Assembly (NCBI RefSeq): GCF_003065425.1 | Contig: NZ_CP026949.1 | Coordinates: 682,001 to 746,000 of the forward strand | Length of the DNA: 64,000 nt | Source: Mycetocola zhujimingii | Lineage (GTDB): Bacteria; Actinomycetota; Actinomycetes; Actinomycetales; Microbacteriaceae | Reading direction: 5' to 3' | In this document: positions 1 through 64,000 of the stretch, in pieces | How positions within the stretch are numbered: the stretch's first letter is position 1 | How the letters are laid out: every line of letters begins with the position of its first letter | Notes under the pieces: generated by a model | The model's input: only the letters and a program-made list of their open reading frames with translations | Told to the model about the DNA's origin: nothing | The model's database searches: none | Position numbers and translations under genes: made by a program

Positions 1-57
1 CCCACTGAGACCCACGTCTGAACGTATCGGCTCGTAAGCAGGCGGCAGTGGCGGCCG

Positions 58-63
58 TAAACT
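58..63 (+). promoter_or_regulatory. Putative -10 box for the Pr6Pr-type gene
   Basis: TAAACT matches the actinobacterial TANNNT -10 pattern. Transcription would start near base 70, giving a 5' leader of about 16 bases before the GTG at 86. No clear -35 is visible, so this is an inference from one short motif. Confidence 0.35.
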
Positions 64-85
64 GATCGCCACCCGATTCGACCTC

Positions 86-721
86 GTGGAAAGAGGGCCT
101 TTGCGATTCGTTCTTGCCGCCGTGCGCATCGTGGTTCTCGCCGTGACCGTCTGGGCGTTGCTCTCCCGCACAAGCTGCTTCTACCTCTACGGCTCCTGCA
201 TAGCGATCAATGTCCTGAGTTACTTCACCATTCAGAGCCACATCATCATGGTCGTCGCGTTGGCGTTGTCCGTGGTCTGTGGAATCGCCGGCCGTACGGA
301 GCCGCAATGGCTGACCGTCCTCCGGCTTCTCGCGACGACCTACGTCGTGGTATCCGGTGCTGTGTTCGCGCTCCTGATCGTCGACGACACACTGTCGCCC
401 TTCCTGCTGCAGGCGCCCATGTCATCGAAGCTGCTCCACTTTGTGCTGCCGATCTATGCGGTGGGAGATTTCATCTTCGGAACGCGAAGTCGCCTGCCAT
501 GGTCCGCCATCTGGGTGTCGTTGGCGTTTCCCATCCTGTGGGCGGCGTACACGCTCGTGCGGGGAAGAACGGCCAATTGGTATCCGTACTTCTTCCTGGA
601 TCCAGACGCTGCCGGCGGGTACGGGATGATCAGTATTTACGCGCTGGTGTTGGCGATCGCGATAGTCGCTCTTGCCTCCCTCCTGGTGGCGTCCACCAGA
701 ACCAGGTCGCGGCTGCGCTAG
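86..721 (+). CDS. Pr6Pr family integral membrane protein
   Basis: A 211-residue, strongly hydrophobic protein with about six predicted membrane segments covering most of its length and a basic C-terminal tail (TRTRSRLR). The spacing of the segments and the aromatic-rich loops (WYPYFFLDP near residues 165-173) resemble the Pr6Pr membrane family common in Actinobacteria, whose biochemical role is unknown. The GTG start is taken because no better start precedes the first membrane helix. The gene stands alone; the next coding gene begins about 380 bases downstream, after a structured non-coding stretch. The family assignment is from memory of the hydrophobic pattern and is moderately sure; no enzymatic function is claimed. 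Confidence 0.75.
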   Translation: MERGPLRFVLAAVRIVVLAVTVWALLSRTSCFYLYGSCIAINVLSYFTIQSHIIMVVALALSVVCGIAGRTEPQWLTVLRLLATTYVVVSGAVFALLIVDDTLSPFLLQAPMSSKLLHFVLPIYAVGDFIFGTRSRLPWSAIWVSLAFPILWAAYTLVRGRTANWYPYFFLDPDAAGGYGMISIYALVLAIAIVALASLLVASTRTRSRLR

Positions 722-854
722 CCGGGCCGCGCGCAGTGCGGGGGACGAGGCGGGCATCGCAGGCGCAGGGCGCGCCGCTTGCCGGGACGGGATCGGACGT
801 GACCCCCGAAGGGTGGGCTATCGAGCCGCGGCGCCGCGCTGATACGGTCTATCC

Positions 855-946
855 TGGCACGCGAACCCTCCGGGTTGGCGTGCACCCGACTGTGCCCCCA
901 ATCGGGAGCCCCTCCAGTCGCCATTCTGGCGGTGGGAGGGGTTTTT
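855..946 (+). ncRNA. Candidate small structured RNA with terminal hairpin
   Basis: Three consecutive hairpins lie in the 383-base gap before the Gfo/Idh gene. Hairpin 1 (857-883) pairs GCACGC with GCGTGC and AACCC with GGGTT around a 3-base loop. Hairpin 2 (885-906) pairs CCCGA with TCGGG. Hairpin 3 (909-941) pairs CCCCTCC with GGGAGGGG and ends in five T. A TACGGT box at 843-848 would place transcription start near 855, just before hairpin 1. The compact layout fits a small RNA of about 92 nt or an attenuated leader. I do not recognise the family, and the next gene has its own -10 box, which favours a free RNA. Confidence 0.45.
909..946 (+). terminator. Rho-independent terminator
   Basis: A GC-rich stem (CCCCTCC paired with GGGAGGGG, with further CGCC/GGCG pairing inside) is followed directly by TTTTT at 942-946. 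It would end the structured transcript upstream, or the transcript of the membrane protein gene at 86-721. Confidence 0.7.
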
Positions 947-1092
947 CTCTCATCGACCTGTATCCGACTCAGCCTAAATCAGCGCGTTCGGTGAGCCCAG
1001 TCCCCTATGAGGGGGACCGGCTGAGGCGGCAGGAGACGACGGCGTTCTCGTCCCTGTGGGGGATTGTCCCTTCCGCGGCGGATTGCCGCCAG

Positions 1093-1098
1093 TAGTGT
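1093..1098 (+). promoter_or_regulatory. -10 box for leaderless Gfo/Idh transcript
   Basis: TAGTGT lies six bases before the GTG start at 1105, so transcription would begin at the start codon. No Shine-Dalgarno sequence precedes this GTG. Confidence 0.5.
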
Positions 1099-1104
1099 AG
1101 ACCC

Positions 1105-2091
1105 GTGACTACAACTGGGCTCCGCTGGGGCATTCTCGGACCGGGCGGCATCGCCAAGGCATTCGCATCAGACCTCGTTCTCCACAACTTCACTGTTCAG
1201 GCCGTCGGGTCGCGGCGTCTGGACAGCGCGCGTGAGTTCGCCGAGCAATTCGATATCCCGAACGTCCACGGAAGCTACGAGGATCTGGTGGCCGACCCGG
1301 AGGTCGATGTCATCTATATCGCCACCCCTCATCCCTTCCACGCGGAACAGGCGCTTCTCGCCCTCGACGCCGGCAAGCACGTGCTGGTCGAAAAGCCCTT
1401 CACCCTCAACAAACCCGAAGCCGAAGCGGTTGCCGAGCGCGCACGCGAGCGCGGTCTCGTCGTGCTCGAAGCGATGTGGACCCGATTCCTGCCGCACATG
1501 ATCCGCATCCGCGAGGTCATCGAGTCCGGAGCCATCGGCGAGGCGCACTCGATCATTGCCGACCATACCCAGGATCTTCCCGATGACCCGGAACACCGGA
1601 TCAACGACCTTGCACTCGGTGGCGGCGCCCTGCTCGACCTCGGAATCTACCCGATCTCATTCGCGAACGACCTGTTCGGTACGCCGGACAGGGTGCAGGC
1701 ATCCGCAACGTTCAAAGCCACTGGCGCCGACGCAAGCGTCGCAACGCTGTTCGGCTACGGTGACAAGCGCATCGCCACCACGCTGTCGGCGAGCGACACC
1801 AAGGGCCCGAACGTGGCGAGCATCATCGGTACCGAAGGTCGCATCGACATCGACGCGGTCTGGTACACCCCCACGTCATTCACCGTGTATGACGCCACCA
1901 GCACAGCGACCGAGACCTATGAGTCGACGGTGACCGGTCGCGGCATGCACTTCCAGGCTGCCGAGCTGGAGCGCGTTGTTGCCGCCGGCGAGTCGGAGAG
2001 TCCTCTCATTCCGCTCGACGAGACAGTCGCGATCATGGGAACCCTCGACGAGATTCGGCGCCAGATCGGCCTGGTTTACCCCGGCGAGTAA
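1105..2091 (+). CDS. Gfo/Idh/MocA family NAD(P)-dependent oxidoreductase
   Basis: A 328-residue protein of the usual family length. The N-terminal Rossmann fold shows the GxLGPGxIA dinucleotide loop at residues 9-16, and the conserved EKP motif at residues 96-98 (VEKPFT) holds the lysine used in catalysis. The C-terminal alpha/beta domain starts near residue 125 with the substrate-side GGGALLDLGIY motif. Members oxidise or reduce sugars, inositols and related ring or linear substrates in the cytoplasm; the substrate cannot be read from sequence. The GTG start is preferred because of the -10 box placed six bases before it. The neighbours do not form an evident sugar operon. Confidence 0.9.
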   Translation: MTTTGLRWGILGPGGIAKAFASDLVLHNFTVQAVGSRRLDSAREFAEQFDIPNVHGSYEDLVADPEVDVIYIATPHPFHAEQALLALDAGKHVLVEKPFTLNKPEAEAVAERARERGLVVLEAMWTRFLPHMIRIREVIESGAIGEAHSIIADHTQDLPDDPEHRINDLALGGGALLDLGIYPISFANDLFGTPDRVQASATFKATGADASVATLFGYGDKRIATTLSASDTKGPNVASIIGTEGRIDIDAVWYTPTSFTVYDATSTATETYESTVTGRGMHFQAAELERVVAAGESESPLIPLDETVAIMGTLDEIRRQIGLVYPGE

Positions 2092-2144
2092 CCGGTCGCA
2101 GCAGCCGAACGGAAAGCATCCAGCGCGCCGACGCCGGAGGCAGC

Positions 2145-2150
2145 TAAAAT
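2145..2150 (+). promoter_or_regulatory. -10 box for leaderless dacB transcript
   Basis: TAAAAT ends six bases before the GTG start at 2157. A GGAGG lies at 2136-2140, but it is too far upstream (16 bases) to serve as a normal ribosome site and overlaps the promoter instead. Confidence 0.5.
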
Positions 2151-2156
2151 GCCCGG

Positions 2157-3914
2157 GTGCGTGAAAAACCACCGAGCGACAAGCCGGGCTCAGGCGACGA
2201 CGACTGGACTCTGAGCGGCGACGACGAGGCCAGCTGGTTGCTCAGCGAATCCGAACCGATCGACGGTGCGGAACCCCTCGACACTCGGTCACAGAACGAG
2301 GGGGATCGCCCCGAAGACGCGCTGATGGACGAACCGCCGCTGACCGCAGAAACCGCAACGGTCGTGGCGATCGCACCGGTGGCTGCCGCAGCCTCCGTTG
2401 GTGCCGGCCTGATCACCGGACCCGACGACCAGACGCCCCTCGCGAGCGTGGGTACCGAGGAGCCGCCCCACCCGGCCGCGCACCGGACAGGCGGGATCGG
2501 CGCCCTGTTCGCCCGGCATCCGCGGACGTGGCTCGTCGCCGCATCGGTTGCTGCCTTCGCGGTCTTCGGCTCGGGTGTTGTCGCTCTCGGCGCGGCGGTC
2601 GCCACCCCCGGCCAGGCCGCGCCCTTCGCGATCGTCGATGTTGACGAGACGGCGACCCCCACCCCGACGGCGAGCACACCCCCGCCGCGACCCCTTCCCG
2701 CGACCGAGGCACCAGCATCGGCGCTCCGCAGCTGTTCCGTCGCCAGCTTGCTCGGCGATTCCCGGTTCGGGACGCTGCAGGCTCAGGTCCTCAACGCGGC
2801 GACCGGTGAACTCCTGTTCGAGCGTGACCCCTCCACCGCGTCGCAGACCGCGAGCTCGATGAAGGTGCTCACGGCAGCTGCGGCGCTCAGCGTGCTCGGC
2901 CCGGACTTCCGTGCGCAAACGCGGGTCGTGGCCGGAAGTGAGCCCGGCACGATAGTGCTCGTTGGTGGTGGAGACCTCACCCTGACGCGATTGCCAACGG
3001 GGCAGGAGCCGGTCTACACCGGTGCGGCGCACCTCGATGAACTGGCGTCGAAGGCGAAAGCGGCCTATGACGCCGCGAACCCGGGTACCCCGGTGACAAA
3101 AATTGTGCTCGATTCCACCTACTTCAGTGGAAAGACCTGGGGAGACACCTGGCCCGCGACCGAGCGGGCAGCTGGCTGGCTCTCGCACATCACGGCACTC
3201 CAGGTCGACGCTGACAGGGCCAACCCACAGGTCTTCCTCTCGCCACGCGGCGATGATCCAATCGGTCGTGCTGGCAGTGCTTTCGCGTCGTACTTCGGCG
3301 ACGTGCCGACCGAGCTGGGATCGGCGCCGGCCGGTGCGGCCGAACTGGCATCCGTCTCGTCCCAGCCGCTCTCCGTCCTGATCCCGCAGGCGCTGATCCC
3401 CTCCGACAATTCGCTCGCGGAGATGATCGGCAGGCACCTCGCGATCGCCCAGGGGCTCGGCAACAGCATCGACGCGATAGCAGCGGCGATCCCGCAAGGC
3501 CTGGCAAAGTACGGCATCGACACGTCCGCGCTTCGCACGGCCGACGCCTCCGGGATGAGCCGCAACAACGCGGTGCCGCCCGAGTACTTCACCAAACTGT
3601 TCCTCAAGATTCACGCGGGGGAGGGTGACCTCGCCATCATCCGTGACGGTCTCCCGGTCGCGGGGGAATCAGGAACCCTCGACTACTCGAACCGGTTCTT
3701 CGGAGCCAACGCTGTCGCCCGTGGTCATGTGCGCGCGAAGTCCGGGTCGATCTCAAGCGCGTATACCTTGACGGGAATGATCGACGCCGTCGACGGCTCG
3801 ACGCTCATCTTCGCGATCTACGCGACGGGCAATGTTGGTTCAGGGGCGAGGACAGCCATCGATACCCTCACGACAGGCTTTTACAAGTGCGGCGCGAATC
3901 TCTCAAACACGTAG
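2157..3914 (+). CDS. dacB: D-alanyl-D-alanine carboxypeptidase/endopeptidase, PBP4 type
   Basis: A 585-residue class C low-mass penicillin-binding protein that trims or cleaves peptidoglycan peptides outside the membrane. The three active-site motifs are present: SxxK at residues 233-236 (SSMK), SDN at 416-418 and KSG at 528-530. The N-terminus is unusual: about 115 mostly acidic, low-complexity residues precede one membrane anchor (about 124-147), then a Thr/Pro-rich linker. The protein is therefore a type II membrane protein with a long cytoplasmic tail, not a secreted enzyme with a signal peptide. The insert between SxxK and SDN is long, as in PBP4 enzymes. The start rests on the leaderless -10 box at 2145. 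Confidence 0.92.
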   Translation: MREKPPSDKPGSGDDDWTLSGDDEASWLLSESEPIDGAEPLDTRSQNEGDRPEDALMDEPPLTAETATVVAIAPVAAAASVGAGLITGPDDQTPLASVGTEEPPHPAAHRTGGIGALFARHPRTWLVAASVAAFAVFGSGVVALGAAVATPGQAAPFAIVDVDETATPTPTASTPPPRPLPATEAPASALRSCSVASLLGDSRFGTLQAQVLNAATGELLFERDPSTASQTASSMKVLTAAAALSVLGPDFRAQTRVVAGSEPGTIVLVGGGDLTLTRLPTGQEPVYTGAAHLDELASKAKAAYDAANPGTPVTKIVLDSTYFSGKTWGDTWPATERAAGWLSHITALQVDADRANPQVFLSPRGDDPIGRAGSAFASYFGDVPTELGSAPAGAAELASVSSQPLSVLIPQALIPSDNSLAEMIGRHLAIAQGLGNSIDAIAAAIPQGLAKYGIDTSALRTADASGMSRNNAVPPEYFTKLFLKIHAGEGDLAIIRDGLPVAGESGTLDYSNRFFGANAVARGHVRAKSGSISSAYTLTGMIDAVDGSTLIFAIYATGNVGSGARTAIDTLTTGFYKCGANLSNT

Positions 3915-4007
3915 CCGGATGCCAGAGGCTGCAGCGTGCAGTCCCGGTTGCGGACGCCGACCTGAGTACGCTGGCGTAAGAGCGCGAATACCCGAATCGG
4001 AGGAGCG

Positions 4008-4610
4008 ATGACCAAAGCACTGTTCATCATCGACGTGCAGAACGACTTCACCGAGGGCGGTGCACTCGGCGTCGACGGCGGGGCAGCAGTTGCCGCTGAC
4101 ATCTCGCGCTACCTGGAAGCGCATGCAGACGACTACGCGCTCGTCATCGCGAGCCGCGATTGGCACGACCCCGAGTCAGACAACGGCGGGCACTTTGCTG
4201 CTTCCGATACCGACCCTGACTATGTCGTCACGTGGCCAGCGCACTGTGTCGCCGGCACCGCTGGAGCCGACTACCATCCGGCGCTCGATCTCTCTCGTGT
4301 GACGATGCACGTGAAAAAGGGCCAGGGTGAGCCGGCGTACTCGATTTACGACGGCGAGGTGGAGGGCGGGGCGTCCGACGGAGCGGGTATCTCAGCCGTG
4401 CTCGATGAGTACGGGGTGACCGAGATCGATGTCGCCGGGATCGCCACGGACTACTGCGTTCGCGCGTCGGTGCTCGACGCCATCGAGCATGGGCGGCATG
4501 TGCGGGTGTTCACCGATCTCATCGCCGGTGTCGCTCGTGAGACGAGCGACGCGGCGCTCATCGAGATGGGCCACCTCGGAGCGGAGCTTGCCTCGAGCGA
4601 CGCCGGTTAG
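4008..4610 (+). CDS. pncA: Nicotinamidase / pyrazinamidase
   Basis: A 200-residue isochorismatase-fold amidase that converts nicotinamide to nicotinate for NAD salvage in the cytoplasm. The catalytic triad is visible as D9 (FIIDVQNDF), K103 or K104 (HVKKGQGEP) and C150 (ATDYCVRAS). The metal-binding residues D51, H53 and H62 are also present (RDWHDP, GGHF). A strong Shine-Dalgarno (GGAGGAG) lies just before the ATG. The stop codon overlaps the stop codon of the convergent methyltransferase gene by four bases. Length and motifs match the family, so the call is firm; pyrazinamidase activity is a usual side reaction. Confidence 0.93.
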   Translation: MTKALFIIDVQNDFTEGGALGVDGGAAVAADISRYLEAHADDYALVIASRDWHDPESDNGGHFAASDTDPDYVVTWPAHCVAGTAGADYHPALDLSRVTMHVKKGQGEPAYSIYDGEVEGGASDGAGISAVLDEYGVTEIDVAGIATDYCVRASVLDAIEHGRHVRVFTDLIAGVARETSDAALIEMGHLGAELASSDAG

Positions 4611-5926
4611 GGAGTCCACCACGGACGGAGGGGCAGCGTGTCCGACGTCGAGCCGTCATTCGGTCTGACCGCGAGCACCTGATGCAACTGGATCCCGCCG
4701 CTTTCGAACGCGAGACGGGAGCCGGCCATATACAGGCCCCACACCTTCGCGGTCGGAAGCCCCACCTCGGCGACCGCTGCATCCCAGTTGTGGACCAGGT
4801 TCGCGCACCAGTCCCGCAGCGTCAGCGCGTAATGCGGGCGGAGGTTCTCCTCGTGCAGGACCTCCAGACCGGCATCCTGTGCCTCGCCGATGATTCGACC
4901 TGAGCCCGTGAGTTCCCCGTCGGGAAAGACGTACCGGTCGATGAATCCGCGTGCTGAGGGTTCCGATTTGTTGTCAGGCCTCGTGATGCAGTGGTTGAGC
5001 AGCAGCCCGCCGGGACGCAGCCTGGACCGCAGGAACGTGAAGTAGGCGGCGTAGTTACGCACCCCGATGTGCTCAAGCAGTCCGATCGACGACACCGCGT
5101 CGAAGCCGTTCTCAGGGACGTCTCGGTAGTCGCCGAAACGGACCTCTGCGACGTCGCCAAGGCCTTCTTCCGCGATCGCGCGCTGCGCCCACGAGGTCTG
5201 CTCCGCAGAAAGCGTCACCCCGGTCGCCCGAACACCGCGGCGCGCGGCATAACGGACCATTCCGCCCCACCCGCAGCCAACGTCGAGCAAGCTGTCACCG
5301 GGCTTCAGGCGCAGTTTTTCGAAGACCAGCCGGTACTTGTTCTCCTGCGCCTCGTCGAGAGTCGCGTCGGGTCGCGGGTAGCACGCGCACGTGTACGTCA
5401 TCGTGGGTCCGAGCACCCACTCATAGAAGGTGTTCGAGACGTCGTAGTGGTGATGGATCGCCTCGGCGTCACGGCCCTTGCTGTGCCGAATGCCCCCGGC
5501 GACGCGGCGCCACCTCGCGGGAATCTCCTCCGGCGGCGGAGCGACGGGCCGCAGATGCTCGACGCCGATCGATCGGATCACCTGCGCCATCACCCGTGGC
5601 GGTGGCAGTTTGAAGACCAGTGCGTCGGCGAGGGCTTTGAGCAGGTCGTATGGGTCCCCGGGGTGAACCCCATGAACATCGAGGTCGCCCGCGATGTAGG
5701 CGCGGGCGAGGCCGAGGTCGCCCCGACCGGTGGCCAGATAGGTGGTGCCGCGCGGCGTTTTCAGTTCCAGCCCGAGCGCGGCATCCGGTGGCCCCGCCGA
5801 ACTCCCGTCGTACGCGGTGAACCGGAGCGGCAGCCGTCCACCCGCGAAAATCTCCAGGATCTCAGCGAGCGTCAGCCTGTCAGTCTTCTGGGTCGTTTCC
5901 GGCGTACCGTCGTGTACCGTCGTCAT
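4607..5926 (-). CDS. tmsB: Cyclopropane-fatty-acid-synthase-like SAM methyltransferase, TmsB/UfaA1 type
   Basis: A 439-residue member of the CFA synthase family. SAM motif I (DVGCGWGG) lies at about residues 215-222, preceded by HHHYDVSN near 158-165, which is typical of lipid methyltransferases acting on phospholipid acyl chains at the membrane. It is partnered with an FAD oxidoreductase, the same pairing as mycobacterial UfaA1 (Rv0447c) and Rv0449c. In that pair the methyltransferase adds a methylene group at C10 of oleoyl chains, and the reductase yields 10-methylstearate. The ATG at 5926 is chosen because it overlaps the upstream stop in an ATGA arrangement; an upstream in-frame extension would run far into that gene. 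The pathway assignment comes from the gene pair and family resemblance. Confidence 0.8.
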   Translation of the reverse strand: MTTVHDGTPETTQKTDRLTLAEILEIFAGGRLPLRFTAYDGSSAGPPDAALGLELKTPRGTTYLATGRGDLGLARAYIAGDLDVHGVHPGDPYDLLKALADALVFKLPPPRVMAQVIRSIGVEHLRPVAPPPEEIPARWRRVAGGIRHSKGRDAEAIHHHYDVSNTFYEWVLGPTMTYTCACYPRPDATLDEAQENKYRLVFEKLRLKPGDSLLDVGCGWGGMVRYAARRGVRATGVTLSAEQTSWAQRAIAEEGLGDVAEVRFGDYRDVPENGFDAVSSIGLLEHIGVRNYAAYFTFLRSRLRPGGLLLNHCITRPDNKSEPSARGFIDRYVFPDGELTGSGRIIGEAQDAGLEVLHEENLRPHYALTLRDWCANLVHNWDAAVAEVGLPTAKVWGLYMAGSRLAFESGGIQLHQVLAVRPNDGSTSDTLPLRPWWTP

Positions 5927-7302
5927 CGTCGTTGCACCGCCTTCTGATAGAGGTCGAGGAGTCGTGAGTCCGGGTCGTAGCGTTTCTTCGCCTCGCGATA
6001 TGTCTCGCCACCGTAGAGGTCGTCGAACTCGTCCCGGGAGTAGTACGAGTCCGAATACAGGGACTTGTGCCCGTCGAACTGTCCGACCGTCCGTTCGATG
6101 AGGCGGTTCGTCGCGCCCTCGCTCAAACCGACCGGAACCGCGGACCAGAAACCGACGTTGACGTACGACTCGCGTGGCCTGATCGGGTAGAGCGGCCACC
6201 CCGTATCGTCGCGCAGGGCCAGCGGGCACAGCCAGACCGGGGAGATGGGCACCGCCCTGAGGAACCACTCCAGGAAGTCAGCGGACCGGTCCATCGGAAC
6301 TTCCACGTCCTGCACAACACGCTCGAGTGGCGGGCGCCCTTTGAGGCTTTCGAGACGGTTTCCGATGTCGAACCTTCGCTCGAGCTTCATCAGCGCGGCG
6401 TAGCTGCTGCTGCGCCGGTAACGCCTGGGCCAGAGACGCCTGACCAGCGGATGCTGGGCGCCGAACGCGGCGGAACACCAGAACCAATCGGCATCCCACC
6501 GCCACAGGTAGTCAGATGTAGTGAGCCGATCGTGGGTGACGCCGCTGGCGTGCTGGATCGAGCGATAGAAGATGCGCTGCCCGGTGTAGTTGCTCACCGT
6601 TCCGGGGGTCGCGGTCTGCGTCCCAAGACACAGGTAGCTTTCGTTTGCGCTGAAGACGACTCCGTCGAGGTAGTCGACGGTGGTGCCGTCGAACTCGCGG
6701 GTCGCGATGATCCGCTGCATGGTTGCCACCAGGTCAGCGATTGAGTCGAACCGCACATGCCTCAGCGCGACGAAGGGCTGCACACTCTCGAGTTCGATGC
6801 GGAGGCGTACCGCATAGCCGAGGGTGCCGTACGAGTTCGGGAACGCGCGGTACAGGTCCGCGTTCTCGGCCGGAGACGCGGTGAGGAGCTCGCCGGAACC
6901 GGTGAGGATGTCCAGCTCGAGCACGGACTCGTGCGGCAGGCCGTTTCGGAACGATGTCGACTCGATCCCGAGACCGGTGACGGCACCGCCGAGGGTGATG
7001 GTCTTGAGCTGTGGCACCACGAGGGGTGCCAGGCCGAAGGCCAGTGTCGCTTCGACGAGATCCTCATAGGTGCACATACCGGCCACATCGGCGGTTCGTG
7101 CGACGGGGTCGACGGCGATGACGCCGGTCAGTCCCGACGTGTCGAGCCCAGCGGTGTGTGTCTTGTCGCGCGCCCGGAAGAGGTTGGACGTGGGTTTGGC
7201 GAGCCGCACGGTTGCCGTCGCCGGGAGCGCCCGATAGCTCTGCAGAAGTCGCTCGACGCCGGTGGCGTGAGCGTCCCGTGCGTCGGTGGCGGTAACGGAC
7301 AC
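5923..7302 (-). CDS. tmsA: FAD-binding oxidoreductase, TmsA type
   Basis: A 459-residue protein with an N-terminal FAD-binding type 4 (PCMH) domain. It includes the flavin-contact motif TLGGAVTGLGIES near residues 106-118, and a C-terminal domain related to plant DWARF1-like reductases (YPIRPRESYVNVGFW). It lies directly upstream of, and overlaps, the lipid methyltransferase, so the two are translationally coupled. In the known tmsAB/bfaAB pair this enzyme reduces the 10-methylene intermediate to a 10-methyl fatty acyl chain using NADPH. The GTG start is supported by a TAGCGT box six bases upstream. Function is inferred from family and neighbour. Confidence 0.8.
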   Translation of the reverse strand: MSVTATDARDAHATGVERLLQSYRALPATATVRLAKPTSNLFRARDKTHTAGLDTSGLTGVIAVDPVARTADVAGMCTYEDLVEATLAFGLAPLVVPQLKTITLGGAVTGLGIESTSFRNGLPHESVLELDILTGSGELLTASPAENADLYRAFPNSYGTLGYAVRLRIELESVQPFVALRHVRFDSIADLVATMQRIIATREFDGTTVDYLDGVVFSANESYLCLGTQTATPGTVSNYTGQRIFYRSIQHASGVTHDRLTTSDYLWRWDADWFWCSAAFGAQHPLVRRLWPRRYRRSSSYAALMKLERRFDIGNRLESLKGRPPLERVVQDVEVPMDRSADFLEWFLRAVPISPVWLCPLALRDDTGWPLYPIRPRESYVNVGFWSAVPVGLSEGATNRLIERTVGQFDGHKSLYSDSYYSRDEFDDLYGGETYREAKKRYDPDSRLLDLYQKAVQRR

Positions 7303-7308
7303 GCCCTC

Positions 7309-7314
7309 ACGCTA
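7309..7314 (-). promoter_or_regulatory. -10 box for leaderless tmsAB transcript
   Basis: On the minus strand TAGCGT ends six bases before the GTG at 7302. It lies in the 37-base gap after the thiamine-diphosphate enzyme gene, so tmsAB can be transcribed apart from that gene. Confidence 0.45.
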
Positions 7315-7339
7315 CTCCGCAGAGTGTCGCGAGGCGACC

Positions 7340-8995
7340 CTAGGCCAGAACCCCAGCTGACGCAGTCGTGTGCTCGACGATCTCGCGGTAGAACGGCGCA
7401 ACGACCGCGGGGGAGACCCGGCAGTCGAGCAGGTATACGCCATTGCTTCCCGACGCGACCCACGCTTCGAAGTCCACCAGGTCGTCGAGCGAACGGATGA
7501 CGTCACCCCTGCCGCCGAGAGACCTCGCGATGCCGGCGAAGTCGACCTCGTCGATGAGCATCGGCGCCGTCCCGAGGCCCAGCCTCCCGTACTGGTGAAT
7601 CTCGGCACCGTAGGCGGCGTCGTTCCACACAACGATGATCCCCCGCCTGGCCGTGCGGATGACCGAATCGAGGTCGGCGAGAGCCATCAGTCCACCGCCG
7701 TCGCCGGTAGACACCACGAGCGTCGCGTCGGGGAGGGCAGATGCCGCGCCGACGGCGCTGCCGAACCCAAGGCCGATCGACTGGAACGCGGTTCCGACCA
7801 TGAGCGAGCGGTTGGGCGATGCGACACTCCAGTAGGTGTTGGACCAGCCGAGGAAGTGTCCGCCGTCGGTCACCGTCACCCGATCCTCGGGCAGAACACC
7901 GGCCAGTCTGATGGCGACGCTGCGGGGGTCGAGTCTGCCGTCTTCCATCGTGCCGACTCCCGATTCGCGAACGCGGAACCTCGCGGCATCTGCTGCCAGG
8001 CGGTCGCGCCAGCCCGCTGAGTGGCGCGGAGCGGGCGGGACGGCGGCCAGGAGGGTGTTCGCGGCGAGGGCGACGTCGCCGTGGACAGAGTGCGTGACGG
8101 CGGGATGTGGCGTGGGCTCGCGATCATCGATCCGGATTACTGCGGCGGCCGGAGCGAACAACGTGTTGAACTTCGTGGTGAAGTGGTTGAGACCCGCGCC
8201 GGCAACGAGGACGACGTCGGCCTCGCCGATCAGCCGCATTGCCTCGTCCTGGCCGAACCCGCCGACGGTGCCGAGATCGAACTCCGGGCGGGCGAACAGT
8301 GAGCGCCCGAGTGCTGTCGTTGCGGTGAGGGCGCCGAGCGCGTCCGCGAGACGGCTGAGCGGTTCGCCGGTCCCGGCCAGCCAGGCGCCTCGGCCGGCGA
8401 GAATGACCGGGCGCCTGGCGCCGGAGAGCACACGCGCGGCAGCGGCGATGTCCGCCTCCGTCGGTTCCAGAGGCGCGGGGTACGCCACGCGGGGGAGCGC
8501 TCCCTCCTCGGCGGCGTCTGCAGTCGCAAGGTCGGAGGGGATCGCCAGCACAACCGCCGTGCGGTGGGTGAGCGCGTGGCCGATGGCGGCGACCGTGACG
8601 GAACCGGCATCCGCTGTGCTCACGGTAAATGTGGGCGCACCGACGGATGCCGCCAACGCACGCTGGTCGACGTCCCACGGCCGTGGCCCTGTTGTGGGTG
8701 AATCGCCGACGAGCAGCACCAGCGGGGTGCCGGCCTGCACCGCCTCGGCCAGTGCCGTGACCGTGTTGGTGAAGCCGGCGCCGTAGGTTGTGGTCGCGAC
8801 GGCGAGCCTGCCGCTTGCCCGGTAGAACGCGTCTGCGGCCGCCACCGCTGCCGCCTCGTGCCGAACAGCGATATAGACGACGGGGATGTGGCCGAGAGCG
8901 TCGATGACGTGGGCGTTGCCGTTGCCCATCACGCCGAAGGCGTGAGAGACGGATGGCGCGAGGGCCTCGGCGATGCGGGTGGCGACGGTGGTCAT
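7340..8995 (-). CDS. Thiamine-diphosphate-dependent enzyme, acetolactate-synthase-like
   Basis: A 551-residue three-domain ThDP enzyme. The N-terminal Pyr domain has the activating glutamate in VRHEAAAV near residue 48, and the C-terminal PP domain has the GDGGG...N ThDP/Mg motif (TGDGGGLMALADL, then VVWNDAAYGAE). Such enzymes decarboxylate 2-oxo acids or join them to a second carbonyl; the substrate is not evident. It is a single large subunit with no ilvN-type regulatory gene beside it, so a housekeeping acetolactate synthase role is unlikely. The ATG at 8995 is preferred over the one at 9013 because GAGGA lies five bases before it. It points into tmsAB with a 37-base gap. Confidence 0.82.
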   Translation of the reverse strand: MTTVATRIAEALAPSVSHAFGVMGNGNAHVIDALGHIPVVYIAVRHEAAAVAAADAFYRASGRLAVATTTYGAGFTNTVTALAEAVQAGTPLVLLVGDSPTTGPRPWDVDQRALAASVGAPTFTVSTADAGSVTVAAIGHALTHRTAVVLAIPSDLATADAAEEGALPRVAYPAPLEPTEADIAAAARVLSGARRPVILAGRGAWLAGTGEPLSRLADALGALTATTALGRSLFARPEFDLGTVGGFGQDEAMRLIGEADVVLVAGAGLNHFTTKFNTLFAPAAAVIRIDDREPTPHPAVTHSVHGDVALAANTLLAAVPPAPRHSAGWRDRLAADAARFRVRESGVGTMEDGRLDPRSVAIRLAGVLPEDRVTVTDGGHFLGWSNTYWSVASPNRSLMVGTAFQSIGLGFGSAVGAASALPDATLVVSTGDGGGLMALADLDSVIRTARRGIIVVWNDAAYGAEIHQYGRLGLGTAPMLIDEVDFAGIARSLGGRGDVIRSLDDLVDFEAWVASGSNGVYLLDCRVSPAVVAPFYREIVEHTTASAGVLA

Positions 8996-9138
8996 GGCTG
9001 TCCTCGAGGTCATATAGCGGCGTGTGAGTTCCGTATATGTCTCGCGGGGCCTGTGCCGACCTCGTTCAACGCCCCTTTTCCGAGCGCACGGCGCGATGCC
9101 GTTGACACCGGGCAGTCTAGTCCTGGCCCTGTGGTCGG

Positions 9139-9144
9139 TAAACT
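9139..9144 (+). promoter_or_regulatory. -10 box for leaderless TrmH-family gene
   Basis: TAAACT ends six bases before the GTG at 9151. No Shine-Dalgarno sequence is visible. Confidence 0.5.
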
Positions 9145-9150
9145 CGCGCA

Positions 9151-9954
9151 GTGCCCGTTATCGAGATTTCCGACCTCAACGACCCGCGCCTCACCGATTA
9201 TGCGCACCTGACCGACGTCGCGCTGAAGAAGGCTCGCGGGACAGAGCACGGTCTGTACCTCGCCGAATCTTTGCTCGTGTTCCAGCGCGCCTTGCGTGCC
9301 GGTCACCGACCGCGTTCCGTCCTCGCGCTCGGGACGAGCGCTGATGCGGCCATCGAGGCACTCGGCGAGGACGCTGCCGACGTCCCCGTCTTTGTCGGCC
9401 CGGGGGAACTGCTCGCCGGTCTCACCGGCTATGTGCTCCACCGTGGTCTCATCGCGTCGATGCACCGGCCGGCGCTGCCAGAGCCGGCAGAACTGCTCGC
9501 CGGCGCTCGCCGCATCGTGATCCTCGAGAATGTTGCAGACCCCACCAATGTCGGCGCCATCTTCCGTTCAGCGGGCGCGATCGGGGCGGATGCAATCCTC
9601 GTGACGCCGCGCTGCTCCGACCCGTTCTATCGACGCGCCATTCGCGTGTCGATGGGCACGGTGCTCCAGGTGCCATGGACCAGGGTCGGAGACTGGTCAT
9701 CGACCCGCGCCCTGCTGACAGAGCACGGTTTTCATGTTGCCGCCCTCGCGCTGAACGACAAGGCTGTGAGTCTGCGGGACTTCGATGGGGCATCGCACGA
9801 GCGCCTGGCCCTCGTGCTCGGCGCTGAAGGTGACGGGCTGACCGCAGACGCGATAGCGGCATCCGATACCGTCGTGCAGATCCCGATGAAACACGGCATC
9901 GATTCGCTCAACGTTGCCGCAGCCAGTGCCGTCGCCATGTGGGCTCTCGGCTGA
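9151..9954 (+). CDS. TrmH/SpoU family RNA 2'-O-ribose methyltransferase
   Basis: A 267-residue SPOUT methyltransferase. The three signature motifs occur in order: NVADPTNVGAIFRSA near residues 127-141, LVLGAEGDGL near 221-230, and IPMKHGIDSLNVAAA near 246-260. The first 100 residues form the substrate-binding domain typical of rRNA-modifying members. It methylates a ribose in rRNA or tRNA; the exact site is not readable. The GTG start carries a leaderless -10 box. It is divergent from the thiamine-diphosphate enzyme and monocistronic. Confidence 0.92.
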   Translation: MPVIEISDLNDPRLTDYAHLTDVALKKARGTEHGLYLAESLLVFQRALRAGHRPRSVLALGTSADAAIEALGEDAADVPVFVGPGELLAGLTGYVLHRGLIASMHRPALPEPAELLAGARRIVILENVADPTNVGAIFRSAGAIGADAILVTPRCSDPFYRRAIRVSMGTVLQVPWTRVGDWSSTRALLTEHGFHVAALALNDKAVSLRDFDGASHERLALVLGAEGDGLTADAIAASDTVVQIPMKHGIDSLNVAAASAVAMWALG

Positions 9955-10066
9955 GTCGAGTCCGGCAGGGCTCTGCGTCATAGCCCCAGATTTCCCGTGC
10001 CATCCGGGCGTGTGTCAACACAGGTGGTAACCAGTGCGCCGATGGGCGTCAACGAGCTAAGGAGAG

Positions 10067-10399
10067 ATGAAGAGATTGGGAAGTTTGGTCTACGGCTTCG
10101 GCGAGACTTATGAGTTCGAGGACCGACTCCTCGCCCACCTGAAGGTGGTCATCGGGTCAAAGCTTCGTCGCAGGGAGGGCTTCTACCTCAGTTGGCCACT
10201 CGATCCCGACCAGGAACTCGGGCGCACTTCGCTGTGGCTGTCGCCGGCCATACCGCTGCAGTTCCATTTCAGCGCCGACGAGTCGCCCACGTTGAACAAG
10301 CACTGGCTCGAGTCAATGATGAGTTCGTCGTACGGTCCCCTGGGCCTGACGATTACCGAGGAGCCGGAGGACACGTCCCGAGCAGGTCGGCCCGCCTGA
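10067..10399 (+). CDS. Small DUF7882-like protein of Microbacteriaceae type
   Basis: A 110-residue soluble protein with a strong Shine-Dalgarno (AAGGAG) six bases before the ATG. The N-terminal half contains EFEDRLLAHL and VVIGSKLRRRE, and the middle has a WLSPAIPLQFHF segment. This pattern recurs in short proteins found in many copies across Microbacteriaceae, often mislabelled ATP-dependent DNA ligase and now grouped under DUF7882. No catalytic residues of a ligase are present, so the ligase label should not be used. Function is unknown. It converges on ramB with a 13-base gap and no terminator. Confidence 0.7.
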   Translation: MKRLGSLVYGFGETYEFEDRLLAHLKVVIGSKLRRREGFYLSWPLDPDQELGRTSLWLSPAIPLQFHFSADESPTLNKHWLESMMSSSYGPLGLTITEEPEDTSRAGRPA

Positions 10400-10412
10400 C
10401 CCGACGCGGCGC

Positions 10413-11855
10413 CTACTCGGTGGAGTGCCGCTCCAGGAAGGTGTACACCTCGGAGTCGTCGACGCCGGGGAAGGTGCCGCTCGGAAGCGGAGCGAGCACG
10501 TGCGCGTGCAACCTCGCACTGGGCCAGGCGTTGTCGCGCCAGCGCTCGGCGAGCGTCGACGGCGGACGGCGGCAGCACGAGGGGTCGGGGCAGGTCGACG
10601 TCGCGCGCCTCGTCGTCTCCCGCCCGCGGAACCATTTCGCCTGGTTGAACGGCACCCCGACTGAGATCGAGAATTCGCCAGCGCTCGTCGTGCCCGTCTG
10701 GGTTGCGCACCAGAACGTGCCGGCGGGGGTATCGGTGTACTGGTAGAGCTCCGTCGTGCGGTTGGTGCGCTCGAACGCGCTTCGTGCGCTCCACTTGCGG
10801 CACACCAGCTGGCCCTCGATCGCACCGGTGACGTCGACGGGAAGCGGGAGGTTGTCGTTCTCGTAGCCCTTCGCGAGGGAACCGTCCTCGCCGACCCGCA
10901 GGAAGTGGAATGGCATGTCGAGGTGTCTCGTCGCGAGGTTGGTCAGCCGGAGCGCCGCGGCCTCATGGGTGACGCCGAACGCGTCACGGAAGTCTTCGAC
11001 CGCCAGGTTCCGCTCACGCTTGGCCTGGGTCAGGAAGTCGACGGCAGCTTTCTGCGGCATGAGGCAACACGCGGCAAAGTAGTTGATTTCGAGCCGTTGC
11101 TGGAGGAAAGCGGCGTAGCTCGTCGGCCGAGTGTGGCCGAGCAGCCGGTGCGCCATCGCCTGGAGCGCCATCGAGCGGAGGCCGTGGCCACCCGGAATGG
11201 AGGCAGGCGGCAGGTAGATTCGGCCGTTGGCGAGGTCGGTCACGCTTCTCGCTGAGTGCGGCAGGTCATTGACGTAGATGAGGCTCAAGCCGAGTTGCTC
11301 GGCCATGATGCTCACCGTGCGGTGGGTGAGCGCTCCGCGTACGTGACCCGCCGCCCTGAGGCGGTCTTCGGCCAGGTCCTCGATGTCCGACAGGTAGTTG
11401 TCGCGCTCGCGCATCATTTCCCGCAGCTCGGTGTTTGCGCGACGGGCCTCCTCGGGGGTGGCGATGGCCTCCGTCGCCTTCCGCTGGAGTTCGCGGTGCA
11501 GGCCGACGAGCGCTGCGAGAGCGTCGTCGCTCATGCCCTTCGTCGGTTTGATGCTGGGCAGACCAAGCTCGGTGTAGAGCGAGCTCTGCTGGAACCGGCG
11601 CAGTTCGATCTCGAGCGCCGCGCGTGGGTTCGGTGCCTCGGCGGACAACAGGTCGGTCAGGGCCACACCAAGAGCCGTCGCAATCGCCTGGAGCGTCGAG
11701 AGCTTCGGTTCGCGCTTGCCGTTCTCGATCAGAGAGAGCTGGCTGCCCGCCAGGTCAACGCGCTCGCCCAGCTCGTCGAGCGTCAGGTTGTGCTCGGTCC
11801 GAAAGTGACGGATGCGATGCCCGAGCGTCGAGAGATCGGAGGCCTGTGGAGTCAT
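10413..11855 (-). CDS. ramB: RamB-type regulator, XRE HTH plus ImmA/IrrE-like domain
   Basis: A 480-residue regulator. Residues about 10-65 form an XRE helix-turn-helix (TLDELGERVDLAGSQLSLIENG). The middle carries an M78/ImmA-IrrE-like segment in which the usual HExxH reads AHRLLGH, so protease activity is doubtful. The C-terminal part, with a PDPSCC cysteine pair, matches the short-chain-acyl regulator domain (DUF2083). In Corynebacterium RamB controls acetate and glyoxylate metabolism. Here it is divergent from pckG, which fits control of gluconeogenesis. ATG 11855 is chosen because a TACGGT box lies six bases upstream and the HTH begins shortly after; an upstream in-frame start would extend into the pckG promoter. 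Confidence 0.85.
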   Translation of the reverse strand: MTPQASDLSTLGHRIRHFRTEHNLTLDELGERVDLAGSQLSLIENGKREPKLSTLQAIATALGVALTDLLSAEAPNPRAALEIELRRFQQSSLYTELGLPSIKPTKGMSDDALAALVGLHRELQRKATEAIATPEEARRANTELREMMRERDNYLSDIEDLAEDRLRAAGHVRGALTHRTVSIMAEQLGLSLIYVNDLPHSARSVTDLANGRIYLPPASIPGGHGLRSMALQAMAHRLLGHTRPTSYAAFLQQRLEINYFAACCLMPQKAAVDFLTQAKRERNLAVEDFRDAFGVTHEAAALRLTNLATRHLDMPFHFLRVGEDGSLAKGYENDNLPLPVDVTGAIEGQLVCRKWSARSAFERTNRTTELYQYTDTPAGTFWCATQTGTTSAGEFSISVGVPFNQAKWFRGRETTRRATSTCPDPSCCRRPPSTLAERWRDNAWPSARLHAHVLAPLPSGTFPGVDDSEVYTFLERHSTE

Positions 11856-11861
11856 GCGTTT

Positions 11862-11867
11862 ACCGTA
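11862..11867 (-). promoter_or_regulatory. -10 box for leaderless ramB transcript
   Basis: On the minus strand TACGGT ends six bases before ATG 11855. The rest of the intergenic region to 11981 is AT-rich for this genome and must also hold the pckG promoter. Confidence 0.5.
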
Positions 11868-11981
11868 ACCGAAAGAAGAGCAGTTCTTAACGGTACTTTT
11901 CTGATTTTTCAGCGAACTTCTTTGTGACAGTGGAAGCAGGACAAAAACTTGTGCATCGCGCACCGCAGCAGAGGAGCTCCC

Positions 11982-13859
11982 ATGTCGATCGCCGAAATCG
12001 ACCGTCAGACGGTCACCACTCCGACGTCCGGGCGCGCGGAGACGGGGGCCGTCCCGACCGCTGGCACCCGGGCATCCACCCCGCTCGACACGCTCCGTGC
12101 GTGGGTCGACTCGATTGCCGCGCTGACGCAGCCCGACGACATCGTCTGGTGTGACGGGTCAGTCCGTGAGAGCGACAGGCTGACCAAACAGATGGTCGCC
12201 GAGGGCAAGTTCATCAAGCTCAACCCGGAATGGCGCCCCAACAGCTACCTCGCGAGGAGCGCGCCGAGCGACGTCGCCCGGGTCGAATCCCGCACCTTCA
12301 TCTGCTCAGATCGGGAGGAAGACGCCGGGCCGACGAACAACTGGCAGGACCCGGAATCCATGCGCGGCGAACTGGATGTTGTCTTCTCCGGCAGCATGCG
12401 CGGGCGCACGATGTACGTCGTTCCGTTTTCGATGGGTGCGGTCGGCGGCCCGCTCTCACAGCTCGGGGTGCAGATCACCGATTCCGTCTACGCCGTGCTC
12501 TCCATGGGCATCATGACCCGTGCGAGCGACAAGGTTCTCGACCTCATCGCCGACGGCGTCCCCTGGGTGAAGACCGTGCACTCGGTCGGTGCTCCGCTGG
12601 GCGCCGACGATACCGACGTGCCCTGGCCGTGCAACGACACCAAGTACATTGTGCAGTTTCCCGAGTCGCGCGAGGTGTGGTCGTACGGCTCCGGATACGG
12701 CGGCAACGCCCTGCTGGCCAAGAAGTGCTTCGCGCTGCGCATCGCGAGTGTCATGGGGCGCGACGAGGGCTGGCTTGCCGAGCACATGCTGCTCGTCCGC
12801 ATCATCTCTCCCGAAGGCAAGAAGTACCACGTCGCCGCCGCGTTCCCGTCCGCCTGCGGCAAGACGAACCTCGCGATGCTGCGCCCCACGATCCCGGGCT
12901 GGCGTATCGAAACCCTCGGCGACGACATCGTCTGGCTCCGCCCCGGTGAGGACGGCAGGATGTGGGCCATCAACCCCGAAGCCGGGTTCTTCGGCGTGGC
13001 ACCCGGCACCGGCCAGTCGACCAACGTCACCGCCGTCGAAACGCTCTGGGGCAACACGATCTTCACGAACGTCGCGCTGCGTGACGACGGGGACGTCTGG
13101 TGGGAGGGCCTGACCGACGAGGCTCCCGCCCACCTCACCGACTGGGAGGGCAACGACTGGACGCCCGACTCCGGGCGGCCGGCCGCACACCCGAACTCCC
13201 GCTTCACGGTGGCGGCAGCCCAGTGCCCGTCGATCGCCGATGACTGGGAGGACGCCGTTCCTCTCGACGCTGTGCTGTTCGGCGGACGCCGTGCCACCAA
13301 CGTGCCGCTGGTCGTCGAGGCCACCGACTGGACCCACGGCGTGTTCATGGGCGCGACCATCTCGAGCGAGAAGACGGCGGCCGCCGAGGGAACCGTGGGC
13401 GAGCTGCGCCGCGATCCGTTCGCCATGCTGCCGTTCTGCGGGTACAACATGGCGGATTACTGGGCGCACTGGCTCGCGGTCGGTGAGAAGCTCCGGTTCG
13501 ACCGGGCCCCGCGCATTTTCCAGGTCAATTGGTTCCGCAAGGATGCCGACGGCGGATTCCTCTGGCCGGGATTCGGCGAGAATTCGCGAGTGCTCGAGTG
13601 GATCGTCCGGCGCATCGAGGGACAAGTACCGGCGCAGGAAACCCCCGCGGGTCGCATACCGGTGCTCGCAGACCTCAACCGGAACGGTATCGACGTCTCC
13701 GATGACGCTCTTGAGGCGCTGTTCGCCATCGATCCTGAGTCATGGCTCGTCGAGGCCGACCTGACCGAAGAGTTCTTCAACACCTTCGGCTCGAGGGTGC
13801 CACCGGCCCTCCGTGCCGAGCTCGCGTCGCTGCGTTACAGGCTGCAGCGGAGCCGGTAG
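11982..13859 (+). CDS. pckG: Phosphoenolpyruvate carboxykinase (GTP)
   Basis: A 625-residue GTP-dependent PEPCK that converts oxaloacetate to PEP for gluconeogenesis in the cytoplasm. The kinase P-loop FPSACGKTN near residues 285-293 includes the reactive hyperactive cysteine of GTP-type enzymes. The [15 protein letters not shown] substrate region and the NWFRKDADG guanine-site region are also present. Length matches the family. ATG 11982 is preceded by GAGGAG at a good distance; a short upstream in-frame extension lacks such a site. The gene is divergent from ramB, and the shared 126-base region holds AAAACTTGTGCA just upstream, loosely like a RamB box. Confidence 0.95.
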
Positions 13860-13874
13860 CCAGAACCAGCAGGC

Positions 13875-13963
13875 GGATGCCGCGAGGTGCCCGGAAGTGT
13901 TCTGAGACACCTTGGCGGGACCGTCTCAGAGCACTTCCCGGCACCTCGCGGCCGCTGGCATCC
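13875..13963 (+). repeat. Long imperfect inverted repeat after pckG
   Basis: Arms 13882-13908 and 13923-13949 pair at 24 of 27 positions around a 14-base loop. An outer GGATGCC/GGCATCC pair (13875-13881 and 13957-13963) extends the stem after a bulge. There is no T-run, so it is not a classic intrinsic terminator. It may block read-through or be a remnant of a mobile palindrome. Confidence 0.75.
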
Positions 13964-14054
13964 TGATCGGGGCACGTCAGCCGGGTCGAGGCACGCCCCG
14001 CTGACGTAAGAGACGGGCAAACGCAACCCCTCCTCACCGCCGCCGCGCGTTACC

Positions 14055-14060
14055 TACACT
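14055..14060 (+). promoter_or_regulatory. -10 box for leaderless zinc-ribbon gene
   Basis: TACACT ends six bases before ATG 14067. Confidence 0.5.
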
Positions 14061-14066
14061 CGACGG

Positions 14067-14324
14067 ATGCTCCTTATTTTCGGAACAACGCTCCGCAACC
14101 GGGTTCTTGTCGTTGTGAACTTCCTCTGCCAGTTCTGCGGCACACATGCCGCGCAGGACGTTATCGAGAGCGCAACGAAGGTCTCGGTGTTCTTCATTCC
14201 CCTGTTCACGCTGCGCAAGCAGTACTACGTCACCTGCTCGAACTGCGGCGGAACCACCTCGCTGACCAAGGAACAGGCCACCCACGGAATCGAGTGGGCC
14301 GCCCGCAACCGCCAGGTCAGCTGA
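14067..14324 (+). CDS. Small zinc-ribbon protein
   Basis: An 85-residue protein with two CxxC knuckles: CQFCG at residues 21-25 and CSNCG at about 57-61. These would bind one zinc ion. Between them is a hydrophobic FFIPLFTLRKQY segment, a pattern shared by a family of short zinc-ribbon proteins in Actinobacteria of unknown role. It has no Shine-Dalgarno and a leaderless -10 box. It ends ten bases from the convergent ABC transporter gene. Confidence 0.75.
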   Translation: MLLIFGTTLRNRVLVVVNFLCQFCGTHAAQDVIESATKVSVFFIPLFTLRKQYYVTCSNCGGTTSLTKEQATHGIEWAARNRQVS

Positions 14325-14334
14325 CCAGGCGCGC

Positions 14335-16272
14335 CTAGACCAGGAGCTGGTGCTTGGCGAGTTCCTTGTAGAGGGGCACGGATGCCACTAGCTCGGAGTG
14401 CGTACCCGAACCGATCACGCGGCCCTGGTCGAGAACCACGATCGCGTCGCTGTCGACGACCGTCGAGAGCCGGTGCGCGATCACGATGAGTGTGCGATCC
14501 TCAGCGACGGCGTCGATCGCGAGCCGCATCTTCTGTTCGTTCACGCCGTCGAGCGACGACGTGGATTCGTCGAGCAGGAGAATCGGGGGAGCGGAGAGCA
14601 GAGCGCGCGCAATGGCGAGACGCTGACGTTCTCCACCGGAGAGCATGATGCCCTCCTCGCCGACCGGGGCGTCGAGCCCAAGCGGGTTACGGTCGAGCAC
14701 ATCGGTGAGGTTGACCGCGTGCAGTACGCGGATGCAGTCCTCGTCGGTAGCGTCAGGGGTCGACAGCAGCAGGTTGTCGCGGATGGACCCGGCGAGCACG
14801 GGAGCGTCCTGTTCCACGTACCCGATCTGCGAGCGCAGTTCCGTGCGCGGCATCGTGCGGATGTCGACGCCGCCGAAGCGGATTGACCCGGCCTCAGGGT
14901 CGTAGAACCGCTCGATCAGACCGAGGATCGTCGATTTGCCTGCGCCGGACGGGCCGACGAGCGCGGTGCGCTTCCCCCGTGCAGCCGTGAAGCTGACGCC
15001 GCGCAGCACCGGGTCGCCCGGTCGGCGTTTGTCGGCGGGGGTCGCGGGGTCGCTCGCCGTCAGGTTGCTCGGTGTGAGCGGCGCGCTGTGCGGGGCGACG
15101 CCCGCTGCGGCATCCTGGTCCGTTTCGGATGGGGTCTCGACGGCCGCAGCCGGGTAGGAGAACACCACCGAATCGAACTCGATGGCGGGCGCGCTGGTGG
15201 AGCGGATGCCGGGGGCGGCGACGGTCGCGGCGATGGCGGCATCCGCGTCGTCTTCGCGGGGCAGGTTGATGATCTCCTGGATGCGGCCGAGGGCGCCGAG
15301 CGCCTGGTTGGTCGCGGAGATCGCACCGAACGCCTGGCCGAGCGGCATGATCATCATGAAGAGGAACAGGATGAAGGCAACGAGGCTCGCGATAGTGATC
15401 GCGCCGCTCGCCACCCGGAACCCGCCGACTCCAAGAACCACGAGGAACGACACCTGCATGGCGATGCCGGCGACGGGGACGACGAGAGCTGACACCTTGG
15501 CGACCTGGATGCCCATTCGCCATGCGCCCGTGGCGTCGTCGTCGACGGTGGCGATCTCGCGATCCGTAGCGTTCGATGCCCGCACGGTTCGAACCGAGCT
15601 GATGGCGCGCTCGACGGATGCGGCAAGGTCGCCCACCCTGGCCTGCGCGCGCTGGCTGGCGACCCTGATCTTTCCGGAGAGGGCGACGACCGTGACGACC
15701 GAGACAGCGATGACGAGAACGGTAAGGCCAAGCAGCACCGGGTCGATGATGAGCATGGCGATGAGGGCGCCAACGAAGGTGATGGTGCCGCCGACCGCTT
15801 CGACCAGTCCCTGTGTGAGGACCGCGCGGAGCAGTGTCGTGTCACTGCTGACTCTCGACACAAGGTCGCCCGTGCGGCGCGTGTCGAACTCGGAGATCGG
15901 CAGGTGCAGCATGCGGGCGACAAGTTTGCGGCGGCTGGAGAGGACGACGCCCTCACCGGTGCGCTGGAGGAGGTAGTGCTGGTAGCCGGAGATGACGCCA
16001 GAGACCACGACGAGCGCAATCAGCGCCCAGACCAGGCCGCCGAGTGACTTGCCCTGTTCGACGATGCCGATGACCTGGCTGACGAGAAGTGGCTGGGCGA
16101 GTGACGCGGCCGAGCCCAGGATGCTCAGGCCGATGATGAACCAGAGGATCCGTTTGTGCTCGAACAGATAGGGGATCAGCTCGCCGAATCGGGCACGAGG
16201 GCCCTCATCGGCTTTCGGCGGACGTCCGAACGGAGAGCGACGGGCGGGCCGGGTACTGCTGGGGGCTGACAT
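14335..16272 (-). CDS. ABC exporter, fused permease and ATPase
   Basis: A 645-residue half-transporter that works as a dimer. Six membrane helices occupy about residues 40-330. The nucleotide-binding domain follows with Walker A GPSGAGKST, signature LSGGERQRLAIARALL and Walker B ILLLDESTSS. A low-complexity Ala/Pro/Thr-rich insert of about 60 residues joins the two parts (near residues 345-420), longer than usual. The fold is that of multidrug and lipid exporters; the substrate is unknown. It lies 36 bases downstream of a small HTH gene on the same strand, so the two probably form a regulated operon. Start ATG 16272 has AAGGA upstream. Confidence 0.9.
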   Translation of the reverse strand: MSAPSSTRPARRSPFGRPPKADEGPRARFGELIPYLFEHKRILWFIIGLSILGSAASLAQPLLVSQVIGIVEQGKSLGGLVWALIALVVVSGVISGYQHYLLQRTGEGVVLSSRRKLVARMLHLPISEFDTRRTGDLVSRVSSDTTLLRAVLTQGLVEAVGGTITFVGALIAMLIIDPVLLGLTVLVIAVSVVTVVALSGKIRVASQRAQARVGDLAASVERAISSVRTVRASNATDREIATVDDDATGAWRMGIQVAKVSALVVPVAGIAMQVSFLVVLGVGGFRVASGAITIASLVAFILFLFMMIMPLGQAFGAISATNQALGALGRIQEIINLPREDDADAAIAATVAAPGIRSTSAPAIEFDSVVFSYPAAAVETPSETDQDAAAGVAPHSAPLTPSNLTASDPATPADKRRPGDPVLRGVSFTAARGKRTALVGPSGAGKSTILGLIERFYDPEAGSIRFGGVDIRTMPRTELRSQIGYVEQDAPVLAGSIRDNLLLSTPDATDEDCIRVLHAVNLTDVLDRNPLGLDAPVGEEGIMLSGGERQRLAIARALLSAPPILLLDESTSSLDGVNEQKMRLAIDAVAEDRTLIVIAHRLSTVVDSDAIVVLDQGRVIGSGTHSELVASVPLYKELAKHQLLV

Positions 16273-16308
16273 GCGGGTGTCCTTGGATCCTTGGGGAATG
16301 ACGGGAGG

Positions 16309-16524
16309 TCAGCTTCGACCATACTTCTTGTGAACTGCTTGTTTGCTCACACCGAGTGTGAGAGCGATGAACTGCCAGGATGCGTTGGAGTTTCGTGCCC
16401 GACGGACCGCTACCGCTTCGACCCGGTCGATCTCCCTGCGGAGTTTTGCAATCGCCCGCAGCGCGGCGATGGGGTCGTGCGAATCGGCCTCTCCTGCCAG
16501 CGTCGCCATGGTTCCTGTGCTCAT
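16309..16524 (-). CDS. Small helix-turn-helix DNA-binding protein
   Basis: A 71-residue protein if read from ATG 16524. A coiled N-terminal helix (IAKLRREIDRVEAVAVRRAR) is followed by a C-terminal HTH, SWQFIALTLGVSKQAVHKKYG. This matches short Actinobacterial HTH proteins whose last helix is the recognition helix. Starts at ATG 16509 (AGGA just upstream) or TTG 16560 are also possible. The 16524 start places a perfect inverted repeat (16525-16546) directly upstream, which suggests autoregulation. It is the first gene before the ABC exporter and probably controls it. The regulatory role is inference; the HTH is clear. Confidence 0.7.
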   Translation of the reverse strand: MSTGTMATLAGEADSHDPIAALRAIAKLRREIDRVEAVAVRRARNSNASWQFIALTLGVSKQAVHKKYGRS

Positions 16525-16577
16525 GGCGTCAACACTCGTTGACGCCGCGTGGTTCGTCAATCAATGTTGACGCGTCA
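16525..16577 (-). promoter_or_regulatory. Operator-like array of GTCAAC/GTTGAC repeats
   Basis: GGCGTCAAC and GTTGACGCC form a perfect 9-bp inverted repeat around ACTC (16525-16546). A second, weaker pair GTCAA/TTGAC spans 16556-16571, and TGACGCGTCA is a 10-base palindrome at 16568-16577. All lie just upstream of the HTH gene, as expected for binding sites of a dimeric regulator, probably that HTH protein. Confidence 0.55.
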
Positions 16578-16664
16578 TTCCCTGCACTGTTGCCGTGAGG
16601 TTTGCAACCCACCTCGGCGCTTCACTCGCGCGGATAAGCTGGATATCTTCCAGAAGGAGTACAC

Positions 16665-17336
16665 ATGGGTTCGGTGATCGGCGAAATTCTCACGGCCGCT
16701 ATTGGTATAGCACTCAGCCCGGTGCCGCTCGTGGCGGCGATCACGCTGATGCTGGTCCCGAAGTCTGTGCCCGCCGGTCTGGGTTTCCTGGGCGGGTGGC
16801 TGCTCGGCGTGATCGTGCCCGTTGTCGCCGTCACCGCGATCGCCAACGTCCTGCCGGAAGACGCCGGCGATGACTCGACGCCGATCGCGGGAATCGTCCG
16901 GCTCGTGCTCGGCGCGCTCCTCGTTTACCTCGCCGTCGCACAGTGGCGACTCCGCCCGCTGCCCGGTCGAGCGGGCGTGCTGCCACGGTGGATGGCCGCT
17001 GCCGAGGAGATGACCGTCGCGCAGGGGCTCACGCTCGGTTTCGGACTCGCAGCGCTCGCGCCCAAGAACCTGGCGCTGGGAATCGCCGCCGGACTGACCA
17101 TCGGCGGTGCCGAACTCAACCTCCGCGACACGATCGTCAGCGTCCTGATCTTCGTCGTCATCGCGATTTCCACCGTGCTGATCACCATCGTCGGCTATCA
17201 GATGGCAACGGATGCCTGGCAGAAACCGCTTGCGGACCTGCGCACCTGGCTCGTCCGCAACGGACCGACCGTGCTCGCGGTTGCGATGCTCCTTCTTGGC
17301 GCCGAACTCATCGGGGATGGCATCAGCTCGTTCTGA
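16665..17336 (+). CDS. GAP family membrane protein (SfLAP/Sap-like)
   Basis: A 223-residue polytopic protein with six hydrophobic segments and a LysE-like layout. The segment IALSPVPLVAAITLML near residues 14-29, the loop with LPRWM and the segment GLAALAPKNLALG match the GAP family (PF11139), related to mycobacterial sulfolipid-1-addressing protein. Members are thought to help move lipids or small solutes across the membrane; none is biochemically defined for this type. A clear AGAAGGAG site precedes ATG 16665. It is a single gene divergent from the HTH/ABC operon. Confidence 0.85.
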   Translation: MGSVIGEILTAAIGIALSPVPLVAAITLMLVPKSVPAGLGFLGGWLLGVIVPVVAVTAIANVLPEDAGDDSTPIAGIVRLVLGALLVYLAVAQWRLRPLPGRAGVLPRWMAAAEEMTVAQGLTLGFGLAALAPKNLALGIAAGLTIGGAELNLRDTIVSVLIFVVIAISTVLITIVGYQMATDAWQKPLADLRTWLVRNGPTVLAVAMLLLGAELIGDGISSF

Positions 17337-17353
17337 GCCTGCCACGCTGGCGC

Positions 17354-17419
17354 GAGAGCATCAGTTCCGGTCGAAACCATCCCGCAGAACTGATGCGTTC
17401 GACCGGAAGTGATGTTCTC
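17354..17419. repeat. Nested inverted repeats with two exclusive pairings
   Basis: Arms 17354-17375 and 17398-17419 pair at 20 of 22 positions. Inside, GCATCAGTTC (17358-17367) is also perfectly complementary to GAACTGATGC (17387-17396). The left strand can thus form either of two hairpins. It lies between the convergent GAP-family gene and the methyltransferase remnant, without a T-run. Confidence 0.7.
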
Positions 17420-17467
17420 ATGGCCAACGGATGCTGCCCCCGCGACGCCGGGACGGCATCCGGTCCC

Positions 17468-17803
17468 TTAGCCCGCCTTCGTGGCGGTGACCAGCAGGTA
17501 CTCCCACTCGAGGTTCGTCGAGCCCAAGTCGAATCGACGCACCAGTTCGACGAGATCGCTGTCGAGTGCCGCGTCGCTGGCAACGACAGTCGCCCCTGCC
17601 TGTGCCGCGGGGATGGCGGCGTTGAATGACCCCGCCGCGATGTCGAGCACGCGTTGCCCCGGCCCGATATGGAGCGCGTCGACCATCGTTGTTCCCAATT
17701 CGGAGATGAGGTCGGCGAACGGCACTGGATAGTTTCCCAGGGCCCACATTGCGCGGTGTTTGCCTTTCAATGCCTTGTCGGCATCGGTGGTGACGTCGGT
17801 CAT
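17468..17803 (-). pseudogene. Internally deleted class I SAM methyltransferase
   Basis: This 111-residue reading frame joins two ends of a longer methyltransferase. Residues 1 to about 77 match the N-terminal part of a class I family (KGKHRAMWALGNYP, then SAM motif VLDIAAGSFNAA). The last 34 residues (ALDSDLVELVRRFDLG, WEYLLVTA) match the C-terminal end of the same family. The family is normally about 270 residues, so roughly 160 residues with motifs II-IV are missing without breaking the frame. A good Shine-Dalgarno (AAAGGAAGA) precedes ATG 17803. The product cannot fold as a complete methyltransferase. It may be a remnant, or a short protein with a new role; the remnant is more likely. Confidence 0.7.
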
Positions 17804-17900
17804 TGTCTTCCTTTCGTTCATGCCGGGGCATGCGCCGCAGGCTTCCGCCCTCAGTATGCAACCGGGAGAACGATGGCGAAACGGGGTGCGTCGCAGGTGC

Positions 17901-17945
17901 AAAAAACGGATGCCGTCCCTCGCGAGGCGAGGAACGGCATCCGTT
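17901..17945 (-). terminator. Rho-independent terminator of the MHS transporter gene
   Basis: On the minus strand a 19-bp near-perfect stem (AACGGATGCCGT and CCTCGC arms) is followed by TTTTTT. It starts 15 bases after the transporter stop codon. Confidence 0.85.
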
Positions 17946-17959
17946 TGTGGCAGATGACC

Positions 17960-19315
17960 CTATCGGTCGATGTCGACGTCCTTGGTTTCCTTGCCGATGA
18001 TGAGCGCCACCAGTGTGATGACGCCCATGACGGCGAGGTAGACACCGACGAGGACCGGGCTTCCGTCGGCTTCAGCCCACAGCCACACGGCGATGAACGG
18101 AGCGACAGCGGCGCCGAGGATCGACGACACGTTGTACGAGATGCCGGATCCGGTGTAGCGGACGTTGGTCGGGAACAGCTCGGGGAGGAGCGCACCCATC
18201 GGACCGAAGGTCATACCCATGAGGCTGAACCCGATGATGAGGAACGCCATCACGCCGACGAACCCACCGCTGAGGAGGGGGACCCAGAGCAGACCGAACA
18301 CGATGATGCCCGACGTGACGATGATCAGTGTCTTGCGGCGGCCGAACTTGTCTGCCCACGGGCCGGACAGCAGGGTGAAGATACCGAAGAAGACCACGCC
18401 GGCGATGAGCATGAGCACAAAGGTGTTGTAGCTGTAGCCGAGGCCGGGCTGCTGGCCCTCCGCCGGGTCAACGGGTGCACGGCCGTAGCTCAGCGAGAAC
18501 GTCGTCATCAGGTAGAACAGCACGTAGGTGGCGAGCATGAAGAAGGTGCCGAGGATGAGCTCGCGCCAGTTGGTCTTGAAGACCAGCTTGAGCGGCAGCT
18601 TGGAGACCTTGCCGGACTTCACGGTCTTGGTGAAGGCATCACTCTCGACGAGCCTGAGTCGTACCCAGAGTCCGACGATGACCATGACGGCCGAGAACAG
18701 GAACGGGATGCGCCAGCCCCAGTCGAGGAACGCGTCAGACGGTCGCGACGGGTCTTCGGAGGGGAGAGCGAAAGCGATGAGAAGGAACAGGCCGTTCGCG
18801 ATGATGAAACCAATGGGAGCGCCGAGCTGCGGGAAGGTGCCGTACCAGGCGCGCTTGCCCGCGGGTGCGTTCTCGGTCGCGACGAGCGCCGCGCCACTCC
18901 ACTCGCCGCCGAGCGCAAAGCCCTGGGCGAGGCGCAGCACGACGAGCAACAGCGGGGCGAACCAGCCGATGACGAGGTACGTGGGAAGCAGACCGATGAG
19001 GAAGGTGGCGATACCCATGGTGAGGAGGGCTGCAACGAGTGTGGTTTTGCGCCCGACCCTGTCACCGAGGTGACCGAAGAAGACGGCTCCGAGCGGGCGG
19101 GCGACCATGGCGGCACCGAAGATGGCGAATGACGACAGCAGCGCGGTGGTCTCGTTGCCTGCGGGGAAGAAGAGATACGGGAAGACCAGGACGGCGGCCG
19201 TCGCGTAAACGTAGAAGTCGTAGAACTCGATGGTCGTCCCGATGAGTGACGCAAGGACAACGCGCGACTTCGGGTTGGCCGGAGCCTGTGAGGGGATGGT
19301 GGCTGAGACTGACAT
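17960..19315 (-). CDS. MFS transporter, metabolite:proton symporter (MHS) family
   Basis: A 451-residue protein with twelve membrane helices. MHS-family marks include GTTIEFYDFYVYAT near residues 26-39, the loop 2-3 motif GHLGDRVGRKTT near 80-91, and RLAQGFALGGEWSGA near 133-147. These carriers import organic acids or related compounds such as citrate, alpha-ketoglutarate, proline or shikimate with protons; the substrate is not readable. ATG 19315 is chosen because GAGAGAG precedes it and an upstream in-frame extension adds only polar residues. It has its own terminator and is separated from the rib operon by 182 bases. Confidence 0.9.
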   Translation of the reverse strand: MSVSATIPSQAPANPKSRVVLASLIGTTIEFYDFYVYATAAVLVFPYLFFPAGNETTALLSSFAIFGAAMVARPLGAVFFGHLGDRVGRKTTLVAALLTMGIATFLIGLLPTYLVIGWFAPLLLVVLRLAQGFALGGEWSGAALVATENAPAGKRAWYGTFPQLGAPIGFIIANGLFLLIAFALPSEDPSRPSDAFLDWGWRIPFLFSAVMVIVGLWVRLRLVESDAFTKTVKSGKVSKLPLKLVFKTNWRELILGTFFMLATYVLFYLMTTFSLSYGRAPVDPAEGQQPGLGYSYNTFVLMLIAGVVFFGIFTLLSGPWADKFGRRKTLIIVTSGIIVFGLLWVPLLSGGFVGVMAFLIIGFSLMGMTFGPMGALLPELFPTNVRYTGSGISYNVSSILGAAVAPFIAVWLWAEADGSPVLVGVYLAVMGVITLVALIIGKETKDVDIDR

Positions 19316-19447
19316 GGTGCTCTCTCGTCGGTGAAGGAGCCGTTGGAGGCGCGGGCCGGTCGCGTCTGCCACCCCAAAGGCAGGAAATACTGTGTGGTCG
19401 CGCTTGTGGCGCGGCCTTCACACCTTACGCTCAGTTTTCGCGGGAGC

Positions 19448-19497
19448 AAAAACTTTGCGGCGGCACACGCGCCGGACAGCGGCGCGGTGCCTGGCGC
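19448..19497 (-). terminator. Probable terminator of the riboflavin operon
   Basis: Immediately after ribH on the minus strand, GGCAC and CGCGCCG pair with CGGCGCG and GTGCC, and a TTTTT run follows within about ten bases. The spacing to the T-run is longer than usual, so the call is moderate. Confidence 0.5.
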
Positions 19498-19968
19498 CTA
19501 TCCGCGCAGCTGTCGGAGCAGCACGGCCGTGGCGACGGCAGCCTCGGCGGCTTCGCGACCCTTGTCCTCCTTCGAGCCTGGCAGGCCGGCGCGGTCGAGT
19601 CCCTGCTGCTCGTCGTCGAGGGTGAGCACGCCGAAGCCAACGGGTTTGCCCGTCTGGAGCGTGACGTGCGTGAGACCCGAGGTCGCGGCGTCCGATACGT
19701 ACTCGAAGTGCGGCGTGCCGCCGCGGATGATCACACCGAGCGCGACGACCGCATCAGCCCCGGCCTCCAGGGCGACCTTCGCCGCGACGGGCAGCTCAAA
19801 GCTGCCAGGAACCCTGACCAGCGTGTGGGTCGCTCCGGATTCGTCGAGAGCCTTCGTTGCTCCCGCGATCAGCCCGTCGGTGATCTCGGTGTGCCACTGG
19901 CCAGCCACCACGACGATGTTGAGTCCGTCGCCGCTCGCGGCGATAGCGGGGGAGCCGTGTCCACTCAT
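19498..19968 (-). CDS. ribH: 6,7-dimethyl-8-ribityllumazine synthase
   Basis: A 156-residue lumazine synthase. It condenses 5-amino-6-ribitylamino-uracil with 3,4-dihydroxy-2-butanone 4-phosphate in the penultimate step of riboflavin synthesis. Family marks are [12 protein letters not shown] near residues 53-64, [16 protein letters not shown] near 80-95 with the catalytic histidine, and PVGFGVLT near 114-121. The ATG overlaps the ribBA stop in an ATGA arrangement. It is the last gene of the FMN-riboswitch-controlled operon. Confidence 0.95.
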
Positions 19969-21245
19969 GAGCGGGTTCCTGCTTCCTGGCCTTCGGCCAT
20001 GATCTGTGTCGGTGTGTACTCGTGACCCATCCGGTCGCGCTTGGTTTGGAGATACGACTCGTTGAGCGCTCCAACGCCGACGACGAGCGGCACCCGTTCG
20101 GTGACGGCGATGCCGAACTCTTCGAGCTGACGGGCCTTCTCCGGGTTGTTGGTGAGCAGGCGGATCTCGGTCAGCCCGAGGTCCTGAAGAATGGCGGATG
20201 CCGCCTGGTAGCTGCGGGCATCTCCCGGGAGCCCGAGCGCGAGGTTGGCGTCGAGGGTATCGAGTCCCTCCTCCTGCAGCTGGTATGCACGCAGCTTGTT
20301 GATCAGTCCGATGCCTCGACCCTCGTGGCCGCGCAGATAGACGACAACACCGTCGTGTCTCCTGATGGTGTCGAGTGCTGCATCGAGCTGTGGGCCGCAC
20401 TCGCACTTGAGCGAACCGAACGCTTCGCCGGTCAGGCATTCAGAGTGCACGCGAACAAGCGCGCCCGGTTTCGGGTCGCCCGCGATGATGGCGACATGGT
20501 CGGCCCCCGTGTTCCTGTCCCGGTACGCACGCATGCGGAAGGTGCCGTGCGTTGTCGGCACGTTCGTCTCGACCTCGAAGAGAACGGGAGAAGACGGCGC
20601 AACGGGTGCCAGTTCCTCCGACGGGTGCGAGTCGGCCTCGTGGTCGGTGACAAAGTCGATGAGCGCAGCGATCGTGATGACGGGAAGGTCATGCTCGAGT
20701 CCGAGCTCGATGAGGCCGGGCAGGCGCATCATGTCGCCGTTCTCGTCGATGACCTCGCAGATGGCGCCGACGGGGCTGAGCCCGGCGAGCTTCATCAGTT
20801 CGACGGCGGCTTCGGTGTGACCGGCCCGTTCCCGTACTCCTCCGTCGACGGCGCGGAGCGGCACGATGTGCCCCGGGCGGATGAGGTCCGTCGCCAGTAC
20901 GCCCGGGTTGCCCAGTACCCGCAGTGTCGTCGCGCGGTCGGCCGCGCTGATGCCCGTCGTGACATGCTCGGCGGCGTCGACGGTGATCGTGTATGCCGTG
21001 CGGCGGATGTCCTGGCTCGCGGCAACCATGATCGGAAGCTCGAGTCGGTCGGCGAGCTCGTTCGACATCGGAGCGCAGATATAGCCGCTGGAATGTCGGA
21101 CGGTCCAGGCGACCCAGTCCCTGGTGGCGAGTTCGGCGGAGAGAATGATGTCTCCCTCGTTTTCGCGGCCTTCATCGTCGGCGACGAGCACCGGTTTTCC
21201 CTCGCGCAACGCTCGAAGCGCCTGGGGGATTGTGGCGAGGCTCAT
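19965..21245 (-). CDS. ribBA: Bifunctional DHBP synthase / GTP cyclohydrolase II
   Basis: A 426-residue fusion. The N-terminal half (about 1-205) is 3,4-dihydroxy-2-butanone-4-phosphate synthase with [10 protein letters not shown] near residues 23-32 and [10 protein letters not shown]. The C-terminal half is GTP cyclohydrolase II with the zinc-binding motif [15 protein letters not shown] and [10 protein letters not shown]. The two activities start both branches of riboflavin synthesis. ATG 21245 is chosen because it overlaps the ribE stop by four bases and has the GGAG-like purine stretch upstream; an upstream in-frame extension would overlap ribE entirely. Confidence 0.95.
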
Positions 21246-21901
21246 GCGTCGCTCCTTTCGCCGGCGAGTTGAATCGTCGGCATCCGTTCTGCCGTCGACC
21301 GCAGGGCGAGCATCCGCTCGACGTGCCGTGCGACGATGTCGGTTTCGATATTGACGGTGTCTCCGACGCCGCGCGCGCCGAGGGTGGTCGCGCTGAGCGT
21401 CTCGGGAATGAGGGAGACCTCGAACCACTGGTCGGTCTCGGCGGGGGGCGACACGTCGCTCACGGTGAGGGAGATGCCGTCGACGGCGATGGATCCCTTC
21501 CTGGCGACGAGGGGGGCGAGCTCCGGCGCAAGGCTGAAACGCACCACGCGCCAGGCGCTGCCATCGGTCACGTCGAGGATCGTCGCGGTCCCGTCGATGT
21601 GGCCCTGCACGATGTGGCCGCCAAGGCGTCCGCCGACCTCAGCGGCCCGCTCGAGGTTGACGGCGCGGCCGGGGGCGACGTCGTTGAGTGTGGACATCCT
21701 GAGTGTCTCAGCCATCACGTCGACGGTGAAGGTCTCGTCGGTGCGGTCCACAACCGTCAGGCATACGCCCGACACGCTGATCGAGTCTCCGTGGCGCGCA
21801 CCGGTCACGGCGACCGGCCCCCGCACGGTGATGCGAGCGGCATCCGTCGAGCGGTCCACGGCGACGACTTCGCCCATCTCTTCAACGATTCCGGTGAACA
21901 T
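21242..21901 (-). CDS. ribE: Riboflavin synthase, alpha chain
   Basis: A 219-residue protein made of two similar lumazine-binding barrels. It begins with the hallmark MFTGIVEEMG, and the internal repeat restarts near GGHIVQGHIDGTA. It dismutates two molecules of 6,7-dimethyl-8-ribityllumazine into riboflavin. The ATG starts one base after the ribD stop codon, and the gene overlaps ribBA by four bases, so the operon is translationally coupled throughout. Confidence 0.95.
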   Translation of the reverse strand: MFTGIVEEMGEVVAVDRSTDAARITVRGPVAVTGARHGDSISVSGVCLTVVDRTDETFTVDVMAETLRMSTLNDVAPGRAVNLERAAEVGGRLGGHIVQGHIDGTATILDVTDGSAWRVVRFSLAPELAPLVARKGSIAVDGISLTVSDVSPPAETDQWFEVSLIPETLSATTLGARGVGDTVNIETDIVARHVERMLALRSTAERMPTIQLAGERSDA

Positions 21902-21902
21902 G

Positions 21903-22958
21903 TCAGTGGTTTCCTTTCGGGAATGCGACGATCAGCCGATCGTCGCCCAGCGTCTCGACCGACTCGATCTCCAGGCGGCGCATCTCGTCGATCGAGCCGA
22001 CACCGATATTGCCGAGTGCCGTGCGAGGGCCGCCCAGAAGTGTGGGGGCAACGTAGAGGAGATATTCGTCAACGAGGCCGGCGGCCGTCAGCGCGCTGAT
22101 CAGCGTCGGACCCCCTTCGACGAACAATGAACGGATGCCGCGCTCCGCGAGACTTTCGAGGTCGGCGGCCAGGTCTGTGCCGCTCAGGAAAACCGGTGGG
22201 TGCGGGTGGGCGAGGAGCCGTGCGTTGCTGGGAACCGCGCGCGTCCCGAAGATGACGGGGATGGGCTGGTCGGGGAGAAGCGTGCCGTCCTCAGCGCGGG
22301 CGGTAAGAGCTGGGTCGTCGGCGAGCACCGTTCCCGTGCCGACGGCGATTGCGTCCGCGTCCCCGCGTCGGCGGTGAACATCCGTTCGCGCAACCGGTCC
22401 GGTGATCCACTGGCTCGAGCCATCGGCGGCAGCGCTGCGGCCGTCGAGCGACTGTGCCCACTTTGCGGTCACGTAGGGGCGTCCGAGGCGTGCGGCGCGC
22501 AGCCAGTCGGCGATGAGCGCCTCTCCCTCGGCCGTGAGCACGTTCGGGATCACGTCGACGCCAGCGGCCCGGAGGCGTTCGGCGCCGCCGCCGGAGTGCC
22601 GGCCGGGGTCGGCGACCGAGTACACGACGCGCGAGATTCCCCGGTTGATGAGCGCCTGCGTGCACGGACCGGTTCGCCCTGTGTGGTTGCACGGTTCGAG
22701 GGTGACCACCGCTGTCGATCCGGCCGGAAGCGGCCCGTCGAGGTGAGAAAGTGCATCGACTTCGGCGTGTGCAGTGCCGGCGCCGCGGTGCCAGCCTTCA
22801 GCGATCACGGCGCCGTCCGCGTCGGTGATGACGCAGCCCACCCGCGGGTTCACTCCGCGTTTCGGCCCGCGGCGAGCGAGGGTGAAAGCCTGGCGCATGG
22901 CCGCCTCGATGGCAGCGCTGCCGGCGCCGGCAGTCGCTTCGGCGGTGTCGCTCACCAT
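21903..22958 (-). CDS. ribD: Bifunctional pyrimidine deaminase/reductase
   Basis: A 351-residue protein. The N-terminal deaminase carries the zinc site HAEVDAL and PCNHTGRTGPC; the C-terminal reductase begins near KWAQSLDGRSAA and ends with the FVEGGPTLI NADPH-binding motif. It performs the second and third steps after GTP cyclohydrolase II. ATG 22958 is chosen as the first start with a purine-rich stretch ahead (GAGAAGA); a GTG at 23033 would give a 25-residue extension that approaches the riboswitch. It is the first gene of the operon. Confidence 0.93.
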   Translation of the reverse strand: MVSDTAEATAGAGSAAIEAAMRQAFTLARRGPKRGVNPRVGCVITDADGAVIAEGWHRGAGTAHAEVDALSHLDGPLPAGSTAVVTLEPCNHTGRTGPCTQALINRGISRVVYSVADPGRHSGGGAERLRAAGVDVIPNVLTAEGEALIADWLRAARLGRPYVTAKWAQSLDGRSAAADGSSQWITGPVARTDVHRRRGDADAIAVGTGTVLADDPALTARAEDGTLLPDQPIPVIFGTRAVPSNARLLAHPHPPVFLSGTDLAADLESLAERGIRSLFVEGGPTLISALTAAGLVDEYLLYVAPTLLGGPRTALGNIGVGSIDEMRRLEIESVETLGDDRLIVAFPKGNH

Positions 22959-23070
22959 TCGGATCTTCTCTCGTTTCGCAAGAGCTCCGGGGATTGTCGC
23001 GACCGGCGGGTAGCGCCGTTCGATCCGCGCCACCGAGGGCAGGTGGCTGCCCGAGTGTCGCGCGTGCTGC

Positions 23071-23207
23071 CTCCCATCCGGACTGAGTGTCGCTTTCGCA
23101 ACCCATTACCGTCGGTGCTGGAGTTTCACCAGCTCAACCAGCCGCATTGCTGCGACCGGCTCGCGGACTGTCACCGCCGGTTCGGACTTTCACCGACCCC
23201 GGAGCAC
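23071..23207 (-). promoter_or_regulatory. FMN riboswitch (RFN element)
   Basis: On the minus strand the region reads with the RFN consensus blocks, seen on the plus strand as CTCCCATCCGGACT at 23071, TCACCGCCGGTTCGGAC near 23172 and TTTCACCGACCCCGGAGCAC ending near 23207. It lies about 110 bases before ribD. FMN binding should lower expression of the ribD-ribE-ribBA-ribH operon. Confidence 0.93.
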
Positions 23208-23248
23208 GTTTTCTGTTTCCATCGTAGGTCAACACCGACCGAGCGGGT

Positions 23249-24254
23249 CTATTCCCGGCGAAGTCCGCTGCGCTTGTCTCCGGCGTTCTTGCCGACGAGC
23301 ATCCTGGCCGTGCCCGAGTCGACAATGAGGTCTGTGACGAGCCCGGCGGCGAGGGCGCCCCTGAGGCTCTGCAGCTTGGTGTGGCCCGCGACGACGCACA
23401 CCCGTCGCGGGGTGGCGGCGAGCACCTCGACGCTTGGCCCGCTCGAGCGATCGTTGAGCGGGATGCCGTCGGTCGAGCCGTCTTCGCGGTAGAACACGGT
23501 GGCGAGGTCGCCGACGACGCCGGCCGCGCGAAGCTGGGCGAAGTCGTCATCGTCGAGGTAGCCGCCGATGTAAACGTGGCTCGGCACTCCCGCGAACGGC
23601 GAGCCGAGGCCGAAGACGACCACGTCGAGGCTGTTCTGCAGTTCGACGACGCGGCTGATGCTGCGTTCCCGCCAGAGAGCCGCCTTCGTCGCCGGGTCGT
23701 CGAACACCGCCGGTACCGGGAACTGCTGGACTGTCGCGCCGTAAGCGGCACCGAAACGCTGAAGAATTTCGCTCGCGTAGAGAAGGCCTGTCGTGCGGGG
23801 ATTCGCTGCACCGTTGAGCTGGACGATCGATGTATTGTGCGTTGGCTTTGCGAGCAAGTGACGCGACAGGGCGCTCATGGTCGATCCCCACGCCACTCCC
23901 ATCGACATGTTCGAGTCGAAGAAGCCCCGAGAATCCGTGCAGCCGAAATGGCGACCCGCTCCAGGCGATCGACGTCGCTCGTCTGGTCGGGGACCGGGAC
24001 GACGTGGGCGACGACACCGAATGCTGCCTGGATGTCGCCCTCGAGCTGGCGGGGCATGTCGAGGGGGACTTCACCTGGATCTCCACGAGACCGGTTTCGC
24101 GGGCATGTCCGAGCAGCCGCGACACCGATGACCGCGAGGTGTGCAACTCGTGGGCGATGGCCTCCATCGTCAGGTCCTGCAGGTAATACAGCTGGGCGGC
24201 CGTCAGGGCATCCCTGGTTTTGGGGGAGAGGGAAACACCCGGTGACTGGTTCAT
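23249..24254 (-). pseudogene. SorC-family sugar-binding transcriptional regulator, two frameshifts
   Basis: The frame opening at ATG 24254 (AAGGAGT upstream) codes for an N-terminal HTH, DLTMEAIAHELHTSRSSVSR. It then loses frame at a G-run at 24063-24067 (plus strand); the next segment (MPRQLEGDIQAAFGVV) is one frame over. A second break near 23919-23928 moves to a third frame, where the sugar-binding domain continues with MSMGVAWGSTMSALSRHL to the stop at 23249. The span is 1006 bases; adding one base at each break gives 1008, a whole 335-residue protein. Such regulators bind phosphorylated sugars. It is divergent from the glycerol genes and likely once controlled them. Sequencing error is the main alternative. 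Confidence 0.8.
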
Positions 24255-24264
24255 GAACACTCCT

Positions 24265-24292
24265 TGCACATTTGTGCACTGAGTTTGCACAG
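24265..24292. promoter_or_regulatory. Operator-like TGCACA repeats between regulator and glpD
   Basis: TGCACA-TT-TGTGCA forms a perfect palindrome at 24265-24278, and a further TTTGCACA half-site lies at 24284-24291. It sits ten bases upstream of the regulator start and about 160 bases before glpD, where a SorC-type repressor operator would be expected. Confidence 0.55.
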
Positions 24293-24449
24293 AAGTGAAT
24301 ATAGCCGAAGAATCTGTGGAGGCGAACTAAGAGCGTCAGCCCCTCGGGGTGCTGCGCCAGGGCACCGTAACCGGTGCGTCCGCCGAAACCACATCGAGTT
24401 CCTGCCGGCAGCATGGCGCCGACCGAGCGCAGCACTAAGGAGTCACACA

Positions 24450-26177
24450 ATGAACGACCACGACACCCGCCGGCCGGAGCGCAGGAAAGCTGTGGAAGCG
24501 CTTCGCGCCCACCCGAGCGCGAAGGTTCTCATCATCGGTGGCGGGATCAACGGTCTGGCGACCTTCCGTGACCTGGCTCTGCAGGGCGTCGACGTCGCGC
24601 TCGTCGAGCGAAATGACTACTGCTCAGGAGCATCCGCCGCGTCGAGCCACATGATCCACGGTGGCATCCGTTACCTCGAAAACGGCGAGTTCCGCCTGGT
24701 CAAGGAATCGGTCACGGAGCGTAACGGGCTCATCAAGATCGCGCCTCACTACGTCAAGCCGCTCGAGACCACAGTGCCGATCTTCTCCACCTTCTCCGGC
24801 ATCATCAGCGCGCCCATGCGGTTCCTGACCCACAAGCAGGGCAAGCCCCAGGAACGCGGTGCGCTCCTGATCAAGGTCGGTCTCACCCTCTACGACGCGT
24901 TCTCCCGTGACGGCGGCAGTGTTCCGCGGCACCGCTTCGTCGGCAAGAAGAAGGCGCTCAAGGCGTTGCCGCAGCTCAACGACGGTATCAAGTACACGGC
25001 GACCTACTTCGACGCATCGGTCCACGACCCGGAGCGCCTCGCCCTCGACGTCCTGCACGACGGGCTGGCGGCAGGTCCGCACGCACGTGCAGCGAACTAT
25101 GTCGAGGCAGTGGGAGTCGACGGCGGGTCGGTGCGTCTCCGTGACACGGTCTCCGGCGAAGAATTCGTCATGACGGCAGACGTCGTGATCAATGCGTCAG
25201 GGCCGTGGACAGACCTCACGAACGCCGCTCTCGGCCAGGAAACCGAGCTCATGGGCGGCACCAAGGGCTCGCACATCGTTCTCGACAACCCGGAACTCCT
25301 CGCGGCGACGGGCGGACGCGAGATCTTCTTCGAGCACAAGGACGGCCGCATCGTCCTCATCTACCCGCTCAAGGGCAAGGTCATGGTCGGCACGACCGAC
25401 CTCGAGGCCGACCCGCGCGAGAAGGCCGTGTGCACCGAAGAAGAGGTCGACTACTTCTTCGAACTCATCGAGCACGTCTTCCCGAATGTTTCGGTCGACC
25501 GCAGCGAGATCGTGTACCGGTTCTCCGGCATTCGCCCGCTTCCCGGCCACGGTGACCTCGCCCCCGGCTTCGTCTCGCGCGACTACCGGATTGTGTCATC
25601 GCAGCTCGGCAACTCGACGATGCTCAGCCTGGTCGGTGGAAAGTGGACCACGTTCCGTGCACTCGCCGAGCACCTGGCCAACGATGCTCTCGCGCTGCTC
25701 GGAACGAGCCGCTCCGTGTCGACGCTCGGTACGCCGATCGGTGGCGGAGTCGGATTCCCCAGGACGGATGCCGCTATGCGCGTCTGGATTGCCGACAACT
25801 CCCGTGAGGTCGGCAGGGTGCGGGCGACGCAGCTGCTCGAGCGCTACGGAATGCACGCGAGCGCAATCATCGAGGAACTCGCCGAATCCGGTGACACCCC
25901 GCTCAGGTTCGCTCCCGAGTACAGCGTTCAGGAGATCCAGCGGATTGCACGCACCGAGTCGGTGGTTCACCTGACCGACGTCCTCCAGCGCCGGACGAGC
26001 ATCGCCTTCACCGGGGGTGCGTCGATGGGTCTCCTGACGGAACTTGCCGGCATCCTTGCCCCCGTGCTCTTCTGGACCGAAGAGGAGACACTGCGGCAGG
26101 TCACGTCTGCGGCGAGTGTTCTTCGCACGGAGCACGGCGTTGCCCTGGCGACGGACGAGGCGATTTCGAGCCGATAA
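24450..26177 (+). CDS. glpD: Glycerol-3-phosphate dehydrogenase, FAD-dependent
   Basis: A 575-residue flavoenzyme of the DAO superfamily that oxidises glycerol 3-phosphate to dihydroxyacetone phosphate at the membrane, passing electrons to quinone. The FAD-binding Rossmann motif IIGGGINGLATFRD lies near residues 29-42; SSHMIHGGIRYLENGEF and the GTKGSHIVL substrate region follow, with a C-terminal GlpO/GlpD cap domain. AAGGAG precedes ATG 24450. It opens the glpD-glpF-glpK set and faces a broken SorC-type regulator. Confidence 0.95.
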   Translation: MNDHDTRRPERRKAVEALRAHPSAKVLIIGGGINGLATFRDLALQGVDVALVERNDYCSGASAASSHMIHGGIRYLENGEFRLVKESVTERNGLIKIAPHYVKPLETTVPIFSTFSGIISAPMRFLTHKQGKPQERGALLIKVGLTLYDAFSRDGGSVPRHRFVGKKKALKALPQLNDGIKYTATYFDASVHDPERLALDVLHDGLAAGPHARAANYVEAVGVDGGSVRLRDTVSGEEFVMTADVVINASGPWTDLTNAALGQETELMGGTKGSHIVLDNPELLAATGGREIFFEHKDGRIVLIYPLKGKVMVGTTDLEADPREKAVCTEEEVDYFFELIEHVFPNVSVDRSEIVYRFSGIRPLPGHGDLAPGFVSRDYRIVSSQLGNSTMLSLVGGKWTTFRALAEHLANDALALLGTSRSVSTLGTPIGGGVGFPRTDAAMRVWIADNSREVGRVRATQLLERYGMHASAIIEELAESGDTPLRFAPEYSVQEIQRIARTESVVHLTDVLQRRTSIAFTGGASMGLLTELAGILAPVLFWTEEETLRQVTSAASVLRTEHGVALATDEAISSR

Positions 26178-26324
26178 CCGCTCCCGTGGAATCCGGGCGA
26201 TAACCCTGTGCATTCTCACTTCGTGCCCTTGTCTCGCCCCGTACTTCGTCTGTACGTTTCACAGTGAATCGAAATACACCCCTATCCGGGGGCATTCGGC
26301 TCGGAGCTAAATAAGGAGGTCAAC

Positions 26325-27083
26325 GTGGACATCACTTTAGGACAGGTCTTTCTCTCGGAGGTCGTCGGAACGGCGCTCCTCATCCTTCTCGGTGGCGGAG
26401 TCGTCGCCAACGTTGTGTTGTCGAAGACGAAGGGATTCAACGGCGGCTGGCTGCTGATCAACTTCGGTTGGGGCTTCGCTGTCTTCATCGGTGTGCTCGC
26501 CGCCTACCTCTCGGGTGCCCACCTGAATCCCGCCGTCACTGTGGGCCTGGCCGCAGCGGGGACCGAAGAGTTTGTTCCTGGAATTCCGGTGGACTTCGTT
26601 TCGGTCCTCACCTACTTCGGCGGGCAGATGCTCGGTGCGTTCCTCGGCGCGGTTCTCGTGTTCCTTACCTACAAGCAGCACTTCGACGAGTCGGATGACC
26701 CGGCTGCAAAGCTCGCCGTTTTCTCGACGGGCCCCGCCATCCGCGGCTATGTGTGGAACACCATCACCGAGGTCGTCGGCACGTTTGTACTGGTGTTCGC
26801 CGTGATCTCGTTCAGCCGACAGGGTGAGACGCCCGGGCTCGCTGCCCTCGGCGCGCTGCCCGTTGCTCTCGTGGTTGTTGCCATCGGTATTTCGCTCGGC
26901 GGGCCAACCGGATACGCCATCAACCCGGCCCGTGACCTCGCCCCCCGAATTGCCCACGCCGTCCTGCCGATCAAGGGCAAGGGCTCGAGCGACTGGAGCT
27001 ACGCTTGGGTGCCGGTCGTCGGCCCGCTTCTCGGTGGAGCGATCGCCGGCTGGTCCTCGCTCGTTCTGCTGCCGGTGATTTAG
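26325..27083 (+). CDS. glpF: Glycerol uptake facilitator (aquaglyceroporin)
   Basis: A 252-residue MIP channel with six membrane helices. The two pore motifs are NPA at residues 68-70 and NPA at 200-202; the latter is followed by RD (203-204), the mark of glycerol-conducting members rather than water-only aquaporins. It lets glycerol enter for phosphorylation by GlpK. The GTG start is preceded by a perfect AAGGAGG. A 147-base gap from glpD leaves room for its own promoter, but none is clear. Confidence 0.93.
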
Positions 27084-27169
27084 CCGGCCCCCGGCACGGC
27101 GGAGTTCACACCGCCGCGCTGCACACACCTGTTCACTACGAAGACACGACACATACAAGGGAGTACGAC

Positions 27170-28684
27170 ATGGCGGATTACATCATCGCAATCGACCAGG
27201 GAACCACGAGCACCAGGGCGATCATCTTCGACAAGTCGGGATCGATCATCTCAACGGGGCAGCTCGAGCACGAGCAGATCTTCCCGAAGGCCGGTTGGGT
27301 GGAGCACGACCCGTCGGAGATCTGGAACAACACGCGTGAGGTGATCGGACAGGCGCTCTCGAAGGCCAACCTCACCAGGCACGACATCGCATCCGTCGGT
27401 ATCACCAACCAGCGTGAGACTGCCGTTGTCTGGGACAAGACGACCGGAAAGCCCGTTTACAACGCGATCGTCTGGCAGGACACCCGCACCCAGTCGATCG
27501 TTGACCGCCTTGCCGCCGACGGTGGTGTCGAGCGGTTCAAGCCGACGGTCGGGCTGCCGCTCGCCACCTACTTCTCTGGTACGAAGATCGTCTGGATCCT
27601 CGAGAACGTCGAAGGCGCACGTGAGAAGGCGGATGCCGGCGACCTGCTCTTCGGCACGACCGACAGCTGGGTGCTGTGGAACCTGACCGGTGGGACCGAT
27701 GGCGGTGTCCACGTCACCGACGTGACCAACGCGTCGAGGACCCTGTTCATGGACCTCGAGACCCTGCAGTGGGACGACGAGATTCTCGCGGCATTCAACG
27801 TCCCGCGGTCGATGCTCCCCGAGATCAAGTCCTCGAGCGAGATCTACGGACACGCCCACAGCCACAGCCTCCTCCGTGAGACGCCCATCTCCGGAATCCT
27901 GGGTGACCAGCAGGCTGCGACGTTCGGCCAGGCCGCGTTCGACACCGGTGAGTCGAAGAACACCTACGGCACCGGTAACTTCCTCATCTTCAACACGGGC
28001 GAAGAGATCGTGCACTCGAAGAATGGGCTCCTCACCACACTGGGCTACAAGCTCGGAGACGCCAAGCCGCACTATGCGCTTGAGGGATCCATCGCCGTGA
28101 CCGGGTCGCTCATCCAGTGGCTGCGCGACAACCTCGGCATCATCAACTCGGCTCCGGAGGTCGAAACGCTCGCGACGACGGTCGACGACAACGGCGGCGT
28201 TTACATCGTGCCCGCGTTCTCGGGGCTCGTCGCACCGTACTGGCGGCCTGAGGCACGCGGCGTCATTGTCGGCCTCACCCGCTTCGTCAACAAGGGTCAC
28301 ATCGCGAGGGCAGCGCTCGAAGCCACCGCGTTCCAGACCCGTGAGGTCCTCGACGCGGTCAACGCTGACTCCGGGGTCGACCTGACGGAGCTCAAGGTTG
28401 ACGGCGGCATGGTCCAGAACGACGCGCTGATGCAGTTCCAGGCCGACATTCTCAACGTTCCGGTTGTCCGACCGGTTGTCGCTGAGACCACCGCGCTCGG
28501 TGCGGCATACGCAGCCGGCCTTGCCGTTGGCTTCTGGGAGAACCTCGATGACCTCCGCGGGAACTGGCAGGAAGACAAGCGCTGGGAGCCGAAGATGGAT
28601 TCCGAGGAGCGCGACCGGACACTCCGACTGTGGAAGAAGGCAGTGACCAAGTCGTTCGACTGGGTGGACGAAGACGTCCAGTAG
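27170..28684 (+). CDS. glpK: Glycerol kinase
   Basis: A 504-residue FGGY-family kinase that makes glycerol 3-phosphate with ATP, trapping glycerol inside the cell. The phosphate-1 motif [14 protein letters not shown] lies near residues 6-19, WQDTRTQ near 103-109, and the C-terminal [10 protein letters not shown] motif near 408-417. Length equals the family norm. ATG 27170 (start ATGGCGGAT, purine-rich AAGGGAG upstream) replaces an upstream in-frame start inside glpF. It lies 86 bases after glpF. Confidence 0.96.
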
Positions 28685-28692
28685 TTCCGGCG

Positions 28693-28725
28693 CAGCGGGC
28701 CCGTCCTCTCCTGAGGCGGGCCCGC
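28693..28725. terminator. Shared hairpin between convergent glpK and HAD gene
   Basis: AGCGGGCCCG (28693-28702) and CGGGCCCGCT (28716-28725) form a perfect 10-bp stem with a 13-base loop, between two convergent genes. The T-run is weak (CGCGTTTG), so efficiency is uncertain. Confidence 0.6.
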
Positions 28726-28743
28726 TCGCGTTTGCCCTGGGGG

Positions 28744-29499
28744 CTACAGCTCGTCGAGCGAGGTGATGATGCGCACCCCGGCCGCCGCCGCCGCTTCCCG
28801 GGCTGCGGCAAGCGCGCTTGTCCCGACCGGCGTTCCGTGCCCGAGAGCCCCGGCGACGACGTTCTCACCGAACCGGTTGAGCCACACGCCGGTGAGTCCG
28901 GCATGTGCGGCGCCAATGGCGTCAGTTTCCAGACGATCGCCCACGTAGGCGGCATCCGATGGCGCAACACCGAACAGGCGGCACGCCTCGTGGAAGATCC
29001 GCGGGTCCGGCTTCGCGAATCCGACCGCGCCAGACGCGACGACGTGTTCGAATCGGTCGGCGAGGCCGATCCGGTCGAGCTTGAGCTGCTGGTGGTCCGG
29101 TTCACCGTTGGTGATGATGCCGACGCGCGTACCGGCATCCTGCAACCGGTCGAGGCAGGGGAGTGCGTCGTCGAACAGCTGCCAGCTCGTCCGGTAGCTG
29201 TCGAAGTAGGTGTCGAACCAGGTATCGGCCTCGGCGTCGCCGAGCGAGACCCCGTGCGCGGCAGCGAAATCGCGGGCACGCGCCCGGCGCTGGCCGGCGA
29301 AGGTGAGTTCTCCGGAGAGGTAGCGGTGATAGTGCTGTTCCTCGAGGGAGTGCCACAGGGTTACGGCGGCATCGCGATCGTCGACGACGAGATGCCCGGG
29401 GGAGAGGTCGACGTGGCGAAGGATGCCGCGGGAGACCGCACCGCGATGGTCGAGGAGTGTGTCGTCGAGGTCGAACAGAACGACGGAAGGCGTACTCAC
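28744..29499 (-). CDS. HAD family hydrolase
   Basis: A 251-residue haloacid-dehalogenase-type phosphatase. Motif I is FDLDDTLLD near residues 9-17 (nucleophile and acid/base aspartates), motif II ITNGEPDHQ near 131-139, the motif III lysine in GFAKPDPRIF near 164-173, and motif IV GDRLETDAIGA. The cap sits between motifs I and II. It probably removes phosphate from a small metabolite; the substrate is unknown. It overlaps the upstream GNAT gene by four bases, so both are cotranslated. Confidence 0.88.
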   Translation of the reverse strand: MSTPSVVLFDLDDTLLDHRGAVSRGILRHVDLSPGHLVVDDRDAAVTLWHSLEEQHYHRYLSGELTFAGQRRARARDFAAAHGVSLGDAEADTWFDTYFDSYRTSWQLFDDALPCLDRLQDAGTRVGIITNGEPDHQQLKLDRIGLADRFEHVVASGAVGFAKPDPRIFHEACRLFGVAPSDAAYVGDRLETDAIGAAHAGLTGVWLNRFGENVVAGALGHGTPVGTSALAAAREAAAAAGVRIITSLDEL

Positions 29500-30092
29500 C
29501 GTGACAGGACTTCCGCTGGCCAGCCCGCCGCGGGGCCAGGCCTGTCGGAGACGGTGAGCTCGGCGCGGTGGCTCGGTGCGAACTCACCGAACCGCGCGAC
29601 CTCGCCACTGCCGGTGCCCGTGTACCGGAACCCGACCTTGCGGGCGACGAGAGCCGATGCCGGATTGCCGATGAGTGCTTCCCACACGATCGTCGTCTTC
29701 GGCCTGGCGCTGTCGGCGAACCACTCACTCTCGAATGCCCAGTCGCAGACGGCGGCAACGGCCTCGGGCATGTAGCCCTGGCCCCGCCACGGTGCGCCGA
29801 GCCAGAATCCGATCATGGCCTGGGAGTCGTTCCAGTCGCGCAGCGAAACCACGCCGAGGATCGTCGGTTCATTCCGCCGCCGGAGGGCCCAGGTCAGTTC
29901 CTTGCCGCTCGTCCAGCCCGGCTCGACCACCCTGGTCAAAAAGTTCTCGGCGTCGCGCAACCGATACGGCTGCGGAACGGTCGTGAAGTCCTGGATGAGC
30001 TGATCCTGGCAGTACGCAAAGATGAACGGGACGTCCGCGTTTGCCGGCTCGTCGAGGATCAACCGGTCGGTTTCGATGCGCACTACGTCCAT
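29496..30092 (-). CDS. GNAT family N-acetyltransferase, RimJ/RimL-like
   Basis: A 198-residue acetyltransferase. The acetyl-CoA-binding region is visible as GFWLGAPWRGQGYMPEA near residues 92-108 and NPASALVARKVGFRYTG near 137-153, the pattern of RimJ-like enzymes acting on N-termini or small amines. The ATG at 30092 has a TAGGCT box six bases upstream, suggesting a leaderless mRNA that continues into the HAD gene. The acceptor is unknown. Confidence 0.88.
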   Translation of the reverse strand: MDVVRIETDRLILDEPANADVPFIFAYCQDQLIQDFTTVPQPYRLRDAENFLTRVVEPGWTSGKELTWALRRRNEPTILGVVSLRDWNDSQAMIGFWLGAPWRGQGYMPEAVAAVCDWAFESEWFADSARPKTTIVWEALIGNPASALVARKVGFRYTGTGSGEVARFGEFAPSHRAELTVSDRPGPAAGWPAEVLSR

Positions 30093-30098
30093 GGAGTC

Positions 30099-30104
30099 AG
30101 CCTA
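30099..30104 (-). promoter_or_regulatory. -10 box for leaderless GNAT-HAD transcript
   Basis: On the minus strand TAGGCT ends six bases before ATG 30092. Confidence 0.45.
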
Positions 30105-30162
30105 CCGGCGAGCTCCAACACCTCGACGGGCTGCGCCGATCGATGGCCGCGCCGATCTCAGG

Positions 30163-31251
<1,089 letters not shown>

Positions 31252-31290
31252 TCACGATATCGCGTTGCGGCGGTGCAGCCGCGAGGGCTG

Positions 31291-32142
31291 TCAGATCGCG
31301 TAGTCCACGACGACGGGGGCGTGGTCGCTCCATCGCTCGGCGTGACTGGCCGCGCGGTCGACCCGGTAGTCCTTCACCGTTGCCGCAAGCTCGGGGGTCG
31401 CGACGTGGTAGTCGAGACGCCAGCCGGTGTCGGTGTCGAACGCGCGCCCGCGCTGCGACCACCAGGTGTATGGCCCATCGACCTCACCGGCCCAGGTGCG
31501 ACCGACGTCGACCCAGCCGAGGCCGGGGCCTGTCGTGCCGTCGACCCCCGTCACCTCTTCACCCCGAGGGCCGAAGAACCTGTCGAAGTACGCCCGTTCC
31601 CTGGGAAGGAAGCCGGCGTTCTTCCTGTTGCCTTTCCAGTTCTTGATGTCGAGTTCGCGGTGGCCGACGTTGAGGTCCCCGAGCACGACCGCATATTTCG
31701 AGTGCGAGGCAATCTCGGGAAGGCGAGCGGTCATGGCATCCAGGAACTTGTACTTCTCCACCTGCTTCGGGGTGTTGTCCTCGCCGGAGTGAACGTAGGT
31801 GGACACGACTGTGACGATCTGGTCGCCGACCTCGTAGTCGGCTTCGAGCCAGCGGCCCGCGCTGTCGAAGTCTTCGGCACCGAACTCGACCCGGTGAATG
31901 TGGGCCTTGGCGCGACTCACTATGGCGACACCGGCACGTCCTTTGGCCGTCGCCGGGTCGTGCAGGATGTCCCACTCAGGCCCCAGCAGGTTTTCGAGGT
32001 CACTCGTCGCGGCGCGGACCTCCTGGAGAGCCAGGATGTCGATGTTTGAGGCGTCGAGCCAGTCGCCCATTCCTTTTCGGAATGCCGCACGGACTCCGTT
32101 CGTGTTGACGGAGGCGATGCGAAGCGGGGAGGAAACTGACAT
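31291..32142 (-). CDS. xthA: Exodeoxyribonuclease III
   Basis: A 283-residue AP endonuclease/3'-5' exonuclease of the EEP superfamily for base-excision repair. Metal and catalytic residues appear in SVNTNGVRA near residues 11-19, ALQEVRA near 39-45, GDLNVGHRELD and the closing SDHAPVVVDY. Length is typical. The ATG has TAAACT six bases upstream and GGAGGA directly touching the ATG, too close to act as a Shine-Dalgarno, so leaderless expression is favoured. It lies 123 bases upstream of trpS on the same strand. Confidence 0.92.
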   Translation of the reverse strand: MSVSSPLRIASVNTNGVRAAFRKGMGDWLDASNIDILALQEVRAATSDLENLLGPEWDILHDPATAKGRAGVAIVSRAKAHIHRVEFGAEDFDSAGRWLEADYEVGDQIVTVVSTYVHSGEDNTPKQVEKYKFLDAMTARLPEIASHSKYAVVLGDLNVGHRELDIKNWKGNRKNAGFLPRERAYFDRFFGPRGEEVTGVDGTTGPGLGWVDVGRTWAGEVDGPYTWWSQRGRAFDTDTGWRLDYHVATPELAATVKDYRVDRAASHAERWSDHAPVVVDYAI

Positions 32143-32148
32143 TCCTCC

Positions 32149-32154
32149 AGTTTA
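32149..32154 (-). promoter_or_regulatory. -10 box for leaderless xthA transcript
   Basis: On the minus strand TAAACT ends six bases before ATG 32142. Confidence 0.5.
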
Positions 32155-32332
32155 GGCGAGGGCAGTGACAGAGCCCTGGACGGCAGGATGCAGAGACTGC
32201 CAGAGTCGGGCGGTTCGCGTCAATGGAATACCACATTGGGTGGATGAGGGGGCAGAATGGTGCGACAGGCGCGCTCCGTGGGCTGAGGGGTGGACCCAGC
32301 CTGTACTGCTTTGAGACGGTTTGAGGGACGAA

Positions 32333-33661
32333 GTGACGACAGTGCAGCGCGCAGGAATATCCGCCGACTACCGGTATGCCATGACAAACCAGGGCACGCC
32401 CTGGATCTGCATCGCCGGCGAATCGATACTCGTGGCCATCCGTACGCCCTCTGAGCCGGCTGTTGTCGAAGCTCTGTGGGCGCTGGTCCGTGACGGTTCT
32501 GCGACCTTCGACCAGGTGACATCGAAAGTGCCCAACGCGCGCGACGGAGCGCCAGCGTCCTTTGTCGTTGTCGAGCTTCTCGATGACGGGGACGAGGCAG
32601 GCGGACCGGCGATCACCCTGCTCGTGCACGGCGATGGTGTCCTCGATCTGCAGTCGAACGGCGAATGGCGTCGCGTCGCCCCTCCCGCCGGCCAGGCCTG
32701 GTTGCGTGACTCCGTCAGCGGTGTCTCTGCGCTCGCCACCGGAGCACTGACATCGGATCCCGGTTCCCCCGCCGGCGGAGTCTCCTTCCCGCTCGGCGCC
32801 GGAGTCATCGTCGCCAACCGCATCGACTGGTCGACTCTCGCCTCGCGAACGGATGCCGCAGCATCCGCCGTTGCGGCCCAGGCCGACCGCGCCGCGGCGA
32901 CGGTCGCTCCACCGGCGGAGGCCGACGCTCACGCAGCCCCGGCTCAGCCCCCCGTCGCGGAGCCCCCCGTCGCGAAGGTTCCCGCTGGCGCACCCGCTCC
33001 GGCTGCCGGAACGTCCCCGGTGCCTCCGGTGGACGTGTCCATCGCAACCGCTGCAGGCCAGCCGCCCGTTCCGCCAGCCCCGGCACCCGCAGGGACCCCG
33101 CCCCTGACGCATCGCCCCGCCGCCACCAGGCAGTACTCGCCCGCCGAGACGGACACCATCATCCGCCCGCCGGTTAAGCGGGTAAAGGCGCAGGACGACC
33201 CGCAGATGCGCCATGACGGCCAGACTGTGCTTCGCCGCGACATCGCACCCCCGATCGAGGACGAGACCGTGCTTCGCGAGGCCCCGCTCGTTCCGGATGA
33301 CCCGAAAACTCTTCTCTACGGTTTCCGCATCAACGGTGGCCAGGCCTACCCGCTCGACGCCGTGCACTACTTCGGCCGCAACCCCCGCCAGCCTCGCATC
33401 CCGCTCCCTGATCCGTCGCGCCTCGTTCCCGTCGTCTCGGCCTCGAAGTCGGTATCTGCGACGCACCTCGAGATCAAGCAGATCGGTGACTCGATTGTTG
33501 CCACTGACCTGAAATCGACAAACGGTACGTCGGTGATCGCCCCGCAGAGCCACTGGCAGCGCTTGCGCGCCGGCGAGAGTGTCGTCGTCATTCCGGGGAC
33601 GTTCATCGACATCGGTGACGGAAACGTGATCGAGATCCTGCCCCCCTGGCCGGGGGTATAG
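32333..33661 (+). CDS. FHA domain protein with Pro/Ala-rich linker
   Basis: A 442-residue protein. The first 165 residues form a domain I do not recognise. Residues about 180-260 are Pro/Ala-rich and probably flexible. The C-terminal 100 residues form a forkhead-associated domain with FGRNPR, SVSATHLEI and DLKSTNGTSV, which binds phosphothreonine peptides. The adjacent gene is a Ser/Thr kinase, so this is a likely phospho-partner or scaffold. The GTG at 32333 is chosen because GAGGGA lies a good distance upstream; a TTG at 32321 is possible. It opens the run of same-strand envelope genes that ends at 45772. Confidence 0.82.
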   Translation: MTTVQRAGISADYRYAMTNQGTPWICIAGESILVAIRTPSEPAVVEALWALVRDGSATFDQVTSKVPNARDGAPASFVVVELLDDGDEAGGPAITLLVHGDGVLDLQSNGEWRRVAPPAGQAWLRDSVSGVSALATGALTSDPGSPAGGVSFPLGAGVIVANRIDWSTLASRTDAAASAVAAQADRAAATVAPPAEADAHAAPAQPPVAEPPVAKVPAGAPAPAAGTSPVPPVDVSIATAAGQPPVPPAPAPAGTPPLTHRPAATRQYSPAETDTIIRPPVKRVKAQDDPQMRHDGQTVLRRDIAPPIEDETVLREAPLVPDDPKTLLYGFRINGGQAYPLDAVHYFGRNPRQPRIPLPDPSRLVPVVSASKSVSATHLEIKQIGDSIVATDLKSTNGTSVIAPQSHWQRLRAGESVVVIPGTFIDIGDGNVIEILPPWPGV

Positions 33662-33678
33662 AAGTTTTCGTTTCTCCA

Positions 33679-33684
33679 TAGAAT
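33679..33684 (+). promoter_or_regulatory. Putative -10 box before the kinase gene
   Basis: TAGAAT lies in the 133-base gap between the FHA gene and the kinase. Transcription would begin near 33691, leaving a leader of about 100 bases. No clear -35 is present. Confidence 0.35.
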
Positions 33685-33794
33685 GGAAGTAAGGCCAACG
33701 GGACCGCGGTAACTGTTCCTTCGTGCCCGTGAGCCGTCCTCTCGACGCGTAATTTCAGATTGTCGACGCGCAATTTCCAGAACGGGAGGACCAT

Positions 33795-35225
33795 TTGCGC
33801 CGCTTGCCATCGCAGCCTCCCGCTCTTCCCGGTTTCTCCTTTGTGCGCATCCTCGGGTCGGGTGGCTTCGCCGATGTCTTCCTGTACGAACAGGACAGTC
33901 CGCGCCGCCAGGTCGCCGTCAAGGTGATGCTCAGCGAGTACGTCAACGTCGAAGTCCGCCGGATGTTCCAGGCCGAGGCAGACCTGATGGCACAGCTGAG
34001 CCCTCACCCCGCGATTCTCACCGTGTATCAGTCCGGGGTCGCGTCAGACGGTCGCCCGTATCTGGTGATGGAACTGTGCTCGGCGACGATCGGTGAAACG
34101 TACCGGGATGACCCGTTGTCCGTCTCAGAAGCGCTTCGGATCAGCATCAAGATCGCCAGTGCCGTCGAGACCGCCCACCAGGCCGGGGTGCTGCACCGCG
34201 ATATCAAACCGGCGAACATCCTCATGACGGCGTACGGCAACCCGGTGCTCAGCGACTTCGGGATCGCCGGGACACTCGGTGAGTCCGTCATCGACGACAC
34301 GGTCGGAATGAGCATCCCGTGGTCGGCACCTGAGGTGCTGCACAGCGAGACGAACGGGACAATCGCCAGCGAGGTGTTCTCCCTCGCCGCGACAACGTAT
34401 TCGCTGCTCGCCGGTCGTGCCCCGTTCGAGGCCGTGCGACAGGACAACTCATCGGCCTCGCTGATTTCGCGGGCGAGCAAGGGCCGGCCCGAGCCCCTCG
34501 GTCGCGCAGACGTTCCCGACAAGCTCGAGCGCGTTCTTGCCCGCAGCATGTCGCGTCGGCCTGAGCAGCGCCCGCAATCGGCCATGGAATTCATCCGCGA
34601 GTTACAGGGCGTCGAAGCCGAACTGGGCTTCGCGCAAACGCAGCCTGATGTCGCGGTTCACGCCTGGGCGCAGGCCGCTGTCGTTGACGAAGCGGATAGC
34701 ACCCGCGTGCACTCGATTCGCACGGTGGATCCGGGTCGACGTCGTCGTCGATCAGCACAGGACGCATCCCAGAACCCCGGCGCGACCCGCGTTGCCGCTC
34801 GGGATTCCCGCGCAACGCCGGTCGGCGAGCGGAGTTCGGGAACGGGGGCTCCACTGCAGCACGGGCGCGCTTTCGTCGCTGCCATCGTCACCTGCAGCGT
34901 CCTCGTTGTGCTCCTGGCCGTGACCACGGTGTTCGTCCTGGTTCGGACAGCGGCGTCAGATGCCATCCCGACCGTCGCGGACGTGGCCGCAGACCTCCGG
35001 GGATCAAGTGTCGTGTTCAGCTGGCCCGACCCGGGAATCGCTGACAGGGATTCGTTCCAGATCCGCACGCCCGACGGCGCGGCATCCATCCAGAAATCCA
35101 CCGAATTCACCGTCGATGCTGAGCCGGGTGAACGGGCGTGCGTCACGGTTCGAGTGATGCGCGATGGTGTTCTCGGCCCGTCGAGCAGTGAGAAGTGCGT
35201 CGACGTTCCGGCTGGGACCGGCTGA
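33795..35225 (+). CDS. Membrane Ser/Thr protein kinase with extracellular FN3-like domain
   Basis: A 476-residue Hanks-type kinase. The Gly loop GSGGFADVF (residues 21-29), K43, HRD at 134-136, DFG at 154-156 and the SAPE motif are intact, so it should be active. A juxtamembrane basic stretch (GRRRRRS) precedes one membrane helix at about 357-386. The outer 85 residues resemble a single FN3-like beta-sandwich (VVFSWPDPG) rather than the PASTA repeats of PknB. The TTG start has GGGAGGA upstream. The stop codon overlaps the next ATG by one base, so it is coupled to the giant surface protein, a likely substrate or sensor partner. Confidence 0.9.
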   Translation: MRRLPSQPPALPGFSFVRILGSGGFADVFLYEQDSPRRQVAVKVMLSEYVNVEVRRMFQAEADLMAQLSPHPAILTVYQSGVASDGRPYLVMELCSATIGETYRDDPLSVSEALRISIKIASAVETAHQAGVLHRDIKPANILMTAYGNPVLSDFGIAGTLGESVIDDTVGMSIPWSAPEVLHSETNGTIASEVFSLAATTYSLLAGRAPFEAVRQDNSSASLISRASKGRPEPLGRADVPDKLERVLARSMSRRPEQRPQSAMEFIRELQGVEAELGFAQTQPDVAVHAWAQAAVVDEADSTRVHSIRTVDPGRRRRRSAQDASQNPGATRVAARDSRATPVGERSSGTGAPLQHGRAFVAAIVTCSVLVVLLAVTTVFVLVRTAASDAIPTVADVAADLRGSSVVFSWPDPGIADRDSFQIRTPDGAASIQKSTEFTVDAEPGERACVTVRVMRDGVLGPSSSEKCVDVPAGTG

Positions 35226-38200
35226 TGTTCGTGGCCTGGATCCGCAGGCACCGGTCCCTGCTCGCGACGCTGATGAGCGGCACAGTGATCTGTGCCCTCA
35301 TCGCGACGGTGGCGGTGATCTCTGACGGGTACCGGGCGCAGAAGCTCGAACTGGGCGACGGTGCGGTCTGGGTGGTCAATCAGGAGAAACAGGCGATTGG
35401 CCGCGCCAATACACAGGTCTTTGAACTGAACACGGCTGTACGCGGTACCTCTTCGCAGATCGAGGTACTGCAGTCAGGAGAGACCGTACTCTTCGTCGAC
35501 CGGGTACGCAGCACCCTCGACATCGTCGATCCCACGACGTCAGAGATCACCGAGAGCGTCCCGCTGCCACCCGGTGAAGCGGCCGTTGCGCTCGGCACCG
35601 AACGGCTGGTGGTCGAGGCCGGTGGTGACATCTGGTTTGTCCCGCTGGGCGATCTCGCCGCATTCGATTCTGAGTCAGCGCCGGCGCTTTCACTCGGTGC
35701 GGATGCCGTCACCTCGGTCAACGCGGATGGCGACCTGTTCGTCTTCGCCCCGGAGACCAGCAGCGTGTACCGGGTGCCGGCAGACTCAGATGCAGCCACC
35801 GATGTGACCGAAGTGCCTGAACCGGCCGGCGGGGTTCAATTGACGTCCGTTGGCGAGGACTTCGTGCTCCTCGATGAAGCGGAATCCAGCGTTCTGTTCA
35901 ACGGACGCACGGTGCAGCTCCCTGTCGCAACCGGGGCGCGACTGCAGGCCGCTTCGCTGTCGGGTGACCGGGCTTTGGTGGGAATTGACGATGGCCTCGT
36001 GGCCGTCGACAGGAGGTCGGGAAACCTGCGGGTTCTCACCGACACGGCGACGGGCGCCGCGACCCCGCCCATGAGCGTGGGCGACTGCGCTTTCGGGGCG
36101 TGGTCGGATGGCTCGGTGTTCACCGAGTGTGCCGGCTCCGGTGCGATGTCCGCGATCGAGGGCGTCAGCGCCGGTGCTGATTTCGCCTTCCAGACCAACG
36201 GCGGCCATGTGCTGCTCAACGACGTCGCGGGCGGAACCGCGTGGGCTGTGCAGTCAGATAACCGCGTTATCGACAACTGGGACGACCTCATCGCTGTCGA
36301 CGAAGACGAACTCAAGGTTGAGGACAACAACGAAGACACGCCTCCCGAGTATGAGGAGATGCAGCAGCCCCCGACCGCGGTCGCCGACGAGCTCGGCGCG
36401 AGGCCCGGGCGCACGTCGGTGCTTCCTGTTTTGCTCAATGATTTCGATCCGAACGGCGACGTGTTGATGATCGACTCCGTTGCGGCGCTGCCGGAGAGCG
36501 AAGGCCGGGTCGACGTCGTCAACAACTCGCAGCAGCTCCAGGTCACCCTCGCTGCGTCTGCGAGCGGTGTCCACCGATTCGATTACACGATCTCGGACGG
36601 CCGCGGCGGAACAGCGTCGACGACCGTCACTCTGACGGTGCGCGACCCGTCAGAGAACGGGCCGCCCGCTCAGGTGCGGACGACCAAGGGGTCTGTTGCA
36701 AGTGGGGCCAGGCTCTCGCTCGCGGTCCTCGGGGACTGGATCGACCCGGACGGTGACCCGTTCTACCTGACCGAGGCCAGCGTCGCTGCACCCGACCTCG
36801 TGCAGCACACTCCTGACGGCACGGTGATCTACAGCGACGCCGGGGCCGGAGGCGCTCTGAAGGAGGTGGGGCTCGTCGTCTCGGACGGCCTGCTCGACGG
36901 TACGGGCGCACTCGCCGTCACCGTTGCGCCGGCCGGGAGCGTGCCCATCATCGCCGAGTCCTTCCCCATGATCGCGCACGCGGGCCAGGAACTCGAAGTC
37001 TCGCCGCTCATGCACGCTCGAGGCGGATCGGCCCCGCTCCGGCTCGCGAACGTGCCCGCAAAAGACGGCGCAACCATCACCCCGGACTATGACGGGGGAA
37101 CCTTCCGGTTTACGAGCGCCGAACCGCGCACCCACCACATCGACTTCTCCGTGACGGACGGGACGCAGACGGCGACAGCCACGGTTCGCATCGAGGTCAT
37201 CGCTCCGCCGGACGCGGGGACAAAGCCGGTCACAGTCCCTCACACGGTCTTCATCCGGGAGCAGAGCACCGAGACCGTCGACGTCCTGGCCGGTGATTTC
37301 GACCCAGCCGGTGGTGTTCTCGTACTCACCGGAACCTCCGACATTCCGCCGCTCTCCGGCATCCGTGTGGAGATTCTTGAACAGCGGATGCTGCGAATCA
37401 CGCTGACCGCACCGCTGGAGAGCCCGGTGTCGTTCAGTTATCGGGTCTCGAACGGAGTGGCCGATGCATCGGGCACGGTGACCGTTGTCGAGATCCCGAA
37501 CCCGGTAAAGAGGCAGCCACCCGTCGCCTTCCCTGACACAGTTTCCGTTCGTGTCGGCGATGCCATCGACATCCCGGTTCTCGCCAACGACACGCACCCG
37601 GATGGTGACCCGCTGACGCTCGCCCCCGAACTCGCCGGTGCGCTGCCCGATGGCGGTGGGCTGCTGTTCACGGCGGGGAACGTGCTGAGATACCTGGCAC
37701 CGGAGACGCCGGGCAACTACACCGCGTCGTACAGGGCAACGGCGCCAGACGGACAGTGGTCTGATGCGCAGGTGGTCCTCAACGTGCGCGAGGCCGATGT
37801 CGCGACGAATGCAGCGCCAGCGCCGAAGACGGTGATCTCGCGCGTCTTCTCCGGCGAACGCGTCAGGATCTCGATTCCACTCGTTGGCATCGACCCCGAC
37901 GGTGATTCGGTGCAACTGATCGGACAGAGCTCGAACCCAGGCAAGGGGGCCGTGGTCGGCGCCGGAAGCGACTGGTTCGATTACGAGGCCGGTGCATACT
38001 CGGCAGGAACCGACAGCTTCGAGTACACAGTGGTCGACGCGTTGGGCAAGCAGGCGACGGGACTCGTACGCATCGGGATCAGCGCCAAACTCGATGGCTC
38101 ACGCGTGCCAACAGCGACACCGGATGAAGTCCTGACGCGCCCGGGGTCGAGCGTCGCCGTCCGGGTCCTGGCCAACGACTCAGACCCCGACGGCGGGGCG

Positions 38201-41047
38201 CTCACCGTGACGAGCGTCGAGCCGACGGGAGAAGGAGCGCGCGCGGTCATCGACGGCGAGATCGTCCGTGTCACGGTTCCCAAGGGTGAGGGCCGGTACG
38301 GGTTCATCTACGAGATCCAGAACAAGGGCGGAAACACAGCGAGCACCTTCCTCACCGTCGTCGTGCGCAAGGACGCCCCGCTCGCACGCCCCCTCGCATC
38401 CGACGTTGTGCTCACGATCGATGAGATCACCGGCAAGTCCACTGTCGACGTGAACGTCCTGAAGAGCGTGTTCTGGGCGGATGGCCCCTCGTCAGAACTC
38501 GATGTCTCTGTAGCGGGCGGTTACGGCGATCGGGCCTCCGTGACGGCGTCCAAGCGGGTTCGGGTCGCCCTCGGCGCCGCGTCGCAGATCATTCCGTTCC
38601 GGGTGAGCAATCCCGAGGACCCGGATGTGAACGCCATCGCCTTCATCTGGGTGCCCGGTTTCGATGATGCGCTGCCGCAGTTGCGCACCGGCATCAAACC
38701 GATCAGTGTCGTCAGCGGAGAAGCCGTCGAGATCCCGCTCAACGATTACGTCATCGCTGCTGGTGGCAAGAGCGTCCGCCTGACGGATGCCGCCAAGGTT
38801 CGGGCGACGAACGCCAACGGCTCCGACCTGGTCATCGACCCAGCGACGTTGCGGTACACCAGTGCTGACCTCTATTTCGGCCCGGCATCCATCTCGTTCG
38901 AGGTCACCGACGGGGAAAGTGCCGACGATTCAAACGGGCGGGTGGCAACACTCGTCCTCCCGATCGAGGTGTCGTCCCGCGACAACCAGCCCCCCGTTTT
39001 CACCGGAGGGTCGATCGACTTCGAGCCGAGCCAGGTGAAGACCATCGACCTCACCAGGCTCACGACCTATCCGTACGACGATGACGTCGACGAGCTCGAG
39101 TACCGCGTGCTGGATCCACGACCGGCAGGATTCACGGTGTCGGTCTCCGGGCAGGAGCTCACGGTGACCGCGGCGGCCGATGTCGAGCTCGGGGCAACGC
39201 CCAGCATTCTTCTCGGGGTCCGTGATGCGGTGAACGACGGAGTCGCAGGCCGCATCCAGCTCACCGTGGTGCCGTCGACGCGACCTCTCGCTGTGCCGGC
39301 CGAGGATACGGTGATTGCGCAGCGGGGAGCGTCGACACCCGTCGATGTGCTCACCAATGACAGCGCAACTAACCCATTCCCCGGTTCGCCGCTTCGGGTC
39401 GTCGCCGTTCGCGGGCTGGACGGTGGCAACCTCCCGGCCGGTGTCAGTGTCGCGCCGAGCGCCGACAACTCCCGGTTGACGGTCACCGTTGCACAGGACG
39501 CGGCGGCCATCGACACCTCACTGCAGTACCAGGTCGCTGACGCGACGGGCGACCCGGCGAGGTACACCTGGGGCGCGGTCCGGATCTCGGTGCAGGACCG
39601 GCCGGACCCCGTTTCGGCCGTGCGCGTGACGGGGTTCGGTGATCGGAAAATCTCCCTGGGCTGGACGCCGGGCGCGGCCAATAACTCAGCCATCTCCGGG
39701 TTCGACGTCGAGTTGTTCCGTGATGGCACCCAGACATCGCTCGGTGTGACGACCTGCACATCCACGGCGTGTGACGTCCCCACAGCCGCCAATGGCAGGG
39801 CAAACGCGGTGCGGGTCGAGGTCAGCGCGCGCAACGCGAGGGGCGAGTCAGACCCGGTCCGCTTTGGCGACGCTGTGTGGTCGGACGTCATCCCCGCCGC
39901 TCCAGCCGGTCTGTCGGCAGCGCCGCTCGACGGTGCGCTGATGCTGAAGTGGAACCCGGTACCGAAACCGGGGCAGGGCAGCGACGTGACTAAATATGCG
40001 GTGACCGTCGGGGGAGCGGCACGCGAGATCAACGCGTCTGCGTGCTCCGCGACGTGCTCGCTACGGGTCGGCGACCTCAGCAATGGCACGACCGTTGAGT
40101 TCTCGGTGTCAGCGCGCAACGACGCACTCCCGGCGCTCGCCGCCTGGAACAGCGCGTCCGGATCTGGGAAACCGTTTGGCCCGCCGAGCCCCGGCAGGAT
40201 TACGGTCGACGCCAATCCGGAGAATGCAAGCGCAACTGTGCGGTGGGACGGGTTCCTGGAGAACGGAGATCCCATCCGGAAATACTTTGTCCAGCGGCTC
40301 ACGGTCAACTCCGTCCCTACCGGGGATCAATCGTGCTCCGGCTCGACTCCTAACCCGGTTCCCGGAGGGATAGTCGCCGCGCAACGGGAGACGGACGGGG
40401 CGGGGCGCGAGGCGACCTTTGGGGGCCTCGAGGGTGCGGACACCGTCTATTATTTCGTCGTATGGGGCTATAACGGAGCGGGGTGTGTATCGACAGTGGT
40501 GGCAACACGCACCGTCTTCGAAACCCCACCGTCGATCTCGCAGGTGGACGGTGGTATGGCGTACACCGACGCCCGCGCGAGCTTTGACTACGTCATTTCT
40601 CGCGTGAGTCCGACGGACTACGACTATTACAAGATCCGTTCGCTTGCCGGCGCGACGCCCTCGGAGTGGACTCGGTTCTCTGGCAACGGAACCCCGCGAA
40701 CCGTCCTGGGGCTCGGAACTGGTTCGGTTGTCAACTTCGAGATCGTGGGCTGCAGAGCGTGGGGGTCGTATGAACTCTGTGGCGGTTCAAAGACGGTGAT
40801 CGCCGACGAGCCTTCGGTGTCGCTGGTCCCGGCGGGCGTCCAATTCGACTTGACCACCCAGACGTTCAGCTGGACTGCCGACCCTCCCAACGGAGGTATA
40901 GCGGCAACCTACCGTTGCGGATCAGAGGGCGACTCCGCGGTTACGGTGGCCGACATCAACTCGTGTGTGCTTCCACCAACTCACTCCGGTCGGGCCTGGC
41001 TCGAGGTAACTGTCAACGGCCATACCAACACCTATTTCAGGCCATGA
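35225..41047 (+). CDS. Giant membrane-anchored protein with tandem ~95-residue repeats and FN3 domains
   Basis: A 1940-residue protein. Residues 11-33 form one membrane anchor with a short basic cytoplasmic start. Residues about 36-370 look like a beta-propeller of short strands. From about 382 to 1455 come tandem Ig/cadherin-like repeats roughly 95 residues apart, each with a VLxNDxDPxGD-like motif (seen near 400, 502, 687, 783, 890, 981 and 1375). From about 1457 two or more fibronectin type III domains follow (ISLGWTPGAANNSAISGF, LMLKWNPVP), then a Cys-containing C-terminal region. It should extend far from the membrane. The ATG shares a base with the kinase stop codon. No enzymatic motif was found; an adhesive or structural role is inference. 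Confidence 0.85.
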   Translation: MFVAWIRRHRSLLATLMSGTVICALIATVAVISDGYRAQKLELGDGAVWVVNQEKQAIGRANTQVFELNTAVRGTSSQIEVLQSGETVLFVDRVRSTLDIVDPTTSEITESVPLPPGEAAVALGTERLVVEAGGDIWFVPLGDLAAFDSESAPALSLGADAVTSVNADGDLFVFAPETSSVYRVPADSDAATDVTEVPEPAGGVQLTSVGEDFVLLDEAESSVLFNGRTVQLPVATGARLQAASLSGDRALVGIDDGLVAVDRRSGNLRVLTDTATGAATPPMSVGDCAFGAWSDGSVFTECAGSGAMSAIEGVSAGADFAFQTNGGHVLLNDVAGGTAWAVQSDNRVIDNWDDLIAVDEDELKVEDNNEDTPPEYEEMQQPPTAVADELGARPGRTSVLPVLLNDFDPNGDVLMIDSVAALPESEGRVDVVNNSQQLQVTLAASASGVHRFDYTISDGRGGTASTTVTLTVRDPSENGPPAQVRTTKGSVASGARLSLAVLGDWIDPDGDPFYLTEASVAAPDLVQHTPDGTVIYSDAGAGGALKEVGLVVSDGLLDGTGALAVTVAPAGSVPIIAESFPMIAHAGQELEVSPLMHARGGSAPLRLANVPAKDGATITPDYDGGTFRFTSAEPRTHHIDFSVTDGTQTATATVRIEVIAPPDAGTKPVTVPHTVFIREQSTETVDVLAGDFDPAGGVLVLTGTSDIPPLSGIRVEILEQRMLRITLTAPLESPVSFSYRVSNGVADASGTVTVVEIPNPVKRQPPVAFPDTVSVRVGDAIDIPVLANDTHPDGDPLTLAPELAGALPDGGGLLFTAGNVLRYLAPETPGNYTASYRATAPDGQWSDAQVVLNVREADVATNAAPAPKTVISRVFSGERVRISIPLVGIDPDGDSVQLIGQSSNPGKGAVVGAGSDWFDYEAGAYSAGTDSFEYTVVDALGKQATGLVRIGISAKLDGSRVPTATPDEVLTRPGSSVAVRVLANDSDPDGGALTVTSVEPTGEGARAVIDGEIVRVTVPKGEGRYGFIYEIQNKGGNTASTFLTVVVRKDAPLARPLASDVVLTIDEITGKSTVDVNVLKSVFWADGPSSELDVSVAGGYGDRASVTASKRVRVALGAASQIIPFRVSNPEDPDVNAIAFIWVPGFDDALPQLRTGIKPISVVSGEAVEIPLNDYVIAAGGKSVRLTDAAKVRATNANGSDLVIDPATLRYTSADLYFGPASISFEVTDGESADDSNGRVATLVLPIEVSSRDNQPPVFTGGSIDFEPSQVKTIDLTRLTTYPYDDDVDELEYRVLDPRPAGFTVSVSGQELTVTAAADVELGATPSILLGVRDAVNDGVAGRIQLTVVPSTRPLAVPAEDTVIAQRGASTPVDVLTNDSATNPFPGSPLRVVAVRGLDGGNLPAGVSVAPSADNSRLTVTVAQDAAAIDTSLQYQVADATGDPARYTWGAVRISVQDRPDPVSAVRVTGFGDRKISLGWTPGAANNSAISGFDVELFRDGTQTSLGVTTCTSTACDVPTAANGRANAVRVEVSARNARGESDPVRFGDAVWSDVIPAAPAGLSAAPLDGALMLKWNPVPKPGQGSDVTKYAVTVGGAAREINASACSATCSLRVGDLSNGTTVEFSVSARNDALPALAAWNSASGSGKPFGPPSPGRITVDANPENASATVRWDGFLENGDPIRKYFVQRLTVNSVPTGDQSCSGSTPNPVPGGIVAAQRETDGAGREATFGGLEGADTVYYFVVWGYNGAGCVSTVVATRTVFETPPSISQVDGGMAYTDARASFDYVISRVSPTDYDYYKIRSLAGATPSEWTRFSGNGTPRTVLGLGTGSVVNFEIVGCRAWGSYELCGGSKTVIADEPSVSLVPAGVQFDLTTQTFSWTADPPNGGIAATYRCGSEGDSAVTVADINSCVLPPTHSGRAWLEVTVNGHTNTYFRP

Positions 41048-41099
41048 TGGAGTTTAGGGAATACCGCGTGAACGCGGCGTCACGAAAGGCACAACCCGG

Positions 41100-42068
41100 A
41101 TGACAATGACATCAGAGCAGGCCACCTGGTTTGCGGGCGTGTGCGACCAGCTCGTTGAGAACGTCGAGCAGGTGCTCCTTGGCAAGAACCATGTGATCCG
41201 GCTGTCCTTCGTCGTGCTCCTTAGCCGCGGGCACCTCCTCCTCGAAGACGTGCCAGGCACGGGGAAGACCTCGCTCGCCCGCGCCATGGCAGAGAGCATC
41301 GCCGGCGTTGCCAGTCGAGTGCAGTTCACGCCGGACCTTCTCCCCGGCGACATCACCGGCGTGAGCATCTACGACCAGCGCAGCGGGAACTTTGATTTTC
41401 ACAAAGGCCCCATTTTCGCGAACATCGTGCTCGCCGACGAGATCAACCGTGCCAGCCCCAAGACCCAGTCAGCGTTGCTCGAGGTCATGGAAGAGGGGCA
41501 CGTCACCGTCGACGGAGTCACCCACCCGGTTGGCGCCCCATTCATGGTGATAGCGACGCAGAACCCGGTTGAGCAGGCCGGTACCTACCGCCTGCCGGAA
41601 GCACAGCTCGACCGGTTCATGATGAAGACCTCGATTGGTTACCCAGACCACCAGTCGACGATCCGGATCCTCGAGGGATCAGATCAGGCCCAGGCGACAG
41701 AACTGACCCCCGTAGTGCCCGCATCGACCATTGCCGAAATGACCCGGCTCGCGACGACAGTCCACGTTGACGCGTCGCTCAACGACTACGTCGCCAGGAT
41801 CGTCGACGGCACGCGGCAGGCCGCGGAGGTGAGGCTCGGGGCGAGTGTGCGCGGCGCGCTGTCGCTTGTGCGAGCGTCGAAAACGCTCGCGGCGGCATCC
41901 GGTCGGTCATTCGTGATCCCCGACGACGTCAAGTCGCTCGCGGACACCGTGCTCGCACACAGGCTCATTCTCGATGCCGAAGCGGAGTTCGACGGTGTGA
42001 ACCCCTCCAACGTCATCGCCCAGGTGCTCATCGACACCCCACCACCGCGCGACGCGGCTGCGGCGTAG
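41100..42068 (+). CDS. MoxR family AAA+ ATPase
   Basis: A 322-residue AAA+ ATPase. Walker A is VPGTGKTS at about residues 51-58, Walker B IVLADEINRA near 110-119, sensor 1 IATQNPVEQAGTY near 150-162, and the MoxR-type lid follows. MoxR proteins act as chaperones that load or activate partner proteins, often with a DUF58 or VWA protein, exactly the neighbour here. It lies 52 bases after the giant surface protein and ten bases before the DUF58 gene. The target is unknown. Confidence 0.93.
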   Translation: MTMTSEQATWFAGVCDQLVENVEQVLLGKNHVIRLSFVVLLSRGHLLLEDVPGTGKTSLARAMAESIAGVASRVQFTPDLLPGDITGVSIYDQRSGNFDFHKGPIFANIVLADEINRASPKTQSALLEVMEEGHVTVDGVTHPVGAPFMVIATQNPVEQAGTYRLPEAQLDRFMMKTSIGYPDHQSTIRILEGSDQAQATELTPVVPASTIAEMTRLATTVHVDASLNDYVARIVDGTRQAAEVRLGASVRGALSLVRASKTLAAASGRSFVIPDDVKSLADTVLAHRLILDAEAEFDGVNPSNVIAQVLIDTPPPRDAAAA

Positions 42069-42077
42069 GGCCGGGAC

Positions 42078-43481
42078 GTGGCCGGGCCGGGCGGCGTCAG
42101 GGAGGTGACGGCCGAAGACAAGAAGATCCAGCCGTCGCACACGGCGCCGACCCCTGCTCGGGCAACGCCGGAGGCAGGCAACGCCGTCGCCCCTCCCGGT
42201 GGCGCAAGGGACGGTGTACTCGCGGCCGGGGTGGTCCTGGCTATTCGCTTCGGACGCGCCGTTCGCGCTGCGATCGCCCGCTGGGCAAACGCCGCTGCCG
42301 TCGTGACCTGGCTCGGCTGGGCCGTTGTGGTGAGCGTCGTGCTTGCCTTTCTCGCCGGGTACGCGCTCGGCTGGCAGGAATTCGTTGCCGGGGCGTGGGC
42401 CGGCGCCGTTGTGCTCGCGGCTGCCGCTGTGTTCCTCATCGGCCGGATGAGCCACGAGGCGGTCCTGACACTGCCCGTCAACAGGATCACTGCGGGCGAG
42501 CGCGCCGTTGCGCAGATCGAGGTACACAATCCGTCGCGACGGCTGTTACCCGGTGTTCGGCTCGAGGTTCCGGTCGGCGAGGGAGTCGCCGGGTTCCAGA
42601 TCCCATCGCTTGGCCAGGGAGGCACACACGAGGACGTGTTCACGGTGCCTGGGCTTCGCCGAGGGGTGATTCCCGTTGGCCCGGTTCGAGTGGTGCGGAC
42701 CGACCCGCTCGGACTGGTCAGGAGGGAGAAACAGTGGGAAGAGCGGGTTGAGCTGTTCGTTCACCCCCGCACGATTCCCGTACCGAGTCTGAGCACGGGA
42801 TTCGTGCGCGACCTGGAGGGCAACCCGACTCGGGAACTCACCGCCACCGACGTGTCTTTTCACGCCATCCGCGAGTACATGCCCGGTGACGAACGCCGGT
42901 CGATTCACTGGAGGAGCACGGCAAAAACCGGGCAGTTCATGGTGCGGCAGTTCGAGGAGACCCGCCGAAGCCACCTCATGGTCGCGCTGAGTCTGGCGAG
43001 GGCTGATTACTCCGGCGACGAGGACTTCGAAATGGCCGTGAGCGTGGCCGGCTCCCTCGGCGTGCGCGCCATTCGAGACGCCAGAACGGTTTCGGTGGTG
43101 GCGAGCGAGTCGACCCCGGAGTTCGCGCGTCGCAAACTCTTCGCGATGAAGAACCTTGCCTCGATGAGTCCATCGCGCCTGCTCGACGACCTCAGCCGGG
43201 TCGAACCGACGGAGAGGGCCTTGAACGTCTCCGACCTCGCCAGGGTCGCCGCTGACTCGATCGTCGGCATCTCGCTCGCGTTCCTCGTCTGCGGGTCAGC
43301 TGTGACGCCGGCGACACTTCGCCAGGCGTCGCGGCACTTCCCCGCGGGCGTCGAGGTCATCGCCGTCGTGTGTGACCCCGAGATCGTGCCGAGCTTCAAG
43401 ACGGCGGGGGAGTTGTCGGTCCTGACCATTGGCTTCCTCGAGGACCTCCAGCAGGCGATGTCGAAAAGGACCGCGGCGTGA
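42078..43481 (+). CDS. DUF58 domain membrane protein
   Basis: A 467-residue protein. Two membrane helices lie near residues 74-125. The DUF58 signature is EYMPGDERRSIHWRSTAKTG near residues 272-291, followed by a VWA-like fold (HLMVALSLARADYSGDEDFE). DUF58 proteins commonly pair with MoxR and a transglutaminase-like protein, as here. The GTG at 42078 is used; a GTG at 42105 is an alternative. The end overlaps the next GTG by four bases, so the pair is translationally coupled. The role is probably in envelope assembly, by analogy only. Confidence 0.88.
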   Translation: MAGPGGVREVTAEDKKIQPSHTAPTPARATPEAGNAVAPPGGARDGVLAAGVVLAIRFGRAVRAAIARWANAAAVVTWLGWAVVVSVVLAFLAGYALGWQEFVAGAWAGAVVLAAAAVFLIGRMSHEAVLTLPVNRITAGERAVAQIEVHNPSRRLLPGVRLEVPVGEGVAGFQIPSLGQGGTHEDVFTVPGLRRGVIPVGPVRVVRTDPLGLVRREKQWEERVELFVHPRTIPVPSLSTGFVRDLEGNPTRELTATDVSFHAIREYMPGDERRSIHWRSTAKTGQFMVRQFEETRRSHLMVALSLARADYSGDEDFEMAVSVAGSLGVRAIRDARTVSVVASESTPEFARRKLFAMKNLASMSPSRLLDDLSRVEPTERALNVSDLARVAADSIVGISLAFLVCGSAVTPATLRQASRHFPAGVEVIAVVCDPEIVPSFKTAGELSVLTIGFLEDLQQAMSKRTAA

Positions 43482-45772
43482 GGACCCCGACGCCGTCCAC
43501 CCGGAACGCTCTGTGGAACACCGTGTTCACCGTGCTCGCCGTGGCCGCAGCGTCAGCGCTGTGGTGGCCGATCTACCAGGTGCCGCGCTTCATCACCGTC
43601 GCGGTTGTCGCGATTGCCATCGGGGTTGCGATTGTCATTCTCGGGCGGGCCCTGCGGTTACCCGGCTTCGCCGTCGTCGGAATAACCGTTGTGGCTTACC
43701 TGCTCGTCGGAGTCCCGCTCGTCTTTCCTGACGCAACCATCTTCGGGGTCCTGCCGACGTGGCAAGGCCTGGTCGAGCTCGTCACCGGCACTGCGAACAG
43801 CTGGAAGCAACTGGTCACCATCCTGCTCCCTGTCGGAACCTACCAGGGGCTGCTCATCCCGCCGCTCGCCGGCATCCTCACCGTCACAGTGCTCACGCTG
43901 TCGATAGCCCTGCGGACCAGGTGGACGGCGTTCGCCGTGGTCTGGCCGATGGTGCTCGGTGTGCTCGGTATCGTCTTCGGTGGGGAGATCGGCTGGGAGT
44001 CGGTGCCGCTCGGTCTCGCGGTCGCGGTCATCACGCTGGTCTGGCTGGTCTGGCTCGGTCGACACACGCGCAACAAGGGCCGTGACACGGATGTGGTCGG
44101 TGCCGTTCGCACGTCGCGGCGGGAACGCAGGCGTGTCGCGATCGTCAGCGGGTTGACCGCTGCAATGATCGTGGCCCTCGCGGCGTTCGGAGGCGCTGTG
44201 ATGGCATCCGTCGCTCCCGCAACCGCCGACCGCCAGGTCCTCCGCTCACTCATCGAGCAGCCGTTCAATCCACGTTCATACCCGAGTCCGCTGTCCGCTT
44301 TCCGGAGTTTCCACCAGCCGGACACCGCCGGCATGGAACTCCTCACCGTCTCCGGCCTGCCCGAGGGCGGGCGGTTGCGTATGGCGACCCTCGACTCATA
44401 CGACGGTGTTGTCTTTTCGGCCGGAACGGAGGAAGACACGGTCGGCTCCGGGACGTTCGTTCGCGTGCCGTACCGCCTCGACCAGCAGGCGAGCGGGCGA
44501 ATCGTCACTCTCGACGTGACAATCGCCGGCTACTCGTCCATCTGGGTTCCCGGCGCTGGACACCTCAGGCAGATCGACTTCGATGGTGCCCGCGCGGCGG
44601 GTCTCGCCGATGACTTTTTCTACAACGACATCACGGGAAGCGCGGCGGTCGTCGGTGGATTCGCCTCCGGTGACAGCTACCAGGTGGAATCGGTGGTCGC
44701 CGCAACGCCGTCTCTCACTGACCTCGGCCGGATCCGGCCTGGCCCTGACCCTGTCGACCGCTCAGTTGAACTACCGAGGGTCATGACCGAGCGGCTGGAG
44801 TCCTACACGGCCGGTATCTCGGGGGAGGGCGCGAAGCTCGTTGCGATGATCGATGGGCTCACGAGCGACGGCTACATCAGTCACGGCGTGGGGGATGACG
44901 AGCCGACGAGCCTCTCCGGACACGGCATCGACCGTATTACCACCCTGTTCACTGACCGCCCGATGGTGGGCGACGAGGAGCAATACGCCGTTGCGGCTGC
45001 GCTGATGGCACGCCAGCTCGGGTTCCCTGCGCGGGTGGTCGTCGGCTTCCTCCCTGCGGTCGGCCCTGAGTCAGCGGCGACACCGGTATCTGGCGACGAC
45101 ATCAGCGCGTGGATCGAGGTGCAGTCGAGTGACGGGACCTGGTTGACCGTCGACACCACCCCGCCGATCAGGGAGATCCCCGAGAAGGAACCGGACGAGC
45201 CGACAACGGTCTCCAGACCACAGTCCGTCGTGCAGCCGCCGATCGAGGAGCCCGAGACCGACGCAGAGCAGATACCGGCTGATGACAGCCTCGACGAGGA
45301 AGACGAACCACTCGACCCGCTGCTCGCTGCGCTCCTGCTGGTTGCGCAGGTCCTCGGTGGGCTTCTTCTCCTCGCCGCTGTGTTCGCCGCACCATTTCTC
45401 GCCGTGATCGCGGCGAAGGTCAGGCGGCGCACCCTTCGGCGCTCACGCCGCACACCGTCTGAGCGGATCCGCGGCGGGTGGCAGGAGTTCCAGGACACCG
45501 CGGTCGACTACGGCGTCCAGCCGCCGTCATCGGCAACCAGGCGTGAGGTCGCAGCGGCCGCGGGCAGCAAACGCGCGCTCGCGCTGGCATCCGTCGCAGA
45601 CCGTGCGACTTTCTCGCTTCAGAAACCGAGCGATGAGGACGCCGATCTGGTCTGGACGGCGGTGGACGACCTGCGACGTTCGTTCAGCCGGGGGCGTTCA
45701 CGCCGCGAACGGTTCAGAGCGGCAACCTCGCTGCGCTCGTTCGGAATCAGGCCGCGCCGCCCGTCGGCGTGA
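43478..45772 (+). CDS. Transglutaminase-fold membrane protein with replaced catalytic residues
   Basis: A 764-residue protein of the TgpA/DUF3488 type. About six membrane helices fill residues 8-240, then an extracellular segment with a transglutaminase core at about 490-560, a further membrane helix near 625-650 and a cytoplasmic tail of about 115 residues. In active relatives the core reads C-E-H-Y-A, AHAW and VDPT. Here it reads E500-E-Q-Y-A, I-S543-A-W and VD559TT, so the Cys and His are lost and only the Asp remains. The protein is probably a non-catalytic member acting in assembly or binding. The GTG start overlaps the DUF58 stop by four bases. Confidence 0.88.
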   Translation: MRTPTPSTRNALWNTVFTVLAVAAASALWWPIYQVPRFITVAVVAIAIGVAIVILGRALRLPGFAVVGITVVAYLLVGVPLVFPDATIFGVLPTWQGLVELVTGTANSWKQLVTILLPVGTYQGLLIPPLAGILTVTVLTLSIALRTRWTAFAVVWPMVLGVLGIVFGGEIGWESVPLGLAVAVITLVWLVWLGRHTRNKGRDTDVVGAVRTSRRERRRVAIVSGLTAAMIVALAAFGGAVMASVAPATADRQVLRSLIEQPFNPRSYPSPLSAFRSFHQPDTAGMELLTVSGLPEGGRLRMATLDSYDGVVFSAGTEEDTVGSGTFVRVPYRLDQQASGRIVTLDVTIAGYSSIWVPGAGHLRQIDFDGARAAGLADDFFYNDITGSAAVVGGFASGDSYQVESVVAATPSLTDLGRIRPGPDPVDRSVELPRVMTERLESYTAGISGEGAKLVAMIDGLTSDGYISHGVGDDEPTSLSGHGIDRITTLFTDRPMVGDEEQYAVAAALMARQLGFPARVVVGFLPAVGPESAATPVSGDDISAWIEVQSSDGTWLTVDTTPPIREIPEKEPDEPTTVSRPQSVVQPPIEEPETDAEQIPADDSLDEEDEPLDPLLAALLLVAQVLGGLLLLAAVFAAPFLAVIAAKVRRRTLRRSRRTPSERIRGGWQEFQDTAVDYGVQPPSSATRREVAAAAGSKRALALASVADRATFSLQKPSDEDADLVWTAVDDLRRSFSRGRSRRERFRAATSLRSFGIRPRRPSA

Positions 45773-45790
45773 GTCGCGGCCGCGGCGGGG

Positions 45791-45796
45791 TATGGT
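45791..45796 (+). promoter_or_regulatory. Putative -10 box for ptsI
   Basis: TATGGT lies 19 bases downstream of the previous stop codon and 25 bases before ATG 45822. It would separate ptsI transcription from the upstream envelope operon. Confidence 0.4.
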
Positions 45797-45821
45797 CGAA
45801 AGCACCGGAGAAAGGTGCACC

Positions 45822-47462
45822 ATGTTGCTGCGCGGCACTGGAGTCGGCCGGGGTATCGCGATTGGACCCGTCGTCCGAATGCCGGACCCGCTGTCCGAAC
45901 CCGATGAGAAGCGGCGGACGACCGACGCCGACAGCGAGTATTCGCGGGCGCGTGCCGCGCTCACCACAGTGGCTGCTGACCTCGCCGATCGGGCGGCGCT
46001 GGCGGGCGGTGAAGCCGAAGGCGTGATTCACGCGCAGGCGATGATGACCCAGGATACTGCACTCCTCGATGACGTTCGATCGAGGATCGAAGCCGGATCC
46101 ACTGCCGAGCGTGCGGTCTTCGAAGCGTTCCACAGCGTGAGGCAGTTGCTGCTGTCGATGGGCGGCAGCCCTGCGGATCGTGCCGTGGATGTCGCTGACG
46201 TCTCCCAGCGCGTCATCGCACAGCTCCGCGGAGTGGCACCGCCCGGTGTCCCCAACGTCGACCATCCGTTCGTTCTCCTCGCCAGTGATCTTGCACCCTC
46301 CGACGCCGCGATGCTCGACATCGGGCAGGTGCTCGGGCTTGTCACGCTCGGGGGAGGACCGACATCGCACACCGCGATCCTCGCGAGGTCGAAGGGAATC
46401 GTCGCTGTCGTCGGCGTCGCGGACGCCGCGGGAATCGACGACGGAGCGACGGTGCTCCTCGATGCGGGGGACGGCACCGTCACCGTTGCGCCGACGCCGG
46501 AGGAAATCGCCGCGTCGCGTGAGCGGCTCCTGGCACGCCGGGTCGCCGTGCCGGTCGGGCCGGGCACGCTCGCTGATGGCACCGGGATCGAACTGCTCGC
46601 CAACATCGGCAGCCCGGACGAGGCGGAGGCCGCCCTGCGCCAGGGCGCAGAGGGTATCGGGCTGTTCCGCACGGAGTTCCTGTTCTTCGGCGCGCGCACC
46701 GCGCCGACAGTGGCAGAACAGCAGGCCGTCTACCGGCGGCTGTTTGCAGCGTGCGAGGGCAAACGGGTGGTCGTGCGAACCCTCGACGCCGGCAGTGACA
46801 AGCCGCTGGCGTTCCTCGGAACGGGTGTGGAAGAGAACCCCGCGCTCGGGGTCCGCGGCATCCGTGCCCTTCGCGCCCACGAATCGGTCCTTCGCGACCA
46901 GCTCACAGCCCTCGCCGCCGCAGACGCCGAAACCGATGCCGATGTCTGGGTGATGGCTCCGATGGTCGCGGATGCCGATGAGACCGGGTACTTCGTGGCC
47001 CTGGCGCGCTCGCTCGGGATCCGGGTCGCCGGCGTGATGGCAGAGGTTCCCTCGTGCGCACTCATGGCGGGTCAGGTACTCGGGATCGCTGACTTCGTAT
47101 CGATCGGCACCAACGACCTCACCCAGTACACACTCGCGGCTGACCGGAGGCTCGCCGCTGTTGCCGGGTACTCGGACCCGTGGCATCCGGCCGTCCTCCG
47201 GCTGGTGAAGATGCTCGGAGACGCGGGGACCCAGTCGGGGCGCCCGGTGGGTGTGTGCGGGGAGGCAGCGGCGGACCCGATGCTGGCCGTCGTGCTCGTC
47301 GGGCTCGGAATCTCCAGCCTGTCGATGGCGCCGTCTGCCCTCGACGCTGTGCGTACCCAGCTGAGGCAGCACACACTCGAACACGCCAGGGCGCTCGCGG
47401 TGGCCGCGCTCGGCGCGTCGACGGCTGCGGAGGCACGGGCACGCGTGAGTGAACAGAGTTAG
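45822..47462 (+). CDS. ptsI: PTS enzyme I (phosphoenolpyruvate-protein phosphotransferase)
   Basis: A 546-residue enzyme I that transfers phosphate from PEP to HPr for sugar PTS uptake. The phospho-histidine is H183 in LGGGPTSHTAILAR. The C-terminal PEP-binding barrel shows FRTEFLFFG and IGTNDLTQYTLAADR with the catalytic cysteine region GVCGEAA. Length is slightly short of the 570 residues common in other bacteria. ATG 45822 has AGAAAGG upstream and begins family sequence at once; the longer open frame upstream overlaps the previous gene. No HPr gene lies beside it. Confidence 0.95.
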   Translation: MLLRGTGVGRGIAIGPVVRMPDPLSEPDEKRRTTDADSEYSRARAALTTVAADLADRAALAGGEAEGVIHAQAMMTQDTALLDDVRSRIEAGSTAERAVFEAFHSVRQLLLSMGGSPADRAVDVADVSQRVIAQLRGVAPPGVPNVDHPFVLLASDLAPSDAAMLDIGQVLGLVTLGGGPTSHTAILARSKGIVAVVGVADAAGIDDGATVLLDAGDGTVTVAPTPEEIAASRERLLARRVAVPVGPGTLADGTGIELLANIGSPDEAEAALRQGAEGIGLFRTEFLFFGARTAPTVAEQQAVYRRLFAACEGKRVVVRTLDAGSDKPLAFLGTGVEENPALGVRGIRALRAHESVLRDQLTALAAADAETDADVWVMAPMVADADETGYFVALARSLGIRVAGVMAEVPSCALMAGQVLGIADFVSIGTNDLTQYTLAADRRLAAVAGYSDPWHPAVLRLVKMLGDAGTQSGRPVGVCGEAAADPMLAVVLVGLGISSLSMAPSALDAVRTQLRQHTLEHARALAVAALGASTAAEARARVSEQS

Positions 47463-47490
47463 GCCCGGGAGCAAACAGGTGGAGAAACGA

Positions 47491-47521
47491 CGAAACCCCG
47501 CTCACGAGGAGCGGGGTTTCG
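47491..47521. terminator. Bidirectional hairpin between ptsI and sdhB
   Basis: CGAAACCCCGCTC and GAGCGGGGTTTCG form a perfect 13-bp stem with a 5-base loop. The terminal A/T pairs give a short U-rich tail on both strands. It lies between two convergent genes. Confidence 0.8.
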
Positions 47522-47546
47522 GCAGGCCTTTGCGGCTGGCAGATCG

Positions 47547-48308
47547 TTACGGCTTGCCGCGCATGATCGCCTGCTTGACCTCGGCGATTGCCTGGGTGAC
47601 CTGGATTCCGCGGGGGCAGGCATCCGTGCAGTTGAAGGTGGTGCGGCAGCGCCAGACGCCTTCTTTGTCGTTGAGGATGTCGAGGCGAACCTTGGCGGCG
47701 TCATCCCGGGAATCGAAGATGAACCGGTGCGCGTTCACGATCGCTGCCGGGCCGAAGTACTGGCCGTCGGTCCAGAAGATCGGGCAGGACGAGGTGCACG
47801 CTGCGCAGAGGATGCACTTGGTCGTGTCGTCGAAGCGAGCGCGATCGGCGACGGACTGGATCCGTTCCTTGCCCGCACCGGGCTTCGAGGACGGGATCAG
47901 GAACGGCTGGACCTCGCGGAACGACTCGAAGAACGGGTCCATGTCGACGATAAGGTCCTTCTCGAGCGGAAGTCCCTTGATCGCTTCGACGTAGATCGGC
48001 TTCGAAATGTCGAGGTCCTTGATCAGCGTCTTGCAGGCCAGGCGGTTGCGGCCGTTGATGCGCATGGCATCCGAACCGCAGATGCCGTGCGCACAGGAGC
48101 GGCGGAAGGTCAGCGACCCGTCCTGTTCCCACTTGATCTTGTGCAGTGCGTCGAGGATGCGGTCGGTGGAGAACATCTCGACGTCGTAGTCGACCCACCT
48201 GGGCTCGTCGTCAACTTCCGGGTCGAACCGGCGAACGATGAGGGTGACGATGAACGGCTTCAGGGCGTCGTCCACCGGTGCCGCAGCGTCAAGAGTGGCT
48301 GTTGACAT
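47547..48308 (-). CDS. sdhB: Succinate dehydrogenase iron-sulfur subunit
   Basis: A 253-residue subunit that relays electrons from SdhA to the membrane quinone site. The [2Fe-2S] cysteines appear in SCAHGICGSDA near residues 70-80 with a later cysteine in RLACKT. The [4Fe-4S] and [3Fe-4S] ligands lie in CILCAACTSSCP near 162-173 and CTDACPRGI near 228-236. It is the last gene of the sdhCDAB operon and starts two bases after sdhA. Confidence 0.96.
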   Translation of the reverse strand: MSTATLDAAAPVDDALKPFIVTLIVRRFDPEVDDEPRWVDYDVEMFSTDRILDALHKIKWEQDGSLTFRRSCAHGICGSDAMRINGRNRLACKTLIKDLDISKPIYVEAIKGLPLEKDLIVDMDPFFESFREVQPFLIPSSKPGAGKERIQSVADRARFDDTTKCILCAACTSSCPIFWTDGQYFGPAAIVNAHRFIFDSRDDAAKVRLDILNDKEGVWRCRTTFNCTDACPRGIQVTQAIAEVKQAIMRGKP

Positions 48309-48310
48309 GT

Positions 48311-50125
48311 CTAGTACTTCCTCTCCATCGGCTGGTAGCGGGTCATCACGACGGGCTTCCAGTCCAGGCGGATGTGGTCGGCGGCATCCGAAGAGTGCGG
48401 GTCGCCGGTCAGGTACGCCATTGTGTGTTTCATGTAGTTCTCGTCGTCGCGGTCGGGGAAGTCGTCGCGCATGTGGCCGCCACGGCTTTCCTTGCGGTTG
48501 CGGGCCGAGTAGACGACGACCTCAGCGAGGTCGAGCAGGAAGCCGAGCTCGATGGCCTCGAGCAGGTCGGTGTTGTACCGGCGGCCCTTGTCCTGGACGC
48601 CGACGTTCATGTACCGATCGCGAAGGTGCTGAATCGTGTCGGTGACCTCGGCGAGCGACTCGTCGGTGCGGAAGACCTGGGCCTTCATGTCCATCTGTTC
48701 CTGGAGCTCCTTGCGGAGCACCGAGATGCGCTCGGTTCCCGGGTTGCTGCGCATGCCCTCGATCATCTCGCGCACAAAGGCGGCGGGGTCCTCGGGCAGC
48801 GGCAGGAACTCCGCGGTCTGAACGTACTGGACCGCGTTGTTCCCGGCGCGCTTGCCGAAAACGTTGATGTCGAGCAGGGAGTTGGTGCCGAGTCGGTTGG
48901 AGCCGTGCACGGAAACGCAGGCGCATTCGCCGGCGGCGTAGAGGCCGGGAACAACTGTGGTGTTGTCGCGAAGTACCTCGGCGTTGACGTTGGTGGGGAT
49001 GCCACCCATCGCGTAGTGCGCGGTCGGCATGACCGGCACCGGTTCGGTGACCGGGTCGACGCCGAGGTAGGTGCGGGCGAACTCGGTGATGTCAGGCAAC
49101 TTGGTCTCGAGGACCTCGGCGCCCAGGTGGGTGCAGTCGAGGTAGACGTAATCCTTGTTCGGGCCGGCACCGCGTCCTTCGGCCACTTCCTTGACCATGC
49201 AGCGCGCAACGATGTCGCGGGGAGCGAGGTCCTTGATGGTCGGGGCATAGCGCTCCATGAACCGCTCGCCGCTCGCATTGCGGAGGATGGCGCCCTCACC
49301 GCGGGCGCCCTCGGTGAGGAGGATGCCGAGACCGGCGAGGCCGGTCGGGTGGAACTGGAAGAACTCCATGTCTTCGAGCGGGAGTTTCTTGCGCCAGATG
49401 ATGCCGACGCCGTCGCCCGTGAGGGTGTGCGCGTTCGAGGTCGTCTTGAAAATCTTGCCGAATCCACCGGTGGCGAAGATCGTCGCCTTCGAGTGGAAGA
49501 CGTGCAGGTCGCCCGTCGAGAGTTCGTATGCGACGACGCCCGCGGGCTGCTCGACTCCGTCGACCTCGCTCATGATCACGTCGAGCACGTAGAACTCGTT
49601 GAAGAAGTTGATGCCGAGGCGGACACAGTTCTGGAACAGCGTCTGGAGGATCATGTGGCCGGTGCGGTCGGCGGCGTAGCAGGCACGGCGAACCGGGGCC
49701 CTGCCGTGGTCGCGGGTGTGGCCACCGAACCGGCGCTGGTCGATCTTGCCCTCTGGCGTCCGGTTGAACGGCAGGCCCATGTTTTCCAGGTCGATGACCG
49801 CGTCGATGGCTTCCTTGGCAAGGATCTCCGCAGCGTCCTGGTCGACGAGGTAGTCGCCACCCTTGACCGTGTCAAAGGTGTGCCACTCCCAGCTGTCTTC
49901 TTCGACGTTGGCGAGGGCCGCAGCCATGCCGCCCTGAGCCGCGCCGGTGTGCGAGCGGGTCGGGTACAGCTTGGAAATCACCGCGGTCTTCGCGCCGGGG
50001 CCTGCTTCGATGGCCGCCCGCATACCGGCGCCGCCGGCGCCAACGATGACGATGTCGAACTGGTGGTAGTGAACTCCATCGATGATGGTGGAGTCGCTTG
50101 GGTCCTGAGTCACAGATGCATCCAA
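48311..50125 (-). CDS. sdhA: Succinate dehydrogenase flavoprotein subunit
   Basis: A 604-residue flavoprotein that oxidises succinate to fumarate. The FAD-binding motif [17 protein letters not shown] lies near residues 25-41, the covalent-FAD histidine in [14 protein letters not shown] near 58-71, and the active-site region [22 protein letters not shown] near 145-166. The Rossmann and capping domains are complete. It lies 16 bases after sdhD and two bases before sdhB. Confidence 0.97.
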
Positions 50126-50141
50126 AATGTTCAGTTGTTCG

Positions 50142-50588
50142 TTACGCGGCGCAGAACGAGGGGAGGAGATCGGCGGGCTGGCCGACGGGGCACGGGTCGA
50201 AGGTGAAGACCACGAGGGTTCCGAGGAGGATGAGGATGGCGACGGCAGCGAAGATCGCGCCCTTGAGGATGCCGCGTGTCATCTTTCCGCGAGCGTAGTC
50301 GTTCACGATGGTGCGCATGCCGTTGCCGCCGTGAATGAGGGCGAGCCACAGCATCGCAACGTCCCACCACTGCCAGAACGGAGACGCCCACTTGCCGCCC
50401 ACGAACGCGAAGTCGATGGCCTTGACGCCGTCACCGACGATGAGGTTCATGAAGAGGTGGCCGAAAATGAGCACGACAAGGATGACGCCGGAGGCGCGCA
50501 TGTAGATCCAGCCCCATTTTTCCCAGTTGACTCCCTTTTTGCGGGCGGGACGTACCGGGGTACGGGGAGCTTCGATTGTTTGCGACAT
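50142..50588 (-). CDS. sdhD: Succinate dehydrogenase membrane anchor subunit D
   Basis: A 148-residue hydrophobic anchor with three membrane helices near residues 30-50, 70-88 and 105-130. The histidine in [10 protein letters not shown] near 44 and the HGGNGMR segment near 87-93 are typical of heme b and quinone-site residues. It lies between sdhC and sdhA in the usual C-D-A-B order. The identification is by position and hydrophobic pattern. Confidence 0.92.
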
Positions 50589-50603
50589 GAGGTTCTCCCC
50601 TTT

Positions 50604-51026
50604 CTAGTGGCTGAAGACGTTGATGAGGTGGCGGGGCACGAAGCCGAGCATCGTGATGACCCAGAGCGCGATGACCACGTAGAACATCACCTTCTGGTAC
50701 TTCGAGCCCTTCTGCCAGAAGTCGATGAGCACGATGCGCAGTCCGTTGAAGGCGTGGAACACGATCGCGCCGACGAGTGCGACCTCACCGAGGCCCATGA
50801 TCGGCGTCTGGTAGGTGCCGATGACCGCGTTGTACGCCTCGGGTGACACGCGAACGAGCGCTGTGTCGAGGACGTGAACGAGGAGGAAAAAGAAGATGGC
50901 GACACCGGTGATGCGGTGCAGGACCCACGACCACATGCCTTCACGGCCCCGGTACAGGGTTCCTGCCGGGCGTCGGGAGGTGGTCGTGCTCAATGGTGGT
51001 GTTCTTTTTTCAGTCTGCACTGACAC
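50604..51026 (-). CDS. sdhC: Succinate dehydrogenase cytochrome b556 subunit
   Basis: A 140-residue membrane subunit with three helices. HRITGVAIFFFLLVHVLD near residues 33-50 carries the conserved SdhC motif HRxTG and a heme-ligand histidine; VFHAFNGLRIVLID follows. GTG 51026 is chosen because GGGAGGG lies six bases upstream; an open frame upstream adds 44 residues without family sequence. It is the first gene of the sdhCDAB operon. Confidence 0.92.
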   Translation of the reverse strand: MSVQTEKRTPPLSTTTSRRPAGTLYRGREGMWSWVLHRITGVAIFFFLLVHVLDTALVRVSPEAYNAVIGTYQTPIMGLGEVALVGAIVFHAFNGLRIVLIDFWQKGSKYQKVMFYVVIALWVITMLGFVPRHLINVFSH

Positions 51027-51198
51027 GAACGGCCCTCCCTGATCGAAGCCAAGAAACCGCCAATTCCGGCGGTCGTGCGTCACAACGGCGCGTTCTGACA
51101 GTCTACGTTCACCGTCGGCGGTTCGCCGGTTAGGCGAACCTAAGTGTCTCGACATCAAGACAAAAGGCGTCCTCGGGCGGTCCTTCAGCCGCTCACGA

Positions 51199-51204
51199 TA
51201 CTCT
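51199..51204 (+). promoter_or_regulatory. -10 box for near-leaderless manC transcript
   Basis: TACTCT ends seven bases before ATG 51212, so transcription would start at or one base before the ATG. No Shine-Dalgarno is visible. Confidence 0.45.
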
Positions 51205-51211
51205 GGGCCTC

Positions 51212-52327
51212 ATGACCAGTCCTCTCGAGCGCTTCTACAGCGTCATCCCCGCCGGCGGTATCGGCTCCAGGCTCTGGCCGCTTTCCCGCGCGGACGCACC
51301 CAAATTCCTTCACGACCTCACGGGTTCGGGCAGCACGCTGCTGCGGGCCACCTGGGACAGGCTCGCTCCGCTCTCCGGTGACCAGCGCATCATGGTTGTC
51401 ACCGGGCGGTCGCACCGCGCCGCCGTCGAATCGCAGCTTCCCGCCCTCGCAGACCACAACGTCGTCCTCGAGAGCGACCCCCGGGATTCGTCCGCGGCCA
51501 TCGGTCTGGCAGCAGCAATTCTCATGAAGCGTGAGCCTGATGTGATCATCGGTTCGTTCGCGGCTGACCACGTCATCCGTGGTGACCGGCTTTTCCGCTC
51601 CGCCGTCACCCAGGCGGTTGCGACGGCCGACGCGGGCTACATCACGGCGATCGGGATCCAGCCGACCGAACCCGCGATCGGATTCGGGTACATCCACAGC
51701 GGAGGTGCACTCGACGTTGTCGGTGCCGAATCGGCGCTTCTCGTCGACTCCTTCGTGGAGAAACCCAATCTCGCCACGGCGAAGAAGTACCTGTCCGGCG
51801 GCGCGCACCTCTGGAACGCCGGCATGTTCATCAGCCGCGCCGATGTACTCCTCGAGGAGCTCGCGCGTAACCGGCCAGCACTCCACGCCGGTCTGATGGA
51901 GCTCGCGGCGGTCTGGGACGACCCCGCTCTTCGTGGCCCCGCCGTCGATCAGATCTGGCCGAACCTCGAGAAGATCGCCATTGACTATTCAATCGCCGAG
52001 CCTGCGGCGCTGGCGGGCCGCCTCGCCGTGGTTCCCGGTCTCTTCGACTGGGACGACGTTGGAGACTTCGCGTCACTTGCCAAGCTCAACTCTGGTGGCC
52101 GCAAGACAGACCTCGCGATCCTCGGAGAGAGCGCACGCATCCTCTCCGACTCGTCGAGCGGTATCGTCGTGAGCCAGACCAGTCGAATCATCAGCCTGAT
52201 CGGCGTCAAGGACATCGTGGTCGTTGATACCCCGGATGCACTGCTCGTCACCACGAGCGCAAACGCGCAACGGGTGAAGAGCGTCGTCGACGCACTCAAG
52301 CTGTCGGGCCGCGACGACGTCCTGTAG
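51212..52327 (+). CDS. manC: Mannose-1-phosphate guanylyltransferase
   Basis: A 371-residue nucleotidyltransferase that makes GDP-mannose from mannose 1-phosphate and GTP for cell-surface glycans. The N-terminal signature is IPAGGIGSRLWPLSRADAPKF near residues 13-33 (shown in part), with VEKPNLATAKKYL near 177-189 and WNAGMFI near 197-203. It is a GMP-only enzyme; no isomerase domain is fused. It converges on the exonuclease gene, leaving two bases between the two stop codons. Confidence 0.93.
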   Translation: MTSPLERFYSVIPAGGIGSRLWPLSRADAPKFLHDLTGSGSTLLRATWDRLAPLSGDQRIMVVTGRSHRAAVESQLPALADHNVVLESDPRDSSAAIGLAAAILMKREPDVIIGSFAADHVIRGDRLFRSAVTQAVATADAGYITAIGIQPTEPAIGFGYIHSGGALDVVGAESALLVDSFVEKPNLATAKKYLSGGAHLWNAGMFISRADVLLEELARNRPALHAGLMELAAVWDDPALRGPAVDQIWPNLEKIAIDYSIAEPAALAGRLAVVPGLFDWDDVGDFASLAKLNSGGRKTDLAILGESARILSDSSSGIVVSQTSRIISLIGVKDIVVVDTPDALLVTTSANAQRVKSVVDALKLSGRDDVL

Positions 52328-52329
52328 GA

Positions 52330-53268
52330 CTATGTTGCGGTGACGTCGTTGCCGAGAGCGCGAAGTGCGCGGTCGGCGGCGCCCCCGAGGCCCAGATCGA
52401 CAGCGAGCCGCCTCGCCGCAGTGAGCTTGTCGATCGCCAGCGGGGTGATGCGTGCATCGGGAACGTCCAGGTCGAGCGTGCGGACGACGCCGACGACGGT
52501 TGGGGCAACCGTGAGGTAGTCGGCAGCGGCCAGAATCTTTGCCCTGACAGACTCGGACATCCCCTCATTTCGTTCTGCGCTGGCGGCGATGATCGCGTCG
52601 AGGTCGCTGAATGTGCCGATGAGCCCGGCCGCGGTCTTGTCGCCGACGCCGGTGACGCCGGGCAATCCGTCGGAGGGATCGCCCCGAAGCGCCGCGAAGT
52701 CGGCGTACTGGGAAGCCTCAACCCCGTACTTGTCCCGCACAACGCTCTCGGTGACTACCTCGAGCTTGCTCATTCCGCGCGCGGTATAAATCACACGGAT
52801 GCCGCTGGCGTCATCCACAAGCTGGAAGAGGTCCCGATCTCCTGTCACGACGTCCACAGGTCCGCTCGCCTGCGTTGCCAGGCTCCCGATCACGTCGTCT
52901 GCTTCGTGCTCGGGTGCGCCAACGACGGCGATGCCGAAGGCGTCGAGGACCTGCCTGATGATCGGGATCTGGGTGACCAGCATCGCCGGTGTCTCCTCGA
53001 TGTCAGGTCCGCCGGACACGGCCTCGGTGACGCGATGCTCCTTGTAGCTGTGAAGAAGATCGACCCGCCACGCAGGCCTCCAGTCATCATCCCAGCACGC
53101 GATGAGCTCGGCGGGCTGGTACTCGGTGACCAGCTTCGCAATGAAATCGAGCAGGCCGTGCACGGCGTTGATGGGAGTGCCGTCCGGCGACCGGAGGGTG
53201 TCAGGCAGCCCGTGGAACGCACGGAAATACAGGGACGCCGTGTCGAGGAGCATCAGTGGTCCGGTCAT
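52330..53268 (-). CDS. 5'-3' exonuclease (FEN/PolI N-domain type)
   Basis: A 312-residue nuclease like the N-terminal domain of DNA polymerase I, free-standing here. Metal-binding aspartates are visible in LLDTASLYFRAFHG near residues 7-20, EHEADDVIGSLA near 118-129 and VTGDRDLFQLV near 138-148. A helix-hairpin-helix, LPGVTGVGDKTAAGLI, follows near 200-215. It would process flaps or RNA primers. The ATG at 53268 has a CAGAAT box six bases upstream. Confidence 0.9.
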   Translation of the reverse strand: MTGPLMLLDTASLYFRAFHGLPDTLRSPDGTPINAVHGLLDFIAKLVTEYQPAELIACWDDDWRPAWRVDLLHSYKEHRVTEAVSGGPDIEETPAMLVTQIPIIRQVLDAFGIAVVGAPEHEADDVIGSLATQASGPVDVVTGDRDLFQLVDDASGIRVIYTARGMSKLEVVTESVVRDKYGVEASQYADFAALRGDPSDGLPGVTGVGDKTAAGLIGTFSDLDAIIAASAERNEGMSESVRAKILAAADYLTVAPTVVGVVRTLDLDVPDARITPLAIDKLTAARRLAVDLGLGGAADRALRALGNDVTAT

Positions 53269-53274
53269 GAGTCG

Positions 53275-53280
53275 ATTCTG
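53275..53280 (-). promoter_or_regulatory. -10 box for leaderless exonuclease transcript
   Basis: On the minus strand CAGAAT, a near match to TANNNT, ends six bases before ATG 53268. Confidence 0.35.
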
Positions 53281-53445
53281 GCACGCGGCGCTGCAGGACG
53301 GGGGTCCGGGCAATCGTTCGAACGGAAGCCAGTGACGCGCATTTGTGCGCATCTGCGTCGATCCGTGCTCATAAGAGCACCGCGAACCTCGCACGGGGGG
53401 TTCCGTTTAGGCTCACGGGAGCAGCTATGTAACGCTTCTGTTTCG

Positions 53446-53475
53446 AGAGATGCTCACGGCGTCGTGCGCATCTCT
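53446..53475 (+). promoter_or_regulatory. Hairpin in the leader of the nucleoside-uptake operon
   Basis: AGAGATGC and GCATCTCT form a perfect 8-bp stem with a 14-base loop, about 65 bases before the lipoprotein start. Its place in the 272-base gap suggests a leader element, but no known riboswitch consensus was seen. The rest of the gap holds no other structure I can support. Confidence 0.35.
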
Positions 53476-53540
53476 ACTTTCGGTAACGTGGCCGATACCC
53501 GCCCTCGCGAGCCCCGCAGGGCAGCATCCTGGAGGATACA

Positions 53541-54626
53541 TTGACAATCAACACCCGTAAGGCTGCCTTCGTCAGCCTTGCCAGCGCAGGCGTTATCGCC
53601 CTGCTTGCCGGCTGTGGTCAGGCGCCTGCCGAGAGCGGCAACTCAAACGAGGCCGCATCCGACTTCCTTCCCTGCATCGTGTCTGACGCAGGCGGATTCG
53701 ACGACAAGTCCTTCAACCAGTCCAGCTATGAGGGCATGGTCGAGGCGGCTGACGAACTCGGCGTCGAGATCAAAGAGGTCGAGAGCGACACCGAAGACGA
53801 CTACGCGCCCAACATCACGAGCCTCGTCGACCAGGGCTGCAGCCTGATCGCGACCATCGGCTTCGCCCTCGCTGACGCAACGAAGGCCGCCGCCGAGGAA
53901 AACCCCGACGTCAACTTCATCATGCTCGATGACAACTCGATCGAGGCTGACAACGTCAAGCCGATCATCTACGACACGGCCGAGGCAGCATTCCTCGCTG
54001 GCTACGCGGCGGCTGACTACTCCAAGACCGGCGTCGTCGGTACCTTCGGTGGAATGCAGTTCCCGACGGTTACCATCTTCATGGATGGCTTCGCCGAGGG
54101 TGTTGCGTACTACAACGAGCAGAAGGGCACCGACGTCAAGGTTGTCGGCTGGGATGTCGAAAGCCAGACCGGTTCGTTCACCGGCGGCTTCGAGGCCAAT
54201 GACACAGCGAAGCAGCTGGCGACGACGCTCATCGGACAGGACGCAGACGTTCTGCTCCCGGTCGGTGGACCGATCTTCCTCAGCGCCATCGAGGCCATCA
54301 ACGACTCGGGCAAGGATGTCGCGATGATCGGTGTCGACGCCGACCTGTACGAGACCGCTGATTCGGGCAACGAGCTCTTCCTGACCTCGATCCTCAAGCA
54401 GATGAAGTCCGGCGTCAACGACGTCGTCCTCGAAGCAGGCGACGACGCGTTCGACGCGACCCCGTACGTCGGAACGCTCGAGAACGACGGAGTCGGCATC
54501 GCGCCGTTCCATGACTTCGAGGGCAAGGTCAACGACACGCTGCAGGCTGAGCTCGACGAGATCAAGGCAGGCATCATCGACGGGTCGATCGAGGTCAACT
54601 CTCCGTCATCACCGGCGGCTGAGTAG
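53541..54626 (+). CDS. BMP family nucleoside-binding lipoprotein
   Basis: A 361-residue substrate-binding protein of an ABC importer. The signal peptide ends in the lipobox LLAGC with the lipidated C25. The mature part shows PnrA/BmpA features: DAGGFDDKSFNQSSYEG near residues 51-67, GQDADVLLPVGGP and IGVDADLYE. These proteins bind purine or pyrimidine nucleosides. The TTG start has GGAGGA eight bases upstream. The next three genes supply the ATPase and both permeases, and salvage enzymes follow, which supports nucleoside uptake. Confidence 0.92.
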   Translation: MTINTRKAAFVSLASAGVIALLAGCGQAPAESGNSNEAASDFLPCIVSDAGGFDDKSFNQSSYEGMVEAADELGVEIKEVESDTEDDYAPNITSLVDQGCSLIATIGFALADATKAAAEENPDVNFIMLDDNSIEADNVKPIIYDTAEAAFLAGYAAADYSKTGVVGTFGGMQFPTVTIFMDGFAEGVAYYNEQKGTDVKVVGWDVESQTGSFTGGFEANDTAKQLATTLIGQDADVLLPVGGPIFLSAIEAINDSGKDVAMIGVDADLYETADSGNELFLTSILKQMKSGVNDVVLEAGDDAFDATPYVGTLENDGVGIAPFHDFEGKVNDTLQAELDEIKAGIIDGSIEVNSPSSPAAE

Positions 54627-54709
54627 TAGTTCTCGGCTCAACCCACTCCCAGGGCGGGGGGATCGGCTTCGGCTGGTCTCCCCGCTCTGCATGAACGTAG
54701 GATTCACCC

Positions 54710-56224
54710 ATGAAGCTCGAACTGCGCGGCATCACGAAGAGGTTCGGTTCTCTCGTCGCCAACGACCACATCGACCTGGTCATCCAGCCCGGAGAGATCC
54801 ACTGCCTCCTCGGCGAAAACGGCGCGGGCAAATCCACCCTCATGAACGTGCTTTACGGGCTCTACCAGGCCGAAGAAGGCGACGTGCTGCTTGACGACGT
54901 CGTCCAGCACTTCCAGGGGCCGGGCGACGCCATGCGCGCCGGCATCGGCATGGTGCACCAGCACTTCATGCTCATCCCCGTTTTCACCGTCGCCGAGAAC
55001 GTCATGCTCGGTCATGAGCAGACCGGCTTCGCCGGGAAGCTCGATCTCGACGCCGCTCGCGCGAAGGTGCGCGAGATTTCAGCGCGGTTCGGCTTCCACG
55101 TCGATCCCGATGCACTCGTCGGTGACCTTCCTGTCGGAGTCCAGCAGCGCGTCGAGATCATCAAGGCGCTTTCCCGCGACGCGAAGGTGCTCGTTTTCGA
55201 CGAGCCGACGGCCGTGCTCACGCCGCAGGAAACCGATGAGCTCATGGGCATTATGCGCCAGCTCAAGGCCGACGGGACCTCGATTGTCTTCATCACCCAC
55301 AAACTGCGAGAGGTGAGGGAAGTCGCTGACCGGATCACCGTGATCCGCCACGGCAAGGTCGTCGGCGAAGCGTCGCCAACGGCATCCAACTCCGAACTTG
55401 CCGCGCTCATGGTCGGCCGTGCCGTCGAGCTGACCGTGCAGAAGGCGCCCGCGCAACCGGGAGCAGCGAGCCTCGTCGTGCAGAACCTCGATGTGATCGA
55501 CCCGCAGGGCCTCAAGGTTGTCAACAACGTCAGTTTCGACGTGCACGCGGGGGAGATCCTCGCGATCGCCGGGGTGCAGGGCAACGGCCAGACCGAGCTC
55601 ACCGAGGCTATCCTCGGTCTCCAGCCGCGCGTCACAGGCAGCATCACACTCAATGGCGAGAAGCTCACCGGGCTCAGCGTTCGGAAAATCCTCAACGCGG
55701 GCGTCGGGTTCGTTCCGGAGGACCGGACCGAAGACGGGCTCGTCGGTGAGTTCACCATCGCGGAGAACCTCATGCTCGACCGGGCAGACTCCGAACCGTT
55801 CGTACGCAGGGGAAACCTGCAGCTCGCCTACCTCGCCGAGTTCGCGCGGGAGAAGAAGGACGAGTTCGATATCCGCGCTGAGTCCATCACCACTCACGCT
55901 GGCAGGCTTTCCGGCGGTAACCAGCAGAAGGTCGTTCTCGCACGCGAACTCAGCCGTGACCTCAAACTCTTCGTTGCCTCGCAACCCACACGGGGCATCG
56001 ACGTCGGATCCATCGAATTCGTACACAAACGAATGGTGGAGACTCGCGATGCCGGCATCCCGGTCATCGTTGTATCAACGGAGCTCGACGAGGTCGTCGC
56101 TCTGGCAGACAGGATTGCAGTGATGTACAGAGGTTCCATAGTCGGCATCGTCCCCGGCGACACCCCGAGGGACATCCTCGGACTCATGATGGCGGGCGAA
56201 ACCCCGGCTGGAGTTGCCGCGTGA
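54710..56224 (+). CDS. Nucleoside ABC transporter ATPase, two domains
   Basis: A 504-residue double ATPase. The first domain has Walker A GENGAGKST at about residues 35-43 and FDEPTAVL as Walker B. The second has a modified P-loop (GVQGNGQTEL), the signature LSGGNQQKV and Walker B in FVASQPTRGID. This fusion is usual in BMP-type nucleoside importers (YufO-like) and sugar importers of the RbsA type. The end overlaps the first permease GTG by four bases. Confidence 0.93.
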   Translation: MKLELRGITKRFGSLVANDHIDLVIQPGEIHCLLGENGAGKSTLMNVLYGLYQAEEGDVLLDDVVQHFQGPGDAMRAGIGMVHQHFMLIPVFTVAENVMLGHEQTGFAGKLDLDAARAKVREISARFGFHVDPDALVGDLPVGVQQRVEIIKALSRDAKVLVFDEPTAVLTPQETDELMGIMRQLKADGTSIVFITHKLREVREVADRITVIRHGKVVGEASPTASNSELAALMVGRAVELTVQKAPAQPGAASLVVQNLDVIDPQGLKVVNNVSFDVHAGEILAIAGVQGNGQTELTEAILGLQPRVTGSITLNGEKLTGLSVRKILNAGVGFVPEDRTEDGLVGEFTIAENLMLDRADSEPFVRRGNLQLAYLAEFAREKKDEFDIRAESITTHAGRLSGGNQQKVVLARELSRDLKLFVASQPTRGIDVGSIEFVHKRMVETRDAGIPVIVVSTELDEVVALADRIAVMYRGSIVGIVPGDTPRDILGLMMAGETPAGVAA

Positions 56225-57492
56225 GCGGGACCACAGCACCAATCGCGCCGGGTGCAGACAGCCCCAAGCGGTCGGACAAACCGGATGCGCCGCGCGCGAA
56301 CCAGGTTCTCAGTGACATCCTGAACGGCAACGTCGTCATCTCGATCCTCGCGGTGCTCTTCGCCCTCGTCATCGGCGCTGTGCTCATTGCCGTCACCAAT
56401 GAAGACGTTCAGGAGGCGGCGGGCTACTTCTTCGCCGCACCTGGTGACACACTGTCCGCGATCTGGAACGCCATCTCAGGAGCGTACGGCGCGCTCTTCC
56501 AGGGCGCGATCTACAACTTCCGCCGCGATTCCTTCCTGGACGGCATCAAACCGCTCACCGAAACCCTGACCTTTGCGACGCCGCTCATCGTCGCCGCGCT
56601 CGGTATCGGAATCGCCTTCCGGGTCGGGCTGTTCAACATCGGCGGGCGCGGCCAGATGCTCGTCGCCGCGGCGTGCGCCGGCTGGGTCGGCTTCTCGTTC
56701 GAGCTGCCATGGGGCGTGCACCTTGCGCTGGCCGTCATCGCCGGAATCGTCGGAGGTGCCCTGTGGGGTGGTCTCGTCGGCCTCCTGAAGGCGCGCACGG
56801 GAGCGCACGAAGTGATCCTCACGATCATGCTCAACTATGTGGCGTTCTATCTGATCTCGTGGATGCTCAGGACCCCCGGTCTGCTTCAGGCTCCGGGATC
56901 GGTCAACCCGAAGTCGCCGGCCATGCTCGAAACGGCTGTGTTCCCTGACCTCCTTGGACCGCGGTACAACCTCCACCTCGGCTTCATCTTCGTCATTGCC
57001 GCGACGATCTTCGCCTGGTGGCTGCTCAACCGCTCGGCTCTCGGCTTCCAGTTCCGCGCCGTCGGTGAGAACCCGAACGCCGCACGTGTTGCCGGAATCA
57101 ACGTCAAGAACACGTATGTCCAGGCGATGCTCATCTCGGGTGGGCTCGTCGGCCTCGCCGGGGTTATGCAGGTGCTCGGAACAGTGACAACGGGCTTCTC
57201 TGCCGGGATCGACGCCGGCATCGGTTTCGACGCCATCACCGTTGCGCTGCTCGGCCGGAGCCGCCCGCTCGGTATCTTCGTCGCCGGCGTGCTCTTCGGC
57301 GCTTTCAAGGCTGGAGGGTTTGCGATGCAGGCGGCCGAGGGCATCCCCATCGATATCGTCACCGTCGTTCAATCACTCATCGTGCTGTTCATTGCCGCAC
57401 CACCGCTGATTCGTGCCGTGTTCTTCCTGCCCAAGCAGGGCGCACCGAAGCGACTGAAGCTCAACGTTTCACAGGAGGTGGCGGCGAAGTGA
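56221..57492 (+). CDS. Nucleoside ABC transporter permease 1
   Basis: A 423-residue permease of the RbsC/YufP type with about nine membrane helices. The coupling segment GARTGAHEVILTIMLNYVAFYL-like region (GAHEVILTIMLNY) near residues 196-208 matches branched-chain/ribose-type permeases and contacts the ATPase. GTG start and stop codons both overlap neighbouring genes by four bases. An N-terminal cytoplasmic tail of about 35 residues precedes the first helix. Confidence 0.92.
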   Translation: MSGTTAPIAPGADSPKRSDKPDAPRANQVLSDILNGNVVISILAVLFALVIGAVLIAVTNEDVQEAAGYFFAAPGDTLSAIWNAISGAYGALFQGAIYNFRRDSFLDGIKPLTETLTFATPLIVAALGIGIAFRVGLFNIGGRGQMLVAAACAGWVGFSFELPWGVHLALAVIAGIVGGALWGGLVGLLKARTGAHEVILTIMLNYVAFYLISWMLRTPGLLQAPGSVNPKSPAMLETAVFPDLLGPRYNLHLGFIFVIAATIFAWWLLNRSALGFQFRAVGENPNAARVAGINVKNTYVQAMLISGGLVGLAGVMQVLGTVTTGFSAGIDAGIGFDAITVALLGRSRPLGIFVAGVLFGAFKAGGFAMQAAEGIPIDIVTVVQSLIVLFIAAPPLIRAVFFLPKQGAPKRLKLNVSQEVAAK

Positions 57493-58769
57493 CAACCACA
57501 ACCGCTGAAGAATCCGTCTCCGCCAGCCTCGAGTCGGCAACGATCAAGAGCTGGAAGGCGCCGATCGCGTACGCGATCTTCACCCTGATCGCCATTCTCC
57601 TGTTCGTGGTCAACGGTCGTGACGGCACCAGCCGCTTCCGCCTGTCGAGCGACGCTGATGTCATCCAGCTTCCGGTGATCGACGCGCCGACGCGACTGAC
57701 CTGTGTCGTCGTTGTCGTCCTGCTCCTCGCCATCACGGCATACGCCACCTGGCTGTCGAGCCAGGCGAAACGCGTGCCGCTGTGGCTCACGATCATCTTC
57801 GCCGCTGCCCTCATGTGGGCATTCCTCACCTGGGCGGCTGCGGGCGAGACCATCCCGGTCACGGGCCTGCTCCTCGGAACCGTTGCCCTCAGCGCCCCGC
57901 TCATCTTCGGTGCGCTCGGCGGCGTGATCTCCGAGCGCGTCGGTGTCGTCAACGTCGCCATTGAGGGTCAACTCCTGGCCGGTGCTTTCCTCTCGGCCTT
58001 CGTGGCATCCATCACCGGGAATCCCTGGGTCGGCCTGATCGCCGCGATGGTGGCCGGCGTGCTCGTGAGCTTCCTGCTCGCGGCGTTCAGCATCAAGTAC
58101 ATCGTCGACCAGGTCATCGTCGGTGTTGTGCTCAATGTGCTCGTCGCCGGTCTCACGAGCTTCCTCTACTCGACGGTGCTCACCAGCAACACTCCTCTGT
58201 TCAACTCGCCGCCGCGGTTCCCGCGCATCAGCATCCCGTTCCTCAGCGAGATCCCGATTCTCGGGCCTGTGCTGTTCCGCCAGACCGTCATCATCTACTT
58301 CATGTACATCGCCGTCTTCGTCGTCTGGTGGGCCCTCTTCCACACGAAGTGGGGCCTCAGGGTCCGCGCCGTCGGCGAGCACCCCCAGGCCGCTGACACC
58401 GTCGGCATCAAGGTCAACGCCACCCGGTTCTGGAACGTCGCACTCGCCGGTGCGATCGCCGGATTCGGTGGCGCGTACTTCACTCTCGGCAGCGTCGGCG
58501 GATTCACCAAGGAGATGACGGCGGGTGCGGGCTTCATCGCCCTCGCCGCGGTGATCTTCGGCCACTGGGATCCCATCCGCGCGACACTCGCCGCCCTGCT
58601 GTTCGGGTTCGCCACGAACCTGCAGAACGTGCTCGGTGCCATCGGCTCCGGCGTTCCGAGCGAGTTCCTCCTCATGCTGCCGTACGTCGTGACCATCTTC
58701 GCCGTCGCCGGCCTGGTCGGTCATGCACGAGGGCCAGCCGCATCCGGCAAACCATACGTAAAGGCGTAA
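57489..58769 (+). CDS. Nucleoside ABC transporter permease 2
   Basis: A 426-residue permease of the YufQ type, partner of the preceding one. About ten helices are predicted, and the conserved region GGVISERVGVVNVAIEGQLL near residues 141-160 marks this permease branch. GTG start overlaps the first permease by four bases. It is followed two bases later by the cytidine deaminase gene, so transport and salvage are in one operon. Confidence 0.92.
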   Translation: MTTTTAEESVSASLESATIKSWKAPIAYAIFTLIAILLFVVNGRDGTSRFRLSSDADVIQLPVIDAPTRLTCVVVVVLLLAITAYATWLSSQAKRVPLWLTIIFAAALMWAFLTWAAAGETIPVTGLLLGTVALSAPLIFGALGGVISERVGVVNVAIEGQLLAGAFLSAFVASITGNPWVGLIAAMVAGVLVSFLLAAFSIKYIVDQVIVGVVLNVLVAGLTSFLYSTVLTSNTPLFNSPPRFPRISIPFLSEIPILGPVLFRQTVIIYFMYIAVFVVWWALFHTKWGLRVRAVGEHPQAADTVGIKVNATRFWNVALAGAIAGFGGAYFTLGSVGGFTKEMTAGAGFIALAAVIFGHWDPIRATLAALLFGFATNLQNVLGAIGSGVPSEFLLMLPYVVTIFAVAGLVGHARGPAASGKPYVKA

Positions 58770-58771
58770 CT

Positions 58772-59191
58772 GTGACAGATTCAATCGACTGGGGTGCGTT
58801 GCGCGAAGCCGCGACGGATGCCATGACGAAGGCATACGTTCCATACTCAAAGTTCCCGGTTGGCGTCGCCGCGATTGTCACCGACGGTCGCGTCATCACC
58901 GGGTGCAACGTCGAGAACGCCAGCTACGGCCTGACCCTGTGTGCCGAGTGCGCGCTCGTCTCGATGCTGCACCTCACCGGCGGCGGCCAGCTGGTCGCAT
59001 TCACGTGCGTCGACGGCGAAGGGAACACCCTGATGCCGTGTGGCCGCTGCCGCCAGTTGCTCTTCGAGCACGCTGTCCCCGGGATGCTCCTCGAGACCGT
59101 TTCCGGCATCCGAACCATTGATGAAGTACTGCCTGACGCCTTCGGCCCGCGCACACTGAACGAGTACGCGGGAGAAACGCGCAATGACTGA
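58772..59191 (+). CDS. cdd: Cytidine deaminase
   Basis: A 139-residue homotetrameric-type deaminase that converts cytidine and deoxycytidine to uridine forms. The zinc site is C57-A-E59 (LCAECAL) and PCGRC at 89-93; GCNVENASYG near 45-54 is the substrate loop. It starts two bases after the permease and overlaps deoA by eight bases. Confidence 0.95.
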   Translation: MTDSIDWGALREAATDAMTKAYVPYSKFPVGVAAIVTDGRVITGCNVENASYGLTLCAECALVSMLHLTGGGQLVAFTCVDGEGNTLMPCGRCRQLLFEHAVPGMLLETVSGIRTIDEVLPDAFGPRTLNEYAGETRND

Positions 59192-60485
59192 AGCACCACT
59201 CGAAGCATTCGACGCCGTCGACCTCATCCGCACCAAGCGTGACAAGGGTGAACTGTCGACGGATGAGATCAACTGGCTCATCGACGCATACACGCGTGAG
59301 TACGTCGGCAACGAGCAGATGGCCGCACTGGCCATGGCGATCCTGCTCAACGGGATGAGCCGCCGGGAGATTCGCGACCTGACCCTCGCGATGATCGCGT
59401 CCGGTGAGACGATGGACTTCTCCGGGCTCGGCAAGACCACGGTCGACAAGCACTCGACCGGCGGCGTCGGTGACAAGATCACGCTGCCCCTCATGCCACT
59501 CGTCGCGTCGTTCGGCGTCGCGGTTCCACAGCTCTCCGGGCGCGGTCTCGGCCACACGGGTGGGACGCTCGACAAGCTCGAATCGATTCCCGGCTGGCGC
59601 GCTGACATCTCGAACGAGGAGATGTTCGCCATTCTTCGCGACGTCGGCGGTGTGATCTGCGCCGCTGGCAAGGGACTCGCTCCCGCAGACAAGCGGCTCT
59701 ACGCGCTGCGGGATATCACGGGCACCGTTGAGGCGATCCCGCTGATTGCCTCGAGCATCATGTCGAAGAAGATCGCCGAGGGGACGAGCGCGCTCGTCCT
59801 CGACGTGAAATTCGGCTCAGGCGCGTTCATGCAGGACTACGACAAGGCCGAGGAACTGGCGCGCACGATGGTCTCGCTCGGTCAGGACGCGGGAGTGAAG
59901 ACCTCAGCGCTGCTCACGAACATGAGCGTGCCGCTCGGCCTCGCGATCGGAAACGCCAACGAGGTACGGGAATCGGTCGAGGTGCTCGCCGGTGGCGGTC
60001 CGGCCGATATCGTCGAACTCACCGTCGCGCTCGCTCGCGAGATGCTCACGCTCGCCGGGCAACCCGACGCCGACGTCGAGGAAGCGCTCAAGGATGGTCG
60101 CGCCATGGACACCTGGCGCCGTTCGATTCGCGCTCAGGGTGGCGATCCGGATGCCGAGCTCCCCGTCGCCCGCGAAACGCACACGGTGACGGCGGAGGCC
60201 GACGGCATCCTCATCCGCCAGGAGGCGCTGCCGTTCGGGATCGCCGCGTGGCGCCTCGGTGCAGGACGCGCTCGTGCCCAGGACCCGGTGCTGCACGCCT
60301 CGGGCATCGACCTGCACGCCAAGCCCGGTGACGTGGTGCGTGCGGGGCAACCGCTGTTCACGCTCTCCGCCGACGACGCCGGCCGTTTCCCGCGGGCGCT
60401 CGAGGCGCTCGAGGGCGCGTTCGAACTCGCAGCACCGACAACAGCGTTCACGCCTGAGCCACTGGTACGCGCCAGAATCGAGTGA
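59184..60485 (+). CDS. deoA: Thymidine (pyrimidine nucleoside) phosphorylase
   Basis: A 433-residue enzyme that splits thymidine or deoxyuridine with phosphate, giving deoxyribose 1-phosphate. The family signature DKHSTGGVGDK lies at about residues 88-98, followed by SGRGLGHTGGTLDKLE; VKFGSGAF is the later phosphate/pyrimidine-site segment. It is the last gene in the plus-strand nucleoside operon, overlapping cdd by eight bases. Confidence 0.95.
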   Translation: MTEAPLEAFDAVDLIRTKRDKGELSTDEINWLIDAYTREYVGNEQMAALAMAILLNGMSRREIRDLTLAMIASGETMDFSGLGKTTVDKHSTGGVGDKITLPLMPLVASFGVAVPQLSGRGLGHTGGTLDKLESIPGWRADISNEEMFAILRDVGGVICAAGKGLAPADKRLYALRDITGTVEAIPLIASSIMSKKIAEGTSALVLDVKFGSGAFMQDYDKAEELARTMVSLGQDAGVKTSALLTNMSVPLGLAIGNANEVRESVEVLAGGGPADIVELTVALAREMLTLAGQPDADVEEALKDGRAMDTWRRSIRAQGGDPDAELPVARETHTVTAEADGILIRQEALPFGIAAWRLGAGRARAQDPVLHASGIDLHAKPGDVVRAGQPLFTLSADDAGRFPRALEALEGAFELAAPTTAFTPEPLVRARIE

Positions 60486-60559
60486 TCCGGACCGGCGCAC
60501 ACGGGTGAACCGGCGTGCGCCGCAGGCGGTCGAGAGGCAGGAGGCGTTTCCGCGGAGTC

Positions 60560-61336
60560 TTAGCGCCCCGCTGCCTCAGCGCGGAGTTCGGGAATGAGCT
60601 TCTCGACGTACGCGGCGGTCTCTTCCCAGTCCGCGACGGCGTGGGTGCGGACGCCGAGTGCCTTGACCGGGTAGTCGTTGCCGTTCTCGTCGAGCCGGTC
60701 GCCGATGAAGAGCATGTCGTCGAGCGGAATCCCGGTGAGTTCTGAGAGCTTCTTCATGCCGTACGCCTTGTCGATTCCCTGGCGGGTGATGTCGACGGAG
60801 GTTGACCCGCCGGAACGGACCTCAAGGTCAGGCAGGTCACGCTGGACCGCTTCGCGGAGGGTGTTCTTCTTCTCACCGGTGGGATCCCAGGCCTGTTTCG
60901 CCGACACGGGGGCTGCCTGGCCGAGAGCGGAGAAGGTGATCTGTGAACCCCGGTCTTCGAGGATCGGACCCCAGGTGTCGCTTTCCCAGTAGCCAAGCTC
61001 CCTGGCGCGGGTTTCAACCGCGGCCAGCGCGCGTGTCTTCTCGTCTTCGGTGAGGTTCTCGGCGTAGATCTGCTTCCACAGGTCGCCATCCTTGCGGTAG
61101 TACTGGGTGCCGCAGGTGGGCATCAGGTGCAGCCGCTCGAGGTGGCTGGAACTCGGGTCAGGAAGATTGTCGATGGCCTGCATCTTGAACTGCGAGAACT
61201 GTCCGCCGGAGATGATGCACACCTCGACGACCTCGAGCAGTTCGCTGAGCAGGTGGGACATCCGGGGATCCATCGGGGACTTCGATGGGGCAAGGGTGTC
61301 ATCGAGGTCGAATGCAACCAGCGTCGTCTTTGTCAT
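60560..61336 (-). CDS. HAD-IIB hydrolase, eukaryotic-phosphomannomutase-like
   Basis: A 258-residue HAD protein with a type IIB cap. Motif I is FDLDDTLAP near residues 9-17, motif II IISGGQFSQF near 41-50, and motif IV FIGDRLDENGNDYPV near 220-234. The GGSTSVDITRQGIDKAYGM and GNDY segments resemble eukaryotic-type phosphomannomutase rather than Cof-type phosphatases. That would fit manC in this window (mannose 6-phosphate to mannose 1-phosphate), but a plain sugar phosphatase is also possible. It lies on the minus strand between two nucleoside-metabolism blocks. Confidence 0.78.
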   Translation of the reverse strand: MTKTTLVAFDLDDTLAPSKSPMDPRMSHLLSELLEVVEVCIISGGQFSQFKMQAIDNLPDPSSSHLERLHLMPTCGTQYYRKDGDLWKQIYAENLTEDEKTRALAAVETRARELGYWESDTWGPILEDRGSQITFSALGQAAPVSAKQAWDPTGEKKNTLREAVQRDLPDLEVRSGGSTSVDITRQGIDKAYGMKKLSELTGIPLDDMLFIGDRLDENGNDYPVKALGVRTHAVADWEETAAYVEKLIPELRAEAAGR

Positions 61337-61357
61337 GAGCAGAGAGTCCTTACACAG

Positions 61358-61380
61358 AAAAAATGCCCTGCAATCAGGGC
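61358..61380 (-). terminator. Terminator after the nucleoside hydrolase
   Basis: On the minus strand GCCCTG and CAGGGC form a 6-bp stem with a 4-base loop, followed by ATTTTTT. It lies downstream of the broken nucleoside hydrolase and just before the HAD gene start. Confidence 0.75.
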
Positions 61381-61426
61381 CAGTCCCGCTAAGACTAGCA
61401 AGAACCCCGAAGTGCCGCCGCTGGGC

Positions 61427-62372
61427 CTACGCCGGATCGCCGATGCGCTCGAGGGCGTCAATGATCAGGTCCCAGAACTTCTCGGTGTCGAGGTCCATTG
61501 CCGCCTGTGTCGTGCAGTCAGCGGGGGCAGGTGCCCTGACGTCGGCGACAGTCATGCCGAGGGTGAGGGTTCCCGTCAGCTCAACGTCCAGAGGCATCTT
61601 CTGAACGGTCATGACGCTGGGATCGATGACAAACGCAACGGCGCACGGATCGTGGACCGGTGGTGCGTCGAATCCCTGCACCTCGCGATAGGTCTGACGG
61701 AAGAAGTCGATGAGTTCACCGACGAACCGCGCTGGAGCGGTGCCGACAGCGGCGATCCTGCGGGCGACCTCGACTGTGGCGAGAGCCTGGTGGGTGAGGT
61801 TGAGGCCGACCATGGTCAGCGGCCAGCGCTCGTTGAACACGATGTGCGCAGCCTCGGGATCGATGCCGGATGTTGAACTCGGCGGTTGCCGACCAGTTGC
61901 CTGTGCCGATACCGCCACCCATGAGCACAACCTCCTTCACCCTGTCGACGATTCGCGGCTCCTTCCTGGCGGCCATCGCGATGTTGGTGAGCGCCCCGGT
62001 CGGGACCAGCGTGACCGTGCCGGGCTCGCGCGCCATCACCGTCTCGATGATGAGGTCGACGGCGTGCCGCGCGTCGAGCTCGAGCTCGGGTTCCGGCAGA
62101 GGGGGACCGTCGAGGCCCGACTCACCGTGGATCGCCTCGGCCGTCTGGATCGGCCGGACGAGCGGGTAAGAGCATCCCGCCGCGAACGGCACGCCGGTGA
62201 TCCCGGCCACCCGGGCGACCGACAACGCGTTGCGAGTGACCTTCTCGAGCGTCTGGTTGCCCGCCACCGTCGTCACCGCCAGGAGGTCGATACCGGGATT
62301 GCCGTGGGCCAGCATCAGTGCGATCGCGTCGTCGTGACCAGGGTCACAGTCCAGGATGATCGAGGTTCGCAT
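61427..62372 (-). pseudogene. Inosine-uridine nucleoside hydrolase, one frameshift
   Basis: The N-terminal part from ATG 62372 has the calcium-binding DCDPGHDDAIAL motif at residues 8-19 and runs to TAEFNI. The frame then breaks near 61866-61870; the next frame resumes with GIDPEAAHIVFNERWP and continues to the stop at 61427, including LTHQAL and the late VHDPCAVAF histidine region. Removing one C in the CCGG gives 945 bases, a whole 314-residue protein with the expected EFNIxxDPEAA join. Nucleoside hydrolases release bases from ribonucleosides. A sequencing error is possible, but as given the gene is broken. It has a leaderless -10 box. Confidence 0.82.
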
Positions 62373-62378
62373 CCTCCC

Positions 62379-62384
62379 ACCCTA
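62379..62384 (-). promoter_or_regulatory. -10 box for leaderless nucleoside hydrolase transcript
   Basis: On the minus strand TAGGGT ends six bases before ATG 62372; GGGAGG fills the six bases between and touches the ATG. Confidence 0.45.
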
Positions 62385-62445
62385 GGACGACGGTCCCGGG
62401 ACTCCTGCGGGCCAGACGGACAGTGTGCGGGGGCTGCGCGCGCGG

Positions 62446-62451
62446 TAGTCT
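62446..62451 (+). promoter_or_regulatory. -10 box for leaderless add transcript
   Basis: TAGTCT ends six bases before the GTG at 62458. No Shine-Dalgarno is visible. Confidence 0.5.
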
Positions 62452-62457
62452 TGGCTG

Positions 62458-63579
62458 GTGAATTCAGCGAACGAGTACCAGCTGCCCCGCGGCATCGACA
62501 TCGCGAGCCTCCCGAAGGTCTCGCTCCACGATCACCTCGACGGAGGCGTGCGCCCGCAGACGATCATCGAACTGGCGGATGCCATCGGCTTCGACGTTCC
62601 TGAATCCGACGCTGACCGGCTCGCTGACTGGTTCCTCAACCAGTGCGACGCCGGTAACCTCGTCGACTACCTGAAGACGTTCGACCTCTCGACGGCCGTC
62701 ATGCAGACGAAAGAGGGCCTCACCCGCATCGCTCGCGAGTTCGTGGAGGACCTCGTTCTCGACGGTGTGGTCTACGGTGAGATCCGCTGGGCACCCGAGC
62801 AGCACCTCGGACGCGGACTCTCCCTCGACGAAACGGTCGAAGCGGTGCAGGACGGGATCGAACAGGCCATCGATGACGCCGAGCGGGCCGGAAGCAGCAT
62901 CCTCGTCGGTCAGCTCATCACCGCTATGCGTCACGCTGACCGGTCTCTCGAAATCGCTGAACTCGCCGTCCGCCACCGCGACCGTGGGGTCGTCGGGTTC
63001 GACATCGCCGGCGCAGAGGCGGGCTTCCCGGCCAGCCGGCACCGGCTCGCCTTCGATTACCTGGCAACGGAGCACTTTCCCGTCACGGTCCACGCCGGCG
63101 AAGCCGACGGCATCGACTCCATCAACAGCGCACTCTTCGATGGCCGCGCGCTCCGGCTCGGACACGGCGTCAGACTCGCCGAGGACGTCACCGTCGAGCG
63201 GAGCGACGACGACGGCATCTACGTCTCGCTCGGGCCCGTCGCGCAGTGGGTCAAGGACCGGGAGATCGCCCTCGAGCTCAGCCCGTCGTCCAACCTCCAG
63301 ACCGGAGCAATCGCGCAGTGGGGGACCGACCTCGTCGACCACCCGTTCGACCTGCTCTACCAGCTTGGTTTCAAGAACACGATCAACGTCGACAACCGCA
63401 CAATGAGCGGCACCAGCCTGACCCGGGAGATGAGCCTCCTGGCGGATGCGTTCGCTTACGACCTCGATGACCTCGAAGTGTTCCAGCAGAACGCTGCATC
63501 CGCGGCCTTCCTTCCGCTGGAGGACCGAGAGGAACTCGCCGAGGTGATTGCGGCCGGCTTCGACGCCGCCCGCGGCTGA
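62458..63579 (+). CDS. add: Adenosine deaminase
   Basis: A 373-residue zinc enzyme that deaminates adenosine to inosine. The first metal pair is H24 and H26 (LHDHLDGG), the later ligand and catalytic residues are in VTVHAGEAD near residues 212-220, and the base-site histidine and aspartate follow in RLGHGVRL and INVDNRTMSG. The GTG start is supported by the leaderless -10 box. It complements the uptake and deaminase genes upstream. Confidence 0.95.
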   Translation: MNSANEYQLPRGIDIASLPKVSLHDHLDGGVRPQTIIELADAIGFDVPESDADRLADWFLNQCDAGNLVDYLKTFDLSTAVMQTKEGLTRIAREFVEDLVLDGVVYGEIRWAPEQHLGRGLSLDETVEAVQDGIEQAIDDAERAGSSILVGQLITAMRHADRSLEIAELAVRHRDRGVVGFDIAGAEAGFPASRHRLAFDYLATEHFPVTVHAGEADGIDSINSALFDGRALRLGHGVRLAEDVTVERSDDDGIYVSLGPVAQWVKDREIALELSPSSNLQTGAIAQWGTDLVDHPFDLLYQLGFKNTINVDNRTMSGTSLTREMSLLADAFAYDLDDLEVFQQNAASAAFLPLEDREELAEVIAAGFDAARG

Positions 63580-63688
63580 ACCAGGATCTGACACACCGGA
63601 AACGATCCGGAAACCTGCACGTTCAGGTTCTGCGAGTAGCCTGAGATCGATTCCGATCGAATATCACCGCCGAACGAACGAGCCAACG

Positions 63689-64000
63689 ATGACACTGCCC
63701 CCACTGCCTGACTCAGCGGTCGAACTCGGCCGGGTCGCCCACGACTGGCGTGAGGCCATCCGGATCACCGGAGATGCCCTCGTGAAGAGCGGGGTCACCC
63801 AGCCCGGCTATACGGATCGCATGATCGATGTGATCGAGGAGTTCGGGGCATACATCGTCATCGCTCCCGGTCTCGCGCTCGCGCACGCACGGCCGGGCGC
63901 CGACGTTCGCCGGGAGGGCCTCGCGGTCGTCACCCTCGCTGAACCCGTCGCTTTCGGGCACCCGCACAACGACCCGGTCAACGTCATTCTCGGCCTCGCG
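63689..64000 (+). CDS. PTS EIIA component, mannitol/fructose/ascorbate type (partial)
   Basis: The first 104 residues of a PTS EIIA domain, cut by the window end. The phospho-histidine is H66 in GLALAHARPG, and the core (TDRMIDVIEEFGAYIVIAPG, then EPVAFGHPHNDPV) matches the EIIA family of fructose, mannitol and ascorbate systems. It would accept phosphate from HPr, which is in turn charged by the enzyme I at 45822. The transported sugar depends on the EIIB and EIIC genes expected downstream. Confidence 0.85.
   Translation, partial: MTLPPLPDSAVELGRVAHDWREAIRITGDALVKSGVTQPGYTDRMIDVIEEFGAYIVIAPGLALAHARPGADVRREGLAVVTLAEPVAFGHPHNDPVNVILGLA

Follow-up and report, generated by a model that had tools for sequence, protein, structure and literature searches.

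What does a gene cluster do that couples a Ser/Thr kinase and an FHA protein to a giant extracellular protein and a set of MoxR, DUF58 and transglutaminase-like proteins? The question is raised by a 64-kb stretch of the Mycetocola zhujimingii genome (the window), where, as coordinates and Pfam matches confirm, six genes follow one another on the same strand:

32333..33661, + strand: FHA-domain protein, 442 aa, GTG start (Pfam FHA, 26.7 bits against a cut-off of 20.7)
33795..35225, + strand: membrane Ser/Thr kinase, 476 aa, TTG start (Pfam Pkinase, 1.5e-37)
35225..41047, + strand: giant protein, 1940 aa, ATG start (Pfam Big_9 and fn3)
41100..42068, + strand: MoxR-family AAA+ ATPase, 322 aa (Pfam AAA_3, 2e-62)
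42078..43481, + strand: DUF58 protein, 467 aa (Pfam DUF58, 1.9e-12)
43478..45772, + strand: pseudo-TgpA, here Tgm, 764 aa (Pfam Transglut_core, 2.6e-11)

The initial annotation had described all six genes as joined by overlaps or short gaps. This holds from the kinase through Tgm: the last base of the kinase TGA (35223-35225) is, as it had noted, the first base of the giant's ATG, a 1-nt overlap, and the following spacings are 52 nt (giant to MoxR), 9 nt (MoxR to DUF58) and a 4-nt overlap (DUF58 and Tgm). It does not hold for the FHA gene, which lies 133 nt before the kinase and is therefore not closely coupled to it. Over positions 32000-46000 we found no sigma-70-like promoters (0.9 in shuffles), and the four terminator-like sites were not above chance (6.1 in shuffles).

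The combination had been presented as one with no defined function known, which is not borne out: bifidobacteria carry these five genes, arranged identically, as the PFNA operon (pkb2-fn3-aaa-atp-duf58-tgm), to which some species add prpC, fha and a hypothetical gene (PMC8430577). The same paper reports that the PFNA genes of B. longum GT15 are co-transcribed and that the B. longum kinase phosphorylates MoxR. The window shares the five core genes and their order, its giant is close in length to the B. longum FN3 protein (1,994 aa), and the kinase has a transmembrane segment and an FN3-like ectodomain in both. It differs in that the FHA gene comes first rather than last, that no PP2C (prpC) gene was found within the 64 kb, that the host is not a bifidobacterium, and that the genome holds a second, paralogous cluster of the kinase-giant-MoxR-DUF58-Tgm type beside one ordinary MoxR-DUF58-TgpA triad (L003). 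By BLAST, kinase, giant, MoxR, DUF58 and Tgm match loci of Bifidobacteriaceae (18 loci, the MoxR match being absent in L131), and the window and the named bifidobacterial loci fall in one tree branch. Judged by its sequence, the window cluster is a PFNA-type envelope operon outside the bifidobacteria. The claim that PFNA is exclusive to bifidobacteria (PMC10688814) is contradicted by named loci in eight other genera (Microbacterium, Cellulomonas, Actinotalea, Sanguibacter, Jonesia, Arthrobacter, Occultella and Pseudactinotalea); exclusivity falls with them, and PFNA membership stands.

A gene order that varied among relatives had been named beforehand as grounds for refutation; the order is conserved. 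Among 82 loci read, 58 bear a giant, and in these giant and MoxR are adjacent in 56, MoxR and DUF58 in 56, and DUF58 and Tgm in all 58, which supports the proposal of one conserved unit. No kinase scoring above 90 bits turned up in 8/58 giant loci (two cut by a contig end, six 19.9 kb long), so that the kinase is either not strictly coupled or located farther away; its position also differs among clades. In a FastTree phylogeny of concatenated MoxR, DUF58 and Tgm (95 rows, 25 of them with warnings of uneven amino-acid composition), 76 rows group on a single branch whose local support is full, and a large giant frame is present at 75 of these loci, that of L112 being broken. The cluster is widespread in Actinomycetota, occurring in Microbacteriaceae, Cellulomonadaceae, Micrococcaceae, Jonesiaceae and in genomes outside the class. 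Loci were picked by hand from matches to the window's Tgm, so that clusters without Tgm are under-sampled; a second Tgm search scored at most three candidates per genome, and its loci are among the matches listed. In the reverse search, which started from the giant and scored at most six candidates per genome, 51 matches lay in frames of at least 1500 aa, 46 of them with a listed Tgm no more than 17 kb downstream. The other five comprise a giant with a Tgm in its locus (L240), one reaching the contig end (L242), the one orphan giant without a triad (L241), and two matches (G219 and G291) left out of the locus reading. Shorter relatives with a TM-propeller-FN3 layout also adjoin MoxR-DUF58-Tgm triads, in different gene orders. 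Full-text searches of an open-access library gave, among the hits listed (20 of 25 in one search), no paper on the combination in actinobacteria other than bifidobacteria. To our knowledge, no experiment has addressed the cluster beyond that group.

The giant itself is anchored at its N terminus and would form a rod. An N-in transmembrane segment (11-36) is followed by a predicted beta-propeller (47-350), an Ig-like (Big_9) shaft (~380-1450), FN3 domains and a variable tip from ~1655. The propeller behind the anchor is a prediction from an AlphaFold2 model whose ten-residue mean pLDDT is 80-97 over residues 41-360, mostly above 90. Hydropathy leaves only ~10 residues (MFVAWIRRHR) on the cytoplasmic side and, with the N-terminal segment, agrees with the extracellular placement annotated earlier. 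Phosphothreonine on the giant is therefore unlikely, and the substrates within reach of the kinase would be MoxR, DUF58, the Tgm tail or the FHA protein. Lengths average 1941 +/- 92 aa in 65 bifidobacterial giants and 2000 +/- 92 aa in 83 others, duplicates included. Of 122 distinct giants, 117 could be measured between shaft positions 420 and 1465, the other five lacking a usable match at one of the two pieces compared; the median drift is 1 residue (range -18 to +37), and no ~90-residue Ig unit has thus been gained or lost in the 117. In register tests the succession of the shaft domains and the overall shaft length are maintained throughout the part of the phylum sampled, while the tip is not conserved. 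Calcium-site enrichment in the shaft is modest and weak.

These data bear on the reading that in free-living cells the giant serves as a surface adhesin or in biofilms, assisted by a dedicated secretion or maturation helper, with phosphorylation only tuning its amount. The extracellular Ig/FN3 architecture and variable tip would suit such a protein, and adhesive properties have been reported for B. bifidum FN3. In repeat adhesins the number of repeats often differs between relatives. Here, however, the number of Ig units is unchanged in the 117 giants measured, and the anchor is N-terminal; a C-terminal anchor was rejected, no transmembrane segment being found at that end. The "repeat protein" of the initial annotation is also a misleading label, as the gene contains no near-identical DNA repeats (the longest family is 62-71% identical to its reference over 52 nt), and the variable tandem-repeat form of the adhesin idea was rejected on these grounds. 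We consider the adhesin reading as a whole unlikely, if still worth keeping in view.

The published interpretation of PFNA is a host-interaction device, in which the giant acts as adhesin and cytokine receptor while the kinase senses host immune signals and Tgm is enzymatically active. A series of papers treats PFNA as bifidobacterial and host-immune, with a transglutaminase, and the title of one proposes therapeutic use of FN3 (PMC8430577). In bifidobacteria this interpretation draws on TNF-alpha binding in vitro by fragments of B. longum FN3 (PMC10688814), induction by TNF-alpha, adhesion of B. bifidum and positive selection (PMC8430577, PMC10688814, PMC12607495, PMC6803598). Against it, the C-terminal 700 aa contain a WSxxS-type motif in 47/85 non-bifidobacterial giants (including full WSGWS and WSAWS) and in 63/65 bifidobacterial ones, in raw counts for a pattern looser than the published "cytokine receptor motif" classes. 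The operon is also found in genomes outside the class and in genera that we take to be chiefly environmental. Every bifidobacterial Tgm row examined lacks the catalytic Cys. Finally, the kinase ectodomain has invariant residues common to bifidobacteria and others. As an account of the operon, we regard the host device as improbable; a host role as an added use is possible and compatible with the TNF-alpha binding by FN3 fragments (PMC10688814).

In the window's kinase, FHA protein and ATPase, the motifs of each family are preserved. By hydropathy the kinase has a transmembrane segment at 354-392, followed by a Pkb2-like extracellular FN3-like domain of ~85 aa. Across 13 sequences chosen by hand, with Bifidobacterium and the window as the extremes, this ectodomain keeps invariant P, F, W, D and R and two Cys. 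Its profile matches to the giant's FN3 domains are weak (best domain i-E 0.0014), as are Pfam fn3 matches (3/13 sequences, best 0.0055), so that it is FN3-like with no demonstrated special kinship to those domains. It is not a PknB-type PASTA kinase (NCBIfam NF033483, 177 bits against a cut-off of 450, and no PASTA match). The FHA protein joins an N-terminal part lacking a family match, through a Pro/Ala-rich linker, to a C-terminal FHA domain with its GR, S..H and NG motifs. MoxR retains intact Walker A and Walker B, and hydropathy gives DUF58 an N-terminal transmembrane hairpin.

Tgm, by comparison, has lost its active site. It consists of an N-terminal transmembrane bundle, an extracytoplasmic transglutaminase-fold core, a transmembrane segment (611-650) and a cytoplasmic tail (AlphaFold2 mean pLDDT 78.6, pTM 0.48). 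The window protein contains no cysteine in its 764 residues; the Cys column holds Glu500 and the His column Ser543, and of the Cys-His-Asp/Glu triad of an active transglutaminase or cysteine protease only Asp559 is kept. The absence of Cys and His annotated at this locus is thus real, and the loss of Cys is clade-wide: with classes ("classical", "third", "giant clade") assigned by hand and rows sharing identical last 400 residues taken once, the catalytic Cys occurs in 0/149 distinct giant-clade Tgm, 140 of them beside a giant frame, versus 14/14 in triads without a giant. Nine have no giant frame in their stretch: in L109, L114, L164, L194, L205 and L207 the stretch stops at a contig end, in L059 the giant is split among frames, L112 has a 435-aa frame carrying the propeller, and in L111 none occurs over 19.9 kb. 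One apparent Cys match by pattern, L165, was false; alignment puts Ser in the column. An additional set of at least 79 loci from 80 of 537 relatives is weaker evidence, having been found by two patterns, one itself excluding Cys and one not. The residues G498, E501, Q502, R519, E547 and W555 neighbouring the dead site are kept in 76/76 rows. From these alignments, the clade's "transglutaminase" is a pseudoenzyme.

Tgm might instead cross-link the giant to the wall through another nucleophile, given a retained fold core and Ser (55) or Asp (50) in the Cys column of many of the 149. But the column also holds Ala (17), Gly (15), Glu (11) and Gln (1), His occupies its own column in only 30/149 and the acid column varies, so that no one triad could work; we rejected this very improbable reading on that composition. 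A chance neighbourhood or general house-keeping synteny, which the 133-nt FHA gap and the variable kinase position might suggest, is barely credible and was rejected for giant-MoxR-DUF58-Tgm, whose adjacency persists across the sampled phylum despite low protein identity and whose order recurs in paralogous clusters of a single genome.

Two known systems frame the remaining set. Gene order and the AAA_3, DUF58 and Transglut_core matches are those of a MoxR Proper triad, and the Tgm profile matches the solved TgpA ectodomain (6g49, E 1.2e-10). The 14 classical triads, however, all keep Cys, His and Glu, and none has a giant-type propeller. As a side observation, live TgpA comes with no propeller protein (14/14) and dead TgpA nearly always with one, the exceptions seen in sufficiently long stretches being two Cys-less triads with neither giant nor propeller within 19.9 kb (L111 and L117). 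RavA-ViaA and other MoxR-vWA pairs likewise combine a MoxR AAA+ ATPase with a neighbour that has a vWA-related portion. The partner here is instead DUF58 with a pseudo-TgpA, and the MIDAS-like Asp of DUF58 is present in only 26/76 giant-clade rows versus 13/13 classical ones; DUF58 has been linked to vWA (PMC12067865).

We favor, with about even confidence, a fixed-length, membrane-anchored rod that a MoxR-DUF58-pseudo-TgpA complex handles under the control of Ser/Thr phosphorylation. The "one phospho-regulated envelope assembly machine" suggested at the outset thus endures as a conserved unit, though not as one with no defined function known. The giant would traverse the cell wall, and the MoxR ring would act via DUF58 on the polytopic pseudo-TgpA, whose outer, dead transglutaminase-fold domain may bind a polypeptide and neither cut nor cross-link it; the probable ligand is the base of the giant, or else a wall peptide. 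Intracellular ATP hydrolysis could then power the rod's insertion, folding or release. The kinase ectodomain might sense the state of rod or wall, with phosphorylation setting MoxR activity and FHA proteins gathering the phosphorylated parts. A bolder extension, which we offer tentatively and think doubtful as it stands, is a phylum-wide "wall ruler": an ATP-driven gate of MoxR, DUF58 and pseudo-transglutaminase would erect a membrane-anchored rod of fixed length, whose Ig register is shared by Bifidobacterium and other families and classes, and the kinase would read this rod through its ectodomain, letting the cell measure or set wall depth or tension, and bifidobacteria would reuse its tip for host contact.

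What is new here is the clade-wide dead Tgm, the constant-length shaft, the predicted propeller behind the anchor and the conserved FN3-like ectodomain of the kinase. The dead Tgm, the constant shaft and the occurrence outside bifidobacteria point to an old envelope machine rather than a sensor of animal hosts, and both the published enzyme label and the host-only reading need revision. For the common, unexplained MoxR-DUF58-TgpA triads, our observations suggest a rule: a live TgpA stands without a propeller protein, a dead one nearly always with it. Should the operon prove to be such a machine, with an inactive enzyme and a rod whose length does not vary, wall or division biology would be the place to look for its function.

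The window operon (32333..45772, plus strand) encodes, in order, an FHA protein, a Ser/Thr kinase, a giant protein of 1940 aa, MoxR, a DUF58 protein and Tgm, a TgpA-like protein of transglutaminase fold. The six genes lie where the initial annotation had placed them, and the kinase stop and giant start overlap by one base. The kinase keeps its HRD and DFG motifs, the FHA protein its binding motif, and MoxR both Walker A and Walker B. A glycerol-type set (FAD oxidoreductase, aquaporin family, FGGY kinase) lies 5' of the operon, and the Tgm gene may share a transcript with the gene that follows it:

45822-47462, same strand as the Tgm gene and downstream of it, PTS enzyme I, starting ~50 bases past the Tgm gene

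The operon belongs to the PFNA family. Its precedent in our full-text search is the PFNA operon of Bifidobacterium (pkb2-fn3-aaa-atp-duf58-tgm; PMC8430577, PMC6803598). According to published work, the complete eight-gene form is co-transcribed as a whole in B. longum and MoxR is phosphorylated by Pkb2 (PMC8430577), and PFNA resembles the mycobacterial moxR operon (PMC12067865). To this the present analysis adds a phylum-wide spread, a clade-wide pseudoenzyme, a length-locked shaft, a conserved kinase ectodomain and a short propeller form, none of which was found in full-text searches of an open-access collection.

PFNA-type operons are not confined to bifidobacteria. Searches with the window Tgm gave matches, classical MoxR-DUF58-TgpA triads lacking a giant included, in 35 of 40 genomes (its own counted) and, across the class, in 187 of 296. 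We read 82 loci, namely the neighbourhoods of 80 matches, the window and its second cluster, and 58 of them hold a giant frame of >1500 aa. The conserved gene order on which the reading as a single unit depended was borne out in these 58 loci, with giant and MoxR adjacent in 56, MoxR and DUF58 in 56, and DUF58 and Tgm in all 58. An FHA-type protein is present in 51 and a kinase scoring >90 bits in 50. The kinase immediately precedes the giant in 35 loci, lies at another place on that strand in 10 and only on the opposite strand in 5. Of the eight loci lacking such a kinase, two are truncated by contig ends and six are 19.9 kb long. Named loci among the matches listed include Bifidobacterium, Cellulomonas, Actinotalea, Microbacterium, Sanguibacter, Jonesia, Arthrobacter, Occultella and Pseudactinotalea. 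Of 24 further genomes sampled from the family to which the window belongs, 20 carry a giant-bearing cluster, counting one giant split over frames (G013) and one cut by a contig end (G003). Among the four that lack it are three genomes of 0.9-1.5 Mb, but the cluster is retained in two genomes of 1.4 Mb. A profile of the giant's N-terminus, short proteins counted, found matches in 58 of the 296 genomes searched within the class and in 15 of the 296 searched across the phylum. Outside the class, four genomes carry it in frames of 2121-2268 aa, each followed by MoxR-DUF58-Tgm with a Cys-less Tgm, and three of the four have a kinase. Three genomes (G252, G299, G307) have a tandem pair of giants upstream of a single Tgm. 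Another holds an orphan giant (L241, G029:C11:744001-763900; 2030-aa frame) with no MoxR, DUF58 or Tgm seen in ~20 kb, and a full cluster elsewhere.

The TgpA-like protein had been described as lacking Cys/His, and the window Tgm indeed contains no cysteine at all. Its site motifs read GDEEQYA and DDISAW, against GYCVHYA and DDLHSW in L003, the classical triad of the same genome. We aligned 169 distinct Tgm proteins: 149 from the giant clade (140 with a giant frame on the same stretch), 14 classical and a third set of six. The Cys is found in none of the 149, where its column holds Ser (55), Asp (50), Ala (17), Gly (15), Glu (11) or Gln (1), and the His column keeps its His in 30; the classical proteins keep C, H and E in 14 of 14, and all six of the third set lack the Cys. 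Judged by its site residues, the transglutaminase of the giant clade is dead. Around the dead site, all 76 rows compared retain G498, E501, Q502, R519, E547 and W555. In a FastTree tree of concatenated MoxR, DUF58 and Tgm (95 rows, 25 with make-up warnings, rooted on 13 classical rows), these 76 form one branch with full local support, separate from the classical rows. Within it Bifidobacteriaceae (9 rows) are sister to the remaining 67, and the rows of the window's family cluster with those named Microbacterium. Residue 54 of the window MoxR (P-loop GTGKT) is Thr in 76/76 giant-clade rows and Val in 13/13 classical rows, a handy subfamily mark. Transglutaminases have their catalytic Cys at the start of a helix, and a model of Tgm (mean pLDDT 78.6, pTM 0.48) places the Cys column at a helix start in an outer domain, which lies between an N-terminal TM bundle and a last TM with a helical tail. 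The closest solved structure by sequence is the TgpA ectodomain 6g49 (E 1.2e-10).

The window's genome has four MoxR genes: those of the operon, of L003, of a paralogous cluster (L004) and of L005, which gave no match in the window-Tgm search. L004 encodes an FHA protein, a kinase, a 270-aa protein, a giant of 1745 aa, MoxR, DUF58, Tgm (GDEEQFA, EDITAW) and an FHA protein. All 16 Big_9 matches genome-wide fall within the two giants. Two features accompany this cluster:

15381-16193 of L004 (C1:2418001-2437000), minus strand, 270-aa protein, by eye FHA-like with a putative HTH part
2437402-2437956, PP2C phosphatase, ~400 bases upstream of the L004 cluster

The 270-aa protein has no Pfam match. 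It sits between kinase and giant, is also found in other clusters of this type, has no counterpart in the window's cluster, and possibly links phosphorylation to transcription.

The giant appears from its sequence to be a rod of fixed length. Giants measure 1941 +/- 92 aa in 65 bifidobacterial and 2000 +/- 92 aa in 83 other cases (range 1745-2383). Profiles of 95-residue pieces from window-family giants were searched in other giants, the first set being 132, 10 of them duplicates. For residues 40-1559 the best match lay at most 95 residues from the same place in 1029 of 1033 bifidobacterial and 999 of 1008 other cases. Among 122 distinct giants, pieces of 325-1559 found a match in 1529 of 1586 possible cases, 1445 of them within 60 residues; of the 84 larger misses, 18 of the 20 listed belong to five giants shifted wholesale by 61-79 residues. 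Drift between pieces 420 and 1465 was small in 117 giants (median +1, quartiles -6 and +3, range -18 to +37), and therefore no Ig unit has been gained or lost between them. An Ig domain spans ~4-4.5 nm. Judged by its length, the shaft should hold 12-13 of them and would reach roughly 50-58 nm, a distance similar in scale to a Gram-positive wall. The last ~250 residues, the tip, are unconserved. Next to the N-terminal TM helix, residues 47-350 are predicted as an all-beta repeat (pLDDT mostly >90) and weakly match propellers, both designed and natural (best E 0.00057), and we thus read them as a putative beta-propeller.

This TM-propeller start also occurs beyond the giant clade. Five of the six third-set loci have it, in frames of 713-1788 aa (two matches weak, 20-22 bits), the exception being L117. 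Other families and gene orders yielded more short proteins when loci were read from the giant side (frames of 627-1152 aa; L235-L239, L245-L249, L118, L125); they lie beside MoxR-DUF58-Tgm whose Tgm site reads, for example, GTSEQFA. When seven of the shorter proteins were scanned, fn3 matched six (three above cut-off) and SH3_3 one (weakly, below cut-off). These loci represent the PFNA-type system in a version that lacks the long shaft. The giant-type propeller is absent from all 14 classical loci (best E 2.6). So, in all but two of the cases seen, a dead TgpA pairs with a propeller protein. The two exceptions are the Cys-less triads L111 (G165:C2) and L117 (G122:C1), with neither giant nor propeller protein within 19.9 kb.

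Giant-locus kinases match an HRD-type motif in 69 of 89 cases and DFG in 85; in 79 the kinase domain is followed by a TM, with a median outer length of 104 aa; in three loci (L072, L075, L097) the kinase stops just past the TM. Across 13 chosen sequences, from Bifidobacterium to the window, the ectodomain keeps invariant P, F, W, D and R and two Cys.

A role of PFNA in host immunity may be a later use in gut species. It is unlikely to have been the original role if shaft, dead enzyme and kinase ectodomain are shared with genera living mainly in soil and on plants. We favor instead an envelope machine. The loci establish its composition, gene order, loss of catalytic residues and fixed shaft, and hydropathy the anchor topology of the giant. 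The unit would combine an envelope-spanning rod, an ATP-driven complex devoted to handling it and a relay by phosphorylation; in this arrangement the rod would span the wall, the pseudo-TgpA would act as a binding partner and the kinase as a reader.
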